Below are positions 1-64,000 of a DNA stretch of 64,000 nt, piece by piece. A model generated the notes under the pieces. The model saw only the letters and a program-made list of their open reading frames with translations. It did no database searches and was not told where the DNA came from. A program made the translations under genes and the position numbers. The stretch comes from Corallococcus macrosporus DSM 14697 (GTDB taxonomy: Bacteria; Myxococcota; Myxococcia; Myxococcales; Myxococcaceae), in contig NZ_CP022203.1 in assembly GCF_002305895.1 (NCBI RefSeq), forward strand, positions 5,682,501 through 5,746,500, given 5' to 3'. Positions within the stretch are counted from its first letter, which is position 1, and every line of letters starts with the position of its first letter.

Positions 1-1343
1 GCGATGAACGGCAGCACGAAGCGGTCCGGCGTCAGCGGCGCCTCGCCAGGGCCTCGCGCCAGGTGCAGCATCAACCCGCCGAAGCTGATGCCCAGCCCCA
101 GCGCCATCTGCATCGTCACCACGGACACCGTGGAGGCGCTGCTCACCGTGTCCCGCGGGATGTCCGCGTACGCCACGGTATTGGTCGCGGTGAACTGCAG
201 CGAGCGCATGAACCCGCTGACCACGAGCACGCCCACGATGAGCGGTATCGGCGTGCTGCTCCGGAAGAAGGCCGGCAGCGCGGTCATGATGGCGGACGCC
301 AGGTTGGCGAAGATGAGCGTCTGCCGGAAGCCGAATCGCCGGATGATGAAGGGCGCCACCGACTTGCAGGAGAGGGCGCCCACCCCGCTGCCAATGGTGA
401 CCAGGCCCGCCTCGACGGGCGTCCAGCCCAGGCCGACCTGGAACAGCAGCGGCAGCAGGAAGGGCGTCGCCCCCAGGCCCATGCGAGTGAGCGTTCCGCC
501 AATCATGCTGGCGCGGAAGGTGTCGATGCGCAGCAGCCGGAGGTCCAGCACGGGCCGCTCCACGCGCAGCGCGTGCCGCACATAGGCGGCCAACGAGGAG
601 AGCGCGATGGCCGCGAGCCCCAGTTGCAGGGGCAGCGGCATCAGCCCGATGCCCACCGTCTCCGCCGCGCCAATCAGCGTGGTGATGGCCACGGCCGCGA
701 GCACGAAGCCGCGCGTGTCGAAGGGCCCCGGGTCCGGCTGGTGCAGCGGCGGGACGAAGCGCGCCACGGCGAGCATGCCCAGCAGGCCCACGGGAACGTT
801 GATGAAGAAGATCCACGGCCAGTCCGCGACGCCCAGGATGAGCCCCGCCAGCGGGGGCCCCACCAGCGGGCCCACCAGCGCGGGCATCGTGAACCAGCTC
901 ATGGCGGTCACCAGCCGCTCCCGCGGCGCCGAGCTGACCACGATGATGCGCCCCACCGGGGTCATCAACGCGCCGCCCAGTCCCTGGAGCGTGCGGAAGA
1001 TGACGAGCTGGGTCAGCGACTGCGAGAAGCCGCAGAGCACCGAGCCCAGGAGGAACACGCTCATCGCGAACATGAAGACGCGGCGAGGCCCGAAGCGGTC
1101 GGCGATCCACCCGCTCGCCGGCGCCAGCACGGCCAGCGCGAGGATGTACGACGTCAGCGCCAGCTTCAGGTGGATGGGGTCGGTGCCGAACGCCAGCGAC
1201 AGCCGGGGCAGCGCCGTGGACAGCGCGGTGGAGTCCACGAACTCCATGAACAGCGCGCTGGCCACCGCGATGGAGGCCAGCCGCGAGCCCCGGGGGGAAT
1301 CACCTCCTGGGTCTGCGGTGCGGACAGCTTGTTGCTCGGGCAC
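1..1343 (-). CDS. MFS drug/solute permease, DHA2-like (3' end outside window)
   Basis: This is a polytopic inner-membrane proton-coupled exporter of the major facilitator superfamily; the substrate cannot be read from sequence. Translating leftward from the GTG at 1343 gives 447 residues, still open at the window edge. The N-terminal half has the classical family pattern: a first helix with FMEFVDSTALSTALP, then an ADRFGPRR loop-2/3 motif A, then FRTLQGLGGALMTPVGR. About a dozen hydrophobic segments are visible, so the 14-helix DHA2 (EmrB/MdtD-like) subfamily is likely. The GTG lies only 3 nt after the rmlC stop, which suggests translational coupling and makes this the last visible gene of the rml operon. 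Its link to rhamnose or polysaccharide is by position only. A perfect Shine-Dalgarno-like AGGAGGTGAT sits inside the ORF at 1299-1308 without a well-placed in-frame start after it, so the GTG at 1343 remains the best start. Confidence 0.85.
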   Translation of the reverse strand, partial: MPEQQAVRTADPGGDSPRGSRLASIAVASALFMEFVDSTALSTALPRLSLAFGTDPIHLKLALTSYILALAVLAPASGWIADRFGPRRVFMFAMSVFLLGSVLCGFSQSLTQLVIFRTLQGLGGALMTPVGRIIVVSSAPRERLVTAMSWFTMPALVGPLVGPPLAGLILGVADWPWIFFINVPVGLLGMLAVARFVPPLHQPDPGPFDTRGFVLAAVAITTLIGAAETVGIGLMPLPLQLGLAAIALSSLAAYVRHALRVERPVLDLRLLRIDTFRASMIGGTLTRMGLGATPFLLPLLFQVGLGWTPVEAGLVTIGSGVGALSCKSVAPFIIRRFGFRQTLIFANLASAIMTALPAFFRSSTPIPLIVGVLVVSGFMRSLQFTATNTVAYADIPRDTVSSASTVSVVTMQMALGLGISFGGLMLHLARGPGEAPLTPDRFVLPFI

Positions 1344-1346
1344 GGT

Positions 1347-1898
1347 TCAGCCCACGTACTCCGGCAGCACGGGCGCGTCGCGGAGTTTCGGGGCCCGAGC
1401 GTCCTTGGGCGAAAGCAGCGGCTCGCTCACCGGCCAGGGAATCGCCAGGTCCGGGTCGTTCCACGCCACGCTCCGCTCCGTCTCCGGCGCGTAGAGCGAG
1501 GTGCACTTGTAGTGGAAGTCCGCGGAGTCGCTCACCACGCAGAACCCATGGGCGAACCCAGGCGGTATCCAGAGCTGACGGCGGTTGTCCGAGGACAGCT
1601 CCTCCGCCACCCACCGGCCGAAGGTCGGCGACCCGCGCCGCACGTCCACCGCGACGTCGTACACCGCGCCCGCCAGCACCTGCACCAGCTTCCCCTGCGC
1701 CTGGGGCTCCTGGAAGTGCAGGCCCCGCAGCGTCCCCTTCGCCGAGCGCGAGTAGTTGTCCTGCACGAAGGGCCCGGGAATGCCCACGGCCGCGTAGCGC
1801 GCCGCGTGGAACATCTCCATGAAGAAGCCCCGGTCATCCCCGAAGACCTTGGGCTCCAGCAGCAGGACGTCCGGAAGCTCCAGCGACGTCACCTTCAC
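1347..1898 (-). CDS. rmlC: dTDP-4-dehydrorhamnose 3,5-epimerase
   Basis: RmlC epimerises dTDP-4-keto-6-deoxyglucose at C3 and C5, the third step of dTDP-L-rhamnose synthesis, in the cytoplasm. The 183 residues match the usual family length. Family signatures are present in order: DDRGFFME near the N-terminus, [14 protein letters not shown] carrying the catalytic His, [18 protein letters not shown] in the cupin barrel, and PPGFAHGF. The GTG start at 1898 overlaps the rmlA stop by the bases GTGA, the expected arrangement for coupled translation. A longer in-frame reading upstream is antisense/off-frame to rmlA and is not the gene. It sits between rmlA and the MFS permease in a compact leftward rmlBDAC operon. 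Confidence 0.97.
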
Positions 1899-2782
1899 GA
1901 GACCGCCCCCCGGTTCTCCGCGAGCGCCCGCAGGTACTGGCCGTAGTCGTTCTTGAGCATCGGCTCGGCCAGCGCCAGGAGCTGCTGCGCGCCGATGTAG
2001 CCCATGCGGAAGGCAATCTCCTCCGGGCACGCCACCTTGAGGCCCTGGCGGCGCTCGATGATTTCGATGAAGTTCGACGCCTGCATCAGCGACTCGTGCG
2101 TGCCGGTGTCCAGCCACGCGTAGCCGCGGCCCATCAGCTCCACGTCGAGCTGGCCGCGGCGCAGGTACTCCGCGTTCACGTCGGTGATCTCCAGCTCGCC
2201 CCGCCTGCTCGGCTTGAGGCCCGCGGCGATGTCCAGCACCTGGTTGTCGTAGAAGTACAACCCGGTGACGGCGTAGTGGGACTTGGGCTTGAGCGGCTTC
2301 TCCTCCAGGCTGACCGCGCGGTTCCGCGCGTCCAGCTCCACCACGCCGTACCGCTCCGGGTCCTTCACGTAGTAGCCGAACACCGTCGCGCCCGACACCC
2401 GCGACGCCGCGCGCTTCACCAGCTCGCTCAGCCCGTGGCCGTAGAAGATGTTGTCGCCCAGTACCAGCGACACGCTGTCGGTGCCCACGAAGTCGCGGCC
2501 GATGATGAACGCCTGCGCCAGGCCCTCCGGCCGGGGCTGCTCCGCGTAGCTGAAGCGCATGCCCCACTGCTCGCCGCTGCCGAGCAGCTCATGGAAGCGC
2601 GGCAGGTCCTGGGGCGTGGAGATGACCAGCACGTCCTTGATGCCCGCGAGCATCAGCGTGCTCAGCGGGTAGTAGATCATCGGCTTGTCATGCACGGGGA
2701 GCAGTTGCTTGCTGACCACGCGCGTCAGGGGATACAGCCGCGTCCCCGAGCCACCGGCGAGGATGATGCCCTTCATGTCCAC
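1895..2782 (-). CDS. rmlA: Glucose-1-phosphate thymidylyltransferase
   Basis: RmlA joins glucose-1-phosphate and dTTP to make dTDP-glucose, the entry step to dTDP-rhamnose. The 295-residue protein begins with the nucleotidyltransferase signature [16 protein letters not shown] and carries [37 protein letters not shown] and [13 protein letters not shown], all diagnostic of RmlA. Length agrees with the family (about 290). The start at 2782 lies 9 nt downstream of the rmlD stop; a start two codons later (MKGII) is equally possible. The 3' end overlaps the rmlC start by 4 nt. Confidence 0.98.
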
Positions 2783-2791
2783 CTCGGTACG

Positions 2792-3694
2792 TCAGTGTCC
2801 CCGGGCCGCGAGCCACGTCGCATGGAAGCGCGACAGCGACTCCGCCAGCTCCAGGGGGGCCACGGAAAGCCCGGCGCGGACCTTGTCCGTGCGCAGGCCG
2901 CTCTTGAGCGGGCGGGGGCTGGCCAGCTTCAGCTCCGCCATGCGGGTGGGGACGATGCGCCTCGCGTCGAACCCGAACACCTCGCACAGCGCGCGGCCAA
3001 AGCCCACCCGGTCAATGACGGTTCCGCCGCAAGTGTTCCACACGCCACCCAACCGCCGCTCGCCCAGCTCCACCAGCATGGCGGCCACGTTGTCCGCGAA
3101 GCTGGGCGACACGAGCTGATCCTCGAAGAGGCGCACCTCCTGCCCCTTCTCCAGCGCCGTCACCAGCCAGGCGCCGAAGTTGAGCCGGCCCTCCACCGGC
3201 GGCCAGCCGTACACCACCGCGGTGCGCGCGATGGCACAGCCCGGCGCGAGCACGCGCGCGGCCTGCTCGCCCATGTGCTTCGTCACCGAGTACACGCCGC
3301 GAGGATTGGGCACCGCGTCCTCGTCATAGGGCCCAGCCTCGCCGTCGAAGACGTAGTCCGTGGACACATGCACCAGGTGCGCGCCAGCCTTGCGGGCGCC
3401 GCGGGCCACCGCCGCGGCGGCGTTCACGTTGCCCGCATAGGCGGCCTCCGGGTCCCTCTCGCAGGCGTCCACCTCCGTCATGGAGGCGCAGTGGATGACC
3501 ACCTCCGGCGCGGCGGCCTCCACCGCGGCGGCGACGTCCGCCTCGCGCGTCAGGTCCACGCTGGCGTAGTCATAGGCGCCCTGGGCACGCCGGACGCCCC
3601 GGCCCAGCCCCAGCACCGAGTGCCCACCCTGATGGAGCAAGGTGCACACGCGGCTGCCCACCAGCCCGTTGGACCCCGTGACGAGGAAGCGCAT
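2792..3694 (-). CDS. rmlD: dTDP-4-dehydrorhamnose reductase
   Basis: RmlD reduces dTDP-4-keto-rhamnose to dTDP-L-rhamnose with NAD(P)H, the last step of the pathway. The 300-residue short-chain dehydrogenase/reductase starts with an intact glycine-rich nucleotide loop (VTGSNGLVGS). It has the RmlD hallmarks VDACERDPEAAYAGN, HVSTDYVFDG and the catalytic YSVTKHMGE (YxxxK). Its ATG at 3694 is 3 nt after the rmlB stop. In many rml clusters the order is BDAC or BADC; here it is BDAC. Confidence 0.96.
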   Translation of the reverse strand: MRFLVTGSNGLVGSRVCTLLHQGGHSVLGLGRGVRRAQGAYDYASVDLTREADVAAAVEAAAPEVVIHCASMTEVDACERDPEAAYAGNVNAAAAVARGARKAGAHLVHVSTDYVFDGEAGPYDEDAVPNPRGVYSVTKHMGEQAARVLAPGCAIARTAVVYGWPPVEGRLNFGAWLVTALEKGQEVRLFEDQLVSPSFADNVAAMLVELGERRLGGVWNTCGGTVIDRVGFGRALCEVFGFDARRIVPTRMAELKLASPRPLKSGLRTDKVRAGLSVAPLELAESLSRFHATWLAARGH

Positions 3695-3697
3695 GGC

Positions 3698-4723
3698 TCA
3701 GGCCCTCCCCTGCAGACGCGTGCGGTACTGGGTTTCGAAGTACTGGCGATAGGCGCCGCTGGTGACGCGCTCCCACCACGCCGGGTGGTCAACGTACCAG
3801 CGCACCGTCTCCGCCAGGCCCTGCTCGAAGGTGTGCGCGGGCGTCCAGCCCAGCTCCGCGCGGACCTTCGACGGGTCAATGGCGTAGCGGCGGTCGTGCC
3901 CCGGCCGGTCCTTCACGTACTGGATGAGCGAGTCCGGCTTGCCCACCAGGCCCAGGATGGCCTTCACGATGTCGAGGTTCCGCCGCTCCGCCCCGCCGCC
4001 GATGTTATAGACCTCGCCCGCGCGGCCCTTCTCCAGCGCCAGCAGCAGCGCCTGGCAGTGGTCCTCCACGTGGAGCCAGTCACGCACGTTGCCGCCGTCG
4101 CCATAGACGGGCAGCGGCTTGTCGTGCAGCGCGTTCACCACCATCAACGGAATCAGCTTCTCCGGGAACTGGTAGCGGCCGTAGTTGTTCGAGCAGCGCG
4201 TCACCACCACGTCCAGCTTGAACGTGTGGTGATACGCGAGCGCCACCAGGTCGGCGCTCGTCTTGCTGGCCGAGTACGGGCTGGAAGGCTGCAGCGGCGA
4301 GGACTCGGTGAAGGCGCCCGTGGGCCCCAGCGAGCCGTAGACCTCGTCGGTGGACACCATGAGGAAGCGCTTCACGCCGCGCGCGCGGCTGGCCTCCAGG
4401 AGCTGCTGGGTGCCCAGCACGTTGGTGGTGACGAAGACCTCCGGCCCCAGGATGGAGCGGTCGACGTGGCTCTCCGCCGCCAGGTGCATCACCGCGTCGA
4501 TGGCGTGCACCGACATCAGGTGCTCCACCAGCTCCCGGTTGCCGATGTCGCCCCGGATGAAGACGTGCCGGGGGTCGCCCTCCAGCTCGGCCAGGTTCTC
4601 CAGGTTGCCGGCGTACGTGAGCTTGTCCAGGTTGACCACCGTCCAGGCAGGCCGCTCGCGGCGCAGGTACTTCACGAGGTTGGAGCCGATAAAGCCACAG
4701 CCGCCTGTCACCAGTACGTTCAT
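3698..4723 (-). CDS. rmlB: dTDP-glucose 4,6-dehydratase
   Basis: RmlB converts dTDP-glucose to dTDP-4-keto-6-deoxyglucose with a bound NAD. From the ATG at 4723 the protein has 341 residues, the normal size. Signatures: VTGGCGFIGSN (NAD loop), AAESHVDRSI, STDEVYGSLG (catalytic Thr-Asp-Glu) and YSASKTSADL (YxxxK). An in-frame start 21 codons upstream exists, but the protein should begin directly with the Rossmann strand, and GAGGT lies 10 nt before the ATG at 4723. It is the first gene of the leftward rmlBDAC-MFS operon and is divergent from the glycosyltransferase at 4844. Confidence 0.97.
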   Translation of the reverse strand: MNVLVTGGCGFIGSNLVKYLRRERPAWTVVNLDKLTYAGNLENLAELEGDPRHVFIRGDIGNRELVEHLMSVHAIDAVMHLAAESHVDRSILGPEVFVTTNVLGTQQLLEASRARGVKRFLMVSTDEVYGSLGPTGAFTESSPLQPSSPYSASKTSADLVALAYHHTFKLDVVVTRCSNNYGRYQFPEKLIPLMVVNALHDKPLPVYGDGGNVRDWLHVEDHCQALLLALEKGRAGEVYNIGGGAERRNLDIVKAILGLVGKPDSLIQYVKDRPGHDRRYAIDPSKVRAELGWTPAHTFEQGLAETVRWYVDHPAWWERVTSGAYRQYFETQYRTRLQGRA

Positions 4724-4757
4724 TGTCCGTGGACCTCGTGCGCTCGGAGCGAGCGCC

Positions 4758-4786
4758 TGCGTATCGAAGGGGTCCACGACCGTCAA
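4758..4786 (-). promoter_or_regulatory. Candidate sigma-70-type promoter of the rml operon
   Basis: On the minus strand TTGACG (4786-4781) is followed after 17 nt by TACGCA (4763-4758), about 28 nt upstream of the rmlB ATG. The -35 box is good and spacing ideal, but the -10 box is weak. This is inference only. Confidence 0.3.
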
Positions 4787-4843
4787 GGCGCGAGGGAGAC
4801 CAGGCTTGTATGGCGGCCCTGCACGGCGCTAAGGGAGCTGGTT

Positions 4844-6457
4844 GTGACCGCATCGAGACCCCCTCCCCGGCTCCCCGCCATCCACCAGGTGCTCCCCCGG
4901 CTGGCCTGGGGCGACGCCGTGGGCAACCAGGTGCGGTACCTCCAGGGCCTGCTGCGCCGCTGGGGGCATGCCTCCGACATCTACGCCGACGCCTGGGACG
5001 ACGCCTGCAAGGACCAGGTCCGCCCGGTGAAGGACCATGCGAAGGAGGCGGGTTCGGACTCCGTCCTGCTGGTGCATCACAGCTTCGAATCCCGGCTGGT
5101 GCCGCGCATCGCGCGGAGCCCGGGGCGCAAGGTGCTCGTCTATCACAACGTGACGCCCGCTCGGCTGTTCGAGGGCTTCGAGCGGAAGGTGGCCGCCGCG
5201 TGCGACGCCGCGCGCGACGAGCTGCTCGCGCTGCGGCCTCACGTCGAGGCGGCCTTCGCCTACTCGCGCTTCAGCGCCGAGGAATTGGTGGCCGCGGGGT
5301 ATCCGAATGTCGCGGTGCTGCCCTTCGCCATTGACTGGGCGGCGTTCGACACGGCGCCAGAAGCGGCGCTCCAGGCCGAGCTGGATGACGGCATGGCCAA
5401 CATCCTCTTCGTGGGGCGCGCGGTGCCCAGCAAGAAGGTGGATGATGTGCTGCGCGTCTTCACGGCGTACCAGCGGCTCTACCAGCCTCGCAGCCGGCTG
5501 GTCATCGCGGGCGCCCTGCACCGGGACGGTCCCTACGGGGCGTATCTGCATGGACTGAAGGACGTGCTGGGCGCGGAGCGCGTCCTGTTCCTGGGCCGTG
5601 TCAGCGCCGCGCAGCTCTCCGCCTGCTTCGCCACCGCGTCCGCGTACCTCTCCATGAGCCGGCACGAGGGCTTCGGCGTGCCGCTGCTGGAGGCCATGTA
5701 CCGGCGCGTCCCCGTGGTGGCCTATGGCGCCGCCGCCGTGCCGGAGACGATGGGCGGCGCGGGGCTCGCCACGCTGTCGGACGACCCACGCGAGGTCGCG
5801 CAGTTGCTGGCCGTGCTGGACCGCAACGCCGGGCTGCGCGCGCAGGTGATCGCCGCGCAGCGTGAACGCCTGTCCGCGCTGTCACAGGAGGCCGTGGCCG
5901 AACAGGTGCGGCGGGCCCTCACGGGCGTGTTGTCCGGCACCGACTCTGGCGGAGCCCGGGGTTCTCCGTCAGCCACCGTGGAGCTGATGTGCCCTGGCTT
6001 CCTGGTACGGGCCGGCAGCCCGAGCGCCCAGCTTGCGCGCCGCCTGGCAGCGCGTCTCCCTGGGGCTCGCATCCTCGCCTTGCGCCCCGGAGACGGGGGG
6101 GAAGCGGAGGGCCGGGAGGGCGGCCTCGTGACGCAGTTCACGCCCGACCAGCCGGTAAGCCGGCGTGACAACGCCCCACTGCCAGGCTCGTCGTCGATGG
6201 AGACGGCCGTGCGAGCTTCGGCCGCGCCCGTGGTGCTGCTCGGCTTGGACACCGCATCCGCGCAGACACTGCTGCCGTACGTCGCGAAGCGGGCATGGGG
6301 CGTGGCCACCTCGTCAGCACAGCCCGAGCTGCTCGCAGCAGCGCGCGCGCACCTGGGTCTCCGGACGGTGGTCGCGCATCCACTCCAGACCGGGGCAACC
6401 GTCGAGACGCTGCTCACGGCACTCGCTTCGAAGGGAGTCATTTCACATGCGCCCTGA
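4844..6457 (+). CDS. GT4-family glycosyltransferase with a C-terminal extension
   Basis: A retaining GT-B glycosyltransferase, acting in the cytoplasm, probably on the cell-surface polysaccharide. From the GTG at 4844 the protein has 537 residues; AAGGGAG at 4831-4837 is a well-placed ribosome site. Residues 1-365 form the GT4 fold: an N-terminal part with LVHHSFESRLV and VYHNVTPARLFEGF, then NILFVGRAVPSKKVDD starting the C-terminal Rossmann domain, and MSRHEGFGVPLLEAM, the E-x7-E donor motif. The last ~165 residues are a further domain I cannot name, starting with VELMCPGFLVRAGSPSAQLA. This could be a degenerate second nucleotide-binding domain. The open frame extends far upstream (antisense to rml), but that part is a high-GC artefact. 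The 3' end overlaps the next gene by 11 nt. Confidence 0.88.
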   Translation: MTASRPPPRLPAIHQVLPRLAWGDAVGNQVRYLQGLLRRWGHASDIYADAWDDACKDQVRPVKDHAKEAGSDSVLLVHHSFESRLVPRIARSPGRKVLVYHNVTPARLFEGFERKVAAACDAARDELLALRPHVEAAFAYSRFSAEELVAAGYPNVAVLPFAIDWAAFDTAPEAALQAELDDGMANILFVGRAVPSKKVDDVLRVFTAYQRLYQPRSRLVIAGALHRDGPYGAYLHGLKDVLGAERVLFLGRVSAAQLSACFATASAYLSMSRHEGFGVPLLEAMYRRVPVVAYGAAAVPETMGGAGLATLSDDPREVAQLLAVLDRNAGLRAQVIAAQRERLSALSQEAVAEQVRRALTGVLSGTDSGGARGSPSATVELMCPGFLVRAGSPSAQLARRLAARLPGARILALRPGDGGEAEGREGGLVTQFTPDQPVSRRDNAPLPGSSSMETAVRASAAPVVLLGLDTASAQTLLPYVAKRAWGVATSSAQPELLAAARAHLGLRTVVAHPLQTGATVETLLTALASKGVISHAP

Positions 6458-6968
6458 AGACCTCATCACGCACACACCCACAGCCGAGGTGGTGGCGCGT
6501 GAGACCCAGCAACTCCCCTCGCCGTCGCCCGAGGCGGAGGGCTTCCTCCGCCATACGCTCGAGGCCGCCGCGCGTCCTCCGACAGCCGCCCCCTGGCCTG
6601 CGCTGCTTCAGGAAGCACACGGAAAGATGGACAGCCGGTACGCGGAGCCAGCGACCTCGCACCGTGGCGGTATGACCGGGCTGGCGCTGGTCCTGGCCAA
6701 GCGCGCCTTTCGGCTCACCTTCCAGCCCTTCATCAACGAAGTCCTCCGCAAGCAGGTGGCGTTCAACGAAGCCATCCTCGATGCACTCGCCACCGTACAC
6801 GACGTGCAGCGCGAGCAGGCCCGAGCCCAGGCCGCCTGGCGGAAGGAACTGGAGCGCAGGCTGGCGCAACTCGAAGCCACGGGCGCTCACGCCGAGCCCA
6901 TGAAGCCCGCGCTTCGCGAAGGAGAACCAAAGGCAAGCGCGAAGCGTCCTCGCAAGCGAGGCCGGTAG
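6447..6968 (+). CDS. Small helical protein with a glycosyltransferase-associated module
   Basis: A 173-residue soluble protein of unknown function. The ATG at 6447 overlaps the end of the preceding glycosyltransferase and has AAGGGAGT 8 nt upstream, so the two are probably co-translated. Residues 1-70 are Pro/Ala-rich. Residues 75-117 (LAKRAFRLTFQPFINE followed by VLRKQVAFNEAILDAL) match a helical module that occurs three times in the N-terminal part of RfbC in this same window. Residues 118-145 look like a short coiled coil, and the tail is Lys/Arg-rich. There is no catalytic signature. In other bacteria similar segments precede methyltransferase or glycosyltransferase domains, so I infer an adaptor or an orphaned N-terminal domain. 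Whether it is functional alone is not known. Confidence 0.75.
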   Translation: MRPEDLITHTPTAEVVARETQQLPSPSPEAEGFLRHTLEAAARPPTAAPWPALLQEAHGKMDSRYAEPATSHRGGMTGLALVLAKRAFRLTFQPFINEVLRKQVAFNEAILDALATVHDVQREQARAQAAWRKELERRLAQLEATGAHAEPMKPALREGEPKASAKRPRKRGR

Positions 6969-7043
6969 GAAGAACCGACAGGGTCAGCGCCCTGTGCCCC
7001 GCTCCATTCATGCTCAGAGACGCCCTCACAGGCCGGCAAAGTC

Positions 7044-8404
7044 ATGCGCGTTCCAAGCATCCCCGAGTCATTTCATTTCAGGTGGTCGACGACGCTCGCG
7101 GACACCTCCTCGCGGGACCGCGCCCTCCGCATCGGAGTCCTGCTTTGGACCGCGGTGCTCTTCGCGGCCTTCCAGCCGGGGCTGATGTCCGCGGACTCCA
7201 TCGACCAGTACACCCAGGGCATCCACGGGACCTACAACGACGTCCATCCTCCGCTGGGCTCCTGGGAGTCAGCGGGAAGTTGGTGGGCTCCCCCTGGCTC
7301 GTGCTCGGACTACAGCTCCTGGCGCTCGGGGCATGCATGGCGGCGCTCGTGCGCTCTCCCGAAACACGCCAGGGACGATGGGGGCTCCTCATCATGGCGG
7401 CCTTCCTCTTCATCCCCACTGCCTGGGCGCTCGCCGTCACCCTTTGGAAGGACGTGATGACGGCTGCGGTCCTGCTAGGCGCGGTCGCGGCGCTCAAGTA
7501 CCGCCGGCCTGGCATCGCGCTCGTCCTCCTGCTGGCGGGCGTGGCCTTCCGGCACAACGCGCTCATCGCCGCAATCCCACTGGCCATCCCCACGACAGCG
7601 CAGTTGTCTGCCAGGGCTTGGGGTTGGTTTCGAAAGGCCCAGGTGCTGGCGGCGATCATGCTGGCCCTCCTGTTGTCGCCCTCCGTGGTCAGCCGTGTCC
7701 TCGACTCCACCCCGGCCTGGGCCGCAGGTCAGCTGTTTCTCTATGACCTTGCGGGAATCTACGCCGCACACCCGAATCTTGTCTCACAGTCGATGTTGTC
7801 GGGCGAAACGACGGGCGCAGAGATCGCGCGCCTGTACTCGCCGCTCCATGTCTGGCCCTTGTTCGGAGGCGTGGAGGGTGCTCGTCCCATCGCGTTCTCG
7901 TCAATCGCATCCCGACGAGACGAACTCCTCGCCGAATGGGCGCGCATGATTCGAACACAACCTGAAGCCTGGATGCGCCACCGTCTGGCTTCTTTCGCAA
8001 GCCTTGTCGGCGCGACGCCAGGCCCTATCTACTACCCGTTTCACCGCGGCATCGATCCCAACCCCTTCCAACTGCGCGTTCCAAGCGAAGGACGGATGTA
8101 CAAGACGCTGCATCGCATCAAGGTGCGGGTCGCTGATTCACTCCTCTTCCGCGGTTGGGCGTGGCTGCTCCTCCTCGGAGCCCTCGCGCTCGTCGCGTTG
8201 CGGTCGGTTCGCCAGAAACCGATTGCCTTCTGTACGGCCCTGTCCGGACTGGGCTACGCCTTCAGCTATCTCCTCATCGGAATCGGCAGCGACTTCCGCT
8301 TCATCTACTGGTCGGTCATCGCGACCTTCGCCACGCTGGCACTCCTCATCACCGAGTCCCCTGCGCCGGAGACCGCCTCCGGGGTGAGCCCCATGGGTCG
8401 TTAG
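7044..8404 (+). pseudogene. GT-C-like polytopic membrane protein, frameshifted
   Basis: Two overlapping reading frames together give one membrane protein. The first frame from the ATG at 7044 encodes an N-terminus with a hydrophobic helix and PGLMSADSIDQYTQ, then NDVHPPL at about 7230-7250. The continuation (LVGSPWLVLGLQLLALG, then ALAVTLWKDVMTAA, VAFRHNALIAA, FRFIYWS) lies in the -1 frame and runs to 8404. The intact protein at 12050-14284 has the same landmarks in one frame (PGMLSPDSTSQW, DDAHPLFHT, VTLWKDVPFSF, LLRHNGLPA). That places the shift at about 7250-7275 and fits loss of one base, or of 3n+1 bases. GC is about 60% in two 60-base lines counted by hand, visibly below its neighbours, hinting at recent acquisition. 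A sequencing error is possible, in which case the gene is intact (about 453 residues). Confidence 0.75.
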
Positions 8405-8551
8405 ACATCGCCCGGGACGGCGACACCGAAGCGCTCGCACAAGCGACGGCGCCAAGGCAGGGGCAGACGAGGCCGTGCCACCGTTGAGGCAGGCCGCCGT
8501 TCGGGTGTATGCCCCGTCCGTTCGGCGCTTTCCCTGTCCAAGGTCCGGTCC

Positions 8552-10726
8552 TTGCGAATCTGCCTCGTCTACAAAGAACTCGAACCCCTCACTGGAAGCG
8601 GCCTCGGGACCTACGTCACGCAGATGAGCCGGGCCCTCGCCCACGCGGGCCACGAGGTGCACGTCCTCACCCCGGCCCGAGTGGACATGAAGCAGGTGGA
8701 GTCCCTGCTTCCCACGGCCCGCGTCCATGCGGTTGACGAGCGCGAAGCGGAATTGAAGGGCGCGTTCCCCCACGCGGCCCTCCGCCACGCGTGGTCGGCC
8801 TACCAGAGCCTCCTGGCACTCCACGCGCGCCATCCCTTCGATGTCATCGAGTTCCCCGACGTCGAGGGCGCAGGCGCCTTCGCGATGCGCGGCCGACGCA
8901 CGCTCGGGCACTTCAGCGGCGCGGTGCTCGCGGTGCGTCTGCACGACTCCACCCACGACCACCTGCTGTTCAATCGCCTGGCCACGCTGGACATGGACAC
9001 CGCGCAGCGGGAACACATGGAGGACACCGCCATCCGTGAAGCGGACCTGCTGCTGGCATCCTCCACCGCCACCCTGGAGCGCACGCGTGCGCGGTTGGAC
9101 CTGAAGGACGCGGGCCTCGTGATTCCGCCGCCGTTCGAGCGCCCTCCAGCGTCCGGCATCAAATCAACCGCATCTGGGGCCCTGCCCCGGGTGCTGTACT
9201 TCGGGAGCCTGGAGTACCGAAAGGGCGTCCACCTGCTCGTCGAGGCCATGCAGTCCCTCTTCGAACGAGGGCTCGTCGCGGAGGTCCACCTCATGGGAGA
9301 GGACACCCGCACCGGCCCGTCCGAGCGCTCCCTTCGGGCCTGGCTGGAACAGCGCATCGCGCCCGCGTGGCGGGAAAGATTCCACTTCACGCCGCCAGGT
9401 GATGCAGCGAGCTTCGGCCCGGCGCTCGCCAACGCGTCCGTGTGCTGCATCCCCTCGAGGTGGGAGGACCTCGCTGCCGTCGGTCTGGAAGCCATGGCAT
9501 CGGGTGCGCTCGTGGTGGCCAGCAACGACGGAGGCCTGGCCGAGCTCATCGAAGACGGCGTCAGCGGCTTGTTGTTCCCCAGCAATGACGCCGCGAAGCT
9601 GGCGGGGGTCCTCGGACAGGCCCTGACCACGCCATCGCTTCGTGAAGCCGTTCGTCACGCGGCCCCCGCTCGCGTCGCTTCGTCCCGCGCGCCGGCCAGC
9701 ATCGTTCGCCAGTTCGAAGTAGCCATCGCGGAGGCCAGGCCCAAGCGGCATCCAGGCCCCACCAGCGTCACGTCCAGGGACGAGGCCCCCCGCGTGTCCA
9801 TCCTGGTGCCCTTCTACAACATGGGGCGCTACCTGCCGGAGACGCTGCGCTCCATTCGCGCGCAGACCTTCACCGACTACGAAATCATCCTCGTGGACGA
9901 CGGCTCCACGGACGCGGAGAGCCTCGCGGTGCTGGAGTCAATCCAGGCGCCAGACCTCCGCCTCATCCGCAAGGCGAACGGGGGGCTCAGCTCGGCGAGG
10001 AACGCCGCCCTCCGCGCCGCACGAGGCCGATATGTCCTGCCCTTGGATCCGGACGACCTCATCGCCCCCACCTTCCTGGAGAAGGCCGTCGCGGTGATGG
10101 ACAGCACACCGGGGCTCGCCTACGTCACCTCGCTGGTCTCCTACTTCGTGGGGGCGCCGGACCAACCCGTGGGCGGCTGGATTCCCTGGGGCACCGAGCG
10201 AGACGCGCTGCTCGCGGAGAACGTCGCCTCCACCTGCACCGCGCTGATGGAGCGGCGGCTCGTGGAGGACGTCGGCGGCTACGATGAGTGGCTCACGGCG
10301 TATGAAGACTGGGATGTCTTCTGCTCCCTGGCCGAACGCGGCCTCGCGGGCTCGGTCATCCCGGAGCCGCTCTTCCACTACCGGCTGCGCCCTGACTCGA
10401 TGACACGCAGCATGCGCGTCAACGACCGCTACGCGCAGCTCGCGTATCTGTGCCAGAAGCACCCCACGTTGCCCCTCCGCCCGGAGCGCTCGCTCCGCAT
10501 GCAACTGGCGCGCGCGCGCAAGCAGGAGCTCCATCTGCTCACCACGGGCGCGGCGGCGCCACCGAGCATGAACCGCATCGCGGACAGGGTGAACGCGACC
10601 CTGAAACGGTTCGACTTCGCCCATGCCACCTTGCGGCGCGCGGCCGTCTGGCTCGCGGGAGGCTCCGACGACTCACGTCCGCTCCGCCACCAGGTCATGG
10701 AGCGCTTCTTCAAGCACCGGAAGTAG
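8552..10726 (+). CDS. Bifunctional glycosyltransferase, GT4 plus GT2
   Basis: A 724-residue cytoplasmic protein that should add two sugars, or add one with two cooperating domains, to a polysaccharide or lipid carrier. The TTG at 8552 is the best start: the family begins RICLVYKELEP and AAGG lies about 8 nt upstream. Residues 1-395 are a GT4 domain (GSGLGTYVTQMSRAL; RVLYFGSLEYRKGVHLLV; SRWEDLAAVGLEAMASG). Residues 412-640 are a GT2 GT-A domain (VSILVPFYNMGRYLPETL; VDDGSTD; the DPDD metal site in PLDPDDLI; YEDWDVF). Residues 673-701 hold a short module (DRVNATLKRF then HATLRRA) that recurs in the GT4-GT2 protein at 14268-16622. A 147-bp gap to the preceding gene shows no obvious promoter. Confidence 0.92.
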   Translation: MRICLVYKELEPLTGSGLGTYVTQMSRALAHAGHEVHVLTPARVDMKQVESLLPTARVHAVDEREAELKGAFPHAALRHAWSAYQSLLALHARHPFDVIEFPDVEGAGAFAMRGRRTLGHFSGAVLAVRLHDSTHDHLLFNRLATLDMDTAQREHMEDTAIREADLLLASSTATLERTRARLDLKDAGLVIPPPFERPPASGIKSTASGALPRVLYFGSLEYRKGVHLLVEAMQSLFERGLVAEVHLMGEDTRTGPSERSLRAWLEQRIAPAWRERFHFTPPGDAASFGPALANASVCCIPSRWEDLAAVGLEAMASGALVVASNDGGLAELIEDGVSGLLFPSNDAAKLAGVLGQALTTPSLREAVRHAAPARVASSRAPASIVRQFEVAIAEARPKRHPGPTSVTSRDEAPRVSILVPFYNMGRYLPETLRSIRAQTFTDYEIILVDDGSTDAESLAVLESIQAPDLRLIRKANGGLSSARNAALRAARGRYVLPLDPDDLIAPTFLEKAVAVMDSTPGLAYVTSLVSYFVGAPDQPVGGWIPWGTERDALLAENVASTCTALMERRLVEDVGGYDEWLTAYEDWDVFCSLAERGLAGSVIPEPLFHYRLRPDSMTRSMRVNDRYAQLAYLCQKHPTLPLRPERSLRMQLARARKQELHLLTTGAAAPPSMNRIADRVNATLKRFDFAHATLRRAAVWLAGGSDDSRPLRHQVMERFFKHRK

Positions 10727-10744
10727 GCCCAACGGTTGCGCTCG

Positions 10745-11944
10745 CTAGCCGCCCAGCCGCCCCCGCTCCGCGGATGGCAGCGAGGCGGATTCGCGGGTGG
10801 ACAGCGAGACCACGGGGCTCGCGATGCCAGCCGCGTCTCCCGCCAGCGGCGCGCGCGCGGGCGCATCCCTTCGGAGGAGCGAGCGCAGGCGCAGCCCCAA
10901 CAAGGCGGAAGCCACCTTCGTCATGAACTGGAAGCTCTTGAGCCCCGTCAGGCTGGAGGTCCCCGTCGCGCGGGGGCGCATCTCCACGGCGACCTCTCCG
11001 ATTTGAAGTCCCGCGACCGCGACGAGCGCGATGGACTCCGGCTCGGGGTACTCATCCGGCATGAGGCGCAGCAAGGTGCCTACGGCCCGCGTGGAGTACA
11101 CCCGGAAGCCGGACGTTGGATCCGCCACGCGCGCCCGGCGGCCGAACATGCCCAGCAGGCCGCTGACGACGCGGCCTCCCATCCAGCGGAGCGACGTCGT
11201 ACTGGCCAACACATCTCCTCCGCCCGCGGCGCCGCAGAAGCGGGACCCGATGAGCAGGTCGGTCCCCCGCTCCCGCGCGGCCCGCAGCAGGGCGGGAATG
11301 GACTCGATGGGATGCTGCCCGTCGGAGTCGCACTGCACCACGTAGGTGGCGCCCATCCGTTGCGCCACGAGGAACCCTGTCCGCAGCGCGCCAGACACAC
11401 CGATGTTGGTGTGGTGGGTCACGTGGTTCCGGGGCGCCAGCCGCCGCAGCACGCTGGCCGTCCCGTCCACCGAACCATCATTGACGATACAGAAGTCCAG
11501 CGCCCAATCCGGCGTGGCGCCCGCCAGCGCACTCAGACGCGGCAGCAGCACCGGGAGGCTCTCCGACTCGTTGTAGCAAGGAAGGACCACCAGCACGCGG
11601 GGGCGCTCCTCCTCGAGCTCGGCCGGTGCGTCAGGGAACGTCTGCGCGGCGAGGGACGAAACGACCTGTCCCAATTGACGCTGCACGCGGGTGCTCTCCG
11701 CGTAGTGCGCCAACATCTGCACGAACAGGAACATGGTGAGCCCGGCCAGGACCATGTTGCTGACCAGACTGATTCCCATCAGCCGAGCCACGGGTGACAA
11801 CCAATCCGGACGAATGGCCGCCACCAGGACGAAGCCACTGGCGAGAAACCAACCCATGGAATGTCGTGCAGCGAGCCGCGAGCCGAACTGGGAAATGACC
11901 ACGAAGAAAAAGCCCACCACCACGGTAATGAATGGCAGCGACAT
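10745..11944 (-). CDS. DUF2304-GT2 fusion, membrane-anchored polyprenyl-phosphate glycosyltransferase
   Basis: A 399-residue membrane-anchored glycosyltransferase. Residues 1-105 match DUF2304: an N-terminal helix (FITVVVGFFFVVISQF), a second helix ending in a conserved R-x-x-W, and a third (NMVLAGLTMFLFVQMLAHY) followed by an amphipathic segment. Residues 115-300 are a GT2 domain of the dolichyl-phosphate mannose/glucose synthase type (VLPCYNESESLPVLLPRL; VNDGSVDGTA; QCDSDGQHP carrying the DxD metal site; NIGVSGALRTGF). Such enzymes usually load a sugar on undecaprenyl phosphate for use by GT-C transferases, two of which flank it. The ATG at 11944 with GGGGGA 7 nt upstream is preferred over a TTG 17 codons earlier. 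DUF2304 and GT2 are normally adjacent separate genes; here they are one polypeptide. Confidence 0.88.
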   Translation of the reverse strand: MSLPFITVVVGFFFVVISQFGSRLAARHSMGWFLASGFVLVAAIRPDWLSPVARLMGISLVSNMVLAGLTMFLFVQMLAHYAESTRVQRQLGQVVSSLAAQTFPDAPAELEEERPRVLVVLPCYNESESLPVLLPRLSALAGATPDWALDFCIVNDGSVDGTASVLRRLAPRNHVTHHTNIGVSGALRTGFLVAQRMGATYVVQCDSDGQHPIESIPALLRAARERGTDLLIGSRFCGAAGGGDVLASTTSLRWMGGRVVSGLLGMFGRRARVADPTSGFRVYSTRAVGTLLRLMPDEYPEPESIALVAVAGLQIGEVAVEMRPRATGTSSLTGLKSFQFMTKVASALLGLRLRSLLRRDAPARAPLAGDAAGIASPVVSLSTRESASLPSAERGRLGG

Positions 11945-12049
11945 TCCGGCGTCCCCCGCGACAGTGGCCTGACGGTTCGAACACGCGAGAAGCACTCACA
12001 CTTCTCGGGTTTGCATTGCCCCCCCCTCCGTACGGTACTCACGCCACCA

Positions 12050-14284
12050 ATGCAATCCCCGGAAGCACCCGGACCACTCCCGGACGCAAACCTCGCCCCA
12101 CGGCGCTGGCCCATCGCCGTGATGAGCCTCCTGCTCGCGCTCAGCACCGCGGCGGTGTTGACCATGGGGGCCTGGGCTCCGCTCTTCCGGCACGCCTGGC
12201 CCCGCGCGCTGGCGTTGTCGGGCTCCGTGGCCTGGGGCGTGGTGCTCTACCGAGGCGGGCTTCCCTGGTTGGTGAGACGCCTGGAGCGTCGCTCGCTCAC
12301 TCAGCGGCGGGCCTGGCTGGGCGCTGTCAGCCTGCTCGCCCTGCTCCTGTTGGTCGCCGCGCCCATCCACGTGCTGATGCCAGCCGAACCGTTCACGCTG
12401 ACCCTCCGCGCCACCGGCGAACGGAATCCCCAATCACAGGGCAGCGAGGTGTGGGTGCTCGGACTGCTCGACGCACATGGGACGCGGCTGTCCCCCAAGG
12501 GCTGGCGCCCCGAGGGGAACTGGGAGCGACGGAATGGCGATGTCTGGCTTTCCCACCTCGACCAGCCCGCGCTGCTGCATTGGGAAGCGAGGACGCGCGG
12601 CCCGCTGGTGCTCCAACTGTTGACGCACGACCACTCCGGCATCATCGAGTACACCGTCAAGGGAAGGACCGAGCGCATTGACTTGTACTCGCCGCCGGGC
12701 ACGGACACCCGCCGGGACGTCGTCATCCCCGACCCCGTCGCCCTCTTCCGCGGGGACGCGGCCCTCCAGAACGGGCTCGTCCTGGCGGCCCACGCGCTCG
12801 TCCTCGCCACGCTCCTGCTCATGGCGGGACTCTGGCTCACCGGCCGCGAGGCGCGCGTCAGCGAGCCCGTCTCACCGCGCCGGGCCGGGCTGCTCGCGCC
12901 CATTCCCTTCGTCGTGGTCGCCGGCGTCTGGCTGCTGGCCGTGTACCCCGGGATGCTGAGCCCCGACTCCACGTCACAATGGCGTGACGCCCTGTCCGGG
13001 CACATGGATGACGCGCATCCGCTGTTCCACACCGTCTCCATCCGCATGCTCCAGAAGCTCTGGGAGTCACCCGCGGTCGTGGCGCTCGCGCAAATCGCGG
13101 GCCTGGGAGCGCTCGTGGGATGGGGCTGCGCCTCGCTGGCGCGTGCAGGTGTGTCCAGGGGCGTCATCGTCCTCACGTCGGTGCTGTTCGCCGTGGTGCC
13201 CGTGAACGGGACCATGGCCGTCACGCTCTGGAAGGACGTCCCCTTCAGCTTCTGCGTCCTGGCGCTGAGCGTGCTGGTGTTCCGCTCGGCCACCGACCCC
13301 ACCCTGCGCTGGGGCTGGCGGTTCTGGGTGGGTGTCATCGTGCTGGGGGCCATGGCCATGCTGCTCCGCCACAACGGCTTGCCCGCCGTGGTCGGGACCT
13401 TCCTGGCGCTGGGGCTTCTCCGGCGTGGGCGTTACAAGTCCGTGGCGCTCGCGCTCGTGGCCGCGGTCGTCGTCACGGCGGGCACCCGGGCGCTCCTCAG
13501 CCGGACGTACACCATCAAGCCGTTCCCCAAGGGGATGACCCTCGTCGGCTTCCTGGGGGCCCATGTGGCGGCGGGGACGCCCCTGGCACCAGAGGAGCGC
13601 GCCCTCCTCGAGGAGCTGCACCCGCTCGACGACAAGTGGAACTACCGGTGCTTCAGCAACGTGTACACCATCTGGGACGGGCGCTTCGACATGGCCGCGC
13701 TCACCCGTCACAGCGACGCGCTGCTGCCCCTCCTCGTCCGGCTGACGCGGCGGGACGCGGGGCCCGTCCTCTCCCACGTGCTGTGCAGCAGCTCCGTGCT
13801 CTGGAAGCTGTCGCAGGGTGGAGACCTCATCAACGGTCCCCCCATCTGGGTGGAGCCAGACGGGCGGATGGGCACCATCGAGCCAGGGGAGAAGAAGCTC
13901 CGGACCACCTCGCTGCTCCCCGCCCTGCGCGAGCCCCTGCTGCGCTGGACACTTCGCACGCTGCGGCCAGACCTGGCCTGGCTCCTGTGGCGCCCCGCGC
14001 TGCCGTTCTACCTCTTGCTGCTGGCCTGCGCGGTGGCCTGCATCCGCCACCGGACGTGGCGGCTCGCGGCCGTGGCGCTCCCGGCGGTGCTGCACACGGC
14101 GGCGCTGGCCGCGCTCATCCCCTCACCGGACGTGCGCTACCAGTACCCCGTGTTCCTCGTGGCCCTGATGTTCGTTCCGGCGTGGCTCGCGGGGGCCCGG
14201 CTGGAGGCGTCGCCGGCCGCGGAGGCACCGCCGCGCTCGCCGTCAGCCCCCCACGAGGACCCCGCGCTCAGGTCAGCCGTCTGA
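12050..14284 (+). CDS. GT-C-like polytopic membrane protein (DUF6020-like)
   Basis: A 744-residue integral membrane protein with about a dozen hydrophobic helices and one large periplasmic region between helices 3 and 4 (residues ~105-225, hydrophilic and beta-rich). Conserved landmarks are PGMLSPDSTSQWRDAL, DDAHPLFHT, VTLWKDVPFS and LLRHNGLPA. The acidic residue after the first core helix and the His-Pro loop are what one expects of a GT-C transferase using a polyprenyl-phosphate sugar donor, but the assignment rests on pattern only. The ATG at 12050 has no good Shine-Dalgarno; an open frame continues upstream over the divergent promoter region and is not believed. It is divergent from the DUF2304-GT2 gene, which would supply such a donor. 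Its 3' end overlaps the convergent gene by 17 bp. A frameshifted relative lies at 7044-8404. Confidence 0.82.
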   Translation: MQSPEAPGPLPDANLAPRRWPIAVMSLLLALSTAAVLTMGAWAPLFRHAWPRALALSGSVAWGVVLYRGGLPWLVRRLERRSLTQRRAWLGAVSLLALLLLVAAPIHVLMPAEPFTLTLRATGERNPQSQGSEVWVLGLLDAHGTRLSPKGWRPEGNWERRNGDVWLSHLDQPALLHWEARTRGPLVLQLLTHDHSGIIEYTVKGRTERIDLYSPPGTDTRRDVVIPDPVALFRGDAALQNGLVLAAHALVLATLLLMAGLWLTGREARVSEPVSPRRAGLLAPIPFVVVAGVWLLAVYPGMLSPDSTSQWRDALSGHMDDAHPLFHTVSIRMLQKLWESPAVVALAQIAGLGALVGWGCASLARAGVSRGVIVLTSVLFAVVPVNGTMAVTLWKDVPFSFCVLALSVLVFRSATDPTLRWGWRFWVGVIVLGAMAMLLRHNGLPAVVGTFLALGLLRRGRYKSVALALVAAVVVTAGTRALLSRTYTIKPFPKGMTLVGFLGAHVAAGTPLAPEERALLEELHPLDDKWNYRCFSNVYTIWDGRFDMAALTRHSDALLPLLVRLTRRDAGPVLSHVLCSSSVLWKLSQGGDLINGPPIWVEPDGRMGTIEPGEKKLRTTSLLPALREPLLRWTLRTLRPDLAWLLWRPALPFYLLLLACAVACIRHRTWRLAAVALPAVLHTAALAALIPSPDVRYQYPVFLVALMFVPAWLAGARLEASPAAEAPPRSPSAPHEDPALRSAV

Positions 14285-16622
14285 CGGTGCTCCGGAGCGC
14301 CCGGTGAAGCACGGGCACGCGCTTGAAGAGCACGTTCGCGCGGTCCACCAGCACATAGCGAAGCGGAGGCGCCTCCGCGTGGCTCACCACGGCGTCGCCA
14401 CCGCTGGCGCTGTCGTTGCCGGACGGAGCGGGCCGTCCAACCACCGCCTGCTTGAGCAGCGGATGCACCAGGGGCAGGCGCTTCAAGGCCGCGTTCATCA
14501 CGTCCACCACGTCGTAGCGCAGGGGACGCACGGCTTCGGCCAGCGCCTGGGCGGACTCCAGTGCGGCGGAAGTCTCGGGCTGCGCCGACTGCTGCGGAGC
14601 CAGCGCGCCGAACGGGTCCGTCATGGCGTCGCTCGAGTGCGCGAGCAACGCGAAGAGCCGCGTCGACGGGTGCAGCGGCGTGGGCACCCCTTCCAGCAGC
14701 CGCACCAACCACCGGAAGTGCTGGCGCCGCTGGGACGCCGACGGGGTGATGTCCTGGCCGCGCCGGGAGAAGAAGTGGACCTGGTTCGTCACCAGGAGCC
14801 GGTGCCCGTCCTGGACGACCCGCAGGTAGAACTCCCAGTCGGCGTATCCGGTCAGGGACTCGTTGAAGGCATGCCGCTCCAGGACCTCGCGGCGGAGCAA
14901 CGCCGTGGGCGCGGAGACCCGGTTGGCGACCAGCGAGTACGTCGGGCAGTCGCCCAGGTACGTCATGAAGCCCTTGAACTGGCGGTTGGCCAGCTCCTCG
15001 CTGGAATGAAACCGCCCCCCCGTGGGGACCACCCCCGCGAACACGGAGCGCGACTCCAGCGCGGCGACGGCGTGCTGGATGAAATCGGGCGACAGGCTCT
15101 CGTCGGACTCCAGGAACACGACATACGCGCCCCGCGCGGCGCGGACGCCCAGGTTGCGAGCCCCCGAAAAGCCGCGGTGCACCGGCGAGCGGATGACACG
15201 CAGCCCCGGCCCCTCCGACTCGGAGCGCTCCAAGCGCCGCAGGACCTGCATGTCGAACGGGCTCGTGGACCCGTCATCCACGACGATGACCTCCACCTCC
15301 GGATACGTCGAGGCGGCGACGCCCTGCAGCGCGATGGGCAGGAAGATGCCCTGGTCATGGTTGATGATGACCACGCTGACCAGCGGCGTCCGCGACGCGC
15401 GCGCGGCGGGCGCCTCCGGCACATGCCGCTCCCAGTAGGGGCGGTCCACGGTCCACCGGACGGGCGCCAGCGCCGGGCCCTCCAGGGCCTTGCGCATGGC
15501 CACCACCAGGGAGTCCAGGCCGCCGTCGTACTTGTGGCAGTGGACCCCATCCACGAAGGGGCTGTCGTCACCGAAGGCTAGGCAGGCCGAGTTGAGCACC
15601 AGCCGCGAGCCAGCGATGGACGCCTCGTAGGCCGTGAGGTTCAGCGACTCGTAGCTCGACGTGATGACCACCACGCCCGCCCGCATGTGGGCTTCGCGGT
15701 CGGGGCCCGGCTTGATGAAGACGAAGCGGTCCGCCAGGTCGGTGGGGATGAGCGCCTTCACCTCGGCGAGGAACTCCGAGTCGAAGGCGTGGCACGCCAG
15801 GATGGCCTTGCCCTGGTACTCCGGCCACGTGCGCATGAGCAGCACCGCGCCCCGCACGAAGACGTCCGGCTGCTTGAAGTGTTGGATCTTGGTGACGAAG
15901 ACGAGGTTGCGCTCGGTGGCCGGCACGTCCCACGCCGCGGCCTGCTCCGCCGGCGACTCCATGACCACGGGAGGGAACTCCACCCGGACCTTGCGCATCC
16001 ACGCGTCGTCGAAGCCGTAGAAGCGCCGGTTGAACTCGGCGATGCAGGGCAGATGGCCCACCACGAGGTCCGCGTCGAGCAGCGACTTGCGCTCGATTTC
16101 GAAGCGCCCCACGTTCTCCACCTCGAGCGTGTTGGGCTCGTGGTGCATGAGGGTGCCGTAGCTCGAGTGCAGCCGCACCGAGAGGGTGGTCTGCCCGAAC
16201 GCCAGGCCCAGGTGCTTCTCCTGCAGCGTGGCGAAGGCCCAGCCGCGGAAGTCCGCGAACTCGATGACGTCGAAGCGCAGGCCCTCTGCTTCGCGCGCCT
16301 TCAGGTAGCGCATCAGCTCCAGCGACTCACCATGCCAGCGCGAGTCCCGGAAGGCCTCGGTGGGGGGATACAGGCCGTGGGCATCCGCGGTGCTCTGGTG
16401 TGGCTCGCGGAACTCGCACAGGTGCGCCTTCACCCGGCCCCCGAAGAAGAGCTCCACCTGGGCCTTCTGCACGGGGACGGTGGCCGGGAACAGGACGTGG
16501 AACTCCACGTCCGCGCCCTGGCGCTGCGAGTCCATGATGAGGTTGTGCGCGACGCGGCCAATCCCCCCCGGCGTGAAGGGGTAGAGTTCATCGGTGACGA
16601 GGCAGACGCGGGTCTTGCTCAT
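14268..16622 (-). CDS. Bifunctional glycosyltransferase, GT4 plus GT2, with duplicated C-terminal module
   Basis: A 784-residue cytoplasmic protein. Residues 1-385 are a GT-B domain (CLVTDELYPFTPGGIGRVAHN at the start; NLVFVTKIQHFKQPDVFV; VVVITSSYESLNLTAYEA, an E-x7-E-like donor motif). Residues 415-650 are a GT2 GT-A domain (VSVVIINHDQGIFLPIAL; VDDGSTSPFD; GFSGARNLGVRAARG; FLESDESL in the DxD place; GYADWEFYL). The C-terminus carries the same short unit twice (about residues 702-729 and 755-784), each with D-x-x-N-x-x-L/F-KR-x-P-x-x-H. The ATG at 16622 overlaps the upstream stop as ATGA. It is the last gene of the wzm-wzt-rfbC operon and ends convergently inside the gene at 12050-14284. Confidence 0.9.
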   Translation of the reverse strand: MSKTRVCLVTDELYPFTPGGIGRVAHNLIMDSQRQGADVEFHVLFPATVPVQKAQVELFFGGRVKAHLCEFREPHQSTADAHGLYPPTEAFRDSRWHGESLELMRYLKAREAEGLRFDVIEFADFRGWAFATLQEKHLGLAFGQTTLSVRLHSSYGTLMHHEPNTLEVENVGRFEIERKSLLDADLVVGHLPCIAEFNRRFYGFDDAWMRKVRVEFPPVVMESPAEQAAAWDVPATERNLVFVTKIQHFKQPDVFVRGAVLLMRTWPEYQGKAILACHAFDSEFLAEVKALIPTDLADRFVFIKPGPDREAHMRAGVVVITSSYESLNLTAYEASIAGSRLVLNSACLAFGDDSPFVDGVHCHKYDGGLDSLVVAMRKALEGPALAPVRWTVDRPYWERHVPEAPAARASRTPLVSVVIINHDQGIFLPIALQGVAASTYPEVEVIVVDDGSTSPFDMQVLRRLERSESEGPGLRVIRSPVHRGFSGARNLGVRAARGAYVVFLESDESLSPDFIQHAVAALESRSVFAGVVPTGGRFHSSEELANRQFKGFMTYLGDCPTYSLVANRVSAPTALLRREVLERHAFNESLTGYADWEFYLRVVQDGHRLLVTNQVHFFSRRGQDITPSASQRRQHFRWLVRLLEGVPTPLHPSTRLFALLAHSSDAMTDPFGALAPQQSAQPETSAALESAQALAEAVRPLRYDVVDVMNAALKRLPLVHPLLKQAVVGRPAPSGNDSASGGDAVVSHAEAPPLRYVLVDRANVLFKRVPVLHRALRSTVRRLT

Positions 16623-18673
16623 GGCTGTGCGAACTCGAGATAGTGGTTGATCGCCTGGTCGCAGAGCATCTGGGTGTAGTCCTCCAGCATCTGCGCGTAC
16701 TCCTCCGGCGAACGCTCCCGGAGCCCGACCACCCGCTCCAGTGCCGAGCGAATCTGTCCGAGCGAGCCGGTGCCGGCGATCTGAACCAACCGCTGAAAGG
16801 GGTGTTCATCCAGTGTCCCCAGGGTCAGCGGCCCTGTCAGGCACGCCACACCGTGCGCCAGCCCCTCCAGGGCGGTCATCGGCTGGCACTCGGCGAGCGT
16901 CACGTTGAGGACGACGTCCGTCTCCCGGATGAGGTTGAACAGCTCGGAGCGGTTCAAGTGCCCCACGTTGATGACGGACGCGCGCAGGGGCAGCTCCTGG
17001 CGGGCGGTGAAGGGACTGGTGACGAAGACGCGCTCCATCCCCGGCAGCGACGCGGCGACGAAGACGTTGGAGTAGAAGTTCTTCCACCAGTTGTTGGGCG
17101 TGGGGACGAAGGCGGCTCGCGTCAGCGGCGCACGGTGACGCTGGTCCTCCCGCGCGATGCGGGGCGGAAGGTTGAGCAGGACCTTCTGGAAGAGCAGCGG
17201 CGACATCAGGTGCATCTCCGGCTTGACGCACGCGACGGCGTCCAGCAGCCCCTGCTCCCGCAGCGTCAGCAGCCGGCTGAAGGTCTCCAATTCGAAGTCG
17301 AAGTGGAACTGGGCCGTGGAGCCGTGCCACACGCAGCACAGCCGGATGGCGCTGCCGAACACGCGGCGAAGCATGTGCATCACCTCCAGGGCGTTGGGGG
17401 AGAAGCCCTGGAAGATGATGGAGCGCGCGCCCAGCGTCTCGCACGTCTCGACGATGCGCCGGTGGTCCGTCGCCGTCAGCGTCCGGTTCGCGGTGATGCC
17501 AATCTTGTGGCCCGGCGCGTAGCCGGACGCGGCGCGGATGCCGTACCACTCCTGATGGAAGATGTGCACCACCCGGGACAGCCGCGGATCCACATGGGCC
17601 CACGTCGTGTCCAGGGGCGCGTCGACGACGACGTTCTCCGCGACGGTGTCGTTTGCGTAGCGCGAAGCGGGCGGCGCGGCGGGCGTCCGCGCGGCCTCGG
17701 GCGGCGCGGCGCGGAGGTGGACCAGCTCATCCGACAGGGACAGCAAGCGCTGCCGCCGCTCCGAACGCTTCAGCTCGACCGACAGGCGCTCCGACAGCTC
17801 GGACACGCGCATCCCCTGCAGCCCGTCCCCTGCCCGCAGCACCTCGCCCGCGTGCTCCGTCCAGGCGCGCAGCCGAGGCAGGGACTGCACGTGCAGCGAC
17901 TCCAGCGTCAGCGCCTGGCGCTCGTCCCGGGGCTGCTCCACCGACTGGAGCTGGAAGAAGCGCCGCGTCTGGGACGTGTTGCGCTTGAGCACGTACACGT
18001 CATGCGTGGCCAGGAGCCCGCCGCCGTGATGCAGGTCCCAGCCGGCCGGGGTCAGCTCCGCGTAGGGATGCAGCCAGCAGCCCTGGTGCCACGCGTTCTC
18101 CCAGACGCCGAAGGGAACGAGCTGGTTCTCCACCAGGCACAACAGACCACCGGGGCGCACCAGCTTGCCCAGGGATTCCAACAGGCCCGGCAGACGCTCC
18201 GGCGGGTTGTGGATGAGGACGGACACGGTGAACACCACGTCAAACGTCCTGCCGCCCACCGCCGTCAGCGCATCCGGGCCGCAGAAGAGCCGCTCCTCCA
18301 CGGGCCCGAGCCCCACCGGCGGCGCCTGCCGCAGCGGCTCCATCATCGGCTCGGAGAAGTCGTAGCCGTGGTAACGGATGCCCTCGGTCGACGCCAGATA
18401 GGACGCATGGCGTCCGAAGCCGCAGCCGAACTCCAGGACCTCGAGCGGCCGCCCCAGGGCGCGCTGCTCGCGCTTCATCAACGTCGTGAGCAGCGCCTCC
18501 TGCTGGGCATATCCCTGGTTGCCCGCGTCCTGACGCATGCGGACCATCTCCCGGTAGGTATAGCCGCTCGTCGCCTTCCAATAGCGGCTGCTCTCCGCCT
18601 CGTCCGCCTGAGCCTGGCTCGGGGCGCTCGCCTCCGGCGACTTCGCGATTTGAAGTTGGGTGTCATCCCGCAT
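16619..18673 (-). CDS. SAM-dependent methyltransferase fused to a GT4-like glycosyltransferase
   Basis: A 684-residue cytoplasmic fusion. Residues 1-20 are polar. Residues 30-250 form a class I methyltransferase with motif I at ~78-88 (LEVLEFGCGFGRHASYL), an acidic motif II (YHGYDFSEPMM) and FDVVFTVSVLIHNPPERLP. A linker at 280-350 is Ala/Pro-rich. The C-terminal ~330 residues look like the donor half of a GT-B enzyme (VVHIFHQEWYGIRAA; FVTSPFTARQELPLRASV; TDVVLNVTLAECQPMTALEG, an E-x7-E-like site). O-antigens that are exported by Wzm/Wzt are often capped by a methyl group that stops chain growth; a methylating cap enzyme is therefore a reasonable inference. The ATG at 18673, preceded by AAGGAAA, is chosen over an upstream in-frame start. 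It lies 62 nt after rfbC and overlaps the next gene by 4 nt. Confidence 0.85.
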   Translation of the reverse strand: MRDDTQLQIAKSPEASAPSQAQADEAESSRYWKATSGYTYREMVRMRQDAGNQGYAQQEALLTTLMKREQRALGRPLEVLEFGCGFGRHASYLASTEGIRYHGYDFSEPMMEPLRQAPPVGLGPVEERLFCGPDALTAVGGRTFDVVFTVSVLIHNPPERLPGLLESLGKLVRPGGLLCLVENQLVPFGVWENAWHQGCWLHPYAELTPAGWDLHHGGGLLATHDVYVLKRNTSQTRRFFQLQSVEQPRDERQALTLESLHVQSLPRLRAWTEHAGEVLRAGDGLQGMRVSELSERLSVELKRSERRQRLLSLSDELVHLRAAPPEAARTPAAPPASRYANDTVAENVVVDAPLDTTWAHVDPRLSRVVHIFHQEWYGIRAASGYAPGHKIGITANRTLTATDHRRIVETCETLGARSIIFQGFSPNALEVMHMLRRVFGSAIRLCCVWHGSTAQFHFDFELETFSRLLTLREQGLLDAVACVKPEMHLMSPLLFQKVLLNLPPRIAREDQRHRAPLTRAAFVPTPNNWWKNFYSNVFVAASLPGMERVFVTSPFTARQELPLRASVINVGHLNRSELFNLIRETDVVLNVTLAECQPMTALEGLAHGVACLTGPLTLGTLDEHPFQRLVQIAGTGSLGQIRSALERVVGLRERSPEEYAQMLEDYTQMLCDQAINHYLEFAQP

Positions 18674-18735
18674 GATGGAGGTTTCCTTCTGCCGCGGCCC
18701 CCCTGGGCCAATGTTCAACCGCCAGCGCCCCTGAT

Positions 18736-21700
18736 TCAGCCGGCGTGTTCCAAGGATGAAGTCCGGTCGTCCAGCAAGCCCTTCATGACCCGGTCCACCT
18801 CGGCTTCCCATGTCGTCCGGCGGACCCGCTCCGCGGCGTTCGCTCCGAGCCGCTTCCGCAGCGCGCCGTCCGAAACGGCGTCGCGAAGCCGGGCCAGTAC
18901 GCCACTCGGGGTCGGCTCGGCAAGCAGGCAATTCTCGCCATGCGTCAACAGCCACCGATTGGTGGGATTGTCGTTCGTCACGACAGTGACGCCGCAAGCC
19001 ATCATCTCCAGCGGCAGGTACGACGGGTGGCGGGTGAACATGAAACACAACCCGACATCACACTCGCGGTAGAGCGCGCCCGTCCGTTCCGCCGGCAACA
19101 TTCCCAGGTTGGTGACAAGGCCCCGGACGCCGTAGGCCTCCGGGTCCCACTCCGCGCCCGCCGCGAGCACCTCCACGGCCGGCCCCAGCTCCCGCTTGAG
19201 CCGCGCCAGCGCGGCCAGGCCCAGCTCGAAGCCGTTGCGCTCGTTTCCCGGCCGTCCATAGAAGAACACGCGCACGGGCCCCTGGCGCGCGGGCCGGCGG
19301 GGGTGGAACACCGTCCCATCCACCGCGGGCTCGAACCACACGCCGTCCATGCCGTGCAGGCCCACGACGTGCTCGTAGAGCCCGGGCGTATTGAAGATGC
19401 CATGGAAGCCCAGGCCATACGTCTGCTCGGCCAGCGCGGACGGGGTGCCCGCCGCGTGGAACAGCGGCTCGTAGTCCTGGACGAAGTAGCCACGCACCCC
19501 CGCCCTGGGGTGGTGCAGCACGCGGTACGCGGACGTCCACGCGGTGGCCAGCGCCAGGTCGCACGGGGGCAGGCTCGCCACGTCCTCGGGACGCTGGAGC
19601 ACGCGAACGGCGCCCACCGCGCCCGGGCAGATGGCCGCCACGCGCGCCTCGATGTCGCCGGGCCGCGTGTTCGGCTGGTCGTAGATGACGAAGTCGCTGC
19701 GCACGCCGTGGCGGCGCTGCATCAGGTCCGCGAAGCGGAAGATGGTATGAATGCCCGCGTAGACGTGGCCAAACGCGGGCACGAACCACGTCGCCGTCTC
19801 CACCTTTCCCTTCGCCCGCAGCGCCGCGAGGGCTCCCGGCGCCGACTCGCGCGAGGCACGGGCCTGCTCCGGTGTGAAGTCCCAGGCGTCCAGGTGCTCG
19901 ATGAGGTGCCGCTGCGCCCGTGCCCGCTGGTCGGCGCGCACGTCCCGCGCGCTGGGCACGTCCCGTCCCAGCGTCCGCACCGCGAGCTGCTCGCCATCCT
20001 CCGGGTGACGGCGCAGGCCGCAGTCCGTGGCGGTCAGCGTGAGGTGGGGGCTGTAGTAGGGGTCTCCCTTCGGCCCCAGCCAGGGCCGGTAGGCGTCATA
20101 CGACAGCCAGTAGTCCGCCTCGGGGATGGCGTCCGCGCGACGGCTGGCGGACTCATGGTGGATGAGGCGCGTCTGGGCCGTGCAGACCACGCGCAGCCCC
20201 TTCGCGTTCAGCCGCAGGCCCAGCTCCACGTCGCTGCCGCAGACCTGGAAGCGCTCGTCGAAGCCGCCCAGTGATTCGAAGACGTCGCGGCGGAGGATGA
20301 CGCACGCGCTGGTGACGGACAGCCAGTTGCGCGTCCACCCGGTGTGCCCGAAGGGCGTGGTGATGGGCCCGTCCGGCAACCGCCAGAACGGGTGACCCGC
20401 GAAGCCCGTCATCCCCACCACGACGCCCGCGTGCTGCACGGTGCCTTCGGGGAAGAGCAGCTTGCACCCCACCGCGCCCACCTCGGGCCGCTGGGCCTGG
20501 GAGACCAGCTCGTCCAGCCAGCCGGGGTCCACGACCTCCATGTCGTTGTTGAGGAAGAGCAGCAGCTCCCCGGAGGCCTGCTTCGCCGCCCAGTTGTTGA
20601 TGGCCGGGTAATTGAACGGGTGGTTCCACGTCAGCTTCACGAGGCGCGGATCCACCCACTGCTCCAGCAGCGCGAACGTCTCCGGCCGGGTGCTGTTGTT
20701 GGAGACGAGCAGCACCTCGAAGTGCGGATAGCGCGTGTGCGCCAGCAGGCTGTCCACCAGCGTGCGCAGCAGGTCCGGGCGGTCCTTGAAGGGCACGATG
20801 ATGGAGACCTTCGGCGTGCCCCGCACCGGATAGCGGACCTGGTACTGCATGGGCGCCGGGCTCGTGACGTCCGCGGACTCGCCCTGGCGCGCCAGGTGCT
20901 CGGACAGCGCCCGCACACCGGCCTCAGTGGCCGAGGCGCCGCCTCCGGACGCGAGACGTCGCCCGGACGCCGGCTTCACGCGCCCGTGGTACAGCGGCTC
21001 CGCGACGTGGCCGATGTTCGAGGTGGCCTCGCTCAGGCGCAGCATCAGGTCATGCGTCTGCGCGCCGTCGAAGCCCTCCCGCAGCCCCCCCACCCGCTCC
21101 AGCAAGGCACGGCGGATGACGAGGAAGTGGCGGACGTAGTCCACCGAGCGCAGCAGGTCCGGAGACCAGTCCGGCTTGAAGAACGGCGCCGACCGCTGGC
21201 CCGCCGCGTCCACGCCGTCCTCGTCCGTGTAGAGGACCTCCAGCTCGGGCCGCGCCGCGAAGGAAAGGGCCACCTCCGCCAGGGCATGCGGCGCCAGCGT
21301 GTCCTCGGCGTCGAGGAGCCCCACCACGTCCCCTCGGACCACCGCGAGCGCCGCGTTGGCGGCCCGCGCGGTGCCTCCCGACGACGGCCGGGTGATGACG
21401 CGGATGCGTGGCTCGCCCGCGGCCGCCTCCTGGAGGATGCGCGTCACGTGCGGCGCGGTGCTGGCGTCATCCACCAGCACCCACTCCCAGTCTGCGTACG
21501 TCTGCGCCACCACCGAGGCGATGCACTCGCGAAGGAAGGCTTCAGAGGCGTCGTGGACCGGCGTGACGAGCGACACGCGCGGGCGCTGGGGCAGCGCCGC
21601 CACGGCCTCGCGCGCCGCGGCGATGCGCGCCGGCTCCCGGGCCGCGCACCACGCGGGGTAGTCCGCCAACGACGGCGGCTGGGGAGGCGCGGTCCGCGTG

Positions 21701-22536
21701 CCCAGGAGGTTGGCGAGCGCGAGCACCGCCTCGGCGTTGAAACGGGACTGGCGGCGCAGCACCTCGCCCCACAGGGCCTGGGTCGCGCGGAGCGCCCCGG
21801 GCAGGTCGCTGCCCGTCAGCGGCTCCCGCAGCGCCTCGACGCCCTCCACCACGCGGCGGGACTCGGCTTCTCCCGGGACCTTGAGCCCCGCCGCCGCGCG
21901 GACGGCGTCCACCATGGCCAGGTTCCACCGGGCCTGTCCCCGCAGCACGGCCTCCAGCACGGGGCCCAGCGAATAGAGGTAGCCCCGCTTGGCCAGACCC
22001 ACCAACGCGCCCGCCACACGGCCCCGGTGCGAGCCCACCGCCCAGCGGGTGGGGTCCGCCAGCGGCTCGAGCTGCGCGACGGCCCAGGAGGACACGTCGT
22101 CACGCAGGCCCAGGGCCCGGTGCACCGTCAGGTACTCCAGCACGCGCACCAACGCGCGGTTGAAGCGGCCCTGCGGGCGGAGCATCTCGATGTGGAAGGG
22201 CTCCAGCCCGTTGACGAAGGCGCGCTTGGCGCCCGTCACCAGCTTGCCGCCGCGCGCCCGGTGCGACGGCGGAACGGAGAACGTGGTCGGCTCGGCGAGC
22301 CGGGCGGCCTCCTGGAGCGAGGACAGGGCCTGGCCCCCGTCGGGGAGCGCGCGGTGGAGCTGCTCCGTCACCAGGCGCAGCGCGCCCTCCAGGGCCTCGC
22401 GCTCGTCACACTGCTCGGGCGCGCAGGGCAGACGCTCCTCCAGCACCTTCCGGAGGGCGGCCGCCATCTGAGCAAAGTCCCCCGGACCAGGCGCCGCGGA
22501 AGGCCCCTGCGTCACTTCAGCCCACTTCTGCCACAT
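18736..22536 (-). CDS. rfbC: O-antigen glycosyltransferase RfbC: GT2-GT2-WsaF-like GT4
   Basis: A 1266-residue cytoplasmic O-antigen polymerising or chain-building enzyme, orthologous to M. xanthus RfbC (also called WbgA). Residues 1-280 hold three copies of a helical module (about 98-140, 174-215, 245-277; each ending F/W-N-x-A-x-x-x-A/V). Residues 318-545 are GT2-A (VSLVTPVHDASEAFL; VDDAST; LLDAEDTL). Residues 575-830 are GT2-B (KVSIIVPFKDRPDLL; FLNNDMEVVD; SVTSACVILRRDVF; GGFDERFQVCGSDVEL). Residues 912-1260 are a GT4 of the WsaF rhamnosyltransferase type (WFVPAFGHVYAGIH; FVQDYEPLFH; SYLPLEMMACG). The ATG at 22536 has GGAAGGGTGA just upstream. It is third in wzm-wzt-rfbC. The rhamnosyl assignment fits the nearby rml operon but is not proven; M. 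xanthus rfbABC mutants lack O-antigen. Confidence 0.95.
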   Translation of the reverse strand: MWQKWAEVTQGPSAAPGPGDFAQMAAALRKVLEERLPCAPEQCDEREALEGALRLVTEQLHRALPDGGQALSSLQEAARLAEPTTFSVPPSHRARGGKLVTGAKRAFVNGLEPFHIEMLRPQGRFNRALVRVLEYLTVHRALGLRDDVSSWAVAQLEPLADPTRWAVGSHRGRVAGALVGLAKRGYLYSLGPVLEAVLRGQARWNLAMVDAVRAAAGLKVPGEAESRRVVEGVEALREPLTGSDLPGALRATQALWGEVLRRQSRFNAEAVLALANLLGTRTAPPQPPSLADYPAWCAAREPARIAAAREAVAALPQRPRVSLVTPVHDASEAFLRECIASVVAQTYADWEWVLVDDASTAPHVTRILQEAAAGEPRIRVITRPSSGGTARAANAALAVVRGDVVGLLDAEDTLAPHALAEVALSFAARPELEVLYTDEDGVDAAGQRSAPFFKPDWSPDLLRSVDYVRHFLVIRRALLERVGGLREGFDGAQTHDLMLRLSEATSNIGHVAEPLYHGRVKPASGRRLASGGGASATEAGVRALSEHLARQGESADVTSPAPMQYQVRYPVRGTPKVSIIVPFKDRPDLLRTLVDSLLAHTRYPHFEVLLVSNNSTRPETFALLEQWVDPRLVKLTWNHPFNYPAINNWAAKQASGELLLFLNNDMEVVDPGWLDELVSQAQRPEVGAVGCKLLFPEGTVQHAGVVVGMTGFAGHPFWRLPDGPITTPFGHTGWTRNWLSVTSACVILRRDVFESLGGFDERFQVCGSDVELGLRLNAKGLRVVCTAQTRLIHHESASRRADAIPEADYWLSYDAYRPWLGPKGDPYYSPHLTLTATDCGLRRHPEDGEQLAVRTLGRDVPSARDVRADQRARAQRHLIEHLDAWDFTPEQARASRESAPGALAALRAKGKVETATWFVPAFGHVYAGIHTIFRFADLMQRRHGVRSDFVIYDQPNTRPGDIEARVAAICPGAVGAVRVLQRPEDVASLPPCDLALATAWTSAYRVLHHPRAGVRGYFVQDYEPLFHAAGTPSALAEQTYGLGFHGIFNTPGLYEHVVGLHGMDGVWFEPAVDGTVFHPRRPARQGPVRVFFYGRPGNERNGFELGLAALARLKRELGPAVEVLAAGAEWDPEAYGVRGLVTNLGMLPAERTGALYRECDVGLCFMFTRHPSYLPLEMMACGVTVVTNDNPTNRWLLTHGENCLLAEPTPSGVLARLRDAVSDGALRKRLGANAAERVRRTTWEAEVDRVMKGLLDDRTSSLEHAG

Positions 22537-22577
22537 GAGTCACCCTTCCCCGTGGGTACTGGCGCGCTCCGGCTCGC

Positions 22578-23891
22578 TCATCCCACCTCCACGCGCGGCG
22601 TGGCGCCTGGAGCGAACGGGAGGCCTTGCTGGGCCTCCGGGCCAGCCTCCACCAACCACCGGTGCGGAGGCCGGAACACGCCCTCGTCCTCCGACGCGGA
22701 GACCACGCGGAACGCACAACGCGCGGACGAGTCCCCCTTCCCGGAGCGGGCGGACACCACCAGCGAATAGTCACCGCCCAGGGCGCCCAGGCGTTCGACC
22801 AGGAAGCGGAGGATGCCGTGCGTGGGCATCCGAGTCAGCACCACCGCCTCCCGGCGGGTGCTCGTCTCATACAGCGTGCGGCCATCGGCGGCCTGGAGAC
22901 GCACCTCGAAGTCCACGTCGTCGCAGGCGCCCTCCACCGAGAAGTCCGCGCGGAACTCCAGCGCCTGCTCCGGTGACACGACCTCCAGGGCTTCGCCCTG
23001 GGCGTCCGTCAATTGCACGCCGCGGATGCGGACCGGGCCTTCGGAGGAGAGGACGTCGGCGGGGACTTGCGGCAGCGCCCCGCCGCCCTCGGTGAGCGCC
23101 GGCGGCGTGAAGGCGACGGACTGCGCCTCGGCCAGGGAGATGGCCTCACGGTACTCGGCGGTGACCTCCGACGGCTTGCCCACGCGCCGGACGTAGCCAC
23201 CGTCAATCCACGCCGCCAGGTCGCACCAGCGCTCCACGGTGCTCAAGTCGTGCGTCACCAGGACGATGGTCTTCCCCTGCCGCTTGAAGTCCATCATCTT
23301 GGCGAGGCTCTTCTTGCTGAAGTGCTCGTCACCCACGGCGAGGATTTCATCGATGATGAGGATGTCCGGGTCCACGTGCGTGGCCACCGCGAACGCCAGC
23401 CGCATGTACATGCCGCTGGAGTAGGTGCGCACCGGCTCGTCGATGAACTCACCCAGCTCGCTGAAGGCGATGATTTCATCCATGCGCGCCCGGACCTCGG
23501 CGCGCGTCATCCCCAGGATGATGCCGTTGATGAGGATGTTCTCCCGGCCGGAGAAGTCCGGGTGGAACCCGGCGCCCAGGTCCAGCAGCGCGGAGATGCG
23601 GCCGTTGATCTGCAGGTCACCGGAGGTGGGCGTGTAGATGCCGGTGATGAGCTTGAGCAGCGTGCTCTTCCCCGAGCCGTTGCGCCCGATGATGCCCACC
23701 GTCTTCCCCTTGGGGATGGTGAGGTTGATGCCCCGCAGCGCGGTGATGAGCGTCGCATCGCGAGCCTGGCGCTGACCGCGCAGCCAACGCAGCAGCTCCG
23801 ACTTGAAGGTCGTGTACTCGCCCCGGATGGTCCGCTTCCGGAAGCTCTTCACCACGTCCTTCAGGATGATGGCGTCCATGGATTCAGGCAT
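22578..23891 (-). CDS. wzt: O-antigen ABC transporter, ATP-binding subunit Wzt (RfbB)
   Basis: This ATPase drives export of completed O-antigen on undecaprenyl diphosphate across the inner membrane with Wzm. The 437-residue protein has an N-terminal ABC domain: Walker A GRNGSGKST, a Q-loop region, signature YSSGMYMRLAFA, Walker B ILIIDEILAVGD and the H-loop VTHD. About residues 290-410 form a C-terminal beta-rich domain (ADFSVEGACDDVDFEV; VLTRMPTHG) of the Wzt_C type that recognises the capped glycan end. It therefore belongs to the class with terminus recognition, consistent with the methyltransferase fusion downstream. The ATG at 23891 is 8 nt after the wzm stop; an in-frame ATG four codons later (MDAIIL) is an alternative. 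It was named rfbB in M. xanthus. Confidence 0.96.
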   Translation of the reverse strand: MPESMDAIILKDVVKSFRKRTIRGEYTTFKSELLRWLRGQRQARDATLITALRGINLTIPKGKTVGIIGRNGSGKSTLLKLITGIYTPTSGDLQINGRISALLDLGAGFHPDFSGRENILINGIILGMTRAEVRARMDEIIAFSELGEFIDEPVRTYSSGMYMRLAFAVATHVDPDILIIDEILAVGDEHFSKKSLAKMMDFKRQGKTIVLVTHDLSTVERWCDLAAWIDGGYVRRVGKPSEVTAEYREAISLAEAQSVAFTPPALTEGGGALPQVPADVLSSEGPVRIRGVQLTDAQGEALEVVSPEQALEFRADFSVEGACDDVDFEVRLQAADGRTLYETSTRREAVVLTRMPTHGILRFLVERLGALGGDYSLVVSARSGKGDSSARCAFRVVSASEDEGVFRPPHRWLVEAGPEAQQGLPFAPGATPRVEVG

Positions 23892-23899
23892 GCCGACGC

Positions 23900-24682
23900 T
23901 CAGATGGACTCCGCGAACTCTTCGCGGCGGGATTCGAAGATGGACGAGGCGCCCCACAGCAGCACCACGGACACAGCGGCCAGGGCCAGCAGCGGCCCGG
24001 AATCAGGAAGCCGGTGCTCGTAGAAGATGGCCTGGTACGACGTCATCAGGCTGACCATGGGATTGAGCGCCATCATCAACGAGCGGAAGCTCTCATCCTG
24101 GATGGTGGACAGCGGGTACAGCACGGGCGTGGCGAAGAACCACAGCGTCAGCAGGTTGCCCACGATGTGCTGCAGGTCCCGGAACGTCACGTTGATGGCC
24201 GCCAGGATGTACGTCAGGGCCAACGTGAAGGTGAGCTGGATGAGCACCACCACCGGGAACAGGACGACGTGCCAGGTGGGCCACTGCCCGTAGGCGATGC
24301 CCATGGCCAGCATCAACGGCATCGAGAGGACGAAGTTGCAGAGGTTCGTCACCACCACCGAGGTGGGCAACACCTGGGCAGGGAAACGCACCTTGGTCAG
24401 CAAGTCCCGCCGGTCGCTGATGGCGCTGGCGCCGCCGCCCACGGACGTGGAGAACCAGATCCACGGCAACAGCCCGGTGAACATGAAGAACGGGAAGTTG
24501 GGGATGTTCTGCTTCATCACCACGGTGAACAGCAGCACGTACACCAGCATGTGGAGCGTCGGATTCAGGAACGTCCACAGGAAGCCCAGGAACGAGCCGC
24601 GGTAACGCGCCTTCAGTTCCCGCTGGACGAGGCTGATGAGCAAGCCCCGGTACTGATACAGTTCACGGACGAGCCGAATCAT
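23900..24682 (-). CDS. wzm: O-antigen ABC transporter, permease Wzm (RfbA)
   Basis: The membrane channel subunit of the O-antigen exporter. It has 260 residues and six hydrophobic helices after a short amphipathic N-terminus (YRGLLISLVQRELKARYRGS, the typical ABC-2 entry motif), followed by GFLWTFLNPTLHMLVYVLLF and SPxx-like loop FATPVLYPLS near the C-terminal half. The ATG at 24682 has AGAAGG about 7 nt upstream; a longer reading by 21 codons lacks hydrophobic or conserved content and is rejected. It opens the wzm-wzt-rfbC operon; the 158 bp between it and the tRNA terminator should carry the promoter, though I see no convincing -35/-10 pair there. It was named rfbA in M. xanthus. Confidence 0.96.
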   Translation of the reverse strand: MIRLVRELYQYRGLLISLVQRELKARYRGSFLGFLWTFLNPTLHMLVYVLLFTVVMKQNIPNFPFFMFTGLLPWIWFSTSVGGGASAISDRRDLLTKVRFPAQVLPTSVVVTNLCNFVLSMPLMLAMGIAYGQWPTWHVVLFPVVVLIQLTFTLALTYILAAINVTFRDLQHIVGNLLTLWFFATPVLYPLSTIQDESFRSLMMALNPMVSLMTSYQAIFYEHRLPDSGPLLALAAVSVVLLWGASSIFESRREEFAESI

Positions 24683-24841
24683 GAGGGAGCCTTCTATAGC
24701 AGGGCATTCCACTGTTGCGAGGACGCCTGGCGCCCCCGGCCCCACGCTGATGACGCGCCCGGTGGCCGCTCACCCGGGGAGCAACCCTTCAACCGAGCGC
24801 CTGTCCGGCCCTGGCTCAGCGTCTGAGAATGCAGGACGCTG

Positions 24842-24876
24842 AAAAAACAAAGGCCCCCTGGTTTCCCAGAGGGCCT
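24842..24876 (-). terminator. Rho-independent terminator after the tRNA-Gly pair
   Basis: On the minus strand an 11-bp stem (AGGCCCTCTGG / CCAGGGGGCCT, one mismatch) with a GAAA loop is followed by TTGTTTTTT. It lies 5 nt beyond the CCA end of the downstream tRNA. Confidence 0.85.
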
Positions 24877-24881
24877 CGAAT

Positions 24882-24956
24882 TGGAGCGGGAAAAGGGATT
24901 TGAACCCTCGACCCTCGCCTTGGCAAGGCGATGCTCTACCGCTGAGCTATTCCCGC
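24882..24956 (-). tRNA. tRNA-Gly (anticodon GCC), distal copy
   Basis: A 75-nt tRNA on the minus strand. The acceptor stem GCGGGAA pairs with TTCCCGC, the D arm is GCTCAGCGGTAGAGC, the anticodon arm TCGCC-TTGCCAA-GGCGA gives anticodon GCC, and the T arm contains GGTTCAAATCC. The 3' CCA is encoded. Its sequence is identical to the copy at 25008-25082. Confidence 0.97.
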
Positions 24957-24976
24957 GTCAGACTCTTCAAACTACA

Positions 24977-25002
24977 AGGCCCTCCGGCTTCCCAGAGGGC
25001 CT
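24977..25002 (-). terminator. Hairpin between the two tRNA-Gly genes
   Basis: A stem AGGCCCTCTGG / CCGGAGGGCCT with a GAAG loop and one mismatch follows the upstream tRNA by 5 nt. The following T-run is poor (TTGTAGTTTG), so it may act as a processing signal or a leaky terminator that lets transcription reach the second tRNA. Confidence 0.55.
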
Positions 25003-25007
25003 GATTT

Positions 25008-25082
25008 TGGAGCGGGAAAAGGGATTTGAACCCTCGACCCTCGCCTTGGCAAGGCGATGCTCTACCGCTGAGCTATTCCCGC
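25008..25082 (-). tRNA. tRNA-Gly (anticodon GCC), promoter-proximal copy
   Basis: Same 75-nt tRNA as at 24882-24956, with anticodon GCC, T-arm GGTTCAAATCC and an encoded CCA. It is transcribed leftward from the promoter at 25139-25167 and reads first, through the hairpin at 24977-25002, towards the second copy. Confidence 0.97.
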
Positions 25083-25138
25083 ATCAGGTACCGCACCTTC
25101 GTCGCCGCCGTGTGAGCGCCGGGGCGAAAGTGAGGTGC

Positions 25139-25167
25139 GGTATACAGAGCCCGTCCGGACCCGTCAA
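25139..25167 (-). promoter_or_regulatory. Sigma-70-type promoter of the tRNA-Gly operon
   Basis: On the minus strand TTGACG (25167-25162) and TATACC (25144-25139) are 17 nt apart. The -35 box overlaps the pgsA stop codon. Initiation would fall near 25132, leaving a leader of about 50 nt before the first tRNA. Confidence 0.6.
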
Positions 25168-25853
25168 ACACTTTTCGCGGGGGCTGGCTCTCCCCCTCGC
25201 TTCGCGAGCATGGCCAGGAACGCCCGGAAGTAGACCACCGCGCTCCACACCGAGAAGGCACCCGACAGGTAGACGAGCACCTGGCCCACCCGGTTGTAGT
25301 CCACCGGCACCGAGAAGCTGCCCAGCTCCAGCGGATGCACGTAGTGGACGCACAGCGAGATGATGCCCACCAGTTGGAGGGACGTCTTCCACTTCCCCTC
25401 CTGCCCCGCGGCGATGACCATGCCCTCGCTGGCGGCGATGGTGCGCAGCCCGCTGACGATGAGCTCCCGCGCCAGCAGCACGATGACCACCCACGCGGCG
25501 ATGCGCCCCAGCCGCACCATCATCACCAGGGCCGCCATGGCGATGAGCTTGTCGGCCAGCGGGTCCATGAACTTGCCGACCACGGTGATGAGGTTCCACT
25601 TCCGCGCGAGGTAGCCGTCAACCACGTCGGTGATGGCGGCCACCGCGAAGACGAGCCCCGCCAGCAGCGAGTTGAGGGGGTCCGCGTCGTAGGTCAGCCA
25701 CACGAAGAGCGGGATGATGAGGATGCGCCCCAACGTGAGCATGTTGGGCAGGTTCCAGAACTCCTGCACCAACACGCTGGGCTTGCGCGCCGCGCGCTTC
25801 CGGGCGCGCTCCTCTCGCTTCCGCTGTTTCCGCGCCGCTCGGTCCGTGGCCAT
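25164..25853 (-). CDS. pgsA: CDP-diacylglycerol-glycerol-3-phosphate 3-phosphatidyltransferase
   Basis: An inner-membrane enzyme that makes phosphatidylglycerol phosphate, the first committed step to phosphatidylglycerol and cardiolipin. The 229 residues begin with a highly basic cytoplasmic segment (RKQRKREERARKRAARK), longer than in most PgsA, followed by WNLPNMLTLGRILIIPLFVW. The CDP-alcohol phosphotransferase motif D-x2-DG-x2-AR-x8-G-x3-D-x3-D is complete (DVVDGYLAR ... GKFMDPLAD). Five to six hydrophobic helices follow. The ATG at 25853 is 13 nt after the upstream TPR-AIM24 gene, so slt, tpr-AIM24 and pgsA are probably co-transcribed. Confidence 0.93.
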   Translation of the reverse strand: MATDRAARKQRKREERARKRAARKPSVLVQEFWNLPNMLTLGRILIIPLFVWLTYDADPLNSLLAGLVFAVAAITDVVDGYLARKWNLITVVGKFMDPLADKLIAMAALVMMVRLGRIAAWVVIVLLARELIVSGLRTIAASEGMVIAAGQEGKWKTSLQLVGIISLCVHYVHPLELGSFSVPVDYNRVGQVLVYLSGAFSVWSAVVYFRAFLAMLAKRGGEPAPAKSV

Positions 25854-25866
25854 GGCAGGGGCCCTT

Positions 25867-27405
25867 CTATCGGACACCGAGGGCAATGAGGGCAAAACCT
25901 TCACCGCCCAGCTCCACCGCCGCCCGGAGCACCTCCCCGGAGGAGGACTTGAGCAGCGGAACCATGCGCGGCGACAGGTTCCCCTGCCACCCCACCAGGT
26001 GCGTCAGCGGCACCGACACCGGCTGGTCCTGGCGCACCGCCACCGCGCGCAGCGGCCCGGGGAGGCTCAACAGCACCCGCCCCTGCCCTCGCAGGTGCAC
26101 CAGGTCCAGGTCCGGCGCGATGTCCGACGGCACGCGGCCGTTCTCGAACATGATCGCTTCCTCGAAGGCGAACACGCACTCGTCGCGGAAGTAGGCAGAG
26201 TCCTCCCCCAGGTCCACCGCCAGGAAGGTGCGGGCCGCGGCCGGCTCCAGGTACAGGACGCCGCTGCCCCGGGCGCGCACCATCCGCGCCGCCCCCTCCC
26301 CGAAGGCCTTGTCCGTGGCCCGCCCCCGGAAGCGCTTCATCTCCGGCTGGAAGCCGAGCTGGCCCGTCAGCGCCACCAGTCCGTCCAGGCGCGTCAGCAG
26401 CTCCCCTTCCACGGCCACGCTGAAGCAGCCCGGTCCTTCGCTGAAGGGCCGCGCCGGCTCGCCGCCCGGCAGCACGACCGAGGCCGCGAGCCCGGCGAGC
26501 GACCGCCCCGCCCCTTCACCGGCAACGGACGACTCCGGCGAGGCGGGGGCCAGTGACGCGCCCTCGACGGCGGCGGGCGACTCCGGCGCCGCGGGGGCCA
26601 GCGACGCCGCGGGCACCTTGCGCAGGTGCAGGCGCGTCAGCGGAACCGGCGCCGCGGGCTCGCTCGCGGCCACCGCCGCGGACGTCTCCTCGAAGGCGGA
26701 CTCGGGAGGCGACTCCTGCTCGGCGCCAGCGGCCACGTCTTCAGCCGCGGCGGGCGGGGCCTCCGCCAGGGCGCTGGGGCCCTCGTCCTCGGCGAAGCGA
26801 ATCTCCTCCTCTTGCGCCTCGGGCGCCGGGGCGGGGGGCGCCGCCGGCGGAGGCGGGCTCGGCGGCTCCACGGGCCCGCCCCGGGGCGCGGGCGCCGCGG
26901 GGGCCGGCTTCCCGTAGGCCTCGCCCGCGATGGCGCGCGACATCTTCTCCGCCATCACGTCACTGCCCGCGAGCAGGAAGTGCTCCCGGGCGCGGCCGTA
27001 CTCCCCCATCTGCGCCAGCGTGAGGCCCAGGTAGTTCTGGGCCTTCTGGTGCTCGGGGGCCAGGTCGGTGGCCGTCTCGAACTCGCGGGCCGCCCGCTGG
27101 AGCGCGGACGTCTTCAGGTACACGAGCCCCAGGTTCACCCGGAGCGTCGGGTCCACGGGGTTGTCGCGGACCAGCATCTCGTACAGCTCGGCCGCCCTGT
27201 CATACAGGCCGAGCTTGAAGTAGCAGAGGCCCAGCAGGTTCTGCGCCTTCTCCATGCGGGGCTGGAGCTGGTGGGCTCGCTCCAGGAACGGCTGGGCCTC
27301 GTGGACCTGGCCTGCGGCCAGCAGCTCGCCACCGAGGGAGAGCTGCTGGAGGAACTCGTCATCAGCGGGGCTGTGCTCCCCCCGCCCCTTCGCGCGCGTC
27401 GTCAT
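25867..27405 (-). CDS. TPR and AIM24 domain protein
   Basis: A 512-residue cytoplasmic protein of unknown role. Residues 20-150 are at least three TPR units (AEKxQNLLGLCYFKLGLYDRA-like; PTLRVNLGLVYLKTSALQRA; KAQNYLGLTLAQMGEYGRA). Residues 165-320 are a low-complexity Ala/Pro/Glu linker. Residues 325-510 are an AIM24-type double beta-helix (FSVAVEGELLTRLDGLVAL; GSGVLYLEPAAARTFLAVDL; LVHLRGQGRVLLSLPG). The joining of a protein-binding TPR array to AIM24 through a flexible linker suggests an adaptor, but no function is established. The ATG at 27405 overlaps the end of the lytic transglycosylase gene by 44 nt. Confidence 0.88.
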   Translation of the reverse strand: MTTRAKGRGEHSPADDEFLQQLSLGGELLAAGQVHEAQPFLERAHQLQPRMEKAQNLLGLCYFKLGLYDRAAELYEMLVRDNPVDPTLRVNLGLVYLKTSALQRAAREFETATDLAPEHQKAQNYLGLTLAQMGEYGRAREHFLLAGSDVMAEKMSRAIAGEAYGKPAPAAPAPRGGPVEPPSPPPPAAPPAPAPEAQEEEIRFAEDEGPSALAEAPPAAAEDVAAGAEQESPPESAFEETSAAVAASEPAAPVPLTRLHLRKVPAASLAPAAPESPAAVEGASLAPASPESSVAGEGAGRSLAGLAASVVLPGGEPARPFSEGPGCFSVAVEGELLTRLDGLVALTGQLGFQPEMKRFRGRATDKAFGEGAARMVRARGSGVLYLEPAAARTFLAVDLGEDSAYFRDECVFAFEEAIMFENGRVPSDIAPDLDLVHLRGQGRVLLSLPGPLRAVAVRQDQPVSVPLTHLVGWQGNLSPRMVPLLKSSSGEVLRAAVELGGEGFALIALGVR

Positions 27406-28048
27406 TCTGGGATGTGGGCTCGCTGGGGCCGCTCGCGACGGCCGCCTCGCGCTCCTTGTAGTGGTAGTAGAGCTTGAGCACCTTGCGCACGTACCCCTGC
27501 GTCTCCTGATACGGGGGGACCTTGCCGCCGTAGCGCTTCACCGCTTCGGGGCCGGCGTTGTACGCCGCGACCATCTTCACCATGTCACCGTCGAACATGT
27601 TGGCGAGCACCCGCAGGTAGCGCACGCCCCCCTCGATGTTGTCGCGCTCGTCGAAGATGTCCTTCACGTACATGTCCGACGCCGTGGCCGGCATGAGCTG
27701 CATCAGCCCGCTGGCGCCCTTGTGGCTGAGCGCGTTGGGGTTGAAGTTGCTCTCGGTGTGCATGATGGCGCGCACCAGCGCCGGCGGGATGCGGTAGCGC
27801 AGCGCCGCGGCGGTGATGTGCGGATCCAACTCCGGCGGCGTCCGCTTGCGCCCCACCACCGGCGTGTTCTTCGTGGGGGCCTTGGTGAAGGTGCCCTTCA
27901 ACGTCTTCGCCCGCTTGCTGCCCGCGGGCTGCACGTTCGTATAGATGATGGTGCCGTCCTTCTCGACGTACCGGTAGATGGCATCCGCCCCCGCCGAAAA
28001 GGGCAGGGCCAGCATGGCGGCGGCAAGGAACGCGGAAGGAGCACGCAT
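27362..28048 (-). CDS. Exported lytic transglycosylase with DUF4124 domain
   Basis: A 228-residue periplasmic murein hydrolase. Residues 1-22 are a signal peptide (FLAAAMLALPFSAGA). Residues 24-60 match DUF4124 (IYRYVEKDGTIIYTNVQP), a small domain common before SLT domains in proteobacteria. The soluble lytic transglycosylase core follows, with the catalytic Glu in MHTESNFNPNA, then KGASGLMQLMPATA, and VAAYNAGPEAVKRYGG. The ATG at 28048 directly precedes the signal peptide; upstream residues of the longer frame overlap the nadB promoter and are not credible. Its 3' end overlaps the next gene by 44 nt; the gene is divergent from nadB with an 88-bp gap. Confidence 0.93.
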   Translation of the reverse strand: MRAPSAFLAAAMLALPFSAGADAIYRYVEKDGTIIYTNVQPAGSKRAKTLKGTFTKAPTKNTPVVGRKRTPPELDPHITAAALRYRIPPALVRAIMHTESNFNPNALSHKGASGLMQLMPATASDMYVKDIFDERDNIEGGVRYLRVLANMFDGDMVKMVAAYNAGPEAVKRYGGKVPPYQETQGYVRKVLKLYYHYKEREAAVASGPSEPTSQNDDAREGAGGAQPR

Positions 28049-28136
28049 ATCGGGCCCACGAACCTTAGACACCCGCGGGAAAGTCCTCAAGAAAACGCCT
28101 TGTTTCCAGCACTTACAGTCGTTAAGGCTGCTCACC

Positions 28137-29726
28137 ATGCCCCATCGGTTCGATTTCCTCGTTCTGGGAGGCGGTGTGGCGGGCCTCTCGTTCGCCCTCC
28201 AGGCGGCCCGCCATGGGACGGTGGCCATCCTCACCAAGCGTGACCGCTTCGAGAGCAACACCGCCTATGCCCAGGGCGGTATCGCCAGCGTGCTCGCGCC
28301 GTCCGACACGTTCGAGGCCCACATCGAGGATACGCTGGTGGCCGGTGCGGGGCTGTGCCACCGCGACGCGGTGGAAGTCACGGTGAAGGAGGGCCCCACC
28401 CGGGTGCAGGAGCTGGTGGACCTGGGCGCGGACTTCAACCGCCGCATCACCGGCGAGTTCGACCTCACCCGCGAGGGGGGCCACTCCGCCCGCCGCATCA
28501 TCCACTCGGGCGACATCACCGGCCGCGAGGTGCAGCGCGCGCTGCTCGCCGCCTGTGACGAGGTGCCCAACATCACCTTCTTCCAGCACACGGCCGCCAT
28601 CGACCTCATCCAGGACCGGCGCCGCCCCGCGCCCAGCGTGGGCCGCTGTCAGGGCGTCTACGCGCTGCTGGAGGGCGGCGAAATCGAGCGCTTCCTGGCC
28701 AAGGTGACGGTGCTGGCCACCGGCGGCGCGGGCAAGGTCTACCTGTACACGTCCAACCCGGACGTGGCCACCGGCGACGGCGTGGCCATGGCGTACCGCG
28801 CGGGCGCGAAGGTGGCGAACATGGAGTTCTACCAGTTCCACCCCACCTGCCTGTACCACCCGGAGGCCAAGAGCTTCCTCATCAGCGAGGCCCTGCGCGG
28901 CGAGGGCGGCAAGCTGAAGCTCAAGAGCGGCGCGTCCTTCATGGAGCGCTACCACCCCATGGGCGCGCTCGCCCCGCGTGACGTGGTGGCGCGCGCCATC
29001 GACGCGGAGATGAAGCGCACCGGTGACGACTGCGTCTACCTGGACATGACGCACCTGGGGCGCGCCTTCCTCGCCGAGCGCTTCCCCAACATCTACGCCA
29101 CCTGCAAGGCGTTCAACATCGACATGGCCGCGCAGCCCATCCCCGTCGTCCCGGCCGCCCACTACATGTGCGGCGGCGTGGTGACGGACCTGGAGGGGCG
29201 CACCAACGTGCCGGGCCTGTACGCCATTGGCGAGGTCACCTGCACCGGCCTGCATGGCGCCAACCGGCTCGCCTCCAACTCGCTGCTGGAGGGGCTGGTG
29301 TTCGGCCACCGCGCCGTCCAGGTGGCCGCCGAGGAGGTGCGCGCCCAGCCCGTCCCCGCGGAGGACCCGCCGGCGTGGGACTCGGGCAGCGCGGTGGAGT
29401 CGGACGAGAGCGTCGTCGTCACCCACAACTGGGACGAGATTCGCCGGCTCATGTGGAACTACGTCGGCATCGTCCGCACGGACAAGCGGCTGATGCGCGC
29501 GCGGCGCCGGCTGGAGCTGCTGCGCGAGGAGATTCGCGACTACTACTGGCGCTTCAAGGTGACCCGCGACGTCATCGAGCTGCGGAACATCGCCGACGTG
29601 GCCTACCTCATCGTCGACTGCGCCAGCCGCCGCAAGGAGAGCCGCGGCCTGCACTACACCCTGGACTACCCGCACCCGGACGACCACCGCTGGCTTCGGG
29701 ACACCGTCGTGTCCAGGGAGCCCTGA
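28137..29726 (+). CDS. nadB: L-aspartate oxidase
   Basis: NadB oxidises L-aspartate to iminoaspartate using FAD, the first step of de novo NAD synthesis. The 529-residue length is normal. It shows the FAD-binding GGGVAGLSFALQAAR, SNTAYAQGGIASVL (substrate/FAD loop typical of NadB and fumarate reductases), HSGDITGREVQRAL, QFHPTCLYHP, and the HGANRLASNSLLEGLVFG signature. The ATG at 28137 has AAGG about 9 nt upstream. nadA and nadC are not adjacent. The gene is followed after 6 nt by a rhomboid gene. Confidence 0.97.
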   Translation: MPHRFDFLVLGGGVAGLSFALQAARHGTVAILTKRDRFESNTAYAQGGIASVLAPSDTFEAHIEDTLVAGAGLCHRDAVEVTVKEGPTRVQELVDLGADFNRRITGEFDLTREGGHSARRIIHSGDITGREVQRALLAACDEVPNITFFQHTAAIDLIQDRRRPAPSVGRCQGVYALLEGGEIERFLAKVTVLATGGAGKVYLYTSNPDVATGDGVAMAYRAGAKVANMEFYQFHPTCLYHPEAKSFLISEALRGEGGKLKLKSGASFMERYHPMGALAPRDVVARAIDAEMKRTGDDCVYLDMTHLGRAFLAERFPNIYATCKAFNIDMAAQPIPVVPAAHYMCGGVVTDLEGRTNVPGLYAIGEVTCTGLHGANRLASNSLLEGLVFGHRAVQVAAEEVRAQPVPAEDPPAWDSGSAVESDESVVVTHNWDEIRRLMWNYVGIVRTDKRLMRARRRLELLREEIRDYYWRFKVTRDVIELRNIADVAYLIVDCASRRKESRGLHYTLDYPHPDDHRWLRDTVVSREP

Positions 29727-29732
29727 TTTCGC

Positions 29733-30473
29733 ATGTCCTCCCGTCCGCGACGCATCCTCGACGCGCCCTCCTCCGCCCAGGGAGGTGAAGGCCCCGGCAC
29801 CCCACCGCCCGGCCCGCCCGTGAAGGGCCCTCCGCTGCCGCGGCCCTGGGTGTGCTACGCGCTCATCGCCTGCGCGGTGTCCCTCTACGTGGCCGAGCAG
29901 GTCCTCCCGCTCTCCCAGGTCGTCTCCAGCGAGCGCGGGCTGATGCACATCCCGCCCCTGGGCCTGTTCGGCCCCTTCGTGCAGGCGGGCCAGTACTGGC
30001 GGCTGCTGGGCGCGGTGCTGGAGCACGGCAGTCCCCTCCACCTCATCTTCAACATGTCGGTGGTGGTGACGCTCGGCTTCACGCTGGAGCGCGGCATCGG
30101 CAGCCTGCGCTTCTTCGGCCTGTCGTTGGTGACGGCGCTGGGGGCGTCCACCTTCTCGCTCATCTTCGACTTCGACGTGCCCACGGTGGGCGCGTCCGGA
30201 ATGATTCTGGGCTGGGCGGGGGCCATGCTGCCCGTCGCCACGCGCGAGGGCCGCCGGGACTTGTTCATCTGGCTGGCGCAGGTGGCCGTCCTCAGCCTGC
30301 TGCCCTTCGTGAGCTGGGCGGGGCACCTGGGCGGCTTCCTCTTCGGCCTGCCCTGCGGCCTGGCCCTGCGGATGGGGCGCCAGGTCTACGCCCGCGCCCT
30401 GCCCATCCTGCTCTTCCTCTCCGTGGTGGTGGCGCTCTACGCCGCCCACCCCGAGCGACGTGGAGGCCTGTGA
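29733..30473 (+). CDS. Rhomboid-family intramembrane serine protease
   Basis: An inner-membrane protease of 246 residues with a Pro-rich cytoplasmic N-terminus (1-40) and about six helices. The catalytic Ser lies in VGASGMILG (GxSG) and the catalytic His in WAGHLGGFLFG; the HLIFNM loop after the first helices carries the conserved His-x-x-x-N. These are the full active-site set. The substrate is unknown. Its placement 6 nt after nadB and 1 nt before the LOG gene suggests one transcript. Confidence 0.93.
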   Translation: MSSRPRRILDAPSSAQGGEGPGTPPPGPPVKGPPLPRPWVCYALIACAVSLYVAEQVLPLSQVVSSERGLMHIPPLGLFGPFVQAGQYWRLLGAVLEHGSPLHLIFNMSVVVTLGFTLERGIGSLRFFGLSLVTALGASTFSLIFDFDVPTVGASGMILGWAGAMLPVATREGRRDLFIWLAQVAVLSLLPFVSWAGHLGGFLFGLPCGLALRMGRQVYARALPILLFLSVVVALYAAHPERRGGL

Positions 30474-30474
30474 C

Positions 30475-31068
30475 ATGGAAGTGCGAAGTGTCTGTGTGTT
30501 CTGCGGCTCCCGGCCCGGCGCGCGTCCGGAGTACCTGGACGCGGCCACGCGCATGGGCGCCGAGCTGGCGCGGCGGGGGCTGACGCTCGTCTACGGCGGC
30601 GCCAGCGTGGGGCTCATGGGCGCGGTGGCGGACGGCGCGCTGGCCGCGGGCGGCAAGGTGGTGGGCGTGCTGCCCGGCTTCCTCGGCGCCAAGGAGCTGG
30701 CCCACCGGGGCCTCACGGAGCTGCACTCCGTCGGCTCCATGCATGAGCGCAAGGCGCTGATGGCGGAGCGCTCGGACGCCTTCGTCGCCCTGCCGGGGGG
30801 CTTCGGCACGCTCGACGAGCTCTTCGAAATCGTCACCTGGGCCCAGCTCGGCCTGCACCGCAAACCCATGGGCCTGCTGGACACGCGCGGCTTCTTCCAA
30901 CCGCTGCTGGCCATGGCGCGGCACCACGCGGAGGAAGGCTTCGTGCCCGTGGAGCAGGTCGCGCCCTTCGCCGTGAGCGCGTCCCCCAGCGACCTGGTGG
31001 ACCGGCTGCTCGCGGGGCCGACGATGCCGACCGTCGAGAAGTGGCTGAGGCGCCCCAGCCAGACGTGA
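30475..31068 (+). CDS. LOG-family nucleoside 5'-monophosphate phosphoribohydrolase
   Basis: A cytosolic 197-residue enzyme of the lonely-guy family, which releases a base from (cytokinin) nucleoside monophosphates. It has the family motifs VCVFCGSRPGARPEYLD, YGGASVGLMGAVAD, MHERKALM and ALPGGFGTLDELFE (PGGxGTxxE). The ATG at 30475 has GGAGG 8 nt upstream. In bacteria the physiological substrate is usually uncertain, and no cytokinin role is implied. It converges with the lipoprotein gene, leaving a 6-bp gap with no terminator visible. Confidence 0.93.
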   Translation: MEVRSVCVFCGSRPGARPEYLDAATRMGAELARRGLTLVYGGASVGLMGAVADGALAAGGKVVGVLPGFLGAKELAHRGLTELHSVGSMHERKALMAERSDAFVALPGGFGTLDELFEIVTWAQLGLHRKPMGLLDTRGFFQPLLAMARHHAEEGFVPVEQVAPFAVSASPSDLVDRLLAGPTMPTVEKWLRRPSQT

Positions 31069-31074
31069 GCCGCG

Positions 31075-31707
31075 CTACCGCGCGTTGACCTGCATGTCCG
31101 CCTTGCCCAACGACGAGGCCATGCGGAACGTCACCGTCTCCGTGCCGGGCGGAATGACGGGGCGCCCGTCGGACATCTGCGTGGGGAACTGAATCTCCCA
31201 CCCCACCCAGAAAATGGACGTGTACGGGTAGTACGCCCGCGTCTGCATGTTCACCCGGCCCAGCCGGCGGATGCGCGACGGCGTCACCTCGCCGGCGGGC
31301 GTCACCAGCGCCAGGCGCCAGATGGAGTGCTTGTAGTCGAAGTCGGCGTAGACGAAGTCGTTGAAGTGCACGCCCAGGAAGAACTCGTGGACCTGCGCCG
31401 CCTCCGCCCGCTCCTCGGCGAGCATCTGCTCCACCTTCACCGTGGGGAGCTGCTGGAAGGCGGCCTGGCGGTGCACGCGCGCCTCGCGGAAGGCCTGCGT
31501 CTGCAACGTCACGCCCGCGAACACGCGGGTGTCGAAGCCGTCGTAGATTTCCTTGCTGCCGCTGTAGCGCGCCAGGATCTTCCGGTAGGAGTGCTCGGCG
31601 TGCTCGTCCGGCAGCGACGGCGGCGGATCACTGATGGCCGTCGGCGGCGTGGTGACACAGCCCGCGAGCAGCCCCGCCAGCGCCGCGGTGATGAACCGGC
31701 GCTTCAC
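31075..31707 (-). CDS. Predicted outer-membrane or periplasmic lipoprotein
   Basis: A 210-residue lipoprotein: a basic start (KRRF), hydrophobic core and lipobox LLAGC with the Cys at about residue 17. The mature part is mixed alpha/beta with ARYSGSKEIYDGFDTRVFAG and IFWVGWEIQFP; I do not recognise the family. Its ATG overlaps the pyrE stop as ATGA, so it is the last gene of the bacNOP-padC-pyrE transcript. Confidence 0.85.
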   Translation of the reverse strand: MKRRFITAALAGLLAGCVTTPPTAISDPPPSLPDEHAEHSYRKILARYSGSKEIYDGFDTRVFAGVTLQTQAFREARVHRQAAFQQLPTVKVEQMLAEERAEAAQVHEFFLGVHFNDFVYADFDYKHSIWRLALVTPAGEVTPSRIRRLGRVNMQTRAYYPYTSIFWVGWEIQFPTQMSDGRPVIPPGTETVTFRMASSLGKADMQVNAR

Positions 31708-32270
31708 GGAATGAAGTCCTTGCGGGTGAAGAGCGTGTGCAGCCGGTGGCCCGAGGCCTCCACGGCTTCACGTCCGCCCTCCAACCGGTCCACCAGCGCG
31801 AAGGCGCCCAGCACCTTCAGGCCTTCCAACTGCGCCCGCTCAATGGCCTTGAGCGTGGAGGCGCCCGTCGTCACGACGTCCTCCACGATGGCCACCGCCG
31901 CGCCCTGCCCCAGCCCGCTCAGGCCCTCAACCCACTGGCCCGTGCCGTGCCCCTTGGGCTCCTTGCGCACGATGAAGGCCGCCAGCGGCGTGCCGGAGAG
32001 ATAGCCGGTGAGGCTCACCGCGGACGCCAGCGGGTCCGCGCCCAGCGTCAGCCCGCCCACGCCCACGGCCTCGGGGGCCTCCCGGCGGATGGCCTCCAGG
32101 AACAGCCGGCCAATGAGGAAGTGGCCCTCGGCCAGCAGCGCCGTGCGCTTGCAGTCGATGTAGAAGTCCGACTCCTTGCCGGACGAGAGCACCACGCGGC
32201 GCCGCTCGAAGGAGCGCTCCGTGAGCAGCTCCAACAGCCGGGCGCGGTCACGCACGAGCGGTTCGGCCAT
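31704..32270 (-). CDS. pyrE: Orotate phosphoribosyltransferase
   Basis: PyrE makes orotidine 5'-monophosphate from orotate and PRPP in pyrimidine synthesis. The 188-residue protein carries the PRPP-binding motif VAIVEDVVTTGAST, plus FYIDCKR and GVGGLTLGADPLA. It is a little shorter than the E. coli enzyme (213). The ATG at 32270 is 3 nt after the padC stop, so pyrimidine synthesis and the chromosome-segregation adaptor share a transcript. Confidence 0.95.
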   Translation of the reverse strand: MAEPLVRDRARLLELLTERSFERRRVVLSSGKESDFYIDCKRTALLAEGHFLIGRLFLEAIRREAPEAVGVGGLTLGADPLASAVSLTGYLSGTPLAAFIVRKEPKGHGTGQWVEGLSGLGQGAAVAIVEDVVTTGASTLKAIERAQLEGLKVLGAFALVDRLEGGREAVEASGHRLHTLFTRKDFIP

Positions 32271-32273
32271 GGC

Positions 32274-33971
32274 CTACAACCCCTCCAGGTAGGTGACGAG
32301 CTCCGACGAATACCGGAGCTGCATCAGGAGCTCCGCCTTGCGCGACTCGTCCAGCGCGGCGAACACGTCCGCCAGCAGCGAGAGGTCCTGATTGATGGCG
32401 CCGAGCCGCTGCGCCACTTCCTGCGCCAGCTCGTCGGCGTCAATCTCCTCCTCGACGCCCTCCGGCGCCAGGGTGTCCTCGGTGGCGAGCGCCTTCTCCA
32501 GCATGTCGCGGACGGCCGCGCTCAGGCGCCCCTGGGCCTCGAGCTCGTCGCGCTTCGCCTCCAGCACCTCCGGCCCCACCGGCGTGGCGTGGATGGCCTC
32601 CGCCAGCGACATCACCAGCGCGTCCTCGTCGGAGAGCCGCAGGTGGATTCGCGCCTGCACCGCGTCCCGCTTGAGGAAGCGCAGCGCCGCCACGCGCCGG
32701 AACCCGCAGACGAGCTGGTAGCGGTCCTCGCCCGCCGGGCGGACGTCCACCGGGAACAACTGCCCCAGCCGCGCGATGTCCGTGGCCAGCCCCGACACGT
32801 CACCTTCGGGGCGGAGCTTGAACGTGCTGTCGTCCTGCAGCTTCTCCAGCGACAGGAGCACCGTCGTCACCCGGCCCGACAGCCGCTGCTCGGGCTCGGC
32901 GAGGACGTCCTCCTGCGACGCGTCGTCCGAGGCGCTGCCCGCGTCGCCCTCGGGCTCGCCAGTCCAGAACGGCCCTTGCGGACGCTCCTCCAGCTTGGGC
33001 GTCGGCGGAGATTCCGCATCGCCCGGAGCCTGCGCGGCGCGGGCGTCAGCGCTGGCGTTGGCGCCCGATCCACTTCCGTCCTGCCCCTGGGACTCACTCA
33101 CGGCTCGGTGCTCGCCCTGCGCATGAGACTCATCCTTGGCATGTGGCGCGTCGTGGCCGTGGGACGCCTCGCCGGCCTGAAGTCCACTGTCCTGCGAACC
33201 TGTCTGTTCCTGGGAGGCCTCCCGCGCGGCCTGGCCTTCGGCGCCCCCTGTGCCATTACCGGCCGGGGCGTCATCCGCGGTCGACGCGCCGTCGGCCTGG
33301 TGCTCGGCGTTCTGTCCGTGGGGCTCACCCTGAGCGGAAGGCGTGCCCTCCGTCTGGGAGTTGGCGTTCTCCCCCTGGGACGCGCTCAGAGCGGAGGGCG
33401 AGCTCTCAGCCCGGTGCTCGGCGTTCTGCCCCTGGGCGTCGCCCTGCTCCGAAGATGCACCGTCAGCCCGGTGCTCGGCGTTCTGCCCCTGGGAGTCGCC
33501 CTGCTCCGAAGATGCACCCTCAGCCCGGTGCTCGGCGTTCTCGCCCTGGCCTGCAGGCGTACCGTCAGCCCGGTGTTCGGCGTTCTGGGCATGGGGCGCG
33601 GCCTGGTCCGCGGGCGTGCCCTCGGCCTGGTGGCCTGCGTTCTGCCCCTGAGACTCGCCCTGTCCTACAGGCGTGCCCTCGGCGCCGTGCCCTTGTGGGG
33701 AATCGTTGCCCTGGCGCCCGGCGCCCTGCGGGGAATCGTCGCGCGGACGCTCGCCCTGCTCGGGCGACGCGCCCTCGGCCGGAGCGCTTCCTTCCGCCCG
33801 GGGCTCCCCCTGGCCCGGGGACGCGCCCTCGCGCGACTCCCCCGAAGCCTGCGAATCGGCGCTCACGGCACCGCCAGTGCCGCCGTCCTGCCCGGACGAC
33901 GTCTGCGAGCCACCCTCGGGCCCAGCACCCGCCGTCCCATCCTGTCCATCAACCCTGTGCTCGGCGTCCAT
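32274..33971 (-). CDS. padC: PadC, ParB-like CTPase adaptor linking ParABS to bactofilins
   Basis: In M. xanthus PadC binds bactofilin filaments and ParA/ParB, positioning the segregation machinery, and its ParB/Srx-like domain binds CTP. From the ATG at 33971 (AGGGGTG upstream) the protein has 565 residues. Residues 15-330 are a disordered, highly acidic, Gly/Gln/Ala-rich region with tandem repeats (unit [19 protein letters not shown]). Residues 365-480 are the ParB/Srx fold ([14 protein letters not shown]; the C-motif-like [22 protein letters not shown]). A C-terminal helical part ([20 protein letters not shown]) follows. It lacks the helix-turn-helix of canonical ParB. It lies directly after three bactofilin genes, as in M. 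xanthus. An alternative start 13 codons upstream is less likely. Confidence 0.95.
33407..33540 (-). repeat. 57-bp in-frame tandem repeats inside padC
   Basis: Two near-identical 57-bp units (33407-33463 and 33464-33520) and the start of a third at 33521 encode a 19-residue repeat of the type [19 protein letters not shown]. More diverged units extend to about 33300 and 33760. The length is a multiple of three, so the number of copies can change without breaking the frame. Confidence 0.9.
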
Positions 33972-34034
33972 GGTGGCACCCCTGATATGCCCACGCACCC
34001 GCACCGCCACGACTGGCGGCGCGGGTGGTGCGCG

Positions 34035-42899: not shown

Positions 42900-43640
42900 T
42901 CAGGGCCTGCTGGCGACGAGGAGCGCCTCCACGTTTCCAGCGGGCCCGGGCACCGTTGAATCCATCAGCCCGAGCACCTCCAGCCCCTGCTCGCGGACGA
43001 ACGCCGTCACGGTGTCGATGGCGTCCTGCCGGGCGGCGACATCCCGCACCACGCCGCCCTTCCCCACCCGGTCCGGCCCCACCTCGAACTGGGGCTTCAC
43101 CAGCGCCACCAGCAGGCCGCCCGGCTCCAGGTAGGTCAGCACTGACGGCAGCACCTGGGTGAGGGAGATGAAGCTCACGTCGATGACGACCACGCCCACC
43201 TTCTCCGGCAGGTCCTCTTCCGTGAGGTAGCGCGCGTTGACGCGCTCGCGCGAACGCACCCGGGGGTCCGTGCGCAGCTTCTCGTGGAGCTGCCCGTAGC
43301 CCACGTCAATCGCGTGGACGCGCGTGGCCCCGTGCTGAAGCAGGCAGTCCGTGAAGCCGCCCGTGCTGGCGCCGATGTCCGCGGCCACCTTCCCCCGCAC
43401 GTCGAGCCCGAAGCGGTCGATGGCGCCCTTCAGCTTCAGGCCGCCGCGCGAGACGTAGGGCAACACCTCGCCCTTGAGGCGCAGCTCCGCCTCCTGAGGA
43501 ATCAGCGTGCCGGGCTTGTCCACGCGCTGGTCATCCACCACGACCTGCCCGGCCAGGATGAGCGCCTGGGCCTTGGTGCGCGACTCGGCCAGCCCGCGCT
43601 CCACCACCAGCACGTCCAGCCGCTCCTTGCGAGGCTTCAC
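42900..43640 (-). CDS. tlyA: TlyA-family rRNA 2'-O-methyltransferase
   Basis: A 246-residue cytoplasmic RNA methyltransferase. Residues 6-60 are an S4 RNA-binding domain (ERLDVLVVERGLAESRTKA). An FtsJ-like fold follows with the SAM motif VAADIGASTGGFTDCLLQ, DVGYGQL, VVVIDVSFISL and ALVKPQFEVG (K-D-K-E-like catalytic set). In actinobacteria TlyA methylates 16S and 23S rRNA cytidines. The older label haemolysin is misleading. The GTG at 43640 overlaps the dxs stop as GTGA. Confidence 0.95.
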   Translation of the reverse strand: MKPRKERLDVLVVERGLAESRTKAQALILAGQVVVDDQRVDKPGTLIPQEAELRLKGEVLPYVSRGGLKLKGAIDRFGLDVRGKVAADIGASTGGFTDCLLQHGATRVHAIDVGYGQLHEKLRTDPRVRSRERVNARYLTEEDLPEKVGVVVIDVSFISLTQVLPSVLTYLEPGGLLVALVKPQFEVGPDRVGKGGVVRDVAARQDAIDTVTAFVREQGLEVLGLMDSTVPGPAGNVEALLVASRP

Positions 43641-45388
43641 CGTCCGCCCCCTTCCAGCAGCGCCCGGCCCGCGCGCCGCAGCCCCGCGGCGTCCAGCCCG
43701 AGCTCCGCGCGCTGCGCCCGCGCGTCCCCATGCGGAACGAACGCGTCCGGCATGCCCATCAGCCGGACCCGGGCCAGCACCCCGTGCGCCGCGAAGAGCT
43801 CCAGCACCGCGCCGCCCAGGCCGCCCCGCGTGGTGCCCTCCTCGGCCACCACGACAGGGCCCGCCCGGCCGGCCTCCAGCACCGCGGCCTCATCCAACGG
43901 CGAGGCCCGGCGCGCGTCCAACACGCTCCAGCCCGGCTCGCCCCGCGCGGCCTCCAGCGCGGCGAGGCCCAGGGGCCCCAGCGTCACCAGCGTCAGCCGG
44001 GGCTGCTCGGCCCGAAGCAGCCAGCGCGCGCCACGCAGTGGGACGGCCTCCTCCGCCACGCCTTCCGGCAGCGGCGGCAGCGTGCCGCGTGGGAAGCGGA
44101 TGACGGATGGGCGCGGCGAGGCCAGGGCCGTGTCCAACATGGGCGCCAGGTCCTCTCCCACCATGGGAGCCCACAGGTCCAGGTCCGGCAGGGGGCGCAG
44201 CGAGGCCACGTCGTAGGTGCCCTGGTGCGTGGCCCCGTCCGCGCCCACCAGCCCCGCGCGGTCCACCGCGAAGACGACGGGCAGGCCCGGCAGACACACG
44301 TCGTGGATGACCTGGTCGTAGGCGCGCTGGAGGAACGTGGAATAGATGCAGCACACCGGGCGCGCGCCCGCCGCCGCCAGCCCCGCGCTGAAGGTGACGG
44401 CGTGCTGCTCCGCGATGCCCACGTCGTGCACCCGGTCCGGGAAGCGCGCCTTGAGCGCGTTGAGCGCCGAGCCCTCCAACATCGCGGGCGTCACCGCCAC
44501 CACGCGCGAATCGCTCGCCATGGCGTCTTCCAGGACCGCCGCGAAGGCCTCGCTGAAGGTCCGCTGGCCCCCGCGCGAGCGCACCAGCTTGCCGGCGCGC
44601 CACTCATACGGGCCCATGGCGTGCCCACGCGTCTGCGTGTCGGCCTCCGCCGGGGGGAAGCCCTTCCCCTTCAGCGTCAGCGCATGCACCACCACCGGAC
44701 GCGAGGAGGCGCGGGCCTCGCGCAGCGCGCGAATCAGCGCGCCCAGGTCATGCCCGTCCACCGGGCCCAGGTAGGTGAAGCCCAGGCCCTCGAAGAAGCC
44801 GCGGGCCTCGTGGGTGCGCAGCATCGCGGGGATGGCCCCCACGTTGGCGCTGATGGACATCTGGTTGTCGTTGAGGACGACAATCAGCGGCAGGTGGCTG
44901 CCGCCCGCGTTGTTGAGGCCCTCGAAGGTGAGGCCGCCCGTGAGGCCGCCGTCGCCCAGCACCGCCACGACGTGGCCCCGGTGCCCCTGCATCCGCCGGC
45001 CTTCCAGCACGCCCAGCGCCGCCGACACCGCCGTGCACGAATGCCCCGCCAGCAGCGCGTCGTGTGGGCTCTCCCGAGGGTCCAGGAACGGCGCGATGCC
45101 GCCCGCGTGCCGCAGCGTGTGCATGCGCTCGCGCCGCCCGGTGAGGAGCTTGTGCGCGTACGTCTGGTGCCCCACGTCGAACAGGAGCGCGTCACCCGGC
45201 GAATGGAACACCCGGTGCAGCGCGACGATGAGCTCCACCGCCCCCAGGGAGGCCCCGAGGTGTCCGCCCACGCGCCCGCAGATGGAGATGATGTCCTCGC
45301 GGAGCTCCTGGCACAGGCCCGGCAACGCCTCCTCTGGAAGCGACCGGACGTCCGAGGGCGAGCCGATGCGTGCCAGCCACTCCGACAT
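43637..45388 (-). CDS. dxs: 1-deoxy-D-xylulose-5-phosphate synthase
   Basis: Dxs joins pyruvate and glyceraldehyde 3-phosphate with thiamine diphosphate, the first step of the MEP isoprenoid pathway. The 583-residue protein is shorter than most (about 620). It has the transketolase-type His motifs (FDVGHQTYAHK), the ThDP/Mg site VLGDGGLTGG with NDNQMSIS, DGHDLGALI, and the pyrimidine-domain VGIAEQHAVTFSAGLA and TYDVASLRPLP. The reduced length comes mostly from a short linker between domains I and II. The ATG at 45388 shares one base with the ispA stop (TGATG), so ispA, dxs and tlyA are translationally coupled. Confidence 0.95.
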   Translation of the reverse strand: MSEWLARIGSPSDVRSLPEEALPGLCQELREDIISICGRVGGHLGASLGAVELIVALHRVFHSPGDALLFDVGHQTYAHKLLTGRRERMHTLRHAGGIAPFLDPRESPHDALLAGHSCTAVSAALGVLEGRRMQGHRGHVVAVLGDGGLTGGLTFEGLNNAGGSHLPLIVVLNDNQMSISANVGAIPAMLRTHEARGFFEGLGFTYLGPVDGHDLGALIRALREARASSRPVVVHALTLKGKGFPPAEADTQTRGHAMGPYEWRAGKLVRSRGGQRTFSEAFAAVLEDAMASDSRVVAVTPAMLEGSALNALKARFPDRVHDVGIAEQHAVTFSAGLAAAGARPVCCIYSTFLQRAYDQVIHDVCLPGLPVVFAVDRAGLVGADGATHQGTYDVASLRPLPDLDLWAPMVGEDLAPMLDTALASPRPSVIRFPRGTLPPLPEGVAEEAVPLRGARWLLRAEQPRLTLVTLGPLGLAALEAARGEPGWSVLDARRASPLDEAAVLEAGRAGPVVVAEEGTTRGGLGGAVLELFAAHGVLARVRLMGMPDAFVPHGDARAQRAELGLDAAGLRRAGRALLEGGGR

Positions 45389-46281
45389 CAGGACTTCCGC
45401 TCCACCGCGTAGCGCGCCAGCGCCGCCAGCGGACCGTCCTCGCCCTCCAGGGGGCGCACGGCCGCGATGGCCTCCGCCACCTTGTCGTTCGCGAGCTTCC
45501 GTGACGCCTCCAGGCCCACCACCGCCGGAAAGGTGAAGCGCCCGGCCGCCGCGTCCGCGCCCGCGGGCTTGCCCAGGTCCACCGCCGTGGCCGTCACGTC
45601 CAGTACGTCGTCGGCGATCTGGAACGCCAGCCCCACCGCGTCACCGTACGTGTCCGCGCGCCGCAGCGCGTCCGCGTCCCCCCCTCCGGCCAGCACGCCC
45701 ATGCGGCACGCGGCGCGGATGAGGGCCCCCGTCTTCATGCGGTGCAGGCGGACGAGGTAGTCCAGCGCGGACGGCCGGTCCTCGGCGGTGTCCAACACCT
45801 GGCCCCCCACCATGCCCGCCGCGCCCGAGCACACCGCCAGCTCCCGGCACAGCGCCGCGCGCACGCCTTCGGGCCCGCTGGCCACCAGCGTGAAGGCCTC
45901 CGTCAACAGCGCGTCGCCCGCGAGGATGGCCAGGGACTCGCCGTACACCTTGTGGTTGGTGGGCCGGCCCCGGCGGTAGTCGTCGTCGTCCATCGCCGGA
46001 AGGTCGTCATGCACCAGCGAATACGTGTGCACGTACTCCAGCGCGCACGCCGCGTCCCCCGCCACCTCGGACAGGGTGCTCTCACGCGCCACGGCGTCCG
46101 CGAAGGCCAGGCAGAGCACCGGGCGCAGGCGCTTGCCACCGGCCAGCAGGGAGTAGCGCATGGCCTCGACGAGCTTCGGCGGCGCCCCGGCCGGCCCGAG
46201 CCGCTCCACGCGCTCGTTCAGCAGCGCCTCGACGCGCGCCTGCTGGGCGGCCAGGAAGGTCTTCAGTTGAAACGTTGCCAC
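45388..46281 (-). CDS. ispA: Polyprenyl (farnesyl/geranylgeranyl) diphosphate synthase
   Basis: A 297-residue cytoplasmic prenyltransferase supplying C15-C20 diphosphates to quinone, undecaprenyl and carotenoid routes. It has GGKRLRPVL, the first Asp-rich motif HDDLPAMDDDDYRRG, GDALLTEAF, MVGGQVLD, KTGALI and the second motif QIADDVLD. The two residues inserted in DDLPAMDD are typical of bacterial farnesyl-type enzymes. The GTG at 46281, with AAGGA 5 nt upstream, gives an N-terminus consistent with the family. It is co-transcribed with dxs. Confidence 0.94.
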   Translation of the reverse strand: MATFQLKTFLAAQQARVEALLNERVERLGPAGAPPKLVEAMRYSLLAGGKRLRPVLCLAFADAVARESTLSEVAGDAACALEYVHTYSLVHDDLPAMDDDDYRRGRPTNHKVYGESLAILAGDALLTEAFTLVASGPEGVRAALCRELAVCSGAAGMVGGQVLDTAEDRPSALDYLVRLHRMKTGALIRAACRMGVLAGGGDADALRRADTYGDAVGLAFQIADDVLDVTATAVDLGKPAGADAAAGRFTFPAVVGLEASRKLANDKVAEAIAAVRPLEGEDGPLAALARYAVERKS

Positions 46282-46298
46282 GCGCGTCCTTGCTCCTC

Positions 46299-46679
46299 TT
46301 ATGGAATCTGGGCGGGCACCAGCTCGCGGATGCGGCTGACGAGCTTGTCCATGTCCAGCGGCTTGACGAAGTAGTCCGCGGCGCCCACCGCCATGCCGTG
46401 CCGCTTGTCCTCGGGCTCGCCGCGGCCACTGATGAAGATGACGGGGATGTCCCGGAACTGCTCGTTCTTCTTCACCGCCCGGCACAGCTCGAAGCCGTCA
46501 ATCCAGGACATGTTCACGTCCAGGAGGATGGCGTGCGGCCGGTGCAGTTGGAGCGACGCGATGAGCCGCAGGCCGTTGGCCGCCAGGGTGACGGCGAAGC
46601 CCTCGTCCTCCAGGGCCGCCGCCAGCAGCTCCCGCGTGTCGCGGTCGTCATCGACGATGGTGATTTTCGGCTTCGACAT
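46299..46679 (-). CDS. Single-domain response regulator
   Basis: A 126-residue receiver domain with no output domain. The acidic pocket is VDDDRDTRE, the acceptor Asp lies in [12 protein letters not shown], the switch Ser is in VIFISGRG and the Lys in YFVKPLDM. Such CheY-like proteins act by protein contact in phosphorelays. No kinase is adjacent. It is 17 nt upstream of ispA and 26 nt after xseB, so it is in the same leftward run. Confidence 0.93.
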
Positions 46680-46705
46680 GCCGGAAATGGACGCGCCCGG
46701 AACGC

Positions 46706-47062
46706 CTAGAACGGGACGTCATCCTCCGGGGGCGGACGGGGAGCGGGAGCCCGGGGCGCCGCGGGTGCGGCCGCCGCCGGCCGTGCCGCCACCGACAGGG
46801 GCGCCACCACGTCGTTGCCGTCCTCGTCCAGCAGGAGCTGCTCGATGCGCTGCTCCGCCTCGGTGAGCAGCTTCTCGCCCCGGCGCACCAGCCGGATGCC
46901 TTCCTCGAAGGCCTTCAGCGAGTCCTCCAGGGAGAGATTGCCGCTCTCCAGACGGCCCACCGTCTCCTCGAGCCGGGAGACCACGTCCCCGTATTGCTCG
47001 GGGACCTCGGCCTCCGCCACCTTGTCCGCCTTGGGCGCCTTGTCCGACTTCGCCACTGCCAT
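46706..47062 (-). CDS. xseB: Exodeoxyribonuclease VII small subunit
   Basis: XseB oligomerises on XseA to form exonuclease VII, which degrades single-stranded DNA. The 118-residue protein has the helical hairpin core (residues 25-80: [37 protein letters not shown]) followed by an Ala/Pro-rich tail of about 35 residues not found in the ~80-residue E. coli protein, ending EDDVPF. The tail resembles the acidic-aromatic tip of SSB-type proteins, which may be coincidence. It lies 42 nt after xseA. Confidence 0.93.
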
Positions 47063-47104
47063 CCACCTCCCCGTGTGGGGCGCGGGACTCTAGAGGGTGG
47101 CCCG

Positions 47105-48814
47105 TCAGCAGTCCACCGGCCCTTTCACCGCCGTGACGGTGGCTTCGATTTCTTCACACCCACCCAGCGTCTTCGCCCCGTTCGACGCGAGCTTCAACCC
47201 CAGGCGCTCGCCCACCTGGACATCCGCGCCGGTGCGGACCACCGCGCCGTCGCGCTGGCGGAACACCACCGAATAGCCCCGCGACATCACCTTCAACGGG
47301 CTCATGGCGTCCAGACGTCCCTCCAGACGCTGGAAACGCTTCTGTGCATCCGCCAGGGCCCCCTGCTGGAGCGCCAGCAGCCGCGCCCGGTGCGCGGCCA
47401 GCCGGGCACGCTCGCGCGCCACCTGCCCCGCCGGCGAGGCCCGCTCCAGCCCCAGCCGCGCCGTCGCCAGCGCGCCGTGCCGGGTCGCCACACCTGCGCG
47501 CACCGCCTCCGACAGCCGCATGGCCAGCTTCAAGAGGTGCGCCCGCTGTTCACCCAGGCGCGCCTGGGGACGCGCCCGCTGCAGCCGCTCCGTCAGCGCC
47601 CGCAGTTGCTCACGGTGCCCACGCACCGCGGGCCGCAGCACGCGCATCATCGACTCCACCTGCTCGGACAGGTGCAGCCGCTGGTGGTTGATGGCCCGGC
47701 GCGGGTCCTCCAGGCGCGACGCGAGCTGCCCCTGCTCCTCGCGCAGCTCCAGCACCCGCCGCTCCATGGCGCGCCGCAGCCGGCCCGCCTGCGTGGCCAG
47801 CGTCAGCTCCAGGTCCGCCAGCACGGGCGCCAGCCGCTCCGCCGCGGCGCTGGGCGTGGGCGCGCGCAGGTCCGCCACGAAGTCGGCGATGGTGAAGTCG
47901 ATTTCGTGGCCAATGGCGGACACCACCGGCACCGGCGAGGCGAAGATGGCGCGGGCCACCCGCTCCTCGTTGAAGGTCCAGAGGTCCTCCACCGAGCCAC
48001 CCCCGCGCGTCACCACGATGACGTCCACGTCCGTGCGCGCCAGCCGCTCGATGGCGCGGGCCACCTCCACGGCGGAGCCTTCACCCTGCACGCGCGCGTC
48101 CGCCACCAGGACGCTCTGCCGCGGGTTGCGCGAGTGCAGCACGCGCAGGAAGTCCTGGAGCGCCGCGCCGGTGCGGCTCGTCACCACGCCGATGCGCCGG
48201 GGCAGGAACGGCGGCGGCCTGGGGGGACGCACCCGCCCGGGCCCGATGAGCCCCTCCTGGGCCAGCCGCTCCTTGAGCTGCTCGAAGGCCAGCGCCAGCG
48301 CGCCCTCGCCCACCGGCTCCAGCCGCTGGACGATGAGGCTGTAGCGGCCCTGCGGCTCGTAGAGGTCCACGCTGCCTTCGGCGATCACCTCCATGCCGTC
48401 GCGCAGCGCGAAGCGCAGCCGGGCCGCCATGGACGCCCACACCTTGGCGTCAATGGCCGCGCCCGCGTCCTTCAGGGAGAAGTACCAGTGCCCCCGGGCG
48501 TTGGGCCCGCGGAAGCCCGTCACCTCGCCGCGCACGATGACGCGGGCGAAGCGCGACTCCAGCGTCTGCTTGAGCTGGCGGGTCAGCTCGCCCACCGACA
48601 GCACCACGCGCTCGGGCTTGGGCGGCGGCGGTGGCGCGCCCTCCATGGGCCCCAGGAGCGAGGTGCCGTCCTCCTCCACCGGCGGCGGCGGCCTGGGCGC
48701 CGCCGACTTCCGCGCGGCCGTGGGCGCACGCGGGGTGGAGGCGCCACCGCCAAACAGGTCGCCCTGCTGGCCCACCGGCGGCGGCGTGCCGCCTCCCACC
48801 TTGCGCCGGGTCAT
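47105..48814 (-). CDS. xseA: Exodeoxyribonuclease VII large subunit
   Basis: A 569-residue nuclease subunit. Residues 1-70 are an added Pro/Gly-rich region. Then comes an OB fold (VLSVGELTRQLKQTLESRF; GRGHWYF-like ARGHWYFSLKD), the catalytic domain (GVVTSRTGAALQDFL; VVTRGGGSVEDLWTFNEE; SAIGHEIDFTIADFVAD), a long coiled coil and a C-terminal strand region (MSRGYSVVFRQ). The ATG at 48814 overlaps the stop of the FHA gene by 4 nt (ATGA), tying DNA repair to the Tad-like genes in one transcript. Confidence 0.95.
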   Translation of the reverse strand: MTRRKVGGGTPPPVGQQGDLFGGGASTPRAPTAARKSAAPRPPPPVEEDGTSLLGPMEGAPPPPPKPERVVLSVGELTRQLKQTLESRFARVIVRGEVTGFRGPNARGHWYFSLKDAGAAIDAKVWASMAARLRFALRDGMEVIAEGSVDLYEPQGRYSLIVQRLEPVGEGALALAFEQLKERLAQEGLIGPGRVRPPRPPPFLPRRIGVVTSRTGAALQDFLRVLHSRNPRQSVLVADARVQGEGSAVEVARAIERLARTDVDVIVVTRGGGSVEDLWTFNEERVARAIFASPVPVVSAIGHEIDFTIADFVADLRAPTPSAAAERLAPVLADLELTLATQAGRLRRAMERRVLELREEQGQLASRLEDPRRAINHQRLHLSEQVESMMRVLRPAVRGHREQLRALTERLQRARPQARLGEQRAHLLKLAMRLSEAVRAGVATRHGALATARLGLERASPAGQVARERARLAAHRARLLALQQGALADAQKRFQRLEGRLDAMSPLKVMSRGYSVVFRQRDGAVVRTGADVQVGERLGLKLASNGAKTLGGCEEIEATVTAVKGPVDC

Positions 48815-50565
48815 CGAGACAGCTTCTCGACCCAGGACTTCGCCTTCCCGTGGTACTCGTCGTCGGGCGGCGTCATGGCCACCACGTCCCTGAACTTGGG
48901 CAGGGCCTCGTCGGGGCTCCCGTCCTTCAGGGAGTAGGCCTGGAGGTAGACGTCCTTCGCCTTCGCCCTGAGCTCCGAGATGATGTTGGACGCGCCCGCG
49001 TGGCCGGGGTCCGCCTGCAGCGCCTTGCGCGAGTAGTCCATGGCGCGGCTCCACTGGCCCGCCGCCTTCGCGCCCGCGGCGCTCTTGTAGAAGATGGTGG
49101 CGGCGCGCGTGCCCGCGTTGCGCGCCATCTTGCTGGGGCGGCCGCCGGTGATGTTCCTGTCCAGCGCCATCAGCTTGGACAGGCCCTTGGCATCCAGGTC
49201 CTCCAGCCGCTTGTACAGGTTGCCGAACTCGGTCACCTGCCCCAGCACCTTCTTGCACTGCTGCGTGCGCGCCATGCACGCGTTGAGGATGGCCACTGCG
49301 CCGGACATGTCACCGTCGCGGAAGCGGTCGACGGCGGGCTCCCACGGCTTGGGCGCGGGCCCCTGGACCACGGGCCTGGGCGTGTCACGGACGATGATGG
49401 CCTGCGCCGCCTGCTCGTTGATGAGCTTCGCGTCGCGGTGCTCCGGGAAGGCCATCAGGACGTCGTCGGTGATGGCCTTGGCCATGTCGAGCTGGTTCTC
49501 GTCCAGCAGCTTGCGGGCCTCGAGCGTGCGCGTGTCCGCGGCCTCCGAAAGCGCGCGCTTCGCGGCGTTCACCTGCTCGTAGAGGAACTGGCTCTCCCCC
49601 GTGGCGGCCAGCAACGTGCCGGCCTTGCCCAGCTCCTTCTTCGCCAGGGCGTCCTGGGCCGCCATCAGCTTCTCCTGGACGGGAATCTCCCGCGCGGCGT
49701 GCCCGAGGTAGTCCGCCACGCCCGGGTACTGCGGGGCCTCCGCCTGGAGTTCTTCCAGCTTGGCCTTCGCCTCGACCCACTTGCCCTCGCGCACCAGGTT
49801 CTTCGCGTCCTGGAACAGGCCTCCCAGGAAGGCCCGGCGGTCCTTGCCCTGCTGGGCCTCCTCCGCGGCCGCCTGCTGCTGCTTCTGGACGTTCATCCGC
49901 ACCACGCCCAGCCCCGCGAACAGCACCACCACCGCGCCCACCGCGCCCAGCTTGATGAGCTTCTTCTTCTTCAGCTCCTCGGGCGAGGGCGCCGCGGCCG
50001 CCGACGAGCGCGCGCTGCGCACGCGGCCCCCCTCCGGACGGGGCCCCGGACGGGGCGGCACCGCGCCGCGGCTGCCAGAGGCCGCCGGACGGGGACGCGG
50101 TCCGGGCGCGGCCGCGGGCGAACTCACCATCATCGTGGAGTTGGCCACGTCCTCGAAGCGCAGCTCCGTGTCGCCCAGCGTGATGACGTCGCCGTTGGCC
50201 AGGGGCGTCTCGTCGCTGATGACGTCGCCGTTGATGAGCGTGCCGTTGCCGGAGCCCAGGTCGCTCACCGCCCAGCCCCCGCCCACCTTCCGCACCATGA
50301 CGTGCTTGCGGGACACGGAGGTGTCCGGGATGCAGATGGCGTTATCGGTCGCTCGCCCGATGACGTACTCCTCCTCGGACAGGGCAAACTCCTCACCATC
50401 CTTGGGGCCAGCGATGCAGATGAGCCGGGCCGCGGACGAGACGGGGGCGGGCGCGGGCCGGGCGGACGTCCTGCGCACGGCGGGACGGGACCCGGTCCCA
50501 CCCGTGGGCGCCCCCGAGGGGGGCCTGCGGCGTGCCGGAGGGGAACCGTTGGACATGCGAATCAC
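48811..50565 (-). CDS. FHA-domain protein with a membrane anchor and helical repeats
   Basis: A 584-residue protein (GTG 50565; ATG 50556 is an alternative). Residues 1-45 are Pro/Arg-rich. Residues 48-140 are an FHA phosphothreonine-binding domain (EYVIGRATDNAICIPD; SVSRKHVMVR; DLGSGNGTLING). Residues 145-200 are a Pro/Ala linker, 205-225 a transmembrane helix (LIKLGAVGAVVVLFAGLGVV), and 230-584 a helical, TPR-like periplasmic part. FHA proteins read kinase signals, and myxobacteria have many Ser/Thr kinases. It lies between the second FHA gene and xseA. By position it belongs to the Kil-like Tad cluster; the partner is not known. Confidence 0.87.
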   Translation of the reverse strand: MIRMSNGSPPARRRPPSGAPTGGTGSRPAVRRTSARPAPAPVSSAARLICIAGPKDGEEFALSEEEYVIGRATDNAICIPDTSVSRKHVMVRKVGGGWAVSDLGSGNGTLINGDVISDETPLANGDVITLGDTELRFEDVANSTMMVSSPAAAPGPRPRPAASGSRGAVPPRPGPRPEGGRVRSARSSAAAAPSPEELKKKKLIKLGAVGAVVVLFAGLGVVRMNVQKQQQAAAEEAQQGKDRRAFLGGLFQDAKNLVREGKWVEAKAKLEELQAEAPQYPGVADYLGHAAREIPVQEKLMAAQDALAKKELGKAGTLLAATGESQFLYEQVNAAKRALSEAADTRTLEARKLLDENQLDMAKAITDDVLMAFPEHRDAKLINEQAAQAIIVRDTPRPVVQGPAPKPWEPAVDRFRDGDMSGAVAILNACMARTQQCKKVLGQVTEFGNLYKRLEDLDAKGLSKLMALDRNITGGRPSKMARNAGTRAATIFYKSAAGAKAAGQWSRAMDYSRKALQADPGHAGASNIISELRAKAKDVYLQAYSLKDGSPDEALPKFRDVVAMTPPDDEYHGKAKSWVEKLSR

Positions 50566-50592
50566 CGACTTCCTGTCGAAGGGAGCACGCGC

Positions 50593-52047
50593 CTACAGCT
50601 CGTGCTCGTAAGCCAACTGCAAACCTAGATTGTGGCAGCGATGCTCGGCTGTAGGGAAGCGGCGACCCATTTCCTGCAACGCGGCCCGAGCCGTCCGCGC
50701 GTTCCGGTACTGTACGCTGCGTTGGAAATCGAGCATCAGCTGGCTGCACTTGTGGTCCAGCTCGGCTGCTACCTGACCGAGCTGGAAGCGGACGTCCTGA
50801 TAGATGTCCGGCTTCGTGTCCAGCGCCTCCAGCGTCACCCACGCGAACCGGTACTGCTGCCACGCCTTGAAGAGGTTCTCCGCGCCGACGTCGCGCGTCT
50901 CATAGAAACGCGCGGCCGCTGACACGTACTGGCGCGCCTTGGCCAGCAGCTCCTCCTGTGGGAGCTCCGGCACGGGGATGATCTCCAGGCGCAGGTTCCA
51001 CACGCGCCAGGTCTCCCGCCCCGGCGGGTTGCGGACGTTGTCGAAGACGAAGGAGTTGAGCTCGCCCCGCTTGAGCGCGCTCGGCGGGAGGATCTGCTCC
51101 AGCCCGCGCTCCGTCGAGGCGTTCACGTCCGGCGGCACCCAGCCCACGTCCACGCCGTTGACGACCAGCGACACCTCCTCCTTGGAGATGCCACTGGCCA
51201 TGTAGTGCACCACCGCCACGGCCCGCGTCGGGGTGACGAACTCGAAGGCGAACGACTTGTGGTCCGGGTTCTCCCACGTCACGCCCTCGCCCACCCCGAA
51301 CGAATCGGAGATGAGCTCGAAGGTCAGGTCCTGCGGCTCCGCGCCAGAGGCGCGGCCCTCGCCCACGGGCATGAAGATGACGGCCAGCACGCCCACCAGT
51401 GCCAGGACCAGGCCGCTGCCCACGGCGCCCACGCCCAGGCGCGCCGGCGTGGAGAGCTGGCCCCACCACAGCAGCAGCCTGCCCGCCGGGCTGTTCGACA
51501 GCTCCCGGCGGCGGCGCGCGCGGTCCGCCGCGGACAAGCCCTCGCCGGGCTCGGCCCTGGCCACGGCGGCCGTGCCCGGACGCACCGGCACCACCGCGGG
51601 CTGCTGCGCGGTGGGGAAGCCCTCCGGCAGCACGATGCCGCTGGCGGCGGGCACCGGGTCGTTCAGGCGGATGGGGCGGGTGGCGTCCGGGTCAACGGGA
51701 GGGAGGGGGTCCCCCCGGCGGATGGGCCGGGTGGCGTCCTCGTCCCCTTCCGGCGGCACCCAGACGAAGGTGAACTCCACCGGGCCCACGCCAATCTTGT
51801 CCCCGTCCCGGAGCTGCTGCTCTCCGGACAGCAGGCTCCCGTTGAGCACGGTGCCGTTCGAGCTGCCCATGTCCGCGACGTAGTACTTGTCGTCGCGGAG
51901 CACGATGCGGGCGTGTTGGCGCGACACGCCGTGGTCGTGCAACACCAGGTCATTCTCCGAGGTGCGGCCGATGTTGACCTCGGCCGACTCGAAGGTGAGC
52001 TCCCGTCCTGTCTGGAGCCCCTGGGTGATGGTCAGGAGGATGGGCAC
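50593..52047 (-). CDS. FHA-domain protein with single transmembrane helix and periplasmic domain
   Basis: A 484-residue protein. Residues 1-95 are FHA (ILLTITQGLQTGRELTFES; VNIGRTSENDLVL; VSRQHARIVLRD; DMGSSNGTVLNG), at the very N-terminus. Residues 100-195 are a polar linker with two DPDATRPIR-type threonine-containing repeats (DATRPIRRGDP and DATRPIRLNDP), which could be phosphorylation targets. Residues 205-230 are a transmembrane helix, and 240-484 are periplasmic. It starts at GTG 52047, 6 nt after tadC. Two FHA proteins next to TadB/TadC suggest phospho-control of the assembly platform (inference). Confidence 0.87.
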   Translation of the reverse strand: MPILLTITQGLQTGRELTFESAEVNIGRTSENDLVLHDHGVSRQHARIVLRDDKYYVADMGSSNGTVLNGSLLSGEQQLRDGDKIGVGPVEFTFVWVPPEGDEDATRPIRRGDPLPPVDPDATRPIRLNDPVPAASGIVLPEGFPTAQQPAVVPVRPGTAAVARAEPGEGLSAADRARRRRELSNSPAGRLLLWWGQLSTPARLGVGAVGSGLVLALVGVLAVIFMPVGEGRASGAEPQDLTFELISDSFGVGEGVTWENPDHKSFAFEFVTPTRAVAVVHYMASGISKEEVSLVVNGVDVGWVPPDVNASTERGLEQILPPSALKRGELNSFVFDNVRNPPGRETWRVWNLRLEIIPVPELPQEELLAKARQYVSAAARFYETRDVGAENLFKAWQQYRFAWVTLEALDTKPDIYQDVRFQLGQVAAELDHKCSQLMLDFQRSVQYRNARTARAALQEMGRRFPTAEHRCHNLGLQLAYEHEL

Positions 52048-52053
52048 GGGGCG

Positions 52054-52944
52054 CTACCCCGAGATGTTTCCGAACATGAACTGGAACACGATGGGCCCGA
52101 ACAGCACCATGAACACCGTGGGGAAGATGCAGGCGATGAGCGGGAAGAGCATCTTCACCGGCGCCTCGCCCGCCAGCTTCTCCGCGCGCTGGGTGCGGTC
52201 GATGCGCATCTGCGTGGACTGGATGCGCAGCACCTTGCCCAGGCTGGTGCCCATCTTGTCGGCCTGGATGAGCGCGGTGACGAAGGTCGTCAGCGGCGGC
52301 AGGTCCACGCGGACAATCATGCTCTTGAGGGCCTCTTCACGCGTCTTGCCCATCTTGAGCTGCTTGAGCACGAGCTGCAGCTCCTCGCGCAGCGGCCCCG
52401 GCTTGCCCTTCTCCACCACCTTGGCCAGCGCCGCGGTGAAGTCCAGGCCCGCTTCCACCGACAGCGTCAGCAGGTCCAGGCTGTAGGGCAGCGCGCGGCT
52501 GATGAGCAGGTGGCGCTTCTTCACCTGGTCGTTCAGCCACATCAGCGGGTAGTACATGCCGAAGAGCAGGAACAGCGGTGACCACACCAGGCTCACGCCG
52601 AAGCCGTTGAGCAGGATGAAGCCCATGAGGAGGCCCACCACCGCGCTGACTTCCTGCAGCGCCATGATGTCCTCGGGCTTGTACGCCTGCGGCTCGCCCG
52701 CCTTGATGAGGTTGCGGCGCGCCTTGGCCTCGTAGCCGGGCCACATGAAGCGGCGGTTCATCGCGCCCAGGCGGCGGATGGCCACCGAGCCGACGCCCTT
52801 CATGCCGCCCGTGGACTCGTCACGGACCTCCGACAGGAAGCGCTCCAGCATCGTCTGGTACAGGCCCAGGCCCAGGAAGCCCACGGCGCCCGCGAAGAGG
52901 AGCGCCGAGCTGCCGATCAACATTGGCGTCAGGACATCGTCCAC
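52054..52944 (-). CDS. tadC: TadC-like inner-membrane platform protein
   Basis: A 296-residue T2SSF-family membrane protein that forms the base of Tad/type IVb pilus-like machines with TadB. It has an N-terminal helix (SSALLFAGAVGFLGLGLY), a cytosolic T2SSF domain (RALPYSLDLLTLSVEAGLDF; LKSMIVRVDLPPLTTFVTAL; ADKMGTSLGKVL) and two C-terminal helices (PLIACIFPTVFMVLFGPIVF). AGAGGTG precedes the GTG at 52944. It follows tadB after 10 nt. Matches the KilG/KilH pair of the M. xanthus Kil system. Confidence 0.93.
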   Translation of the reverse strand: MDDVLTPMLIGSSALLFAGAVGFLGLGLYQTMLERFLSEVRDESTGGMKGVGSVAIRRLGAMNRRFMWPGYEAKARRNLIKAGEPQAYKPEDIMALQEVSAVVGLLMGFILLNGFGVSLVWSPLFLLFGMYYPLMWLNDQVKKRHLLISRALPYSLDLLTLSVEAGLDFTAALAKVVEKGKPGPLREELQLVLKQLKMGKTREEALKSMIVRVDLPPLTTFVTALIQADKMGTSLGKVLRIQSTQMRIDRTQRAEKLAGEAPVKMLFPLIACIFPTVFMVLFGPIVFQFMFGNISG

Positions 52945-52954
52945 GGTGCACCTC

Positions 52955-53800
52955 TCAGATATCGATGTTGACGATGCGCCGGATGATGAGGATGCCCATC
53001 ACTTCCATGATGGCGATGATGATGACGAGGATCCATCCGAAGATGTGGTTCATCATCGGCTCCATCAGGTCGGGCCGCATGTAGTTGAGCACCATGCCGA
53101 GCACCGCGGGCATCGCCGCGACGATCCACCCCTGCAGCTTGCCCTGCGAGGTGAGCGCGTCGATCTTGCCCTCCAGACGGAAGCGCTCGCGGATGACCGT
53201 GGAGATCGTCTCGAACATCTCGGCCATGTTGCCGCCGAGCTGACGGGCGATGTTGGTGGACACGACGACGAGCTCCAGGTCGTCACTGCCCACGCGGCGG
53301 CCCATGTTGATGAGGGCCTCCTCCAGCGGCACACCCAGCTTCACTTCCTTCACGAAGAGGCCGAACTCCTGGGACAGCGGCGGCAGCGCCTCGCGCGCCA
53401 CGTGCTCGATGGCCTGGGGGAACGTGAGGCCGGCCTTGAACGCGTTGGCCATGGCCTGCAGCGCGTCCACGAGCTGCACGTTGAACTTCTTGATGCGCCG
53501 CTTCCGGTAGTGCTTGACCATCAGCATCGGCAGGAAGAAGCCGAACACCGTGGCCACCACCGCCATGATGGGGTTGAAGATGATGTACGACAGGATCCCC
53601 GACAAGCACATGCACGCGATGTTGAGGATCAACATCTGCCGTGGATCGATGAAGAGGAACATGTCGCTCAAGTCGTTCATCGACTTGGCGACGTAGCGCT
53701 CCTGGTACTGCTCATACGCCTTCGACAGGACGCTGAAGATCACCAGGCTGAAGAAGAAGACCGAGCCGGTGACGAGGAGGAGGACGATTCCAGCAAGCAT
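52955..53800 (-). CDS. tadB: TadB-like inner-membrane platform protein
   Basis: A 281-residue T2SSF-family protein, partner of TadC. Helices at residues 2-22, 55-95 and 225-280 flank a cytosolic T2SSF domain (VQLVDALQAMANAFKAGLTF; QAIEHVAREALPPLSQEF; LGVPLEEALINMGRRVGSDD; IARQLGGNMAEMFETI), all classical TadB landmarks. It is 41 nt after cpaB. The matching motor ATPase (TadA/CpaF) is not in this window. Confidence 0.93.
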   Translation of the reverse strand: MLAGIVLLLVTGSVFFFSLVIFSVLSKAYEQYQERYVAKSMNDLSDMFLFIDPRQMLILNIACMCLSGILSYIIFNPIMAVVATVFGFFLPMLMVKHYRKRRIKKFNVQLVDALQAMANAFKAGLTFPQAIEHVAREALPPLSQEFGLFVKEVKLGVPLEEALINMGRRVGSDDLELVVVSTNIARQLGGNMAEMFETISTVIRERFRLEGKIDALTSQGKLQGWIVAAMPAVLGMVLNYMRPDLMEPMMNHIFGWILVIIIAIMEVMGILIIRRIVNIDI

Positions 53801-53841
53801 GTGCGCGCTTCCCTAAGAGCGAGGGTGGACGACGCACGCCA

Positions 53842-54657
53842 TCACGGCGCGCCGGCGCCCGCGGCCCGCTCGGCACCGCCCTTGATGATCTGGATGATTT
53901 CGCGGCGCTTCTGCTCCAGCACGCGGGTGCGCTCACCCGACAGCAGCGTGCTGATGGTGGCGCGGCCGCGCTCCTCGATGAGGTCCACGTCGTCCTCGTT
54001 GCGGAGGCTGAGCGTGAGCTGGCCGAGCTCCACCGCGAGGACGAGGATCTCCGCCTCTTCCGGCAGCACCATCAGCGAGATGTTGCTGTACTCGCGCTGG
54101 TTCTCCGGGATGAGGTTCACGTTGGTGGTGCCGGTGATCTTGCCCGTGGCCACCACGATGACGTTCTGGAGCAGCGTCACGGCGACGCTCTCGTCCGTCT
54201 GCGGATCGCGGAAGGTGCCAATCACGTCCACGTGGTCATTGGGGCGAATCCAGCCGCCCACCGACGTGGTGTGCTTCGCCTCGATGGTGAGCGCGCGGGC
54301 CTTCTTCTGCACCTTCGAGGACAGGCGCTCGGCGGCCTTGGTCGTCTCGAACTGGCTCCACAGCAGCGGGTCACCCGCCTGCAGCGCGACCAGCACCTTC
54401 TGGTTCACGATGTAGGACGCGGAGTCCGGACGCACCACGGAGGACGTCACGAACTGCTCGGGCACCGAGCGCTGGGAGATCATCTCGAAGGTGATGACCG
54501 TGCCTTCAGGGACGTCCTGCGCCGCCACGACGACGGGCACCAGGTTCCATCCGCGGCGGACATCCGCCTCCTTCTTCTTGATGGCGGAATACGCGATGAC
54601 GCCGGCCAGCAGGCCCAGCACGAGCGCGACGACAAGCGGAGTCTTGCCCTTCAGCAT
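53842..54657 (-). CDS. cpaB: CpaB/RcpC-like periplasmic pilus assembly protein
   Basis: A 271-residue protein with an N-terminal anchor (TPLVVALVLGLLAGVIAYSA) and the SAF/RcpC domain (VPVVVAAQDVPEGTVITFEM; KHTTSVGGWIRPNDHVDVIG; TVTLLQNVIVVATG-like region). CpaB connects the outer-membrane secretin to the inner platform in Tad systems. The ATG at 54657 follows a 204-bp gap with a good promoter candidate, so cpaB probably opens the transcript cpaB-tadB-tadC-FHA-FHA-xseA and onward. Confidence 0.93.
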   Translation of the reverse strand: MLKGKTPLVVALVLGLLAGVIAYSAIKKKEADVRRGWNLVPVVVAAQDVPEGTVITFEMISQRSVPEQFVTSSVVRPDSASYIVNQKVLVALQAGDPLLWSQFETTKAAERLSSKVQKKARALTIEAKHTTSVGGWIRPNDHVDVIGTFRDPQTDESVAVTLLQNVIVVATGKITGTTNVNLIPENQREYSNISLMVLPEEAEILVLAVELGQLTLSLRNEDDVDLIEERGRATISTLLSGERTRVLEQKRREIIQIIKGGAERAAGAGAP

Positions 54658-54772
54658 GGTTCAGGAACCTCCAGAACGGGGGGGAGCCGTTCGGCGGCGA
54701 TGCGTGGAGTCCGAAGTGGAGTCCAGAGCGAGTGTTGGAATACAGTGCAATGCAATCTGCGGATGGCGCGTG

Positions 54773-54802
54773 ATGTTAGCCGTGCGATACACCGGGTGTC
54801 AA
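54773..54802 (-). promoter_or_regulatory. Sigma-70-type promoter upstream of cpaB
   Basis: On the minus strand TTGACA (54802-54797) and TAACAT (54778-54773) are separated by 18 nt. This is the best -35/-10 pair in the accessory part of the window. The leader to the cpaB ATG would be about 110 nt. Confidence 0.5.
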
Positions 54803-54861
54803 AACCACCTCTCGCGACAGCTCTGTATCGCGCGCAATCCGGGACTTGACGCCGCGCGGCG

Positions 54862-55599
54862 TCAGAGGTCGTCGATGTCCTCGCGGTCCTCTGACGTCAG
54901 GCCGTGGCTCTCGGTGATGCTGTAGAGGGCGTGCTGCACCACGCCGACGTCGTCCAGGCTGTCGATGACCTTCCCCTCGAGGAGGCGCAGCAGCTCCTGG
55001 AGGGCTTCATCCGAGGTGACGTTGCCGACCCGGTAGGTGATGTACGGGTTGGACGGGTCCAGCGCCTCGTTGAGGCAGTACATGTTGAGGGGGACGATGA
55101 AGGCGTTCTCCTCCACCCCGCCGTCCGGCGTGCCGGCATCGTCCCGCCCGCCGGGCCCAGGAGGCGTGGGCGGCACGGTGATGATGGTGCGCTCGATGAG
55201 CAGCCCGTTCTGGCCGCGGCCCTCGGAGGTGGACACGACGATGAGCCCCGGCGGGAACACCACCTCGACGGGCGCGCCGGTGTCGTTGCGCAGGGGCACG
55301 CAGACGCGGACATAGGTCCCCGAGCCGCTCGACTCCGTCCCGGGATTCTGACACTCGCCCGTGATGTCATCGGCGCCAACGGTGGTGCCCGCGTAGCTGA
55401 GGCCCTCCGGGAGGGTGAAGGGCGTGCCCTCCGGCTCTCCCTCGTCGTCGCCCAGGCCGGGGCGGAAGACGTTCGTCCCCGCGTCGAGGCCGTTGATGGG
55501 CGGCGGGTTGTTGGGCCCGCCGCCGCCGCCGTCGCATGCCATCACCCCTGCCCCAACCGCCGCCGCGACGACCATCCACTTCCATGCCGCCTGCGCCAT
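54862..55599 (-). CDS. Predicted lipoprotein of the Tad-like cluster
   Basis: A 245-residue lipoprotein with signal WMVVAAAVGAGVMAC (Cys at about 22), followed by a Gly/Pro-rich flexible stretch and a beta-rich body (YVRVCVPLRNDTGAPVEVVF; NGLLIERTIITVP) with a helical C-terminus (VGVVQHALYSITESHG). GAAGGAG lies 6 nt before the ATG at 55599, a strong ribosome site. I do not recognise the family. It sits between the prepilin-like genes and cpaB, so it could be a pilotin-like or outer-membrane accessory; this is inference. Confidence 0.83.
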   Translation of the reverse strand: MAQAAWKWMVVAAAVGAGVMACDGGGGGPNNPPPINGLDAGTNVFRPGLGDDEGEPEGTPFTLPEGLSYAGTTVGADDITGECQNPGTESSGSGTYVRVCVPLRNDTGAPVEVVFPPGLIVVSTSEGRGQNGLLIERTIITVPPTPPGPGGRDDAGTPDGGVEENAFIVPLNMYCLNEALDPSNPYITYRVGNVTSDEALQELLRLLEGKVIDSLDDVGVVQHALYSITESHGLTSEDREDIDDL

Positions 55600-55715
55600 G
55601 CTGCGCTCCTTCCATCACTCCAGGACGACCCACCGGCCGGGACCGCCGCGTCATGTGGTCCGGCGAGACTGGCTGAGTCTCAAGGCACCCGCAACTGCGC
55701 TGTTTGCGCGGGCTG

Positions 55716-56462
55716 TCAAGGAGTGTGCGGAAGCGCCTGCTGCGACGGAGGCGGCAGGTCCGGGTTGTACAGGCCTCGGAGCACCAGCGGCGCGCCCTGG
55801 TCATCCTCGAGGAGCACCGGCTGGCCCTTTTCGAGCCCCACCAACCGCACCGTGAAGCCCACCCCATCCGGCGTCACGTGCACCGCGAGCTGCCCTGGCA
55901 CGAGCGGCTCCGGCAGCGCGGACTCGGAGGGCAGCCAGGCGAGCTGGGGCAGCACCGGGCGGAAGGCCCGCGTGAAGACCCGCGCCTCGCTGGCGCCGGA
56001 CTGCTGGAGCGCGGCGCGCCACGCGTCCTGGGAGCGGGGGGTCTCCCCGTGGGACTGGAGCTCGTGCACCATCTGCAGGTGGACGCGCCGGGCCACGCGG
56101 AGCAGCTCCAGGTTGGCCGCGACCTCGGAGCGGGACTGCTCCAGGCCCTGCGGCTTGCCGCCGGCCAGGGTGGCCATGACGCCCAGGAGGATGCCCCCCG
56201 ACGCCCACAGCGGCGCGGACCGGCCCCGCACCAGGTCCCAACCCAGGCGCACCGTGCCCACCACCGCCAGCAGCGCGCCGGCCAGCACCAGCCAGCGCGG
56301 CGCCCCGCCCGCGTGGAAGGGCTGGCGCAGGGCCTGGGCCAGGTGCGTCCACTCAGGGACGGACGCCACCACCACGCCCGCGGCGAAGGCGAGGAACAGG
56401 GCCGCGTGCACCAGCCGCAACCCCAGGGGGGACGGCTGGCCGACGTCGCTACCGACCGTCAC
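55716..56462 (-). CDS. Membrane protein of unknown function in the Tad-like cluster
   Basis: A 248-residue protein with three hydrophobic helices in the first 105 residues (VHAALFLAFAAGVVVASVP; WLVLAGALLAVVGTVRLGW; ASGGILLGVMATLAGG), then a hydrophilic alpha/beta domain (VARRVHLQMVHELQSHGE; QLAVHVTPDGVGFTVRLVG). The GTG at 56462 overlaps the stop of the small prepilin-like gene, so the two are coupled. Longer upstream readings are out of phase with that gene and rejected. Function unknown. Confidence 0.8.
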   Translation of the reverse strand: MTVGSDVGQPSPLGLRLVHAALFLAFAAGVVVASVPEWTHLAQALRQPFHAGGAPRWLVLAGALLAVVGTVRLGWDLVRGRSAPLWASGGILLGVMATLAGGKPQGLEQSRSEVAANLELLRVARRVHLQMVHELQSHGETPRSQDAWRAALQQSGASEARVFTRAFRPVLPQLAWLPSESALPEPLVPGQLAVHVTPDGVGFTVRLVGLEKGQPVLLEDDQGAPLVLRGLYNPDLPPPSQQALPHTP

Positions 56463-56686
56463 GGGAACGGCAGGTTCAGCACGAAATAGAAGGAGTCGTA
56501 ATAAATCTGGTACGCCTCCAGGAACAGGTCGATGACGTTGGACTGACGGTCCTCCGACCACCGGACCTTCACCGACGCGCCCACGATGAGCGCGACGACG
56601 AGAATCCAGTTCAGGAGCGAGTACTCCAACATGGCCTGCCCGCGACGGTTACGGGCGCGGGAACGCAGCGTCTTCGGGTGGTTCAC
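56459..56686 (-). CDS. Small Flp-type prepilin-like protein
   Basis: A 75-residue protein: basic leader RSRARNRR, then G|QAMLEYSLLNWILVVALIVG. The Gly followed four residues later by Glu-Tyr is the hallmark cleavage and +5/+6 motif of Flp (type IVb) prepilins, and the 20-residue hydrophobic helix follows directly. The C-terminus (VIDLFLEAYQIYYDSFYF) is aromatic-rich, unlike Flp pilins. Both ends overlap neighbours by 4 nt. It may be a minor pilin or the filament subunit of this Tad-like system; a leader of about 17 residues is long for Flp but acceptable. Confidence 0.75.
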   Translation of the reverse strand: MNHPKTLRSRARNRRGQAMLEYSLLNWILVVALIVGASVKVRWSEDRQSNVIDLFLEAYQIYYDSFYFVLNLPFP

Positions 56687-57492
56687 GGCGAGTCCTCAGA
56701 GGTGTCGTGTCCGTGCCCGTCGTCCGCGGCGCCGGGCAGGTCATCGAGTATAGCATCCGCGTACTCCAGACGGACCTTCGGTGCGTCCGGCGCGGGGATT
56801 CGCATGCGGGGCTTGGCGTCGATTCCGTACTCCGCCACTTCCATCGAGTGACCGATGCCGGGAATCTCCATCTTGGCCAGGTTCAGCAGCGGAATCTCGC
56901 GGCTGAGCCACATCCGCTTGATGACGGTGCTCTTCAGGACGACCTCGACGGGGACGGCGGCCACGGTGCCCGCCAGCGTCATCAGCCGGGTCTCCTTGCC
57001 CGAGCGCGCCACGGGCTTCAAGCCCCCGGGCAGCCTGGGCGGCGTCTTGGGCGCGGCGGCCTGCGCGGCCTTCGCGTCCTCCTGCTGCTGCTTCAAGACG
57101 TGCTGGAGGGCCTCGTCCGAGTACTCCTGGGGCGGGCTGAAGCCCGCGCCGATGTAGAGGCGGGAAATCGCGTCGTAGCGAATCACGTCGCCCTCCCGGG
57201 CCACCAGCATGCGCATCTGCGCGAGCGGCGACTTCATGGCCGGATGGGTTCCCGCCTCCATCTCCACCCACACCGCGTCCCGGCCCTCCTTGTCCTTCTC
57301 CTCGCCCACCACCGCCAGGCGCCAGTAGTACACGCGCAGGCCGCCGCCGTTGAAGCGGTACGTCACCCAGTCGCCCATCCGGGCGGCGCGGGCGCCGCGG
57401 GACATGTGCTGCACCAGCTCCCGCGCGGGATTCGCCTCCACGCGCGAGGGCATGGCCAGCACCAGCGCGGCCACCACGAACAAGGCCCTCAC
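56683..57492 (-). CDS. Exported protein of unknown function
   Basis: A 269-residue protein with signal peptide RALFVVAALVLAMPSRVEA, and a body with GDWVTYRFNGGGLRVYYWR, a Gln/Ala-rich helix around residue 135, and SREIPLLNLAKMEIPG. The C-terminus is Asp/His-rich (DDGHGHDTSED), possibly metal-binding. The GTG at 57492 overlaps the upstream stop, and the 3' end overlaps the Flp-like gene. I do not know the family. Tight coupling to prepilin-like genes on both sides suggests a role in the same machine. Confidence 0.8.
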   Translation of the reverse strand: MRALFVVAALVLAMPSRVEANPARELVQHMSRGARAARMGDWVTYRFNGGGLRVYYWRLAVVGEEKDKEGRDAVWVEMEAGTHPAMKSPLAQMRMLVAREGDVIRYDAISRLYIGAGFSPPQEYSDEALQHVLKQQQEDAKAAQAAAPKTPPRLPGGLKPVARSGKETRLMTLAGTVAAVPVEVVLKSTVIKRMWLSREIPLLNLAKMEIPGIGHSMEVAEYGIDAKPRMRIPAPDAPKVRLEYADAILDDLPGAADDGHGHDTSEDSP

Positions 57493-58271
57493 TTCGCGCC
57501 CTCCTTCTTCGAGGCCTGGTCCTTCTCATAGGCCTCGCGGCTCTGGCGCACGGCATCATCGTTGGGCACCGCGTCCGGCCGGTCCGAGCCAATCCACATC
57601 TGGACCACGGCGGTCATGCCCTCGTCGGCGGGGGCCAGGGTGGTCACCACCTGCTCGCCCTTGCGCGCGTGCTCCATGGTGAGCTGCGTGCCGCCCCCCA
57701 CCGTGAGCGCGGACTGCCGCACGGGCTCATAGCCGCGGCGCTCCAGCTCCTTGTTCACCTGCTGCTGCACCTGCGTGAACTCCCCCGACACCAGCGTGGT
57801 GCGGCTCTGCGAGCCGCCCGGGTCATCCCGCGTGGCCAGGTCCTGGGAGTAGAGCGCGCCTTCCAGCGCCACCAGGCCGGGCGCCGGCTTCTTGGGCGGC
57901 CGCACCCACAGGTCGCGCAGCACCGAGAACCCCAGCGTCTTGCCCAGGTGCTTGCGCAGGACGATGCCGCGCTGGAGCCCCTCGCGGGTGTAGAGGGCCG
58001 ACACCACGCCCTCGTCCTTCATGTCCCCTTCAATCACGGTGGGGTAGCCCTCTTCCTGCCACTTCTGGGCGAAGTAGGCGGCCACCTTCTCCATGGAGTC
58101 CGGCGTCGTGAAGTACGCGAGGCGGTAGTACTCGCCGCCAATGACCAGGTCGTTGCCGATGCGCGTGTGGAGGGTGCCCGGGTAGATGGGCAGCTCCTGC
58201 TCCGCCGCTGCTGGCACGGTGGCCAGCAGCAGGCACAGCAGCGCCGCCCGGAGGGCCGCGCTCCTACTCAC
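57489..58271 (-). CDS. Exported protein of unknown function
   Basis: A 260-residue protein starting at GTG 58271 (AGAAGG 6 nt upstream) with signal peptide RAALLCLLLATVPAAAEQ. The mature part has YYRLAYFTTPDSMEKVAAYF, RGIVLRKHLGKTLGFSVL and a second half with QVQQQVNKELERRGYEPVR, giving an impression of two similar alpha/beta units (a helix V-x-x-x-F/E... followed by G-Y). An earlier in-frame ATG would overlap the upstream pseudopilin by over 30 nt and is less likely. Function unknown. Confidence 0.8.
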   Translation of the reverse strand: MSRSAALRAALLCLLLATVPAAAEQELPIYPGTLHTRIGNDLVIGGEYYRLAYFTTPDSMEKVAAYFAQKWQEEGYPTVIEGDMKDEGVVSALYTREGLQRGIVLRKHLGKTLGFSVLRDLWVRPPKKPAPGLVALEGALYSQDLATRDDPGGSQSRTTLVSGEFTQVQQQVNKELERRGYEPVRQSALTVGGGTQLTMEHARKGEQVVTTLAPADEGMTAVVQMWIGSDRPDAVPNDDAVRQSREAYEKDQASKKEGAK

Positions 58272-59457
58272 AGGGGACCTTCTGGTCTTGCTCGTCATTC
58301 CGCGTGGACTCCGGACGGGATTCCGGGTCGGACGGGTCATCGGCCATGGCCCGCTTGCACCCCATGTAGAACTCACCGCGCGCGTTGAAGACCTTGATGT
58401 AGTTGCTGTCGCCGTAGGTCATCTCGTCGCGGAAGGGCGCGGTGTCGAAGCAGTCGGGCCGGTCGTGGTCGGTGAGCTCGAAGCTGCGCTTGTGCATGAC
58501 GTGCAGACCGCTGCTGGCCCTGGCGTCGTATTGGGCCAGGCCGTTGCAATCGCCCTTCTGGGAGTCGCCCACGCCGTAGTTCCGGGACACCACAAAGGTC
58601 CCCAGGAAGTTGGGAACCACCTTGGCCACCACATCCAGGATGCGGCCAATGCCCAGGCTGTCCAGGGTGGAGGCGAAGCCCAGGAAGACCATGCGGTCCA
58701 CCTGCCGATAGAGACCGTGGGGCTGGCTGAGCGAACCCGCGGTGTGCTGACCGGCGCGGCGGCTGCGGACAATGGCGTCACCGCCGTCCGGCATGTGCCA
58801 GCCGTTGGCGTACATGGAGTACTTCGACTTCATCCGCAGGCTGCCCAGGTCGCGGCCGCCCATCATGTCCTCTTTGAAGAAGCCACCACTGCCCCCGCTC
58901 TGGTCCAGATAGCTCGTGGGCAGGATGACGTTCTCGTAGGTCATCTCGATTTCGGACTCGACCCAGCCTTTGTTGTTGAACCCCCACTGGTCCAGCACCC
59001 ATCCCATGCCGTTGTTCAGCGGGCTGAGGATGGCGCCCGCCAGGCCGCCTCCCTCGCTGGTGCTCGGGCGGCTGAGCATGCCGCTCTCCAGGAGGGCAAT
59101 CTCCTTGTTGGTGATGGTGGCCGTCACATCCGTGTAGCGGGCAATGAAGTTGCCCCCAGGGCCATTGGGCTCCACCGAGTCCATGTCCTTGAAGCGCTCG
59201 ATGAACTCCTCGTGGGCCTCCTGGCGGGCGTCCTCGAAGGCGGCGTCGTGCTTGCCATTGGCGAAGTCGGAGAGCGCGTAGCTCGTCATCTCCCAGACGG
59301 CGTACCGCGCCGCCTCCTGGAGCTTGAGCTTCGCCCTCACCAACTCGGTGAGGTACATGCTGAACATCAGGATCATCACGAGGAGCGGCACGGAGAGCGC
59401 GAACTCGACCGTGGCGGCACCTCGTGAGCGGGAACGCAGTTGGAGACGGGCACGCAT
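58264..59457 (-). CDS. TadE-like large pseudopilin
   Basis: A 397-residue prepilin-like protein: basic leader RARLQLRSRSR, then G|AATVEFALSVPLLVMILMF, with Glu at +5 as required for prepilin processing, and a TadE-type amphipathic continuation (YLTELVRAKLKLQEAARYAV). The large C-terminal domain (residues 60-397) is soluble and has several Cys. Large TadE-like subunits with big C-terminal domains are the pseudopilins (KilK/L/M) described for the Kil prey-killing system; I cannot say which one this is. It is 8 nt after the next pseudopilin and overlaps the downstream start. Confidence 0.85.
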   Translation of the reverse strand: MRARLQLRSRSRGAATVEFALSVPLLVMILMFSMYLTELVRAKLKLQEAARYAVWEMTSYALSDFANGKHDAAFEDARQEAHEEFIERFKDMDSVEPNGPGGNFIARYTDVTATITNKEIALLESGMLSRPSTSEGGGLAGAILSPLNNGMGWVLDQWGFNNKGWVESEIEMTYENVILPTSYLDQSGGSGGFFKEDMMGGRDLGSLRMKSKYSMYANGWHMPDGGDAIVRSRRAGQHTAGSLSQPHGLYRQVDRMVFLGFASTLDSLGIGRILDVVAKVVPNFLGTFVVSRNYGVGDSQKGDCNGLAQYDARASSGLHVMHKRSFELTDHDRPDCFDTAPFRDEMTYGDSNYIKVFNARGEFYMGCKRAMADDPSDPESRPESTRNDEQDQKVPCE

Positions 59458-59465
59458 GGCGGTCC

Positions 59466-61556
59466 TCAGTGCGTAATGATCTTCGGGGCAATGCCCTGAA
59501 GCGGGCCGGGCAGCGCGTCCATCATCTCACCAATCTTCGGCAGTGAGTTGCGGCCCTGGAACACGGACGCCAGGCGAGGGCGCCAGTACGGATTGAAGAA
59601 GTTGGGCTGCTCCGCCCAGTTGCCGGGACGGTGGTAGTAGGTCTGACCGCGGGAGATGACGTTGAGGCCTTCCACCAGGCCCAGGAACTTCTTCCGGTTG
59701 TTCAGCATCTCCAGCCCATCCGTGTCGGGCGTGAAGGCGAACTTCACCTTGCCTTCATCGTTGAGCAGCGCCGGCGCGTTGGTGCCCGTGCCGTCCTTGT
59801 TCTCCCGGTTCACCACCTGGTCCGGGTCCTTGTTCAGCGCGACCCAGGCCGTGGGCTGGTTGAAGTCCGCCGTACGCTTGGCGGCGTCCGACATGGAAGC
59901 GTTGGCGGTGGGGTTGCACACCGAGCCGAGCTGGCCGGGCTCGAAGTGCATGAAGGGCGTCAGCCCGCCCCAGGGGTGGTTGCCGTCCTGGACCGGCCTG
60001 ACGTTGGCCGCGTAGACGCGCGTCCTGACGACGCACGCCCCCAGGACCCTGGCCAGGCAGAACCTCGGGTCCTCATACAGACCGACCACGCCCTCGGCGC
60101 GCCGTGGACGCACGTGGCCCACCCAGCGCTCCGGGTTGTCGTAGTAGTTGACGCGCCAGTGGAGGCCACCCCGGGTCCCACCACTGTCGTGGTCGTTGAG
60201 CGCCCAGATGCTGGTCTTCGTCATGTGCTTGTAGGGCAGCTTGGCGCTCCCGCGGGCGGAGTCCCCCTTGCCCTTGCGATTGTCGCCGAAGCAGCGCCAG
60301 TAGTTGTCGTCCTTGTTGCACGACAGCGGGTTGTCCGCCTTGGCCACGCCAATGTCGATCTCCGCGGGGCCGAACTTGAGCCAATACGGGTCATCCGAGC
60401 CGATGTTGTCTCCCTGAGCCGTCATGCCCCAGGGATGGAGGTTGTCGTTCCAGTCCCGGATGTAGTTGCGGGCGTCGTTGCCAGGGCCCCTGCCCTTCTT
60501 CAGCGCGGCCGCGTTGGGGAACCCCGTGGAGAGCATGCGCGTCTGGCCGAGCTTCCCGAAGCTGAAGACCGGGGTGTCGATGCCATCGTTGAACAGGTCC
60601 CTCATGAAGCCGAGCATGTCCGGCAGCGGCAGCAGGTCCCCCATGCGGCGGCTGGTGATGAAGCCCTGAGGACACGCGCCTCCCTGGGCGTCGCAGCCGT
60701 AGCGCGTGGCGTTCGTGATGCCGCCCATGGAGCGCTTGGCCCGGGCGATGGGGTCATTGCGGTCCTTCTTCGTCACATCCAGCGCGCCGAACGGGTTCTT
60801 CCACGTGTTCGGCGCGAGCGGCTTGCCGCCCGAGTAGGGGCTGTGTGCCTGGCTGAAGAGGCACTGGCTGTAGAGCCCCGTCGCCAACTGGCTGGCCAGT
60901 GAGGAGATGTTGCTGTCGTTGTCGTCGATGACGGTCTGCGTGGTCTGCGTCACGTGCGTCGACGCGGACATCATCACCGCCTGGGACGCGAAGTACATCA
61001 CCCCGTTCAGCACGCGGTGCGCCGGGATGAGCCACTTCCCAATCTTGTCGTCCGGGTTCAGTCTCCGGATGACCTGCTGAATGGGTCTGAGGAACGAGTT
61101 GCGATACGCGTCCATGATACGGCCAATGGCCTTGATGACGGCGCTCACATAGGGAATGACGTTTTCCAGGATGGGACAGGCGACCGTCCAGAAGATGCCG
61201 CTGGGTGTGCCTGAACACGGATTCAACGTCTTCATGAAGCCGAAGATGTCCGTGAGGAACGCCTCGGCGGAGTAGATGAGCGACAGCAGCGACTGCCACA
61301 TCATCGCCGACACGTAGTGAGACACCTGCGTGCGGTTGGCGTACGCGTAGAAGTTGAACGCGCGCGCCTCCATGGCGGCCATGGAGTACGAGGCCGCGTC
61401 CGCCGTGTTCTGCAGGCGGATGCGCTCATGCACCGTGTGGCCGATGTTGACCGTGGTCAACACGGCGATGGACATGACCAGCACCATCAGGGCGGCCAGA
61501 ACCAAGGCCTGGCCTTCCTGGCGGCGGAAACTCTGTCGGAGGGTCCGGGTGAACAT
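59466..61556 (-). CDS. TadG-like large pseudopilin without the +5 glutamate
   Basis: A 696-residue protein with a leader RTLRQSFRRQE, then GQALVLAALMVLVMSIAVLT and the Tad-domain signature ERIRLQNTADAASYSMAAM (Q-N-x-A-D-A-A). The +5 position after Gly is Leu, not Glu, as in many TadG proteins, so processing is less certain. The large extracytoplasmic part contains further hydrophobic stretches (residues 85-190), then a long soluble, Trp/Asn-rich domain (HPWGMTAQGDNIG; THMTKTSIWALNDHDSGGT-like). It is between two TadE-like genes. It is one of the largest TadG-like proteins I would expect. Confidence 0.83.
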   Translation of the reverse strand: MFTRTLRQSFRRQEGQALVLAALMVLVMSIAVLTTVNIGHTVHERIRLQNTADAASYSMAAMEARAFNFYAYANRTQVSHYVSAMMWQSLLSLIYSAEAFLTDIFGFMKTLNPCSGTPSGIFWTVACPILENVIPYVSAVIKAIGRIMDAYRNSFLRPIQQVIRRLNPDDKIGKWLIPAHRVLNGVMYFASQAVMMSASTHVTQTTQTVIDDNDSNISSLASQLATGLYSQCLFSQAHSPYSGGKPLAPNTWKNPFGALDVTKKDRNDPIARAKRSMGGITNATRYGCDAQGGACPQGFITSRRMGDLLPLPDMLGFMRDLFNDGIDTPVFSFGKLGQTRMLSTGFPNAAALKKGRGPGNDARNYIRDWNDNLHPWGMTAQGDNIGSDDPYWLKFGPAEIDIGVAKADNPLSCNKDDNYWRCFGDNRKGKGDSARGSAKLPYKHMTKTSIWALNDHDSGGTRGGLHWRVNYYDNPERWVGHVRPRRAEGVVGLYEDPRFCLARVLGACVVRTRVYAANVRPVQDGNHPWGGLTPFMHFEPGQLGSVCNPTANASMSDAAKRTADFNQPTAWVALNKDPDQVVNRENKDGTGTNAPALLNDEGKVKFAFTPDTDGLEMLNNRKKFLGLVEGLNVISRGQTYYHRPGNWAEQPNFFNPYWRPRLASVFQGRNSLPKIGEMMDALPGPLQGIAPKIITH

Positions 61557-61577
61557 GGGTCGGGAGTCCTCTTCCTC

Positions 61578-62567
61578 TTACAGGCCCCATTCGGGGTTCA
61601 GGTGCATGATCCACTTGCGGTGGAAGTTGGACTGCATGCGCATGCTGTACGTCGCGGTCAGCGGCATGAAGTACCGCTTGCCAGCCAGATCGGAAACGAT
61701 GGGGACGCTGCCGTTGGCCAGCATCCAGAGCACGGTCATCTCGAGCGGATAGACGGAGTCGTACCCCATCTCGTGTTCGATGCCGCGGGCCCCCGCGAGC
61801 AACGGGGTGAGATTGCCACGCCGGTTCATCATGTTCGCGCGCGGGTCCACGGTGCTGCGGTCGATGGCGCCTCGCAGCGCCATGCCCGCGTTCGAGGCGA
61901 ACCACGAGTAGAAGATGATGGCGTTCGCGAAGGGTACGCGGAGCTGGTACCAGTAGCGCAGGCGGATGGTCAGCCGGGTGGACTTGCGGAACACCAGCTC
62001 CGCGTCGTCCGGCTCCGGCAGGTTGAAGAACTTGCGGATGTGGTTTTCGAGCGTGGGCACCTCCGGGAAGGAGTCCGCGCCGTCGAAGTCCAGCTCCTGC
62101 CACGCAGCGCCGCTGCGCAGCTTCCACAGCGAGTCAATGGGCGTGAAGTACGCGGGGCTGACGGTGTCCACCCGGATGACGCCGAACAGGTTGGACCCGT
62201 TGACCGTCCGGGGCACGCGGCCACCGCCGAAGTTCAGCATGCGCATGCCGGAGTCGTAGAGCTGGTGCAGGACGAACGTCTTGCCCAGCTCGACGATGTC
62301 GTCGGTGCGCCCCATGGTGGGAAGCAGCGCCACGATGGCCGCGTCGTGCATGCGCTCGTTGTTGCCGTTCCACACGATGCCGGCACGCGCGGCCTGGTAG
62401 GCGGCGTACTCCGTCATCAGCTTGGCGTGCTGCATCATCGTGAGCTGGATGATCCCCAGCGTCATGAAGACGGCGAGCGGCATGATCATGGCCGCTTCGA
62501 CGGCGGCCTGACCCGACTGCCGGCGAGACGCCCCCTGCGCTCGCGATTCCTGTGCTTCCTGTCCCAT
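61578..62567 (-). CDS. TadE-like pseudopilin
   Basis: A 329-residue prepilin-like protein: polar leader ending RRQS, then G|QAAVEAAMIMPLAVFMTL with Glu at +5, and TadE-like TMMQHAKLMTEYAAYQAARA. The C-terminal region is a soluble domain of about 270 residues (TRLTIRLRYWYQLRVPFANA; GYDSVYPLEMTVLW). It is the first gene of the prepilin-like series; no strong promoter is evident in the 97 bp upstream (only an isolated TTGACC and GATAAT with wrong spacing). Confidence 0.86.
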   Translation of the reverse strand: MGQEAQESRAQGASRRQSGQAAVEAAMIMPLAVFMTLGIIQLTMMQHAKLMTEYAAYQAARAGIVWNGNNERMHDAAIVALLPTMGRTDDIVELGKTFVLHQLYDSGMRMLNFGGGRVPRTVNGSNLFGVIRVDTVSPAYFTPIDSLWKLRSGAAWQELDFDGADSFPEVPTLENHIRKFFNLPEPDDAELVFRKSTRLTIRLRYWYQLRVPFANAIIFYSWFASNAGMALRGAIDRSTVDPRANMMNRRGNLTPLLAGARGIEHEMGYDSVYPLEMTVLWMLANGSVPIVSDLAGKRYFMPLTATYSMRMQSNFHRKWIMHLNPEWGL

Positions 62568-62664
62568 GAAGCCATTATCCGGGGACGGGTGTCAGAAGCG
62601 CATCGGTCAAATGGACAGACCTGTGCCTACGTTTCCCTCCCATTTGCTGAGAATCTACACCCTG

Positions 62665-64000
62665 CTATTTCGCGGGTTTGGCGGGCGGTGACTCACGCGA
62701 GAGCAGCCGGCGGGCGGCGCTGGCGGCGCTCGAGCCCGGCGCCTCCCGAAGCACGAGCCCGCACGCCGCGCGCCCCTCGGCGCCTCTCCCCAGGGCGAAC
62801 TCCGACTCACACAGTTGGCTCAGCAGCTCCCACCGCGGCTCTCCGGCAGCGCCCGCCGCCAGCGCCGAGCGGATCAGCGCGGATGCCCGCGCGTGATCCC
62901 CCGCCGCGAGCGCCGCCCGGGCCTTGCGTGACAGCTCGGTGACGGAAGGCGCCTGCGCCGGAGCGGCCGCCGCGGCGACGGGCGCATCCGGCTCGGAGGG
63001 AGGAGGCGGCGGCGGGGCCTCGGCCAGGACCTCGCCCTGGGCGGTGGCGTCCTCCATTTCCGTTGGGGCCTCCGGCGCCGCATCCCATGCGCTCGCGGAG
63101 GACATGCCGCGCCCCGCCGGCGCCTTGGAACCTATCCGAAGCGAGTCGCGCGGAGGAACGGCGCCGGGCGCCTGCGAGTCCGGCACCCGCCGCTTGGCCC
63201 GGCCCGCGGAGGCCACCTCGCGCGGCTCGGGCCGCTCCATTCCCCCGATGCCGTCCCCCGACTCCTCGTCCAGGTCCGCCCCTTCCGTCACCTGGGGGTC
63301 GAACCGCGGCGCCAGCCGCGCCATGTCGGCCTTGGGCACCGCGGCGGAGGGCGCGGGCGCCATGCGCTTCCCCTTGCTTTCGCGCTCGCCGCGCATCCGC
63401 ATGTCCAGCCCGCCGCCACTGCCCGCGTTGGACCAGTTCTCCGCCCGCGGCTTCGCCTCGCGCGGGGGCTCGGCCCCCATGGAATTCTTGGCCGGCGCCG
63501 CCACGTCCTTACGGCGGAGGGCGCTGGCCCCCGCCTCATCCGAGGGGGGCGTCGCCGGCATCGCGGCGGGCGCGGGCGCGGCGGGCGTGGGCGCTGGCGC
63601 GTATCCCTCGCTCGCGGTGGCGGCCGCCCCTTCCTCCTTCAGCACCACGGGCGAGGCCTGGGCCGCGCTCAAGTCAGGCCGCGTGAGCTCGGGGGCGCGG
63701 GCCTGGAGCGTCAGCAGGCCAAAGGTGCTCACGGAGGCCAGGCCCACCACGGGCAACAGCCAGCGGCGCCAGCGGGACGGCTTGGGCTCCGGGCCCGCTG
63801 CGGCGCGGCGCGCGGACTGCTGGGCGTAGGCCATCAGGGATTCCAGCCCCGCGTCCGGCGCGGGCTCCACCGCGAGCTGGGACATGGTGGCGCGCACGCC
63901 CCGGATGTCGTCCAGGGCCTGGGTGCAGCGGGCGCAGCCCTGCAGGTGCGCCTCGACGATGCGGGCTTCGGGCACCGGCAGCTCGCCATAGGCGAAGTCG
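62665..64000 (-). CDS. Zinc-finger anti-sigma-like membrane protein (5' end outside window)
   Basis: The visible 444 codons lack the start. The N-terminal part has a zf-HC2 motif (H-x3-C-x2-C in AHLQGCARCTQAL), typical of anti-sigma factors of ECF sigma factors. A transmembrane helix follows (LLPVVGLASVSTFGLLTL), then a long low-complexity Ala/Pro/Glu stretch and a C-terminal helical repeat region (LSRKARAALAAGDHARASAL; CESEFALGRGAEGRAACG). The gene upstream, off the window, is expected to be the sigma factor. It lies 97 bp upstream of the pseudopilin series in the same direction, so it may be a regulator of it or simply the last gene of a separate unit. Confidence 0.8.
   Translation of the reverse strand, partial: DFAYGELPVPEARIVEAHLQGCARCTQALDDIRGVRATMSQLAVEPAPDAGLESLMAYAQQSARRAAAGPEPKPSRWRRWLLPVVGLASVSTFGLLTLQARAPELTRPDLSAAQASPVVLKEEGAAATASEGYAPAPTPAAPAPAAMPATPPSDEAGASALRRKDVAAPAKNSMGAEPPREAKPRAENWSNAGSGGGLDMRMRGERESKGKRMAPAPSAAVPKADMARLAPRFDPQVTEGADLDEESGDGIGGMERPEPREVASAGRAKRRVPDSQAPGAVPPRDSLRIGSKAPAGRGMSSASAWDAAPEAPTEMEDATAQGEVLAEAPPPPPPSEPDAPVAAAAAPAQAPSVTELSRKARAALAAGDHARASALIRSALAAGAAGEPRWELLSQLCESEFALGRGAEGRAACGLVLREAPGSSAASAARRLLSRESPPAKPAK

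What the first reader, a model, noticed from the sequence alone, without database searches (positions are those of the whole stretch)
48811..62567. Half of a split Tad-like machine; probably cluster 2 of the Kil prey-killing apparatus
Thirteen leftward genes include TadB, TadC, CpaB, three large TadE/G-like pseudopilins, a Flp-type prepilin, two FHA proteins and four exported or membrane unknowns, but no motor ATPase, secretin or prepilin peptidase. M. xanthus has a Tad-like contact-dependent killing system, Kil, encoded in two separated clusters (Seef et al., eLife 2021). Counting genes from sgmT (MXAN_4640, from memory) places this series at the second one, MXAN_4648-4661. The unknown genes inside it are good candidates for unstudied parts.
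Basis: partly seen in the sequence, partly recalled or inferred. Interest (0 to 1): 0.85.

Follow-up and report, generated by a model that had tools for sequence, protein, structure and literature searches.

The report
Kil predation cluster with unnamed tip partner
The stretch is the known second gene cluster of the pilus that Myxococcus uses to kill prey on contact, and one of its unstudied genes turns out to sit beside nearly every pilus-tip gene set in this group of bacteria, which suggests a dedicated helper that builds or loads the killing tips.

Summary
The 13 leftward genes at 48811-62567, plus a 14th that runs off the window, are the orthologue of Kil gene cluster II (MXAN_4648-4661) in a Myxococcus genome close to, but not, M. 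xanthus. The missing ATPase, secretin and prepilin peptidase sit about 2.1 Mb away, as in the published system. That part is already known (eLife 2021; Nat Commun 2025, which renamed the three pseudopilins Tip4 = KilL4/M4/N4 and KilK a tip adapter).

New here: the exported unknown at 57489-58271 (MXAN_4657 position) belongs to an undescribed family. It recurs next to KilM-KilN-KilL tip trios throughout Myxococcota: at all four Tip sets of this genome and nowhere else in it; 32 of 32 copies in seven single-contig genomes; 83 of 86 copies in 25 genomes. Its predicted fold is a tandem of DcrB/PsbP-like domains, close to DcrB and to the Eag chaperones that shield transmembrane helices of type VI effectors. 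I propose a Tip-dedicated periplasmic chaperone or loader (inferred, about 50%). The neighbouring unknown (56683-57492) recurs beside several Tip sets too. Function is untested; interest moderate.

The parts
48811..50565 (-). FHA protein 1 (MXAN_4648 position): cytoplasmic FHA, one TM (~201-227), TPR part outside
   Evidence: Pfam FHA 1.4e-17, TPR_19 3.8e-6; hydropathy; cluster II orthologues
50593..52047 (-). FHA protein 2 (MXAN_4649 position): cytoplasmic FHA, one TM (~202-233), remaining part outside
   Evidence: Pfam FHA 2.5e-19; hydropathy
52054..52944 (-). KilH, TadC-like inner-membrane platform protein (4650)
   Evidence: Pfam T2SSF 1.3e-19; 97% identical in M. xanthus AM003
52955..53800 (-). 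KilG, TadB-like inner-membrane platform protein (4651)
   Evidence: Pfam T2SSF 1.1e-17; 99% identical in M. xanthus AM003
53842..54657 (-). KilB, CpaB/RcpC (4652)
   Evidence: Pfam RcpC 8e-22, SAF 1.4e-9
54862..55599 (-). predicted lipoprotein of unknown function (4653); in cluster II only in the closer relatives
   Evidence: lipobox VMAC; absent from more distant cluster II loci
55716..56462 (-). membrane protein of unknown function (4654), last gene of the tip cassette
   Evidence: GTGA overlap with kilK; inverted together with the tip genes in L050, L051, L052, L055
56459..56686 (-). KilK, Flp-type adapter pilin (4655)
   Evidence: RRGQAMLE cleavage motif, 75 aa; function from PMC12075869
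56683..57492 (-). exported protein of unknown function (4656); relatives beside several other Tip sets; weak LolA/LppX/RseB-like fold
57489..58271 (-). exported tandem DcrB/PsbP-like protein (4657): the conserved fourth gene of Tip sets, proposed tip chaperone/loader
58264..59457 (-). KilL4, TadE-like minor pilin of Tip4 (4658)
   Evidence: Pfam TadE 1.7e-7
59466..61556 (-). KilN4, large Tad/TadG-like minor pilin with the tip domain (4659)
   Evidence: Pfam Tad 8.6e-8; motif RRQEGQALVL
61578..62567 (-). KilM4, TadE-like minor pilin of Tip4 (4660)
   Evidence: Pfam TadE 7e-12; motif RRQSGQAAVE
62665..64000 (-). zf-HC2 + TPR anti-sigma-like protein (4661), start at 64041 just beyond the window, next to an ECF sigma factor gene; possible regulator
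   Evidence: NCBIfam anti-sigma 3.6e-7, below its cut-off; sigma factor upstream

Best explanation
The region is Kil gene cluster II, which encodes the inner-membrane platform (KilG, KilH), the CpaB-type protein (KilB) and the Tip4 minor-pilin set of a Tad-type pilus that kills prey on contact; cluster I supplies ATPase, secretin and peptidase from elsewhere. It is built from two modules: a platform module (48811-54657) and a tip cassette (KilM4-KilN4-KilL4-4657-4656-KilK-4654, 55716-62567). The 4657 protein is a Tip-dedicated periplasmic factor, one per Tip set. Most likely it works as an assembly chaperone: after export it sits at the outer face of the inner membrane, binds the hydrophobic alpha1N helices or the base of its own KilL/M/N trio, and hands the trio to the adapter Flp (KilK or KilO) and the growing KilP pilus. 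Shown: identity of the cluster, split from cluster I, conserved order M-N-L-4657-(Flp), near one-to-one presence with Tip sets, overlapping genes, signal peptide, duplicated domain, predicted DcrB/PsbP/Eag-like fold. Inferred: chaperone activity, its target and the hand-over. (Cluster identity alone about 0.97; link to Tip sets about 0.95; chaperone role about 0.5.)
For: Cluster identity: Pfam hits, gene order and M. xanthus AM003 orthologues; cluster I found elsewhere. Tip link: a search with 4657 alone gave weak extra hits (mostly 24-36% identity) in other genomes, and of the 19 such places fetched every one lies beside KilM/N/L genes. In the window's genome the family profile finds only four places even at E<=10, one per Tip set; a profile trained without this genome's other three copies finds them at 1.1e-24, 4.4e-23 and 4.7e-17, next best 0.05 among 1,584 ORFs. 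In 25 genomes 83 of 86 copies adjoin a KilM, 79 of them in the canonical order downstream on the same strand. In 195 Myxococcota genomes 132 have both KilM and the 4657 family, 53 neither, 10 only one. Distances of the family track those of KilM, KilN, KilL (r 0.97-0.98). It lies between kilL and the adapter Flp in Tip3 and Tip4. Fold: VIA Z 10.5 to DcrB (89 residues, rmsd 2.2), 9.8 to SciW, 9.0 to EagT6 for the second domain; Eag proteins stabilise effector TM helices (PMC7773334). Duplication: hhalign E 1.3e-6.
Against: No experiment. Fold similarity does not show function: PsbP and DcrB have the same fold and are not known helix chaperones, and Eag proteins act in the cytoplasm, not the periplasm. 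The model has mean pLDDT 75 and pTM 0.56, and only the second domain has good matches. The published AlphaFold Tip trimers form without this protein. A few trios lack it (genus g6, L106: M-N-L-KilK with none; L116 and L111: one copy for two neighbouring trios). Genome counts are not independent because of shared ancestry.
Confidence: 0.6

Rival explanations
1. The 4657 family is a fourth structural subunit of each Tip complex, exposed with KilL/M/N at the pilus end or at its base.
For: One copy per Tip, same operon, distances track those of the pilins.
Against: It has a cleavable Sec signal or an N-terminal anchor, not a prepilin leader with the G/xxxxE motif, so it is not threaded into the filament as a pilin. 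Published tip models are confident as trimers (PMC12075869).
Confidence: 0.25
2. It is an immunity or self-protection protein against its cognate Tip.
For: Exported, Tip-specific, encoded just after the tip genes; Tip4 kills without the T3SS* (PMC12075869).
Against: No orphan copies in the seven single-contig genomes (32 of 32 copies lie in Tip sets), whereas orphan immunity genes are common in toxin systems (general knowledge). Tips 1-3 do not kill alone, yet each has a copy.
Confidence: 0.1
3. 4657 and 4656 are carriers for a hydrophobic or lipid cargo (effector or lipid) delivered through the tip.
For: Folds resembling hydrophobic-ligand binders: DcrB/Eag for 4657 and, weakly, LolA/LppX/RseB for 4656.
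Against: No cargo gene is visible; the 4656 model is poor (pLDDT 65, best Z 6.0 at rmsd 6.0) and 4656 is not at every Tip.
Confidence: 0.1

Closest known systems
Kil system gene cluster II, M. xanthus MXAN_4648-4661 (eLife 2021 PMC8460266; Nat Commun 2025 PMC12075869)
   Same: Same 14 genes, same order, same split from cluster I; orthologue
   Different: Different Myxococcus species; the papers' main text does not name or discuss genes 4653, 4654, 4656, 4657 or a fourth gene at the Tip sets
KilLMN Tip complexes 1-4 with KilK/KilO adapters (PMC12075869)
   Same: This cluster holds Tip4 and KilK; the genome has three further Tip sets and a 59-aa KilO-like Flp
   Different: Here each set is seen to carry a fourth, exported gene after kilL
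Eag chaperones (EagT6, SciW; DUF1795/DcrB)
   Same: Predicted fold of the second domain (Z 9.0-9.8); genetically linked to the client
   Different: Exported not cytoplasmic, tandem not single domain, no sequence match to Pfam DcrB, proposed client is a pilin trio rather than a PAAR effector
DcrB and PsbP (Mog1/PsbP-like superfamily)
   Same: Predicted fold
   Different: No detectable sequence similarity; duplicated; linked to pilus tips

Membership tests
Kil system cluster II | TadB, TadC, CpaB, Flp, TadE/G-like pilins and FHA proteins together, without ATPase, secretin or peptidase | tested here: met
Kil system cluster II | Same genes and order in M. xanthus | tested here: met
   L089, M. xanthus AM003, all 14 genes; DK1622 tags not searchable
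Kil system cluster II | Cluster I elsewhere with short peptidase, secretin, ATPase fused to FHA, extra FHA proteins | tested here: met
   L079:6112-13266
Kil system cluster II | Required for contact-dependent killing | not testable with these tools
   Shown for M. xanthus in the cited papers
KilLMN Tip set | Three adjacent minor pilins with prepilin cleavage motifs | tested here: met
Eag/DcrB (DUF1795, PF08786) | Sequence match to the family profile | tested here: not met
   No member of 23 matches at E<=0.5
Eag/DcrB (DUF1795, PF08786) | DcrB/PsbP-like fold | tested here: met
   Predicted model, second domain only: Z 10.5 to DcrB, 9.8 SciW; first domain has the same strand-helix order but was not matched separately
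Eag/DcrB (DUF1795, PF08786) | Binds transmembrane helices of a client | not testable with these tools
   Needs a binding assay
LolA/LppX/RseB-like fold (for 56683-57492) | Curved beta-sheet with helical lid | tested here: inconclusive
   Best Z 6.0, rmsd 6.0, model pLDDT 65

The most novel reading that the evidence does not exclude
Kil-type Tad pili have a hitherto unnamed, Tip-specific periplasmic chaperone family with a tandem DcrB/PsbP-like fold, one per Tip, that assembles or selects the killing tip; a solution parallel to the Eag chaperones of type VI secretion.
Probability: 0.45. Interest if true: 0.75.

Novelty: new member of a known kind. Interest (0 to 1): 0.55.

Why it matters
How a predator loads one of several alternative tips on its killing pilus is stated as unclear in the 2025 paper. 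A gene that accompanies every Tip set of this genome, and nearly all sets across the phylum, and that has a chaperone-like predicted fold, gives a direct, simple genetic test of that question, and a sequence marker for finding predatory Tip sets in other genomes.

Tried and rejected
Sequence searches of solved structures with profiles of 4657 and 4656 gave nothing credible. Pfam and NCBIfam name neither family. No paper in the library mentions MXAN_4653, 4654, 4656 or 4657 in its main text, and no relevant paper was found linking a periplasmic chaperone to TadE/TadG pilins. Considered and rejected: that the cluster is a complete ordinary Tad locus (no ATPase near); that 4657 is a general periplasmic protein (only four genome matches, all at Tip sets); that the weak hits are chance (all adjacent to trios). 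The high distance correlations partly reflect the split between cluster II and other copies, but hold at 0.97-0.98 outside cluster II. Supplementary files of the two Kil papers could not be read, so a fourth gene may be drawn in a synteny figure there. Bdellovibrio could not be searched.

Full report
What is there. The window lies at G000:C1:5682501-5746500 of a single-contig 8,973,512-base genome. All 13 leftward genes at 48811-62567 are real and carry the domains described. Corrected starts put 57489-58271 and 55716-56462 as the likely extents of two unknowns. The chain 4657, 4656, kilK, 4654 is joined by four-base GTGA overlaps, and 4657 overlaps the end of kilL4, so these are probably read as one unit. 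A 14th gene, a zinc-finger anti-sigma-like TPR protein, ends at 62665 and starts at 64041 just beyond the window, where it meets an ECF sigma factor gene.

Which system. The order KilK, two unknowns, KilL, KilN, KilM equals MXAN_4655, 4656-4657, 4658, 4659, 4660 as given in PMC12075869. All 14 genes occur in M. xanthus AM003 (L089) at 78-99% identity, 63% for the last. The window's genome is therefore taken to be a sister species; from memory the length fits Myxococcus macrosporus DSM 14697, which I could not verify. Cluster I is about 2.1 Mb away: an FHA protein, a 165-aa prepilin peptidase, a 482-aa secretin, a 593-aa FHA-ATPase and a 738-aa double-FHA protein (L079:6112-13266). A KilP-like Flp candidate lies at 6323556. 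Three more Tip trios lie near 0.450, 0.883 and 1.412 Mb; the last has a 59-aa Flp just after the 4657-like gene, the length given for KilO.

The new part. I asked whether the unknowns are real parts. A search of 145 genomes of the order with the 57489-58295 protein alone gave clear orthologues in cluster II and a tail of weak hits elsewhere. I fetched 19 of the weak places; each lies beside KilM/KilN/KilL genes at a different locus, in many cases between KilL and a short Flp. In the window's own genome a profile of the family finds four places only, even at E up to 10, one at each Tip trio. To avoid circularity I rebuilt the profile without the other three own copies: it finds them at 1.1e-24, 4.4e-23 and 4.7e-17 among 1,584 ORFs, with the next at 0.05. 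In 25 genomes I placed both this family and KilM independently: 86 and 90 copies. Seventy-eight copies lie 2.3-3.9 kb downstream of a KilM on the same strand by the nearest-KilM rule, one more when paired with the right trio (L116), four more adjoin a KilM in another order, and three are on contigs without a KilM match. In the seven single-contig genomes among these, 32 of 32 copies are in Tip sets. Three trios there lack one: two in genus g6 and the second of a tandem pair in G112. Over 195 genomes of the phylum, 132 have both, 53 neither, 2 only this family and 8 only KilM, several of these last being weak matches. Genomes share ancestry, so these counts are not independent tests, but the physical linkage at paralogous loci is a separate line of evidence.

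Modules. In L050, L051, L052 and L055 the genes 4654 to 4660 are inverted as a block between kilB and 4661. The tip cassette is thus a unit apart from the platform genes. The 4656 family has weaker relatives (E 1e-12 to 2e-3 with a cluster II profile) beside several other Tip sets and, among the called proteins of the fetched loci, nowhere else. The lipoprotein 4653 is in cluster II of closer relatives only, with a relative beside a Tip set in a genus g6 genome (L110).

What it may do. The 4657 protein has a cleavable signal peptide; some paralogues seem to have an N-terminal anchor instead. AlphaFold2 with 19 natural sequences gives two units of the same strand-strand-helix-four-strand order (pLDDT 75), and profile comparison supports a duplication (E 1.3e-6). 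The best structural matches of the second unit are DcrB (Z 10.5, 2.2 A over 89 residues), PA1624 (Z 10.0), SciW (9.8) and EagT6 (9.0), with PsbP next (8.3). SciW and EagT6 are Eag chaperones, which hold the transmembrane helices of type VI effectors before export (PMC7773334). Tip pilins pose a similar problem: their alpha1N helices must leave the membrane and enter the filament base. I therefore propose a Tip-dedicated chaperone or loader. This is inference from linkage and fold; sequence membership in the DcrB family was tested and not met. Rivals are a structural fourth subunit, an immunity protein, and a carrier of hydrophobic cargo.

Verdict. The cluster is a new member of a known kind. 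The one-per-Tip factor is, as far as the main text of the held literature shows, undescribed; the supplements of the two Kil papers could not be read. Confidence: cluster identity 0.97; family tied to Tip sets 0.95; chaperone or loader role about 0.5.

Noticed in passing
L088 (BNCN01000007.1): A record titled Comamonas sp. KCTC 72670 holds the whole Kil cluster II at up to 99% protein identity; it is probably a mislabelled Myxococcus genome.
   Followed up: partly
window 62665-64000 and L078:38-637: An ECF sigma factor and a zinc-finger anti-sigma-like TPR protein sit directly beside the tip cassette; the anti-sigma-like gene stays there in distant cluster II loci, even L064, so the pair may regulate the cluster.
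   Followed up: partly
L084:7995-10091: The window's genome has an orphan KilN-like protein (Tad domain, 698 aa) with no KilM or KilL beside it.
   Followed up: partly
L106, L110 (genus g6): A genus of about 10-Mb genomes lacks the cluster II 4657 orthologue and has a KilM-N-L-KilK set with no 4657-family gene, the clearest exception to the rule; a 4653-like lipoprotein lies at another of its Tip sets.
   Followed up: partly
L081:5851-7281, also L109, L111, L121: An FHA protein lies directly upstream of the trio near 0.450 Mb and of its relatives; in L081 it is a sigma-54 activator with an FHA domain, a possible Tip-specific regulator.
   Followed up: no
G081, G083 and others: Tip sets vary from one to eight or nine per genome, more than the four or five described, so the tip repertoire of some relatives is far larger.
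   Followed up: no
window 48811-52047: Both FHA proteins are predicted to span the inner membrane once, with FHA inside and the C-terminal half outside, a layout that could pass a cytoplasmic phospho-signal to the periplasm.
   Followed up: partly
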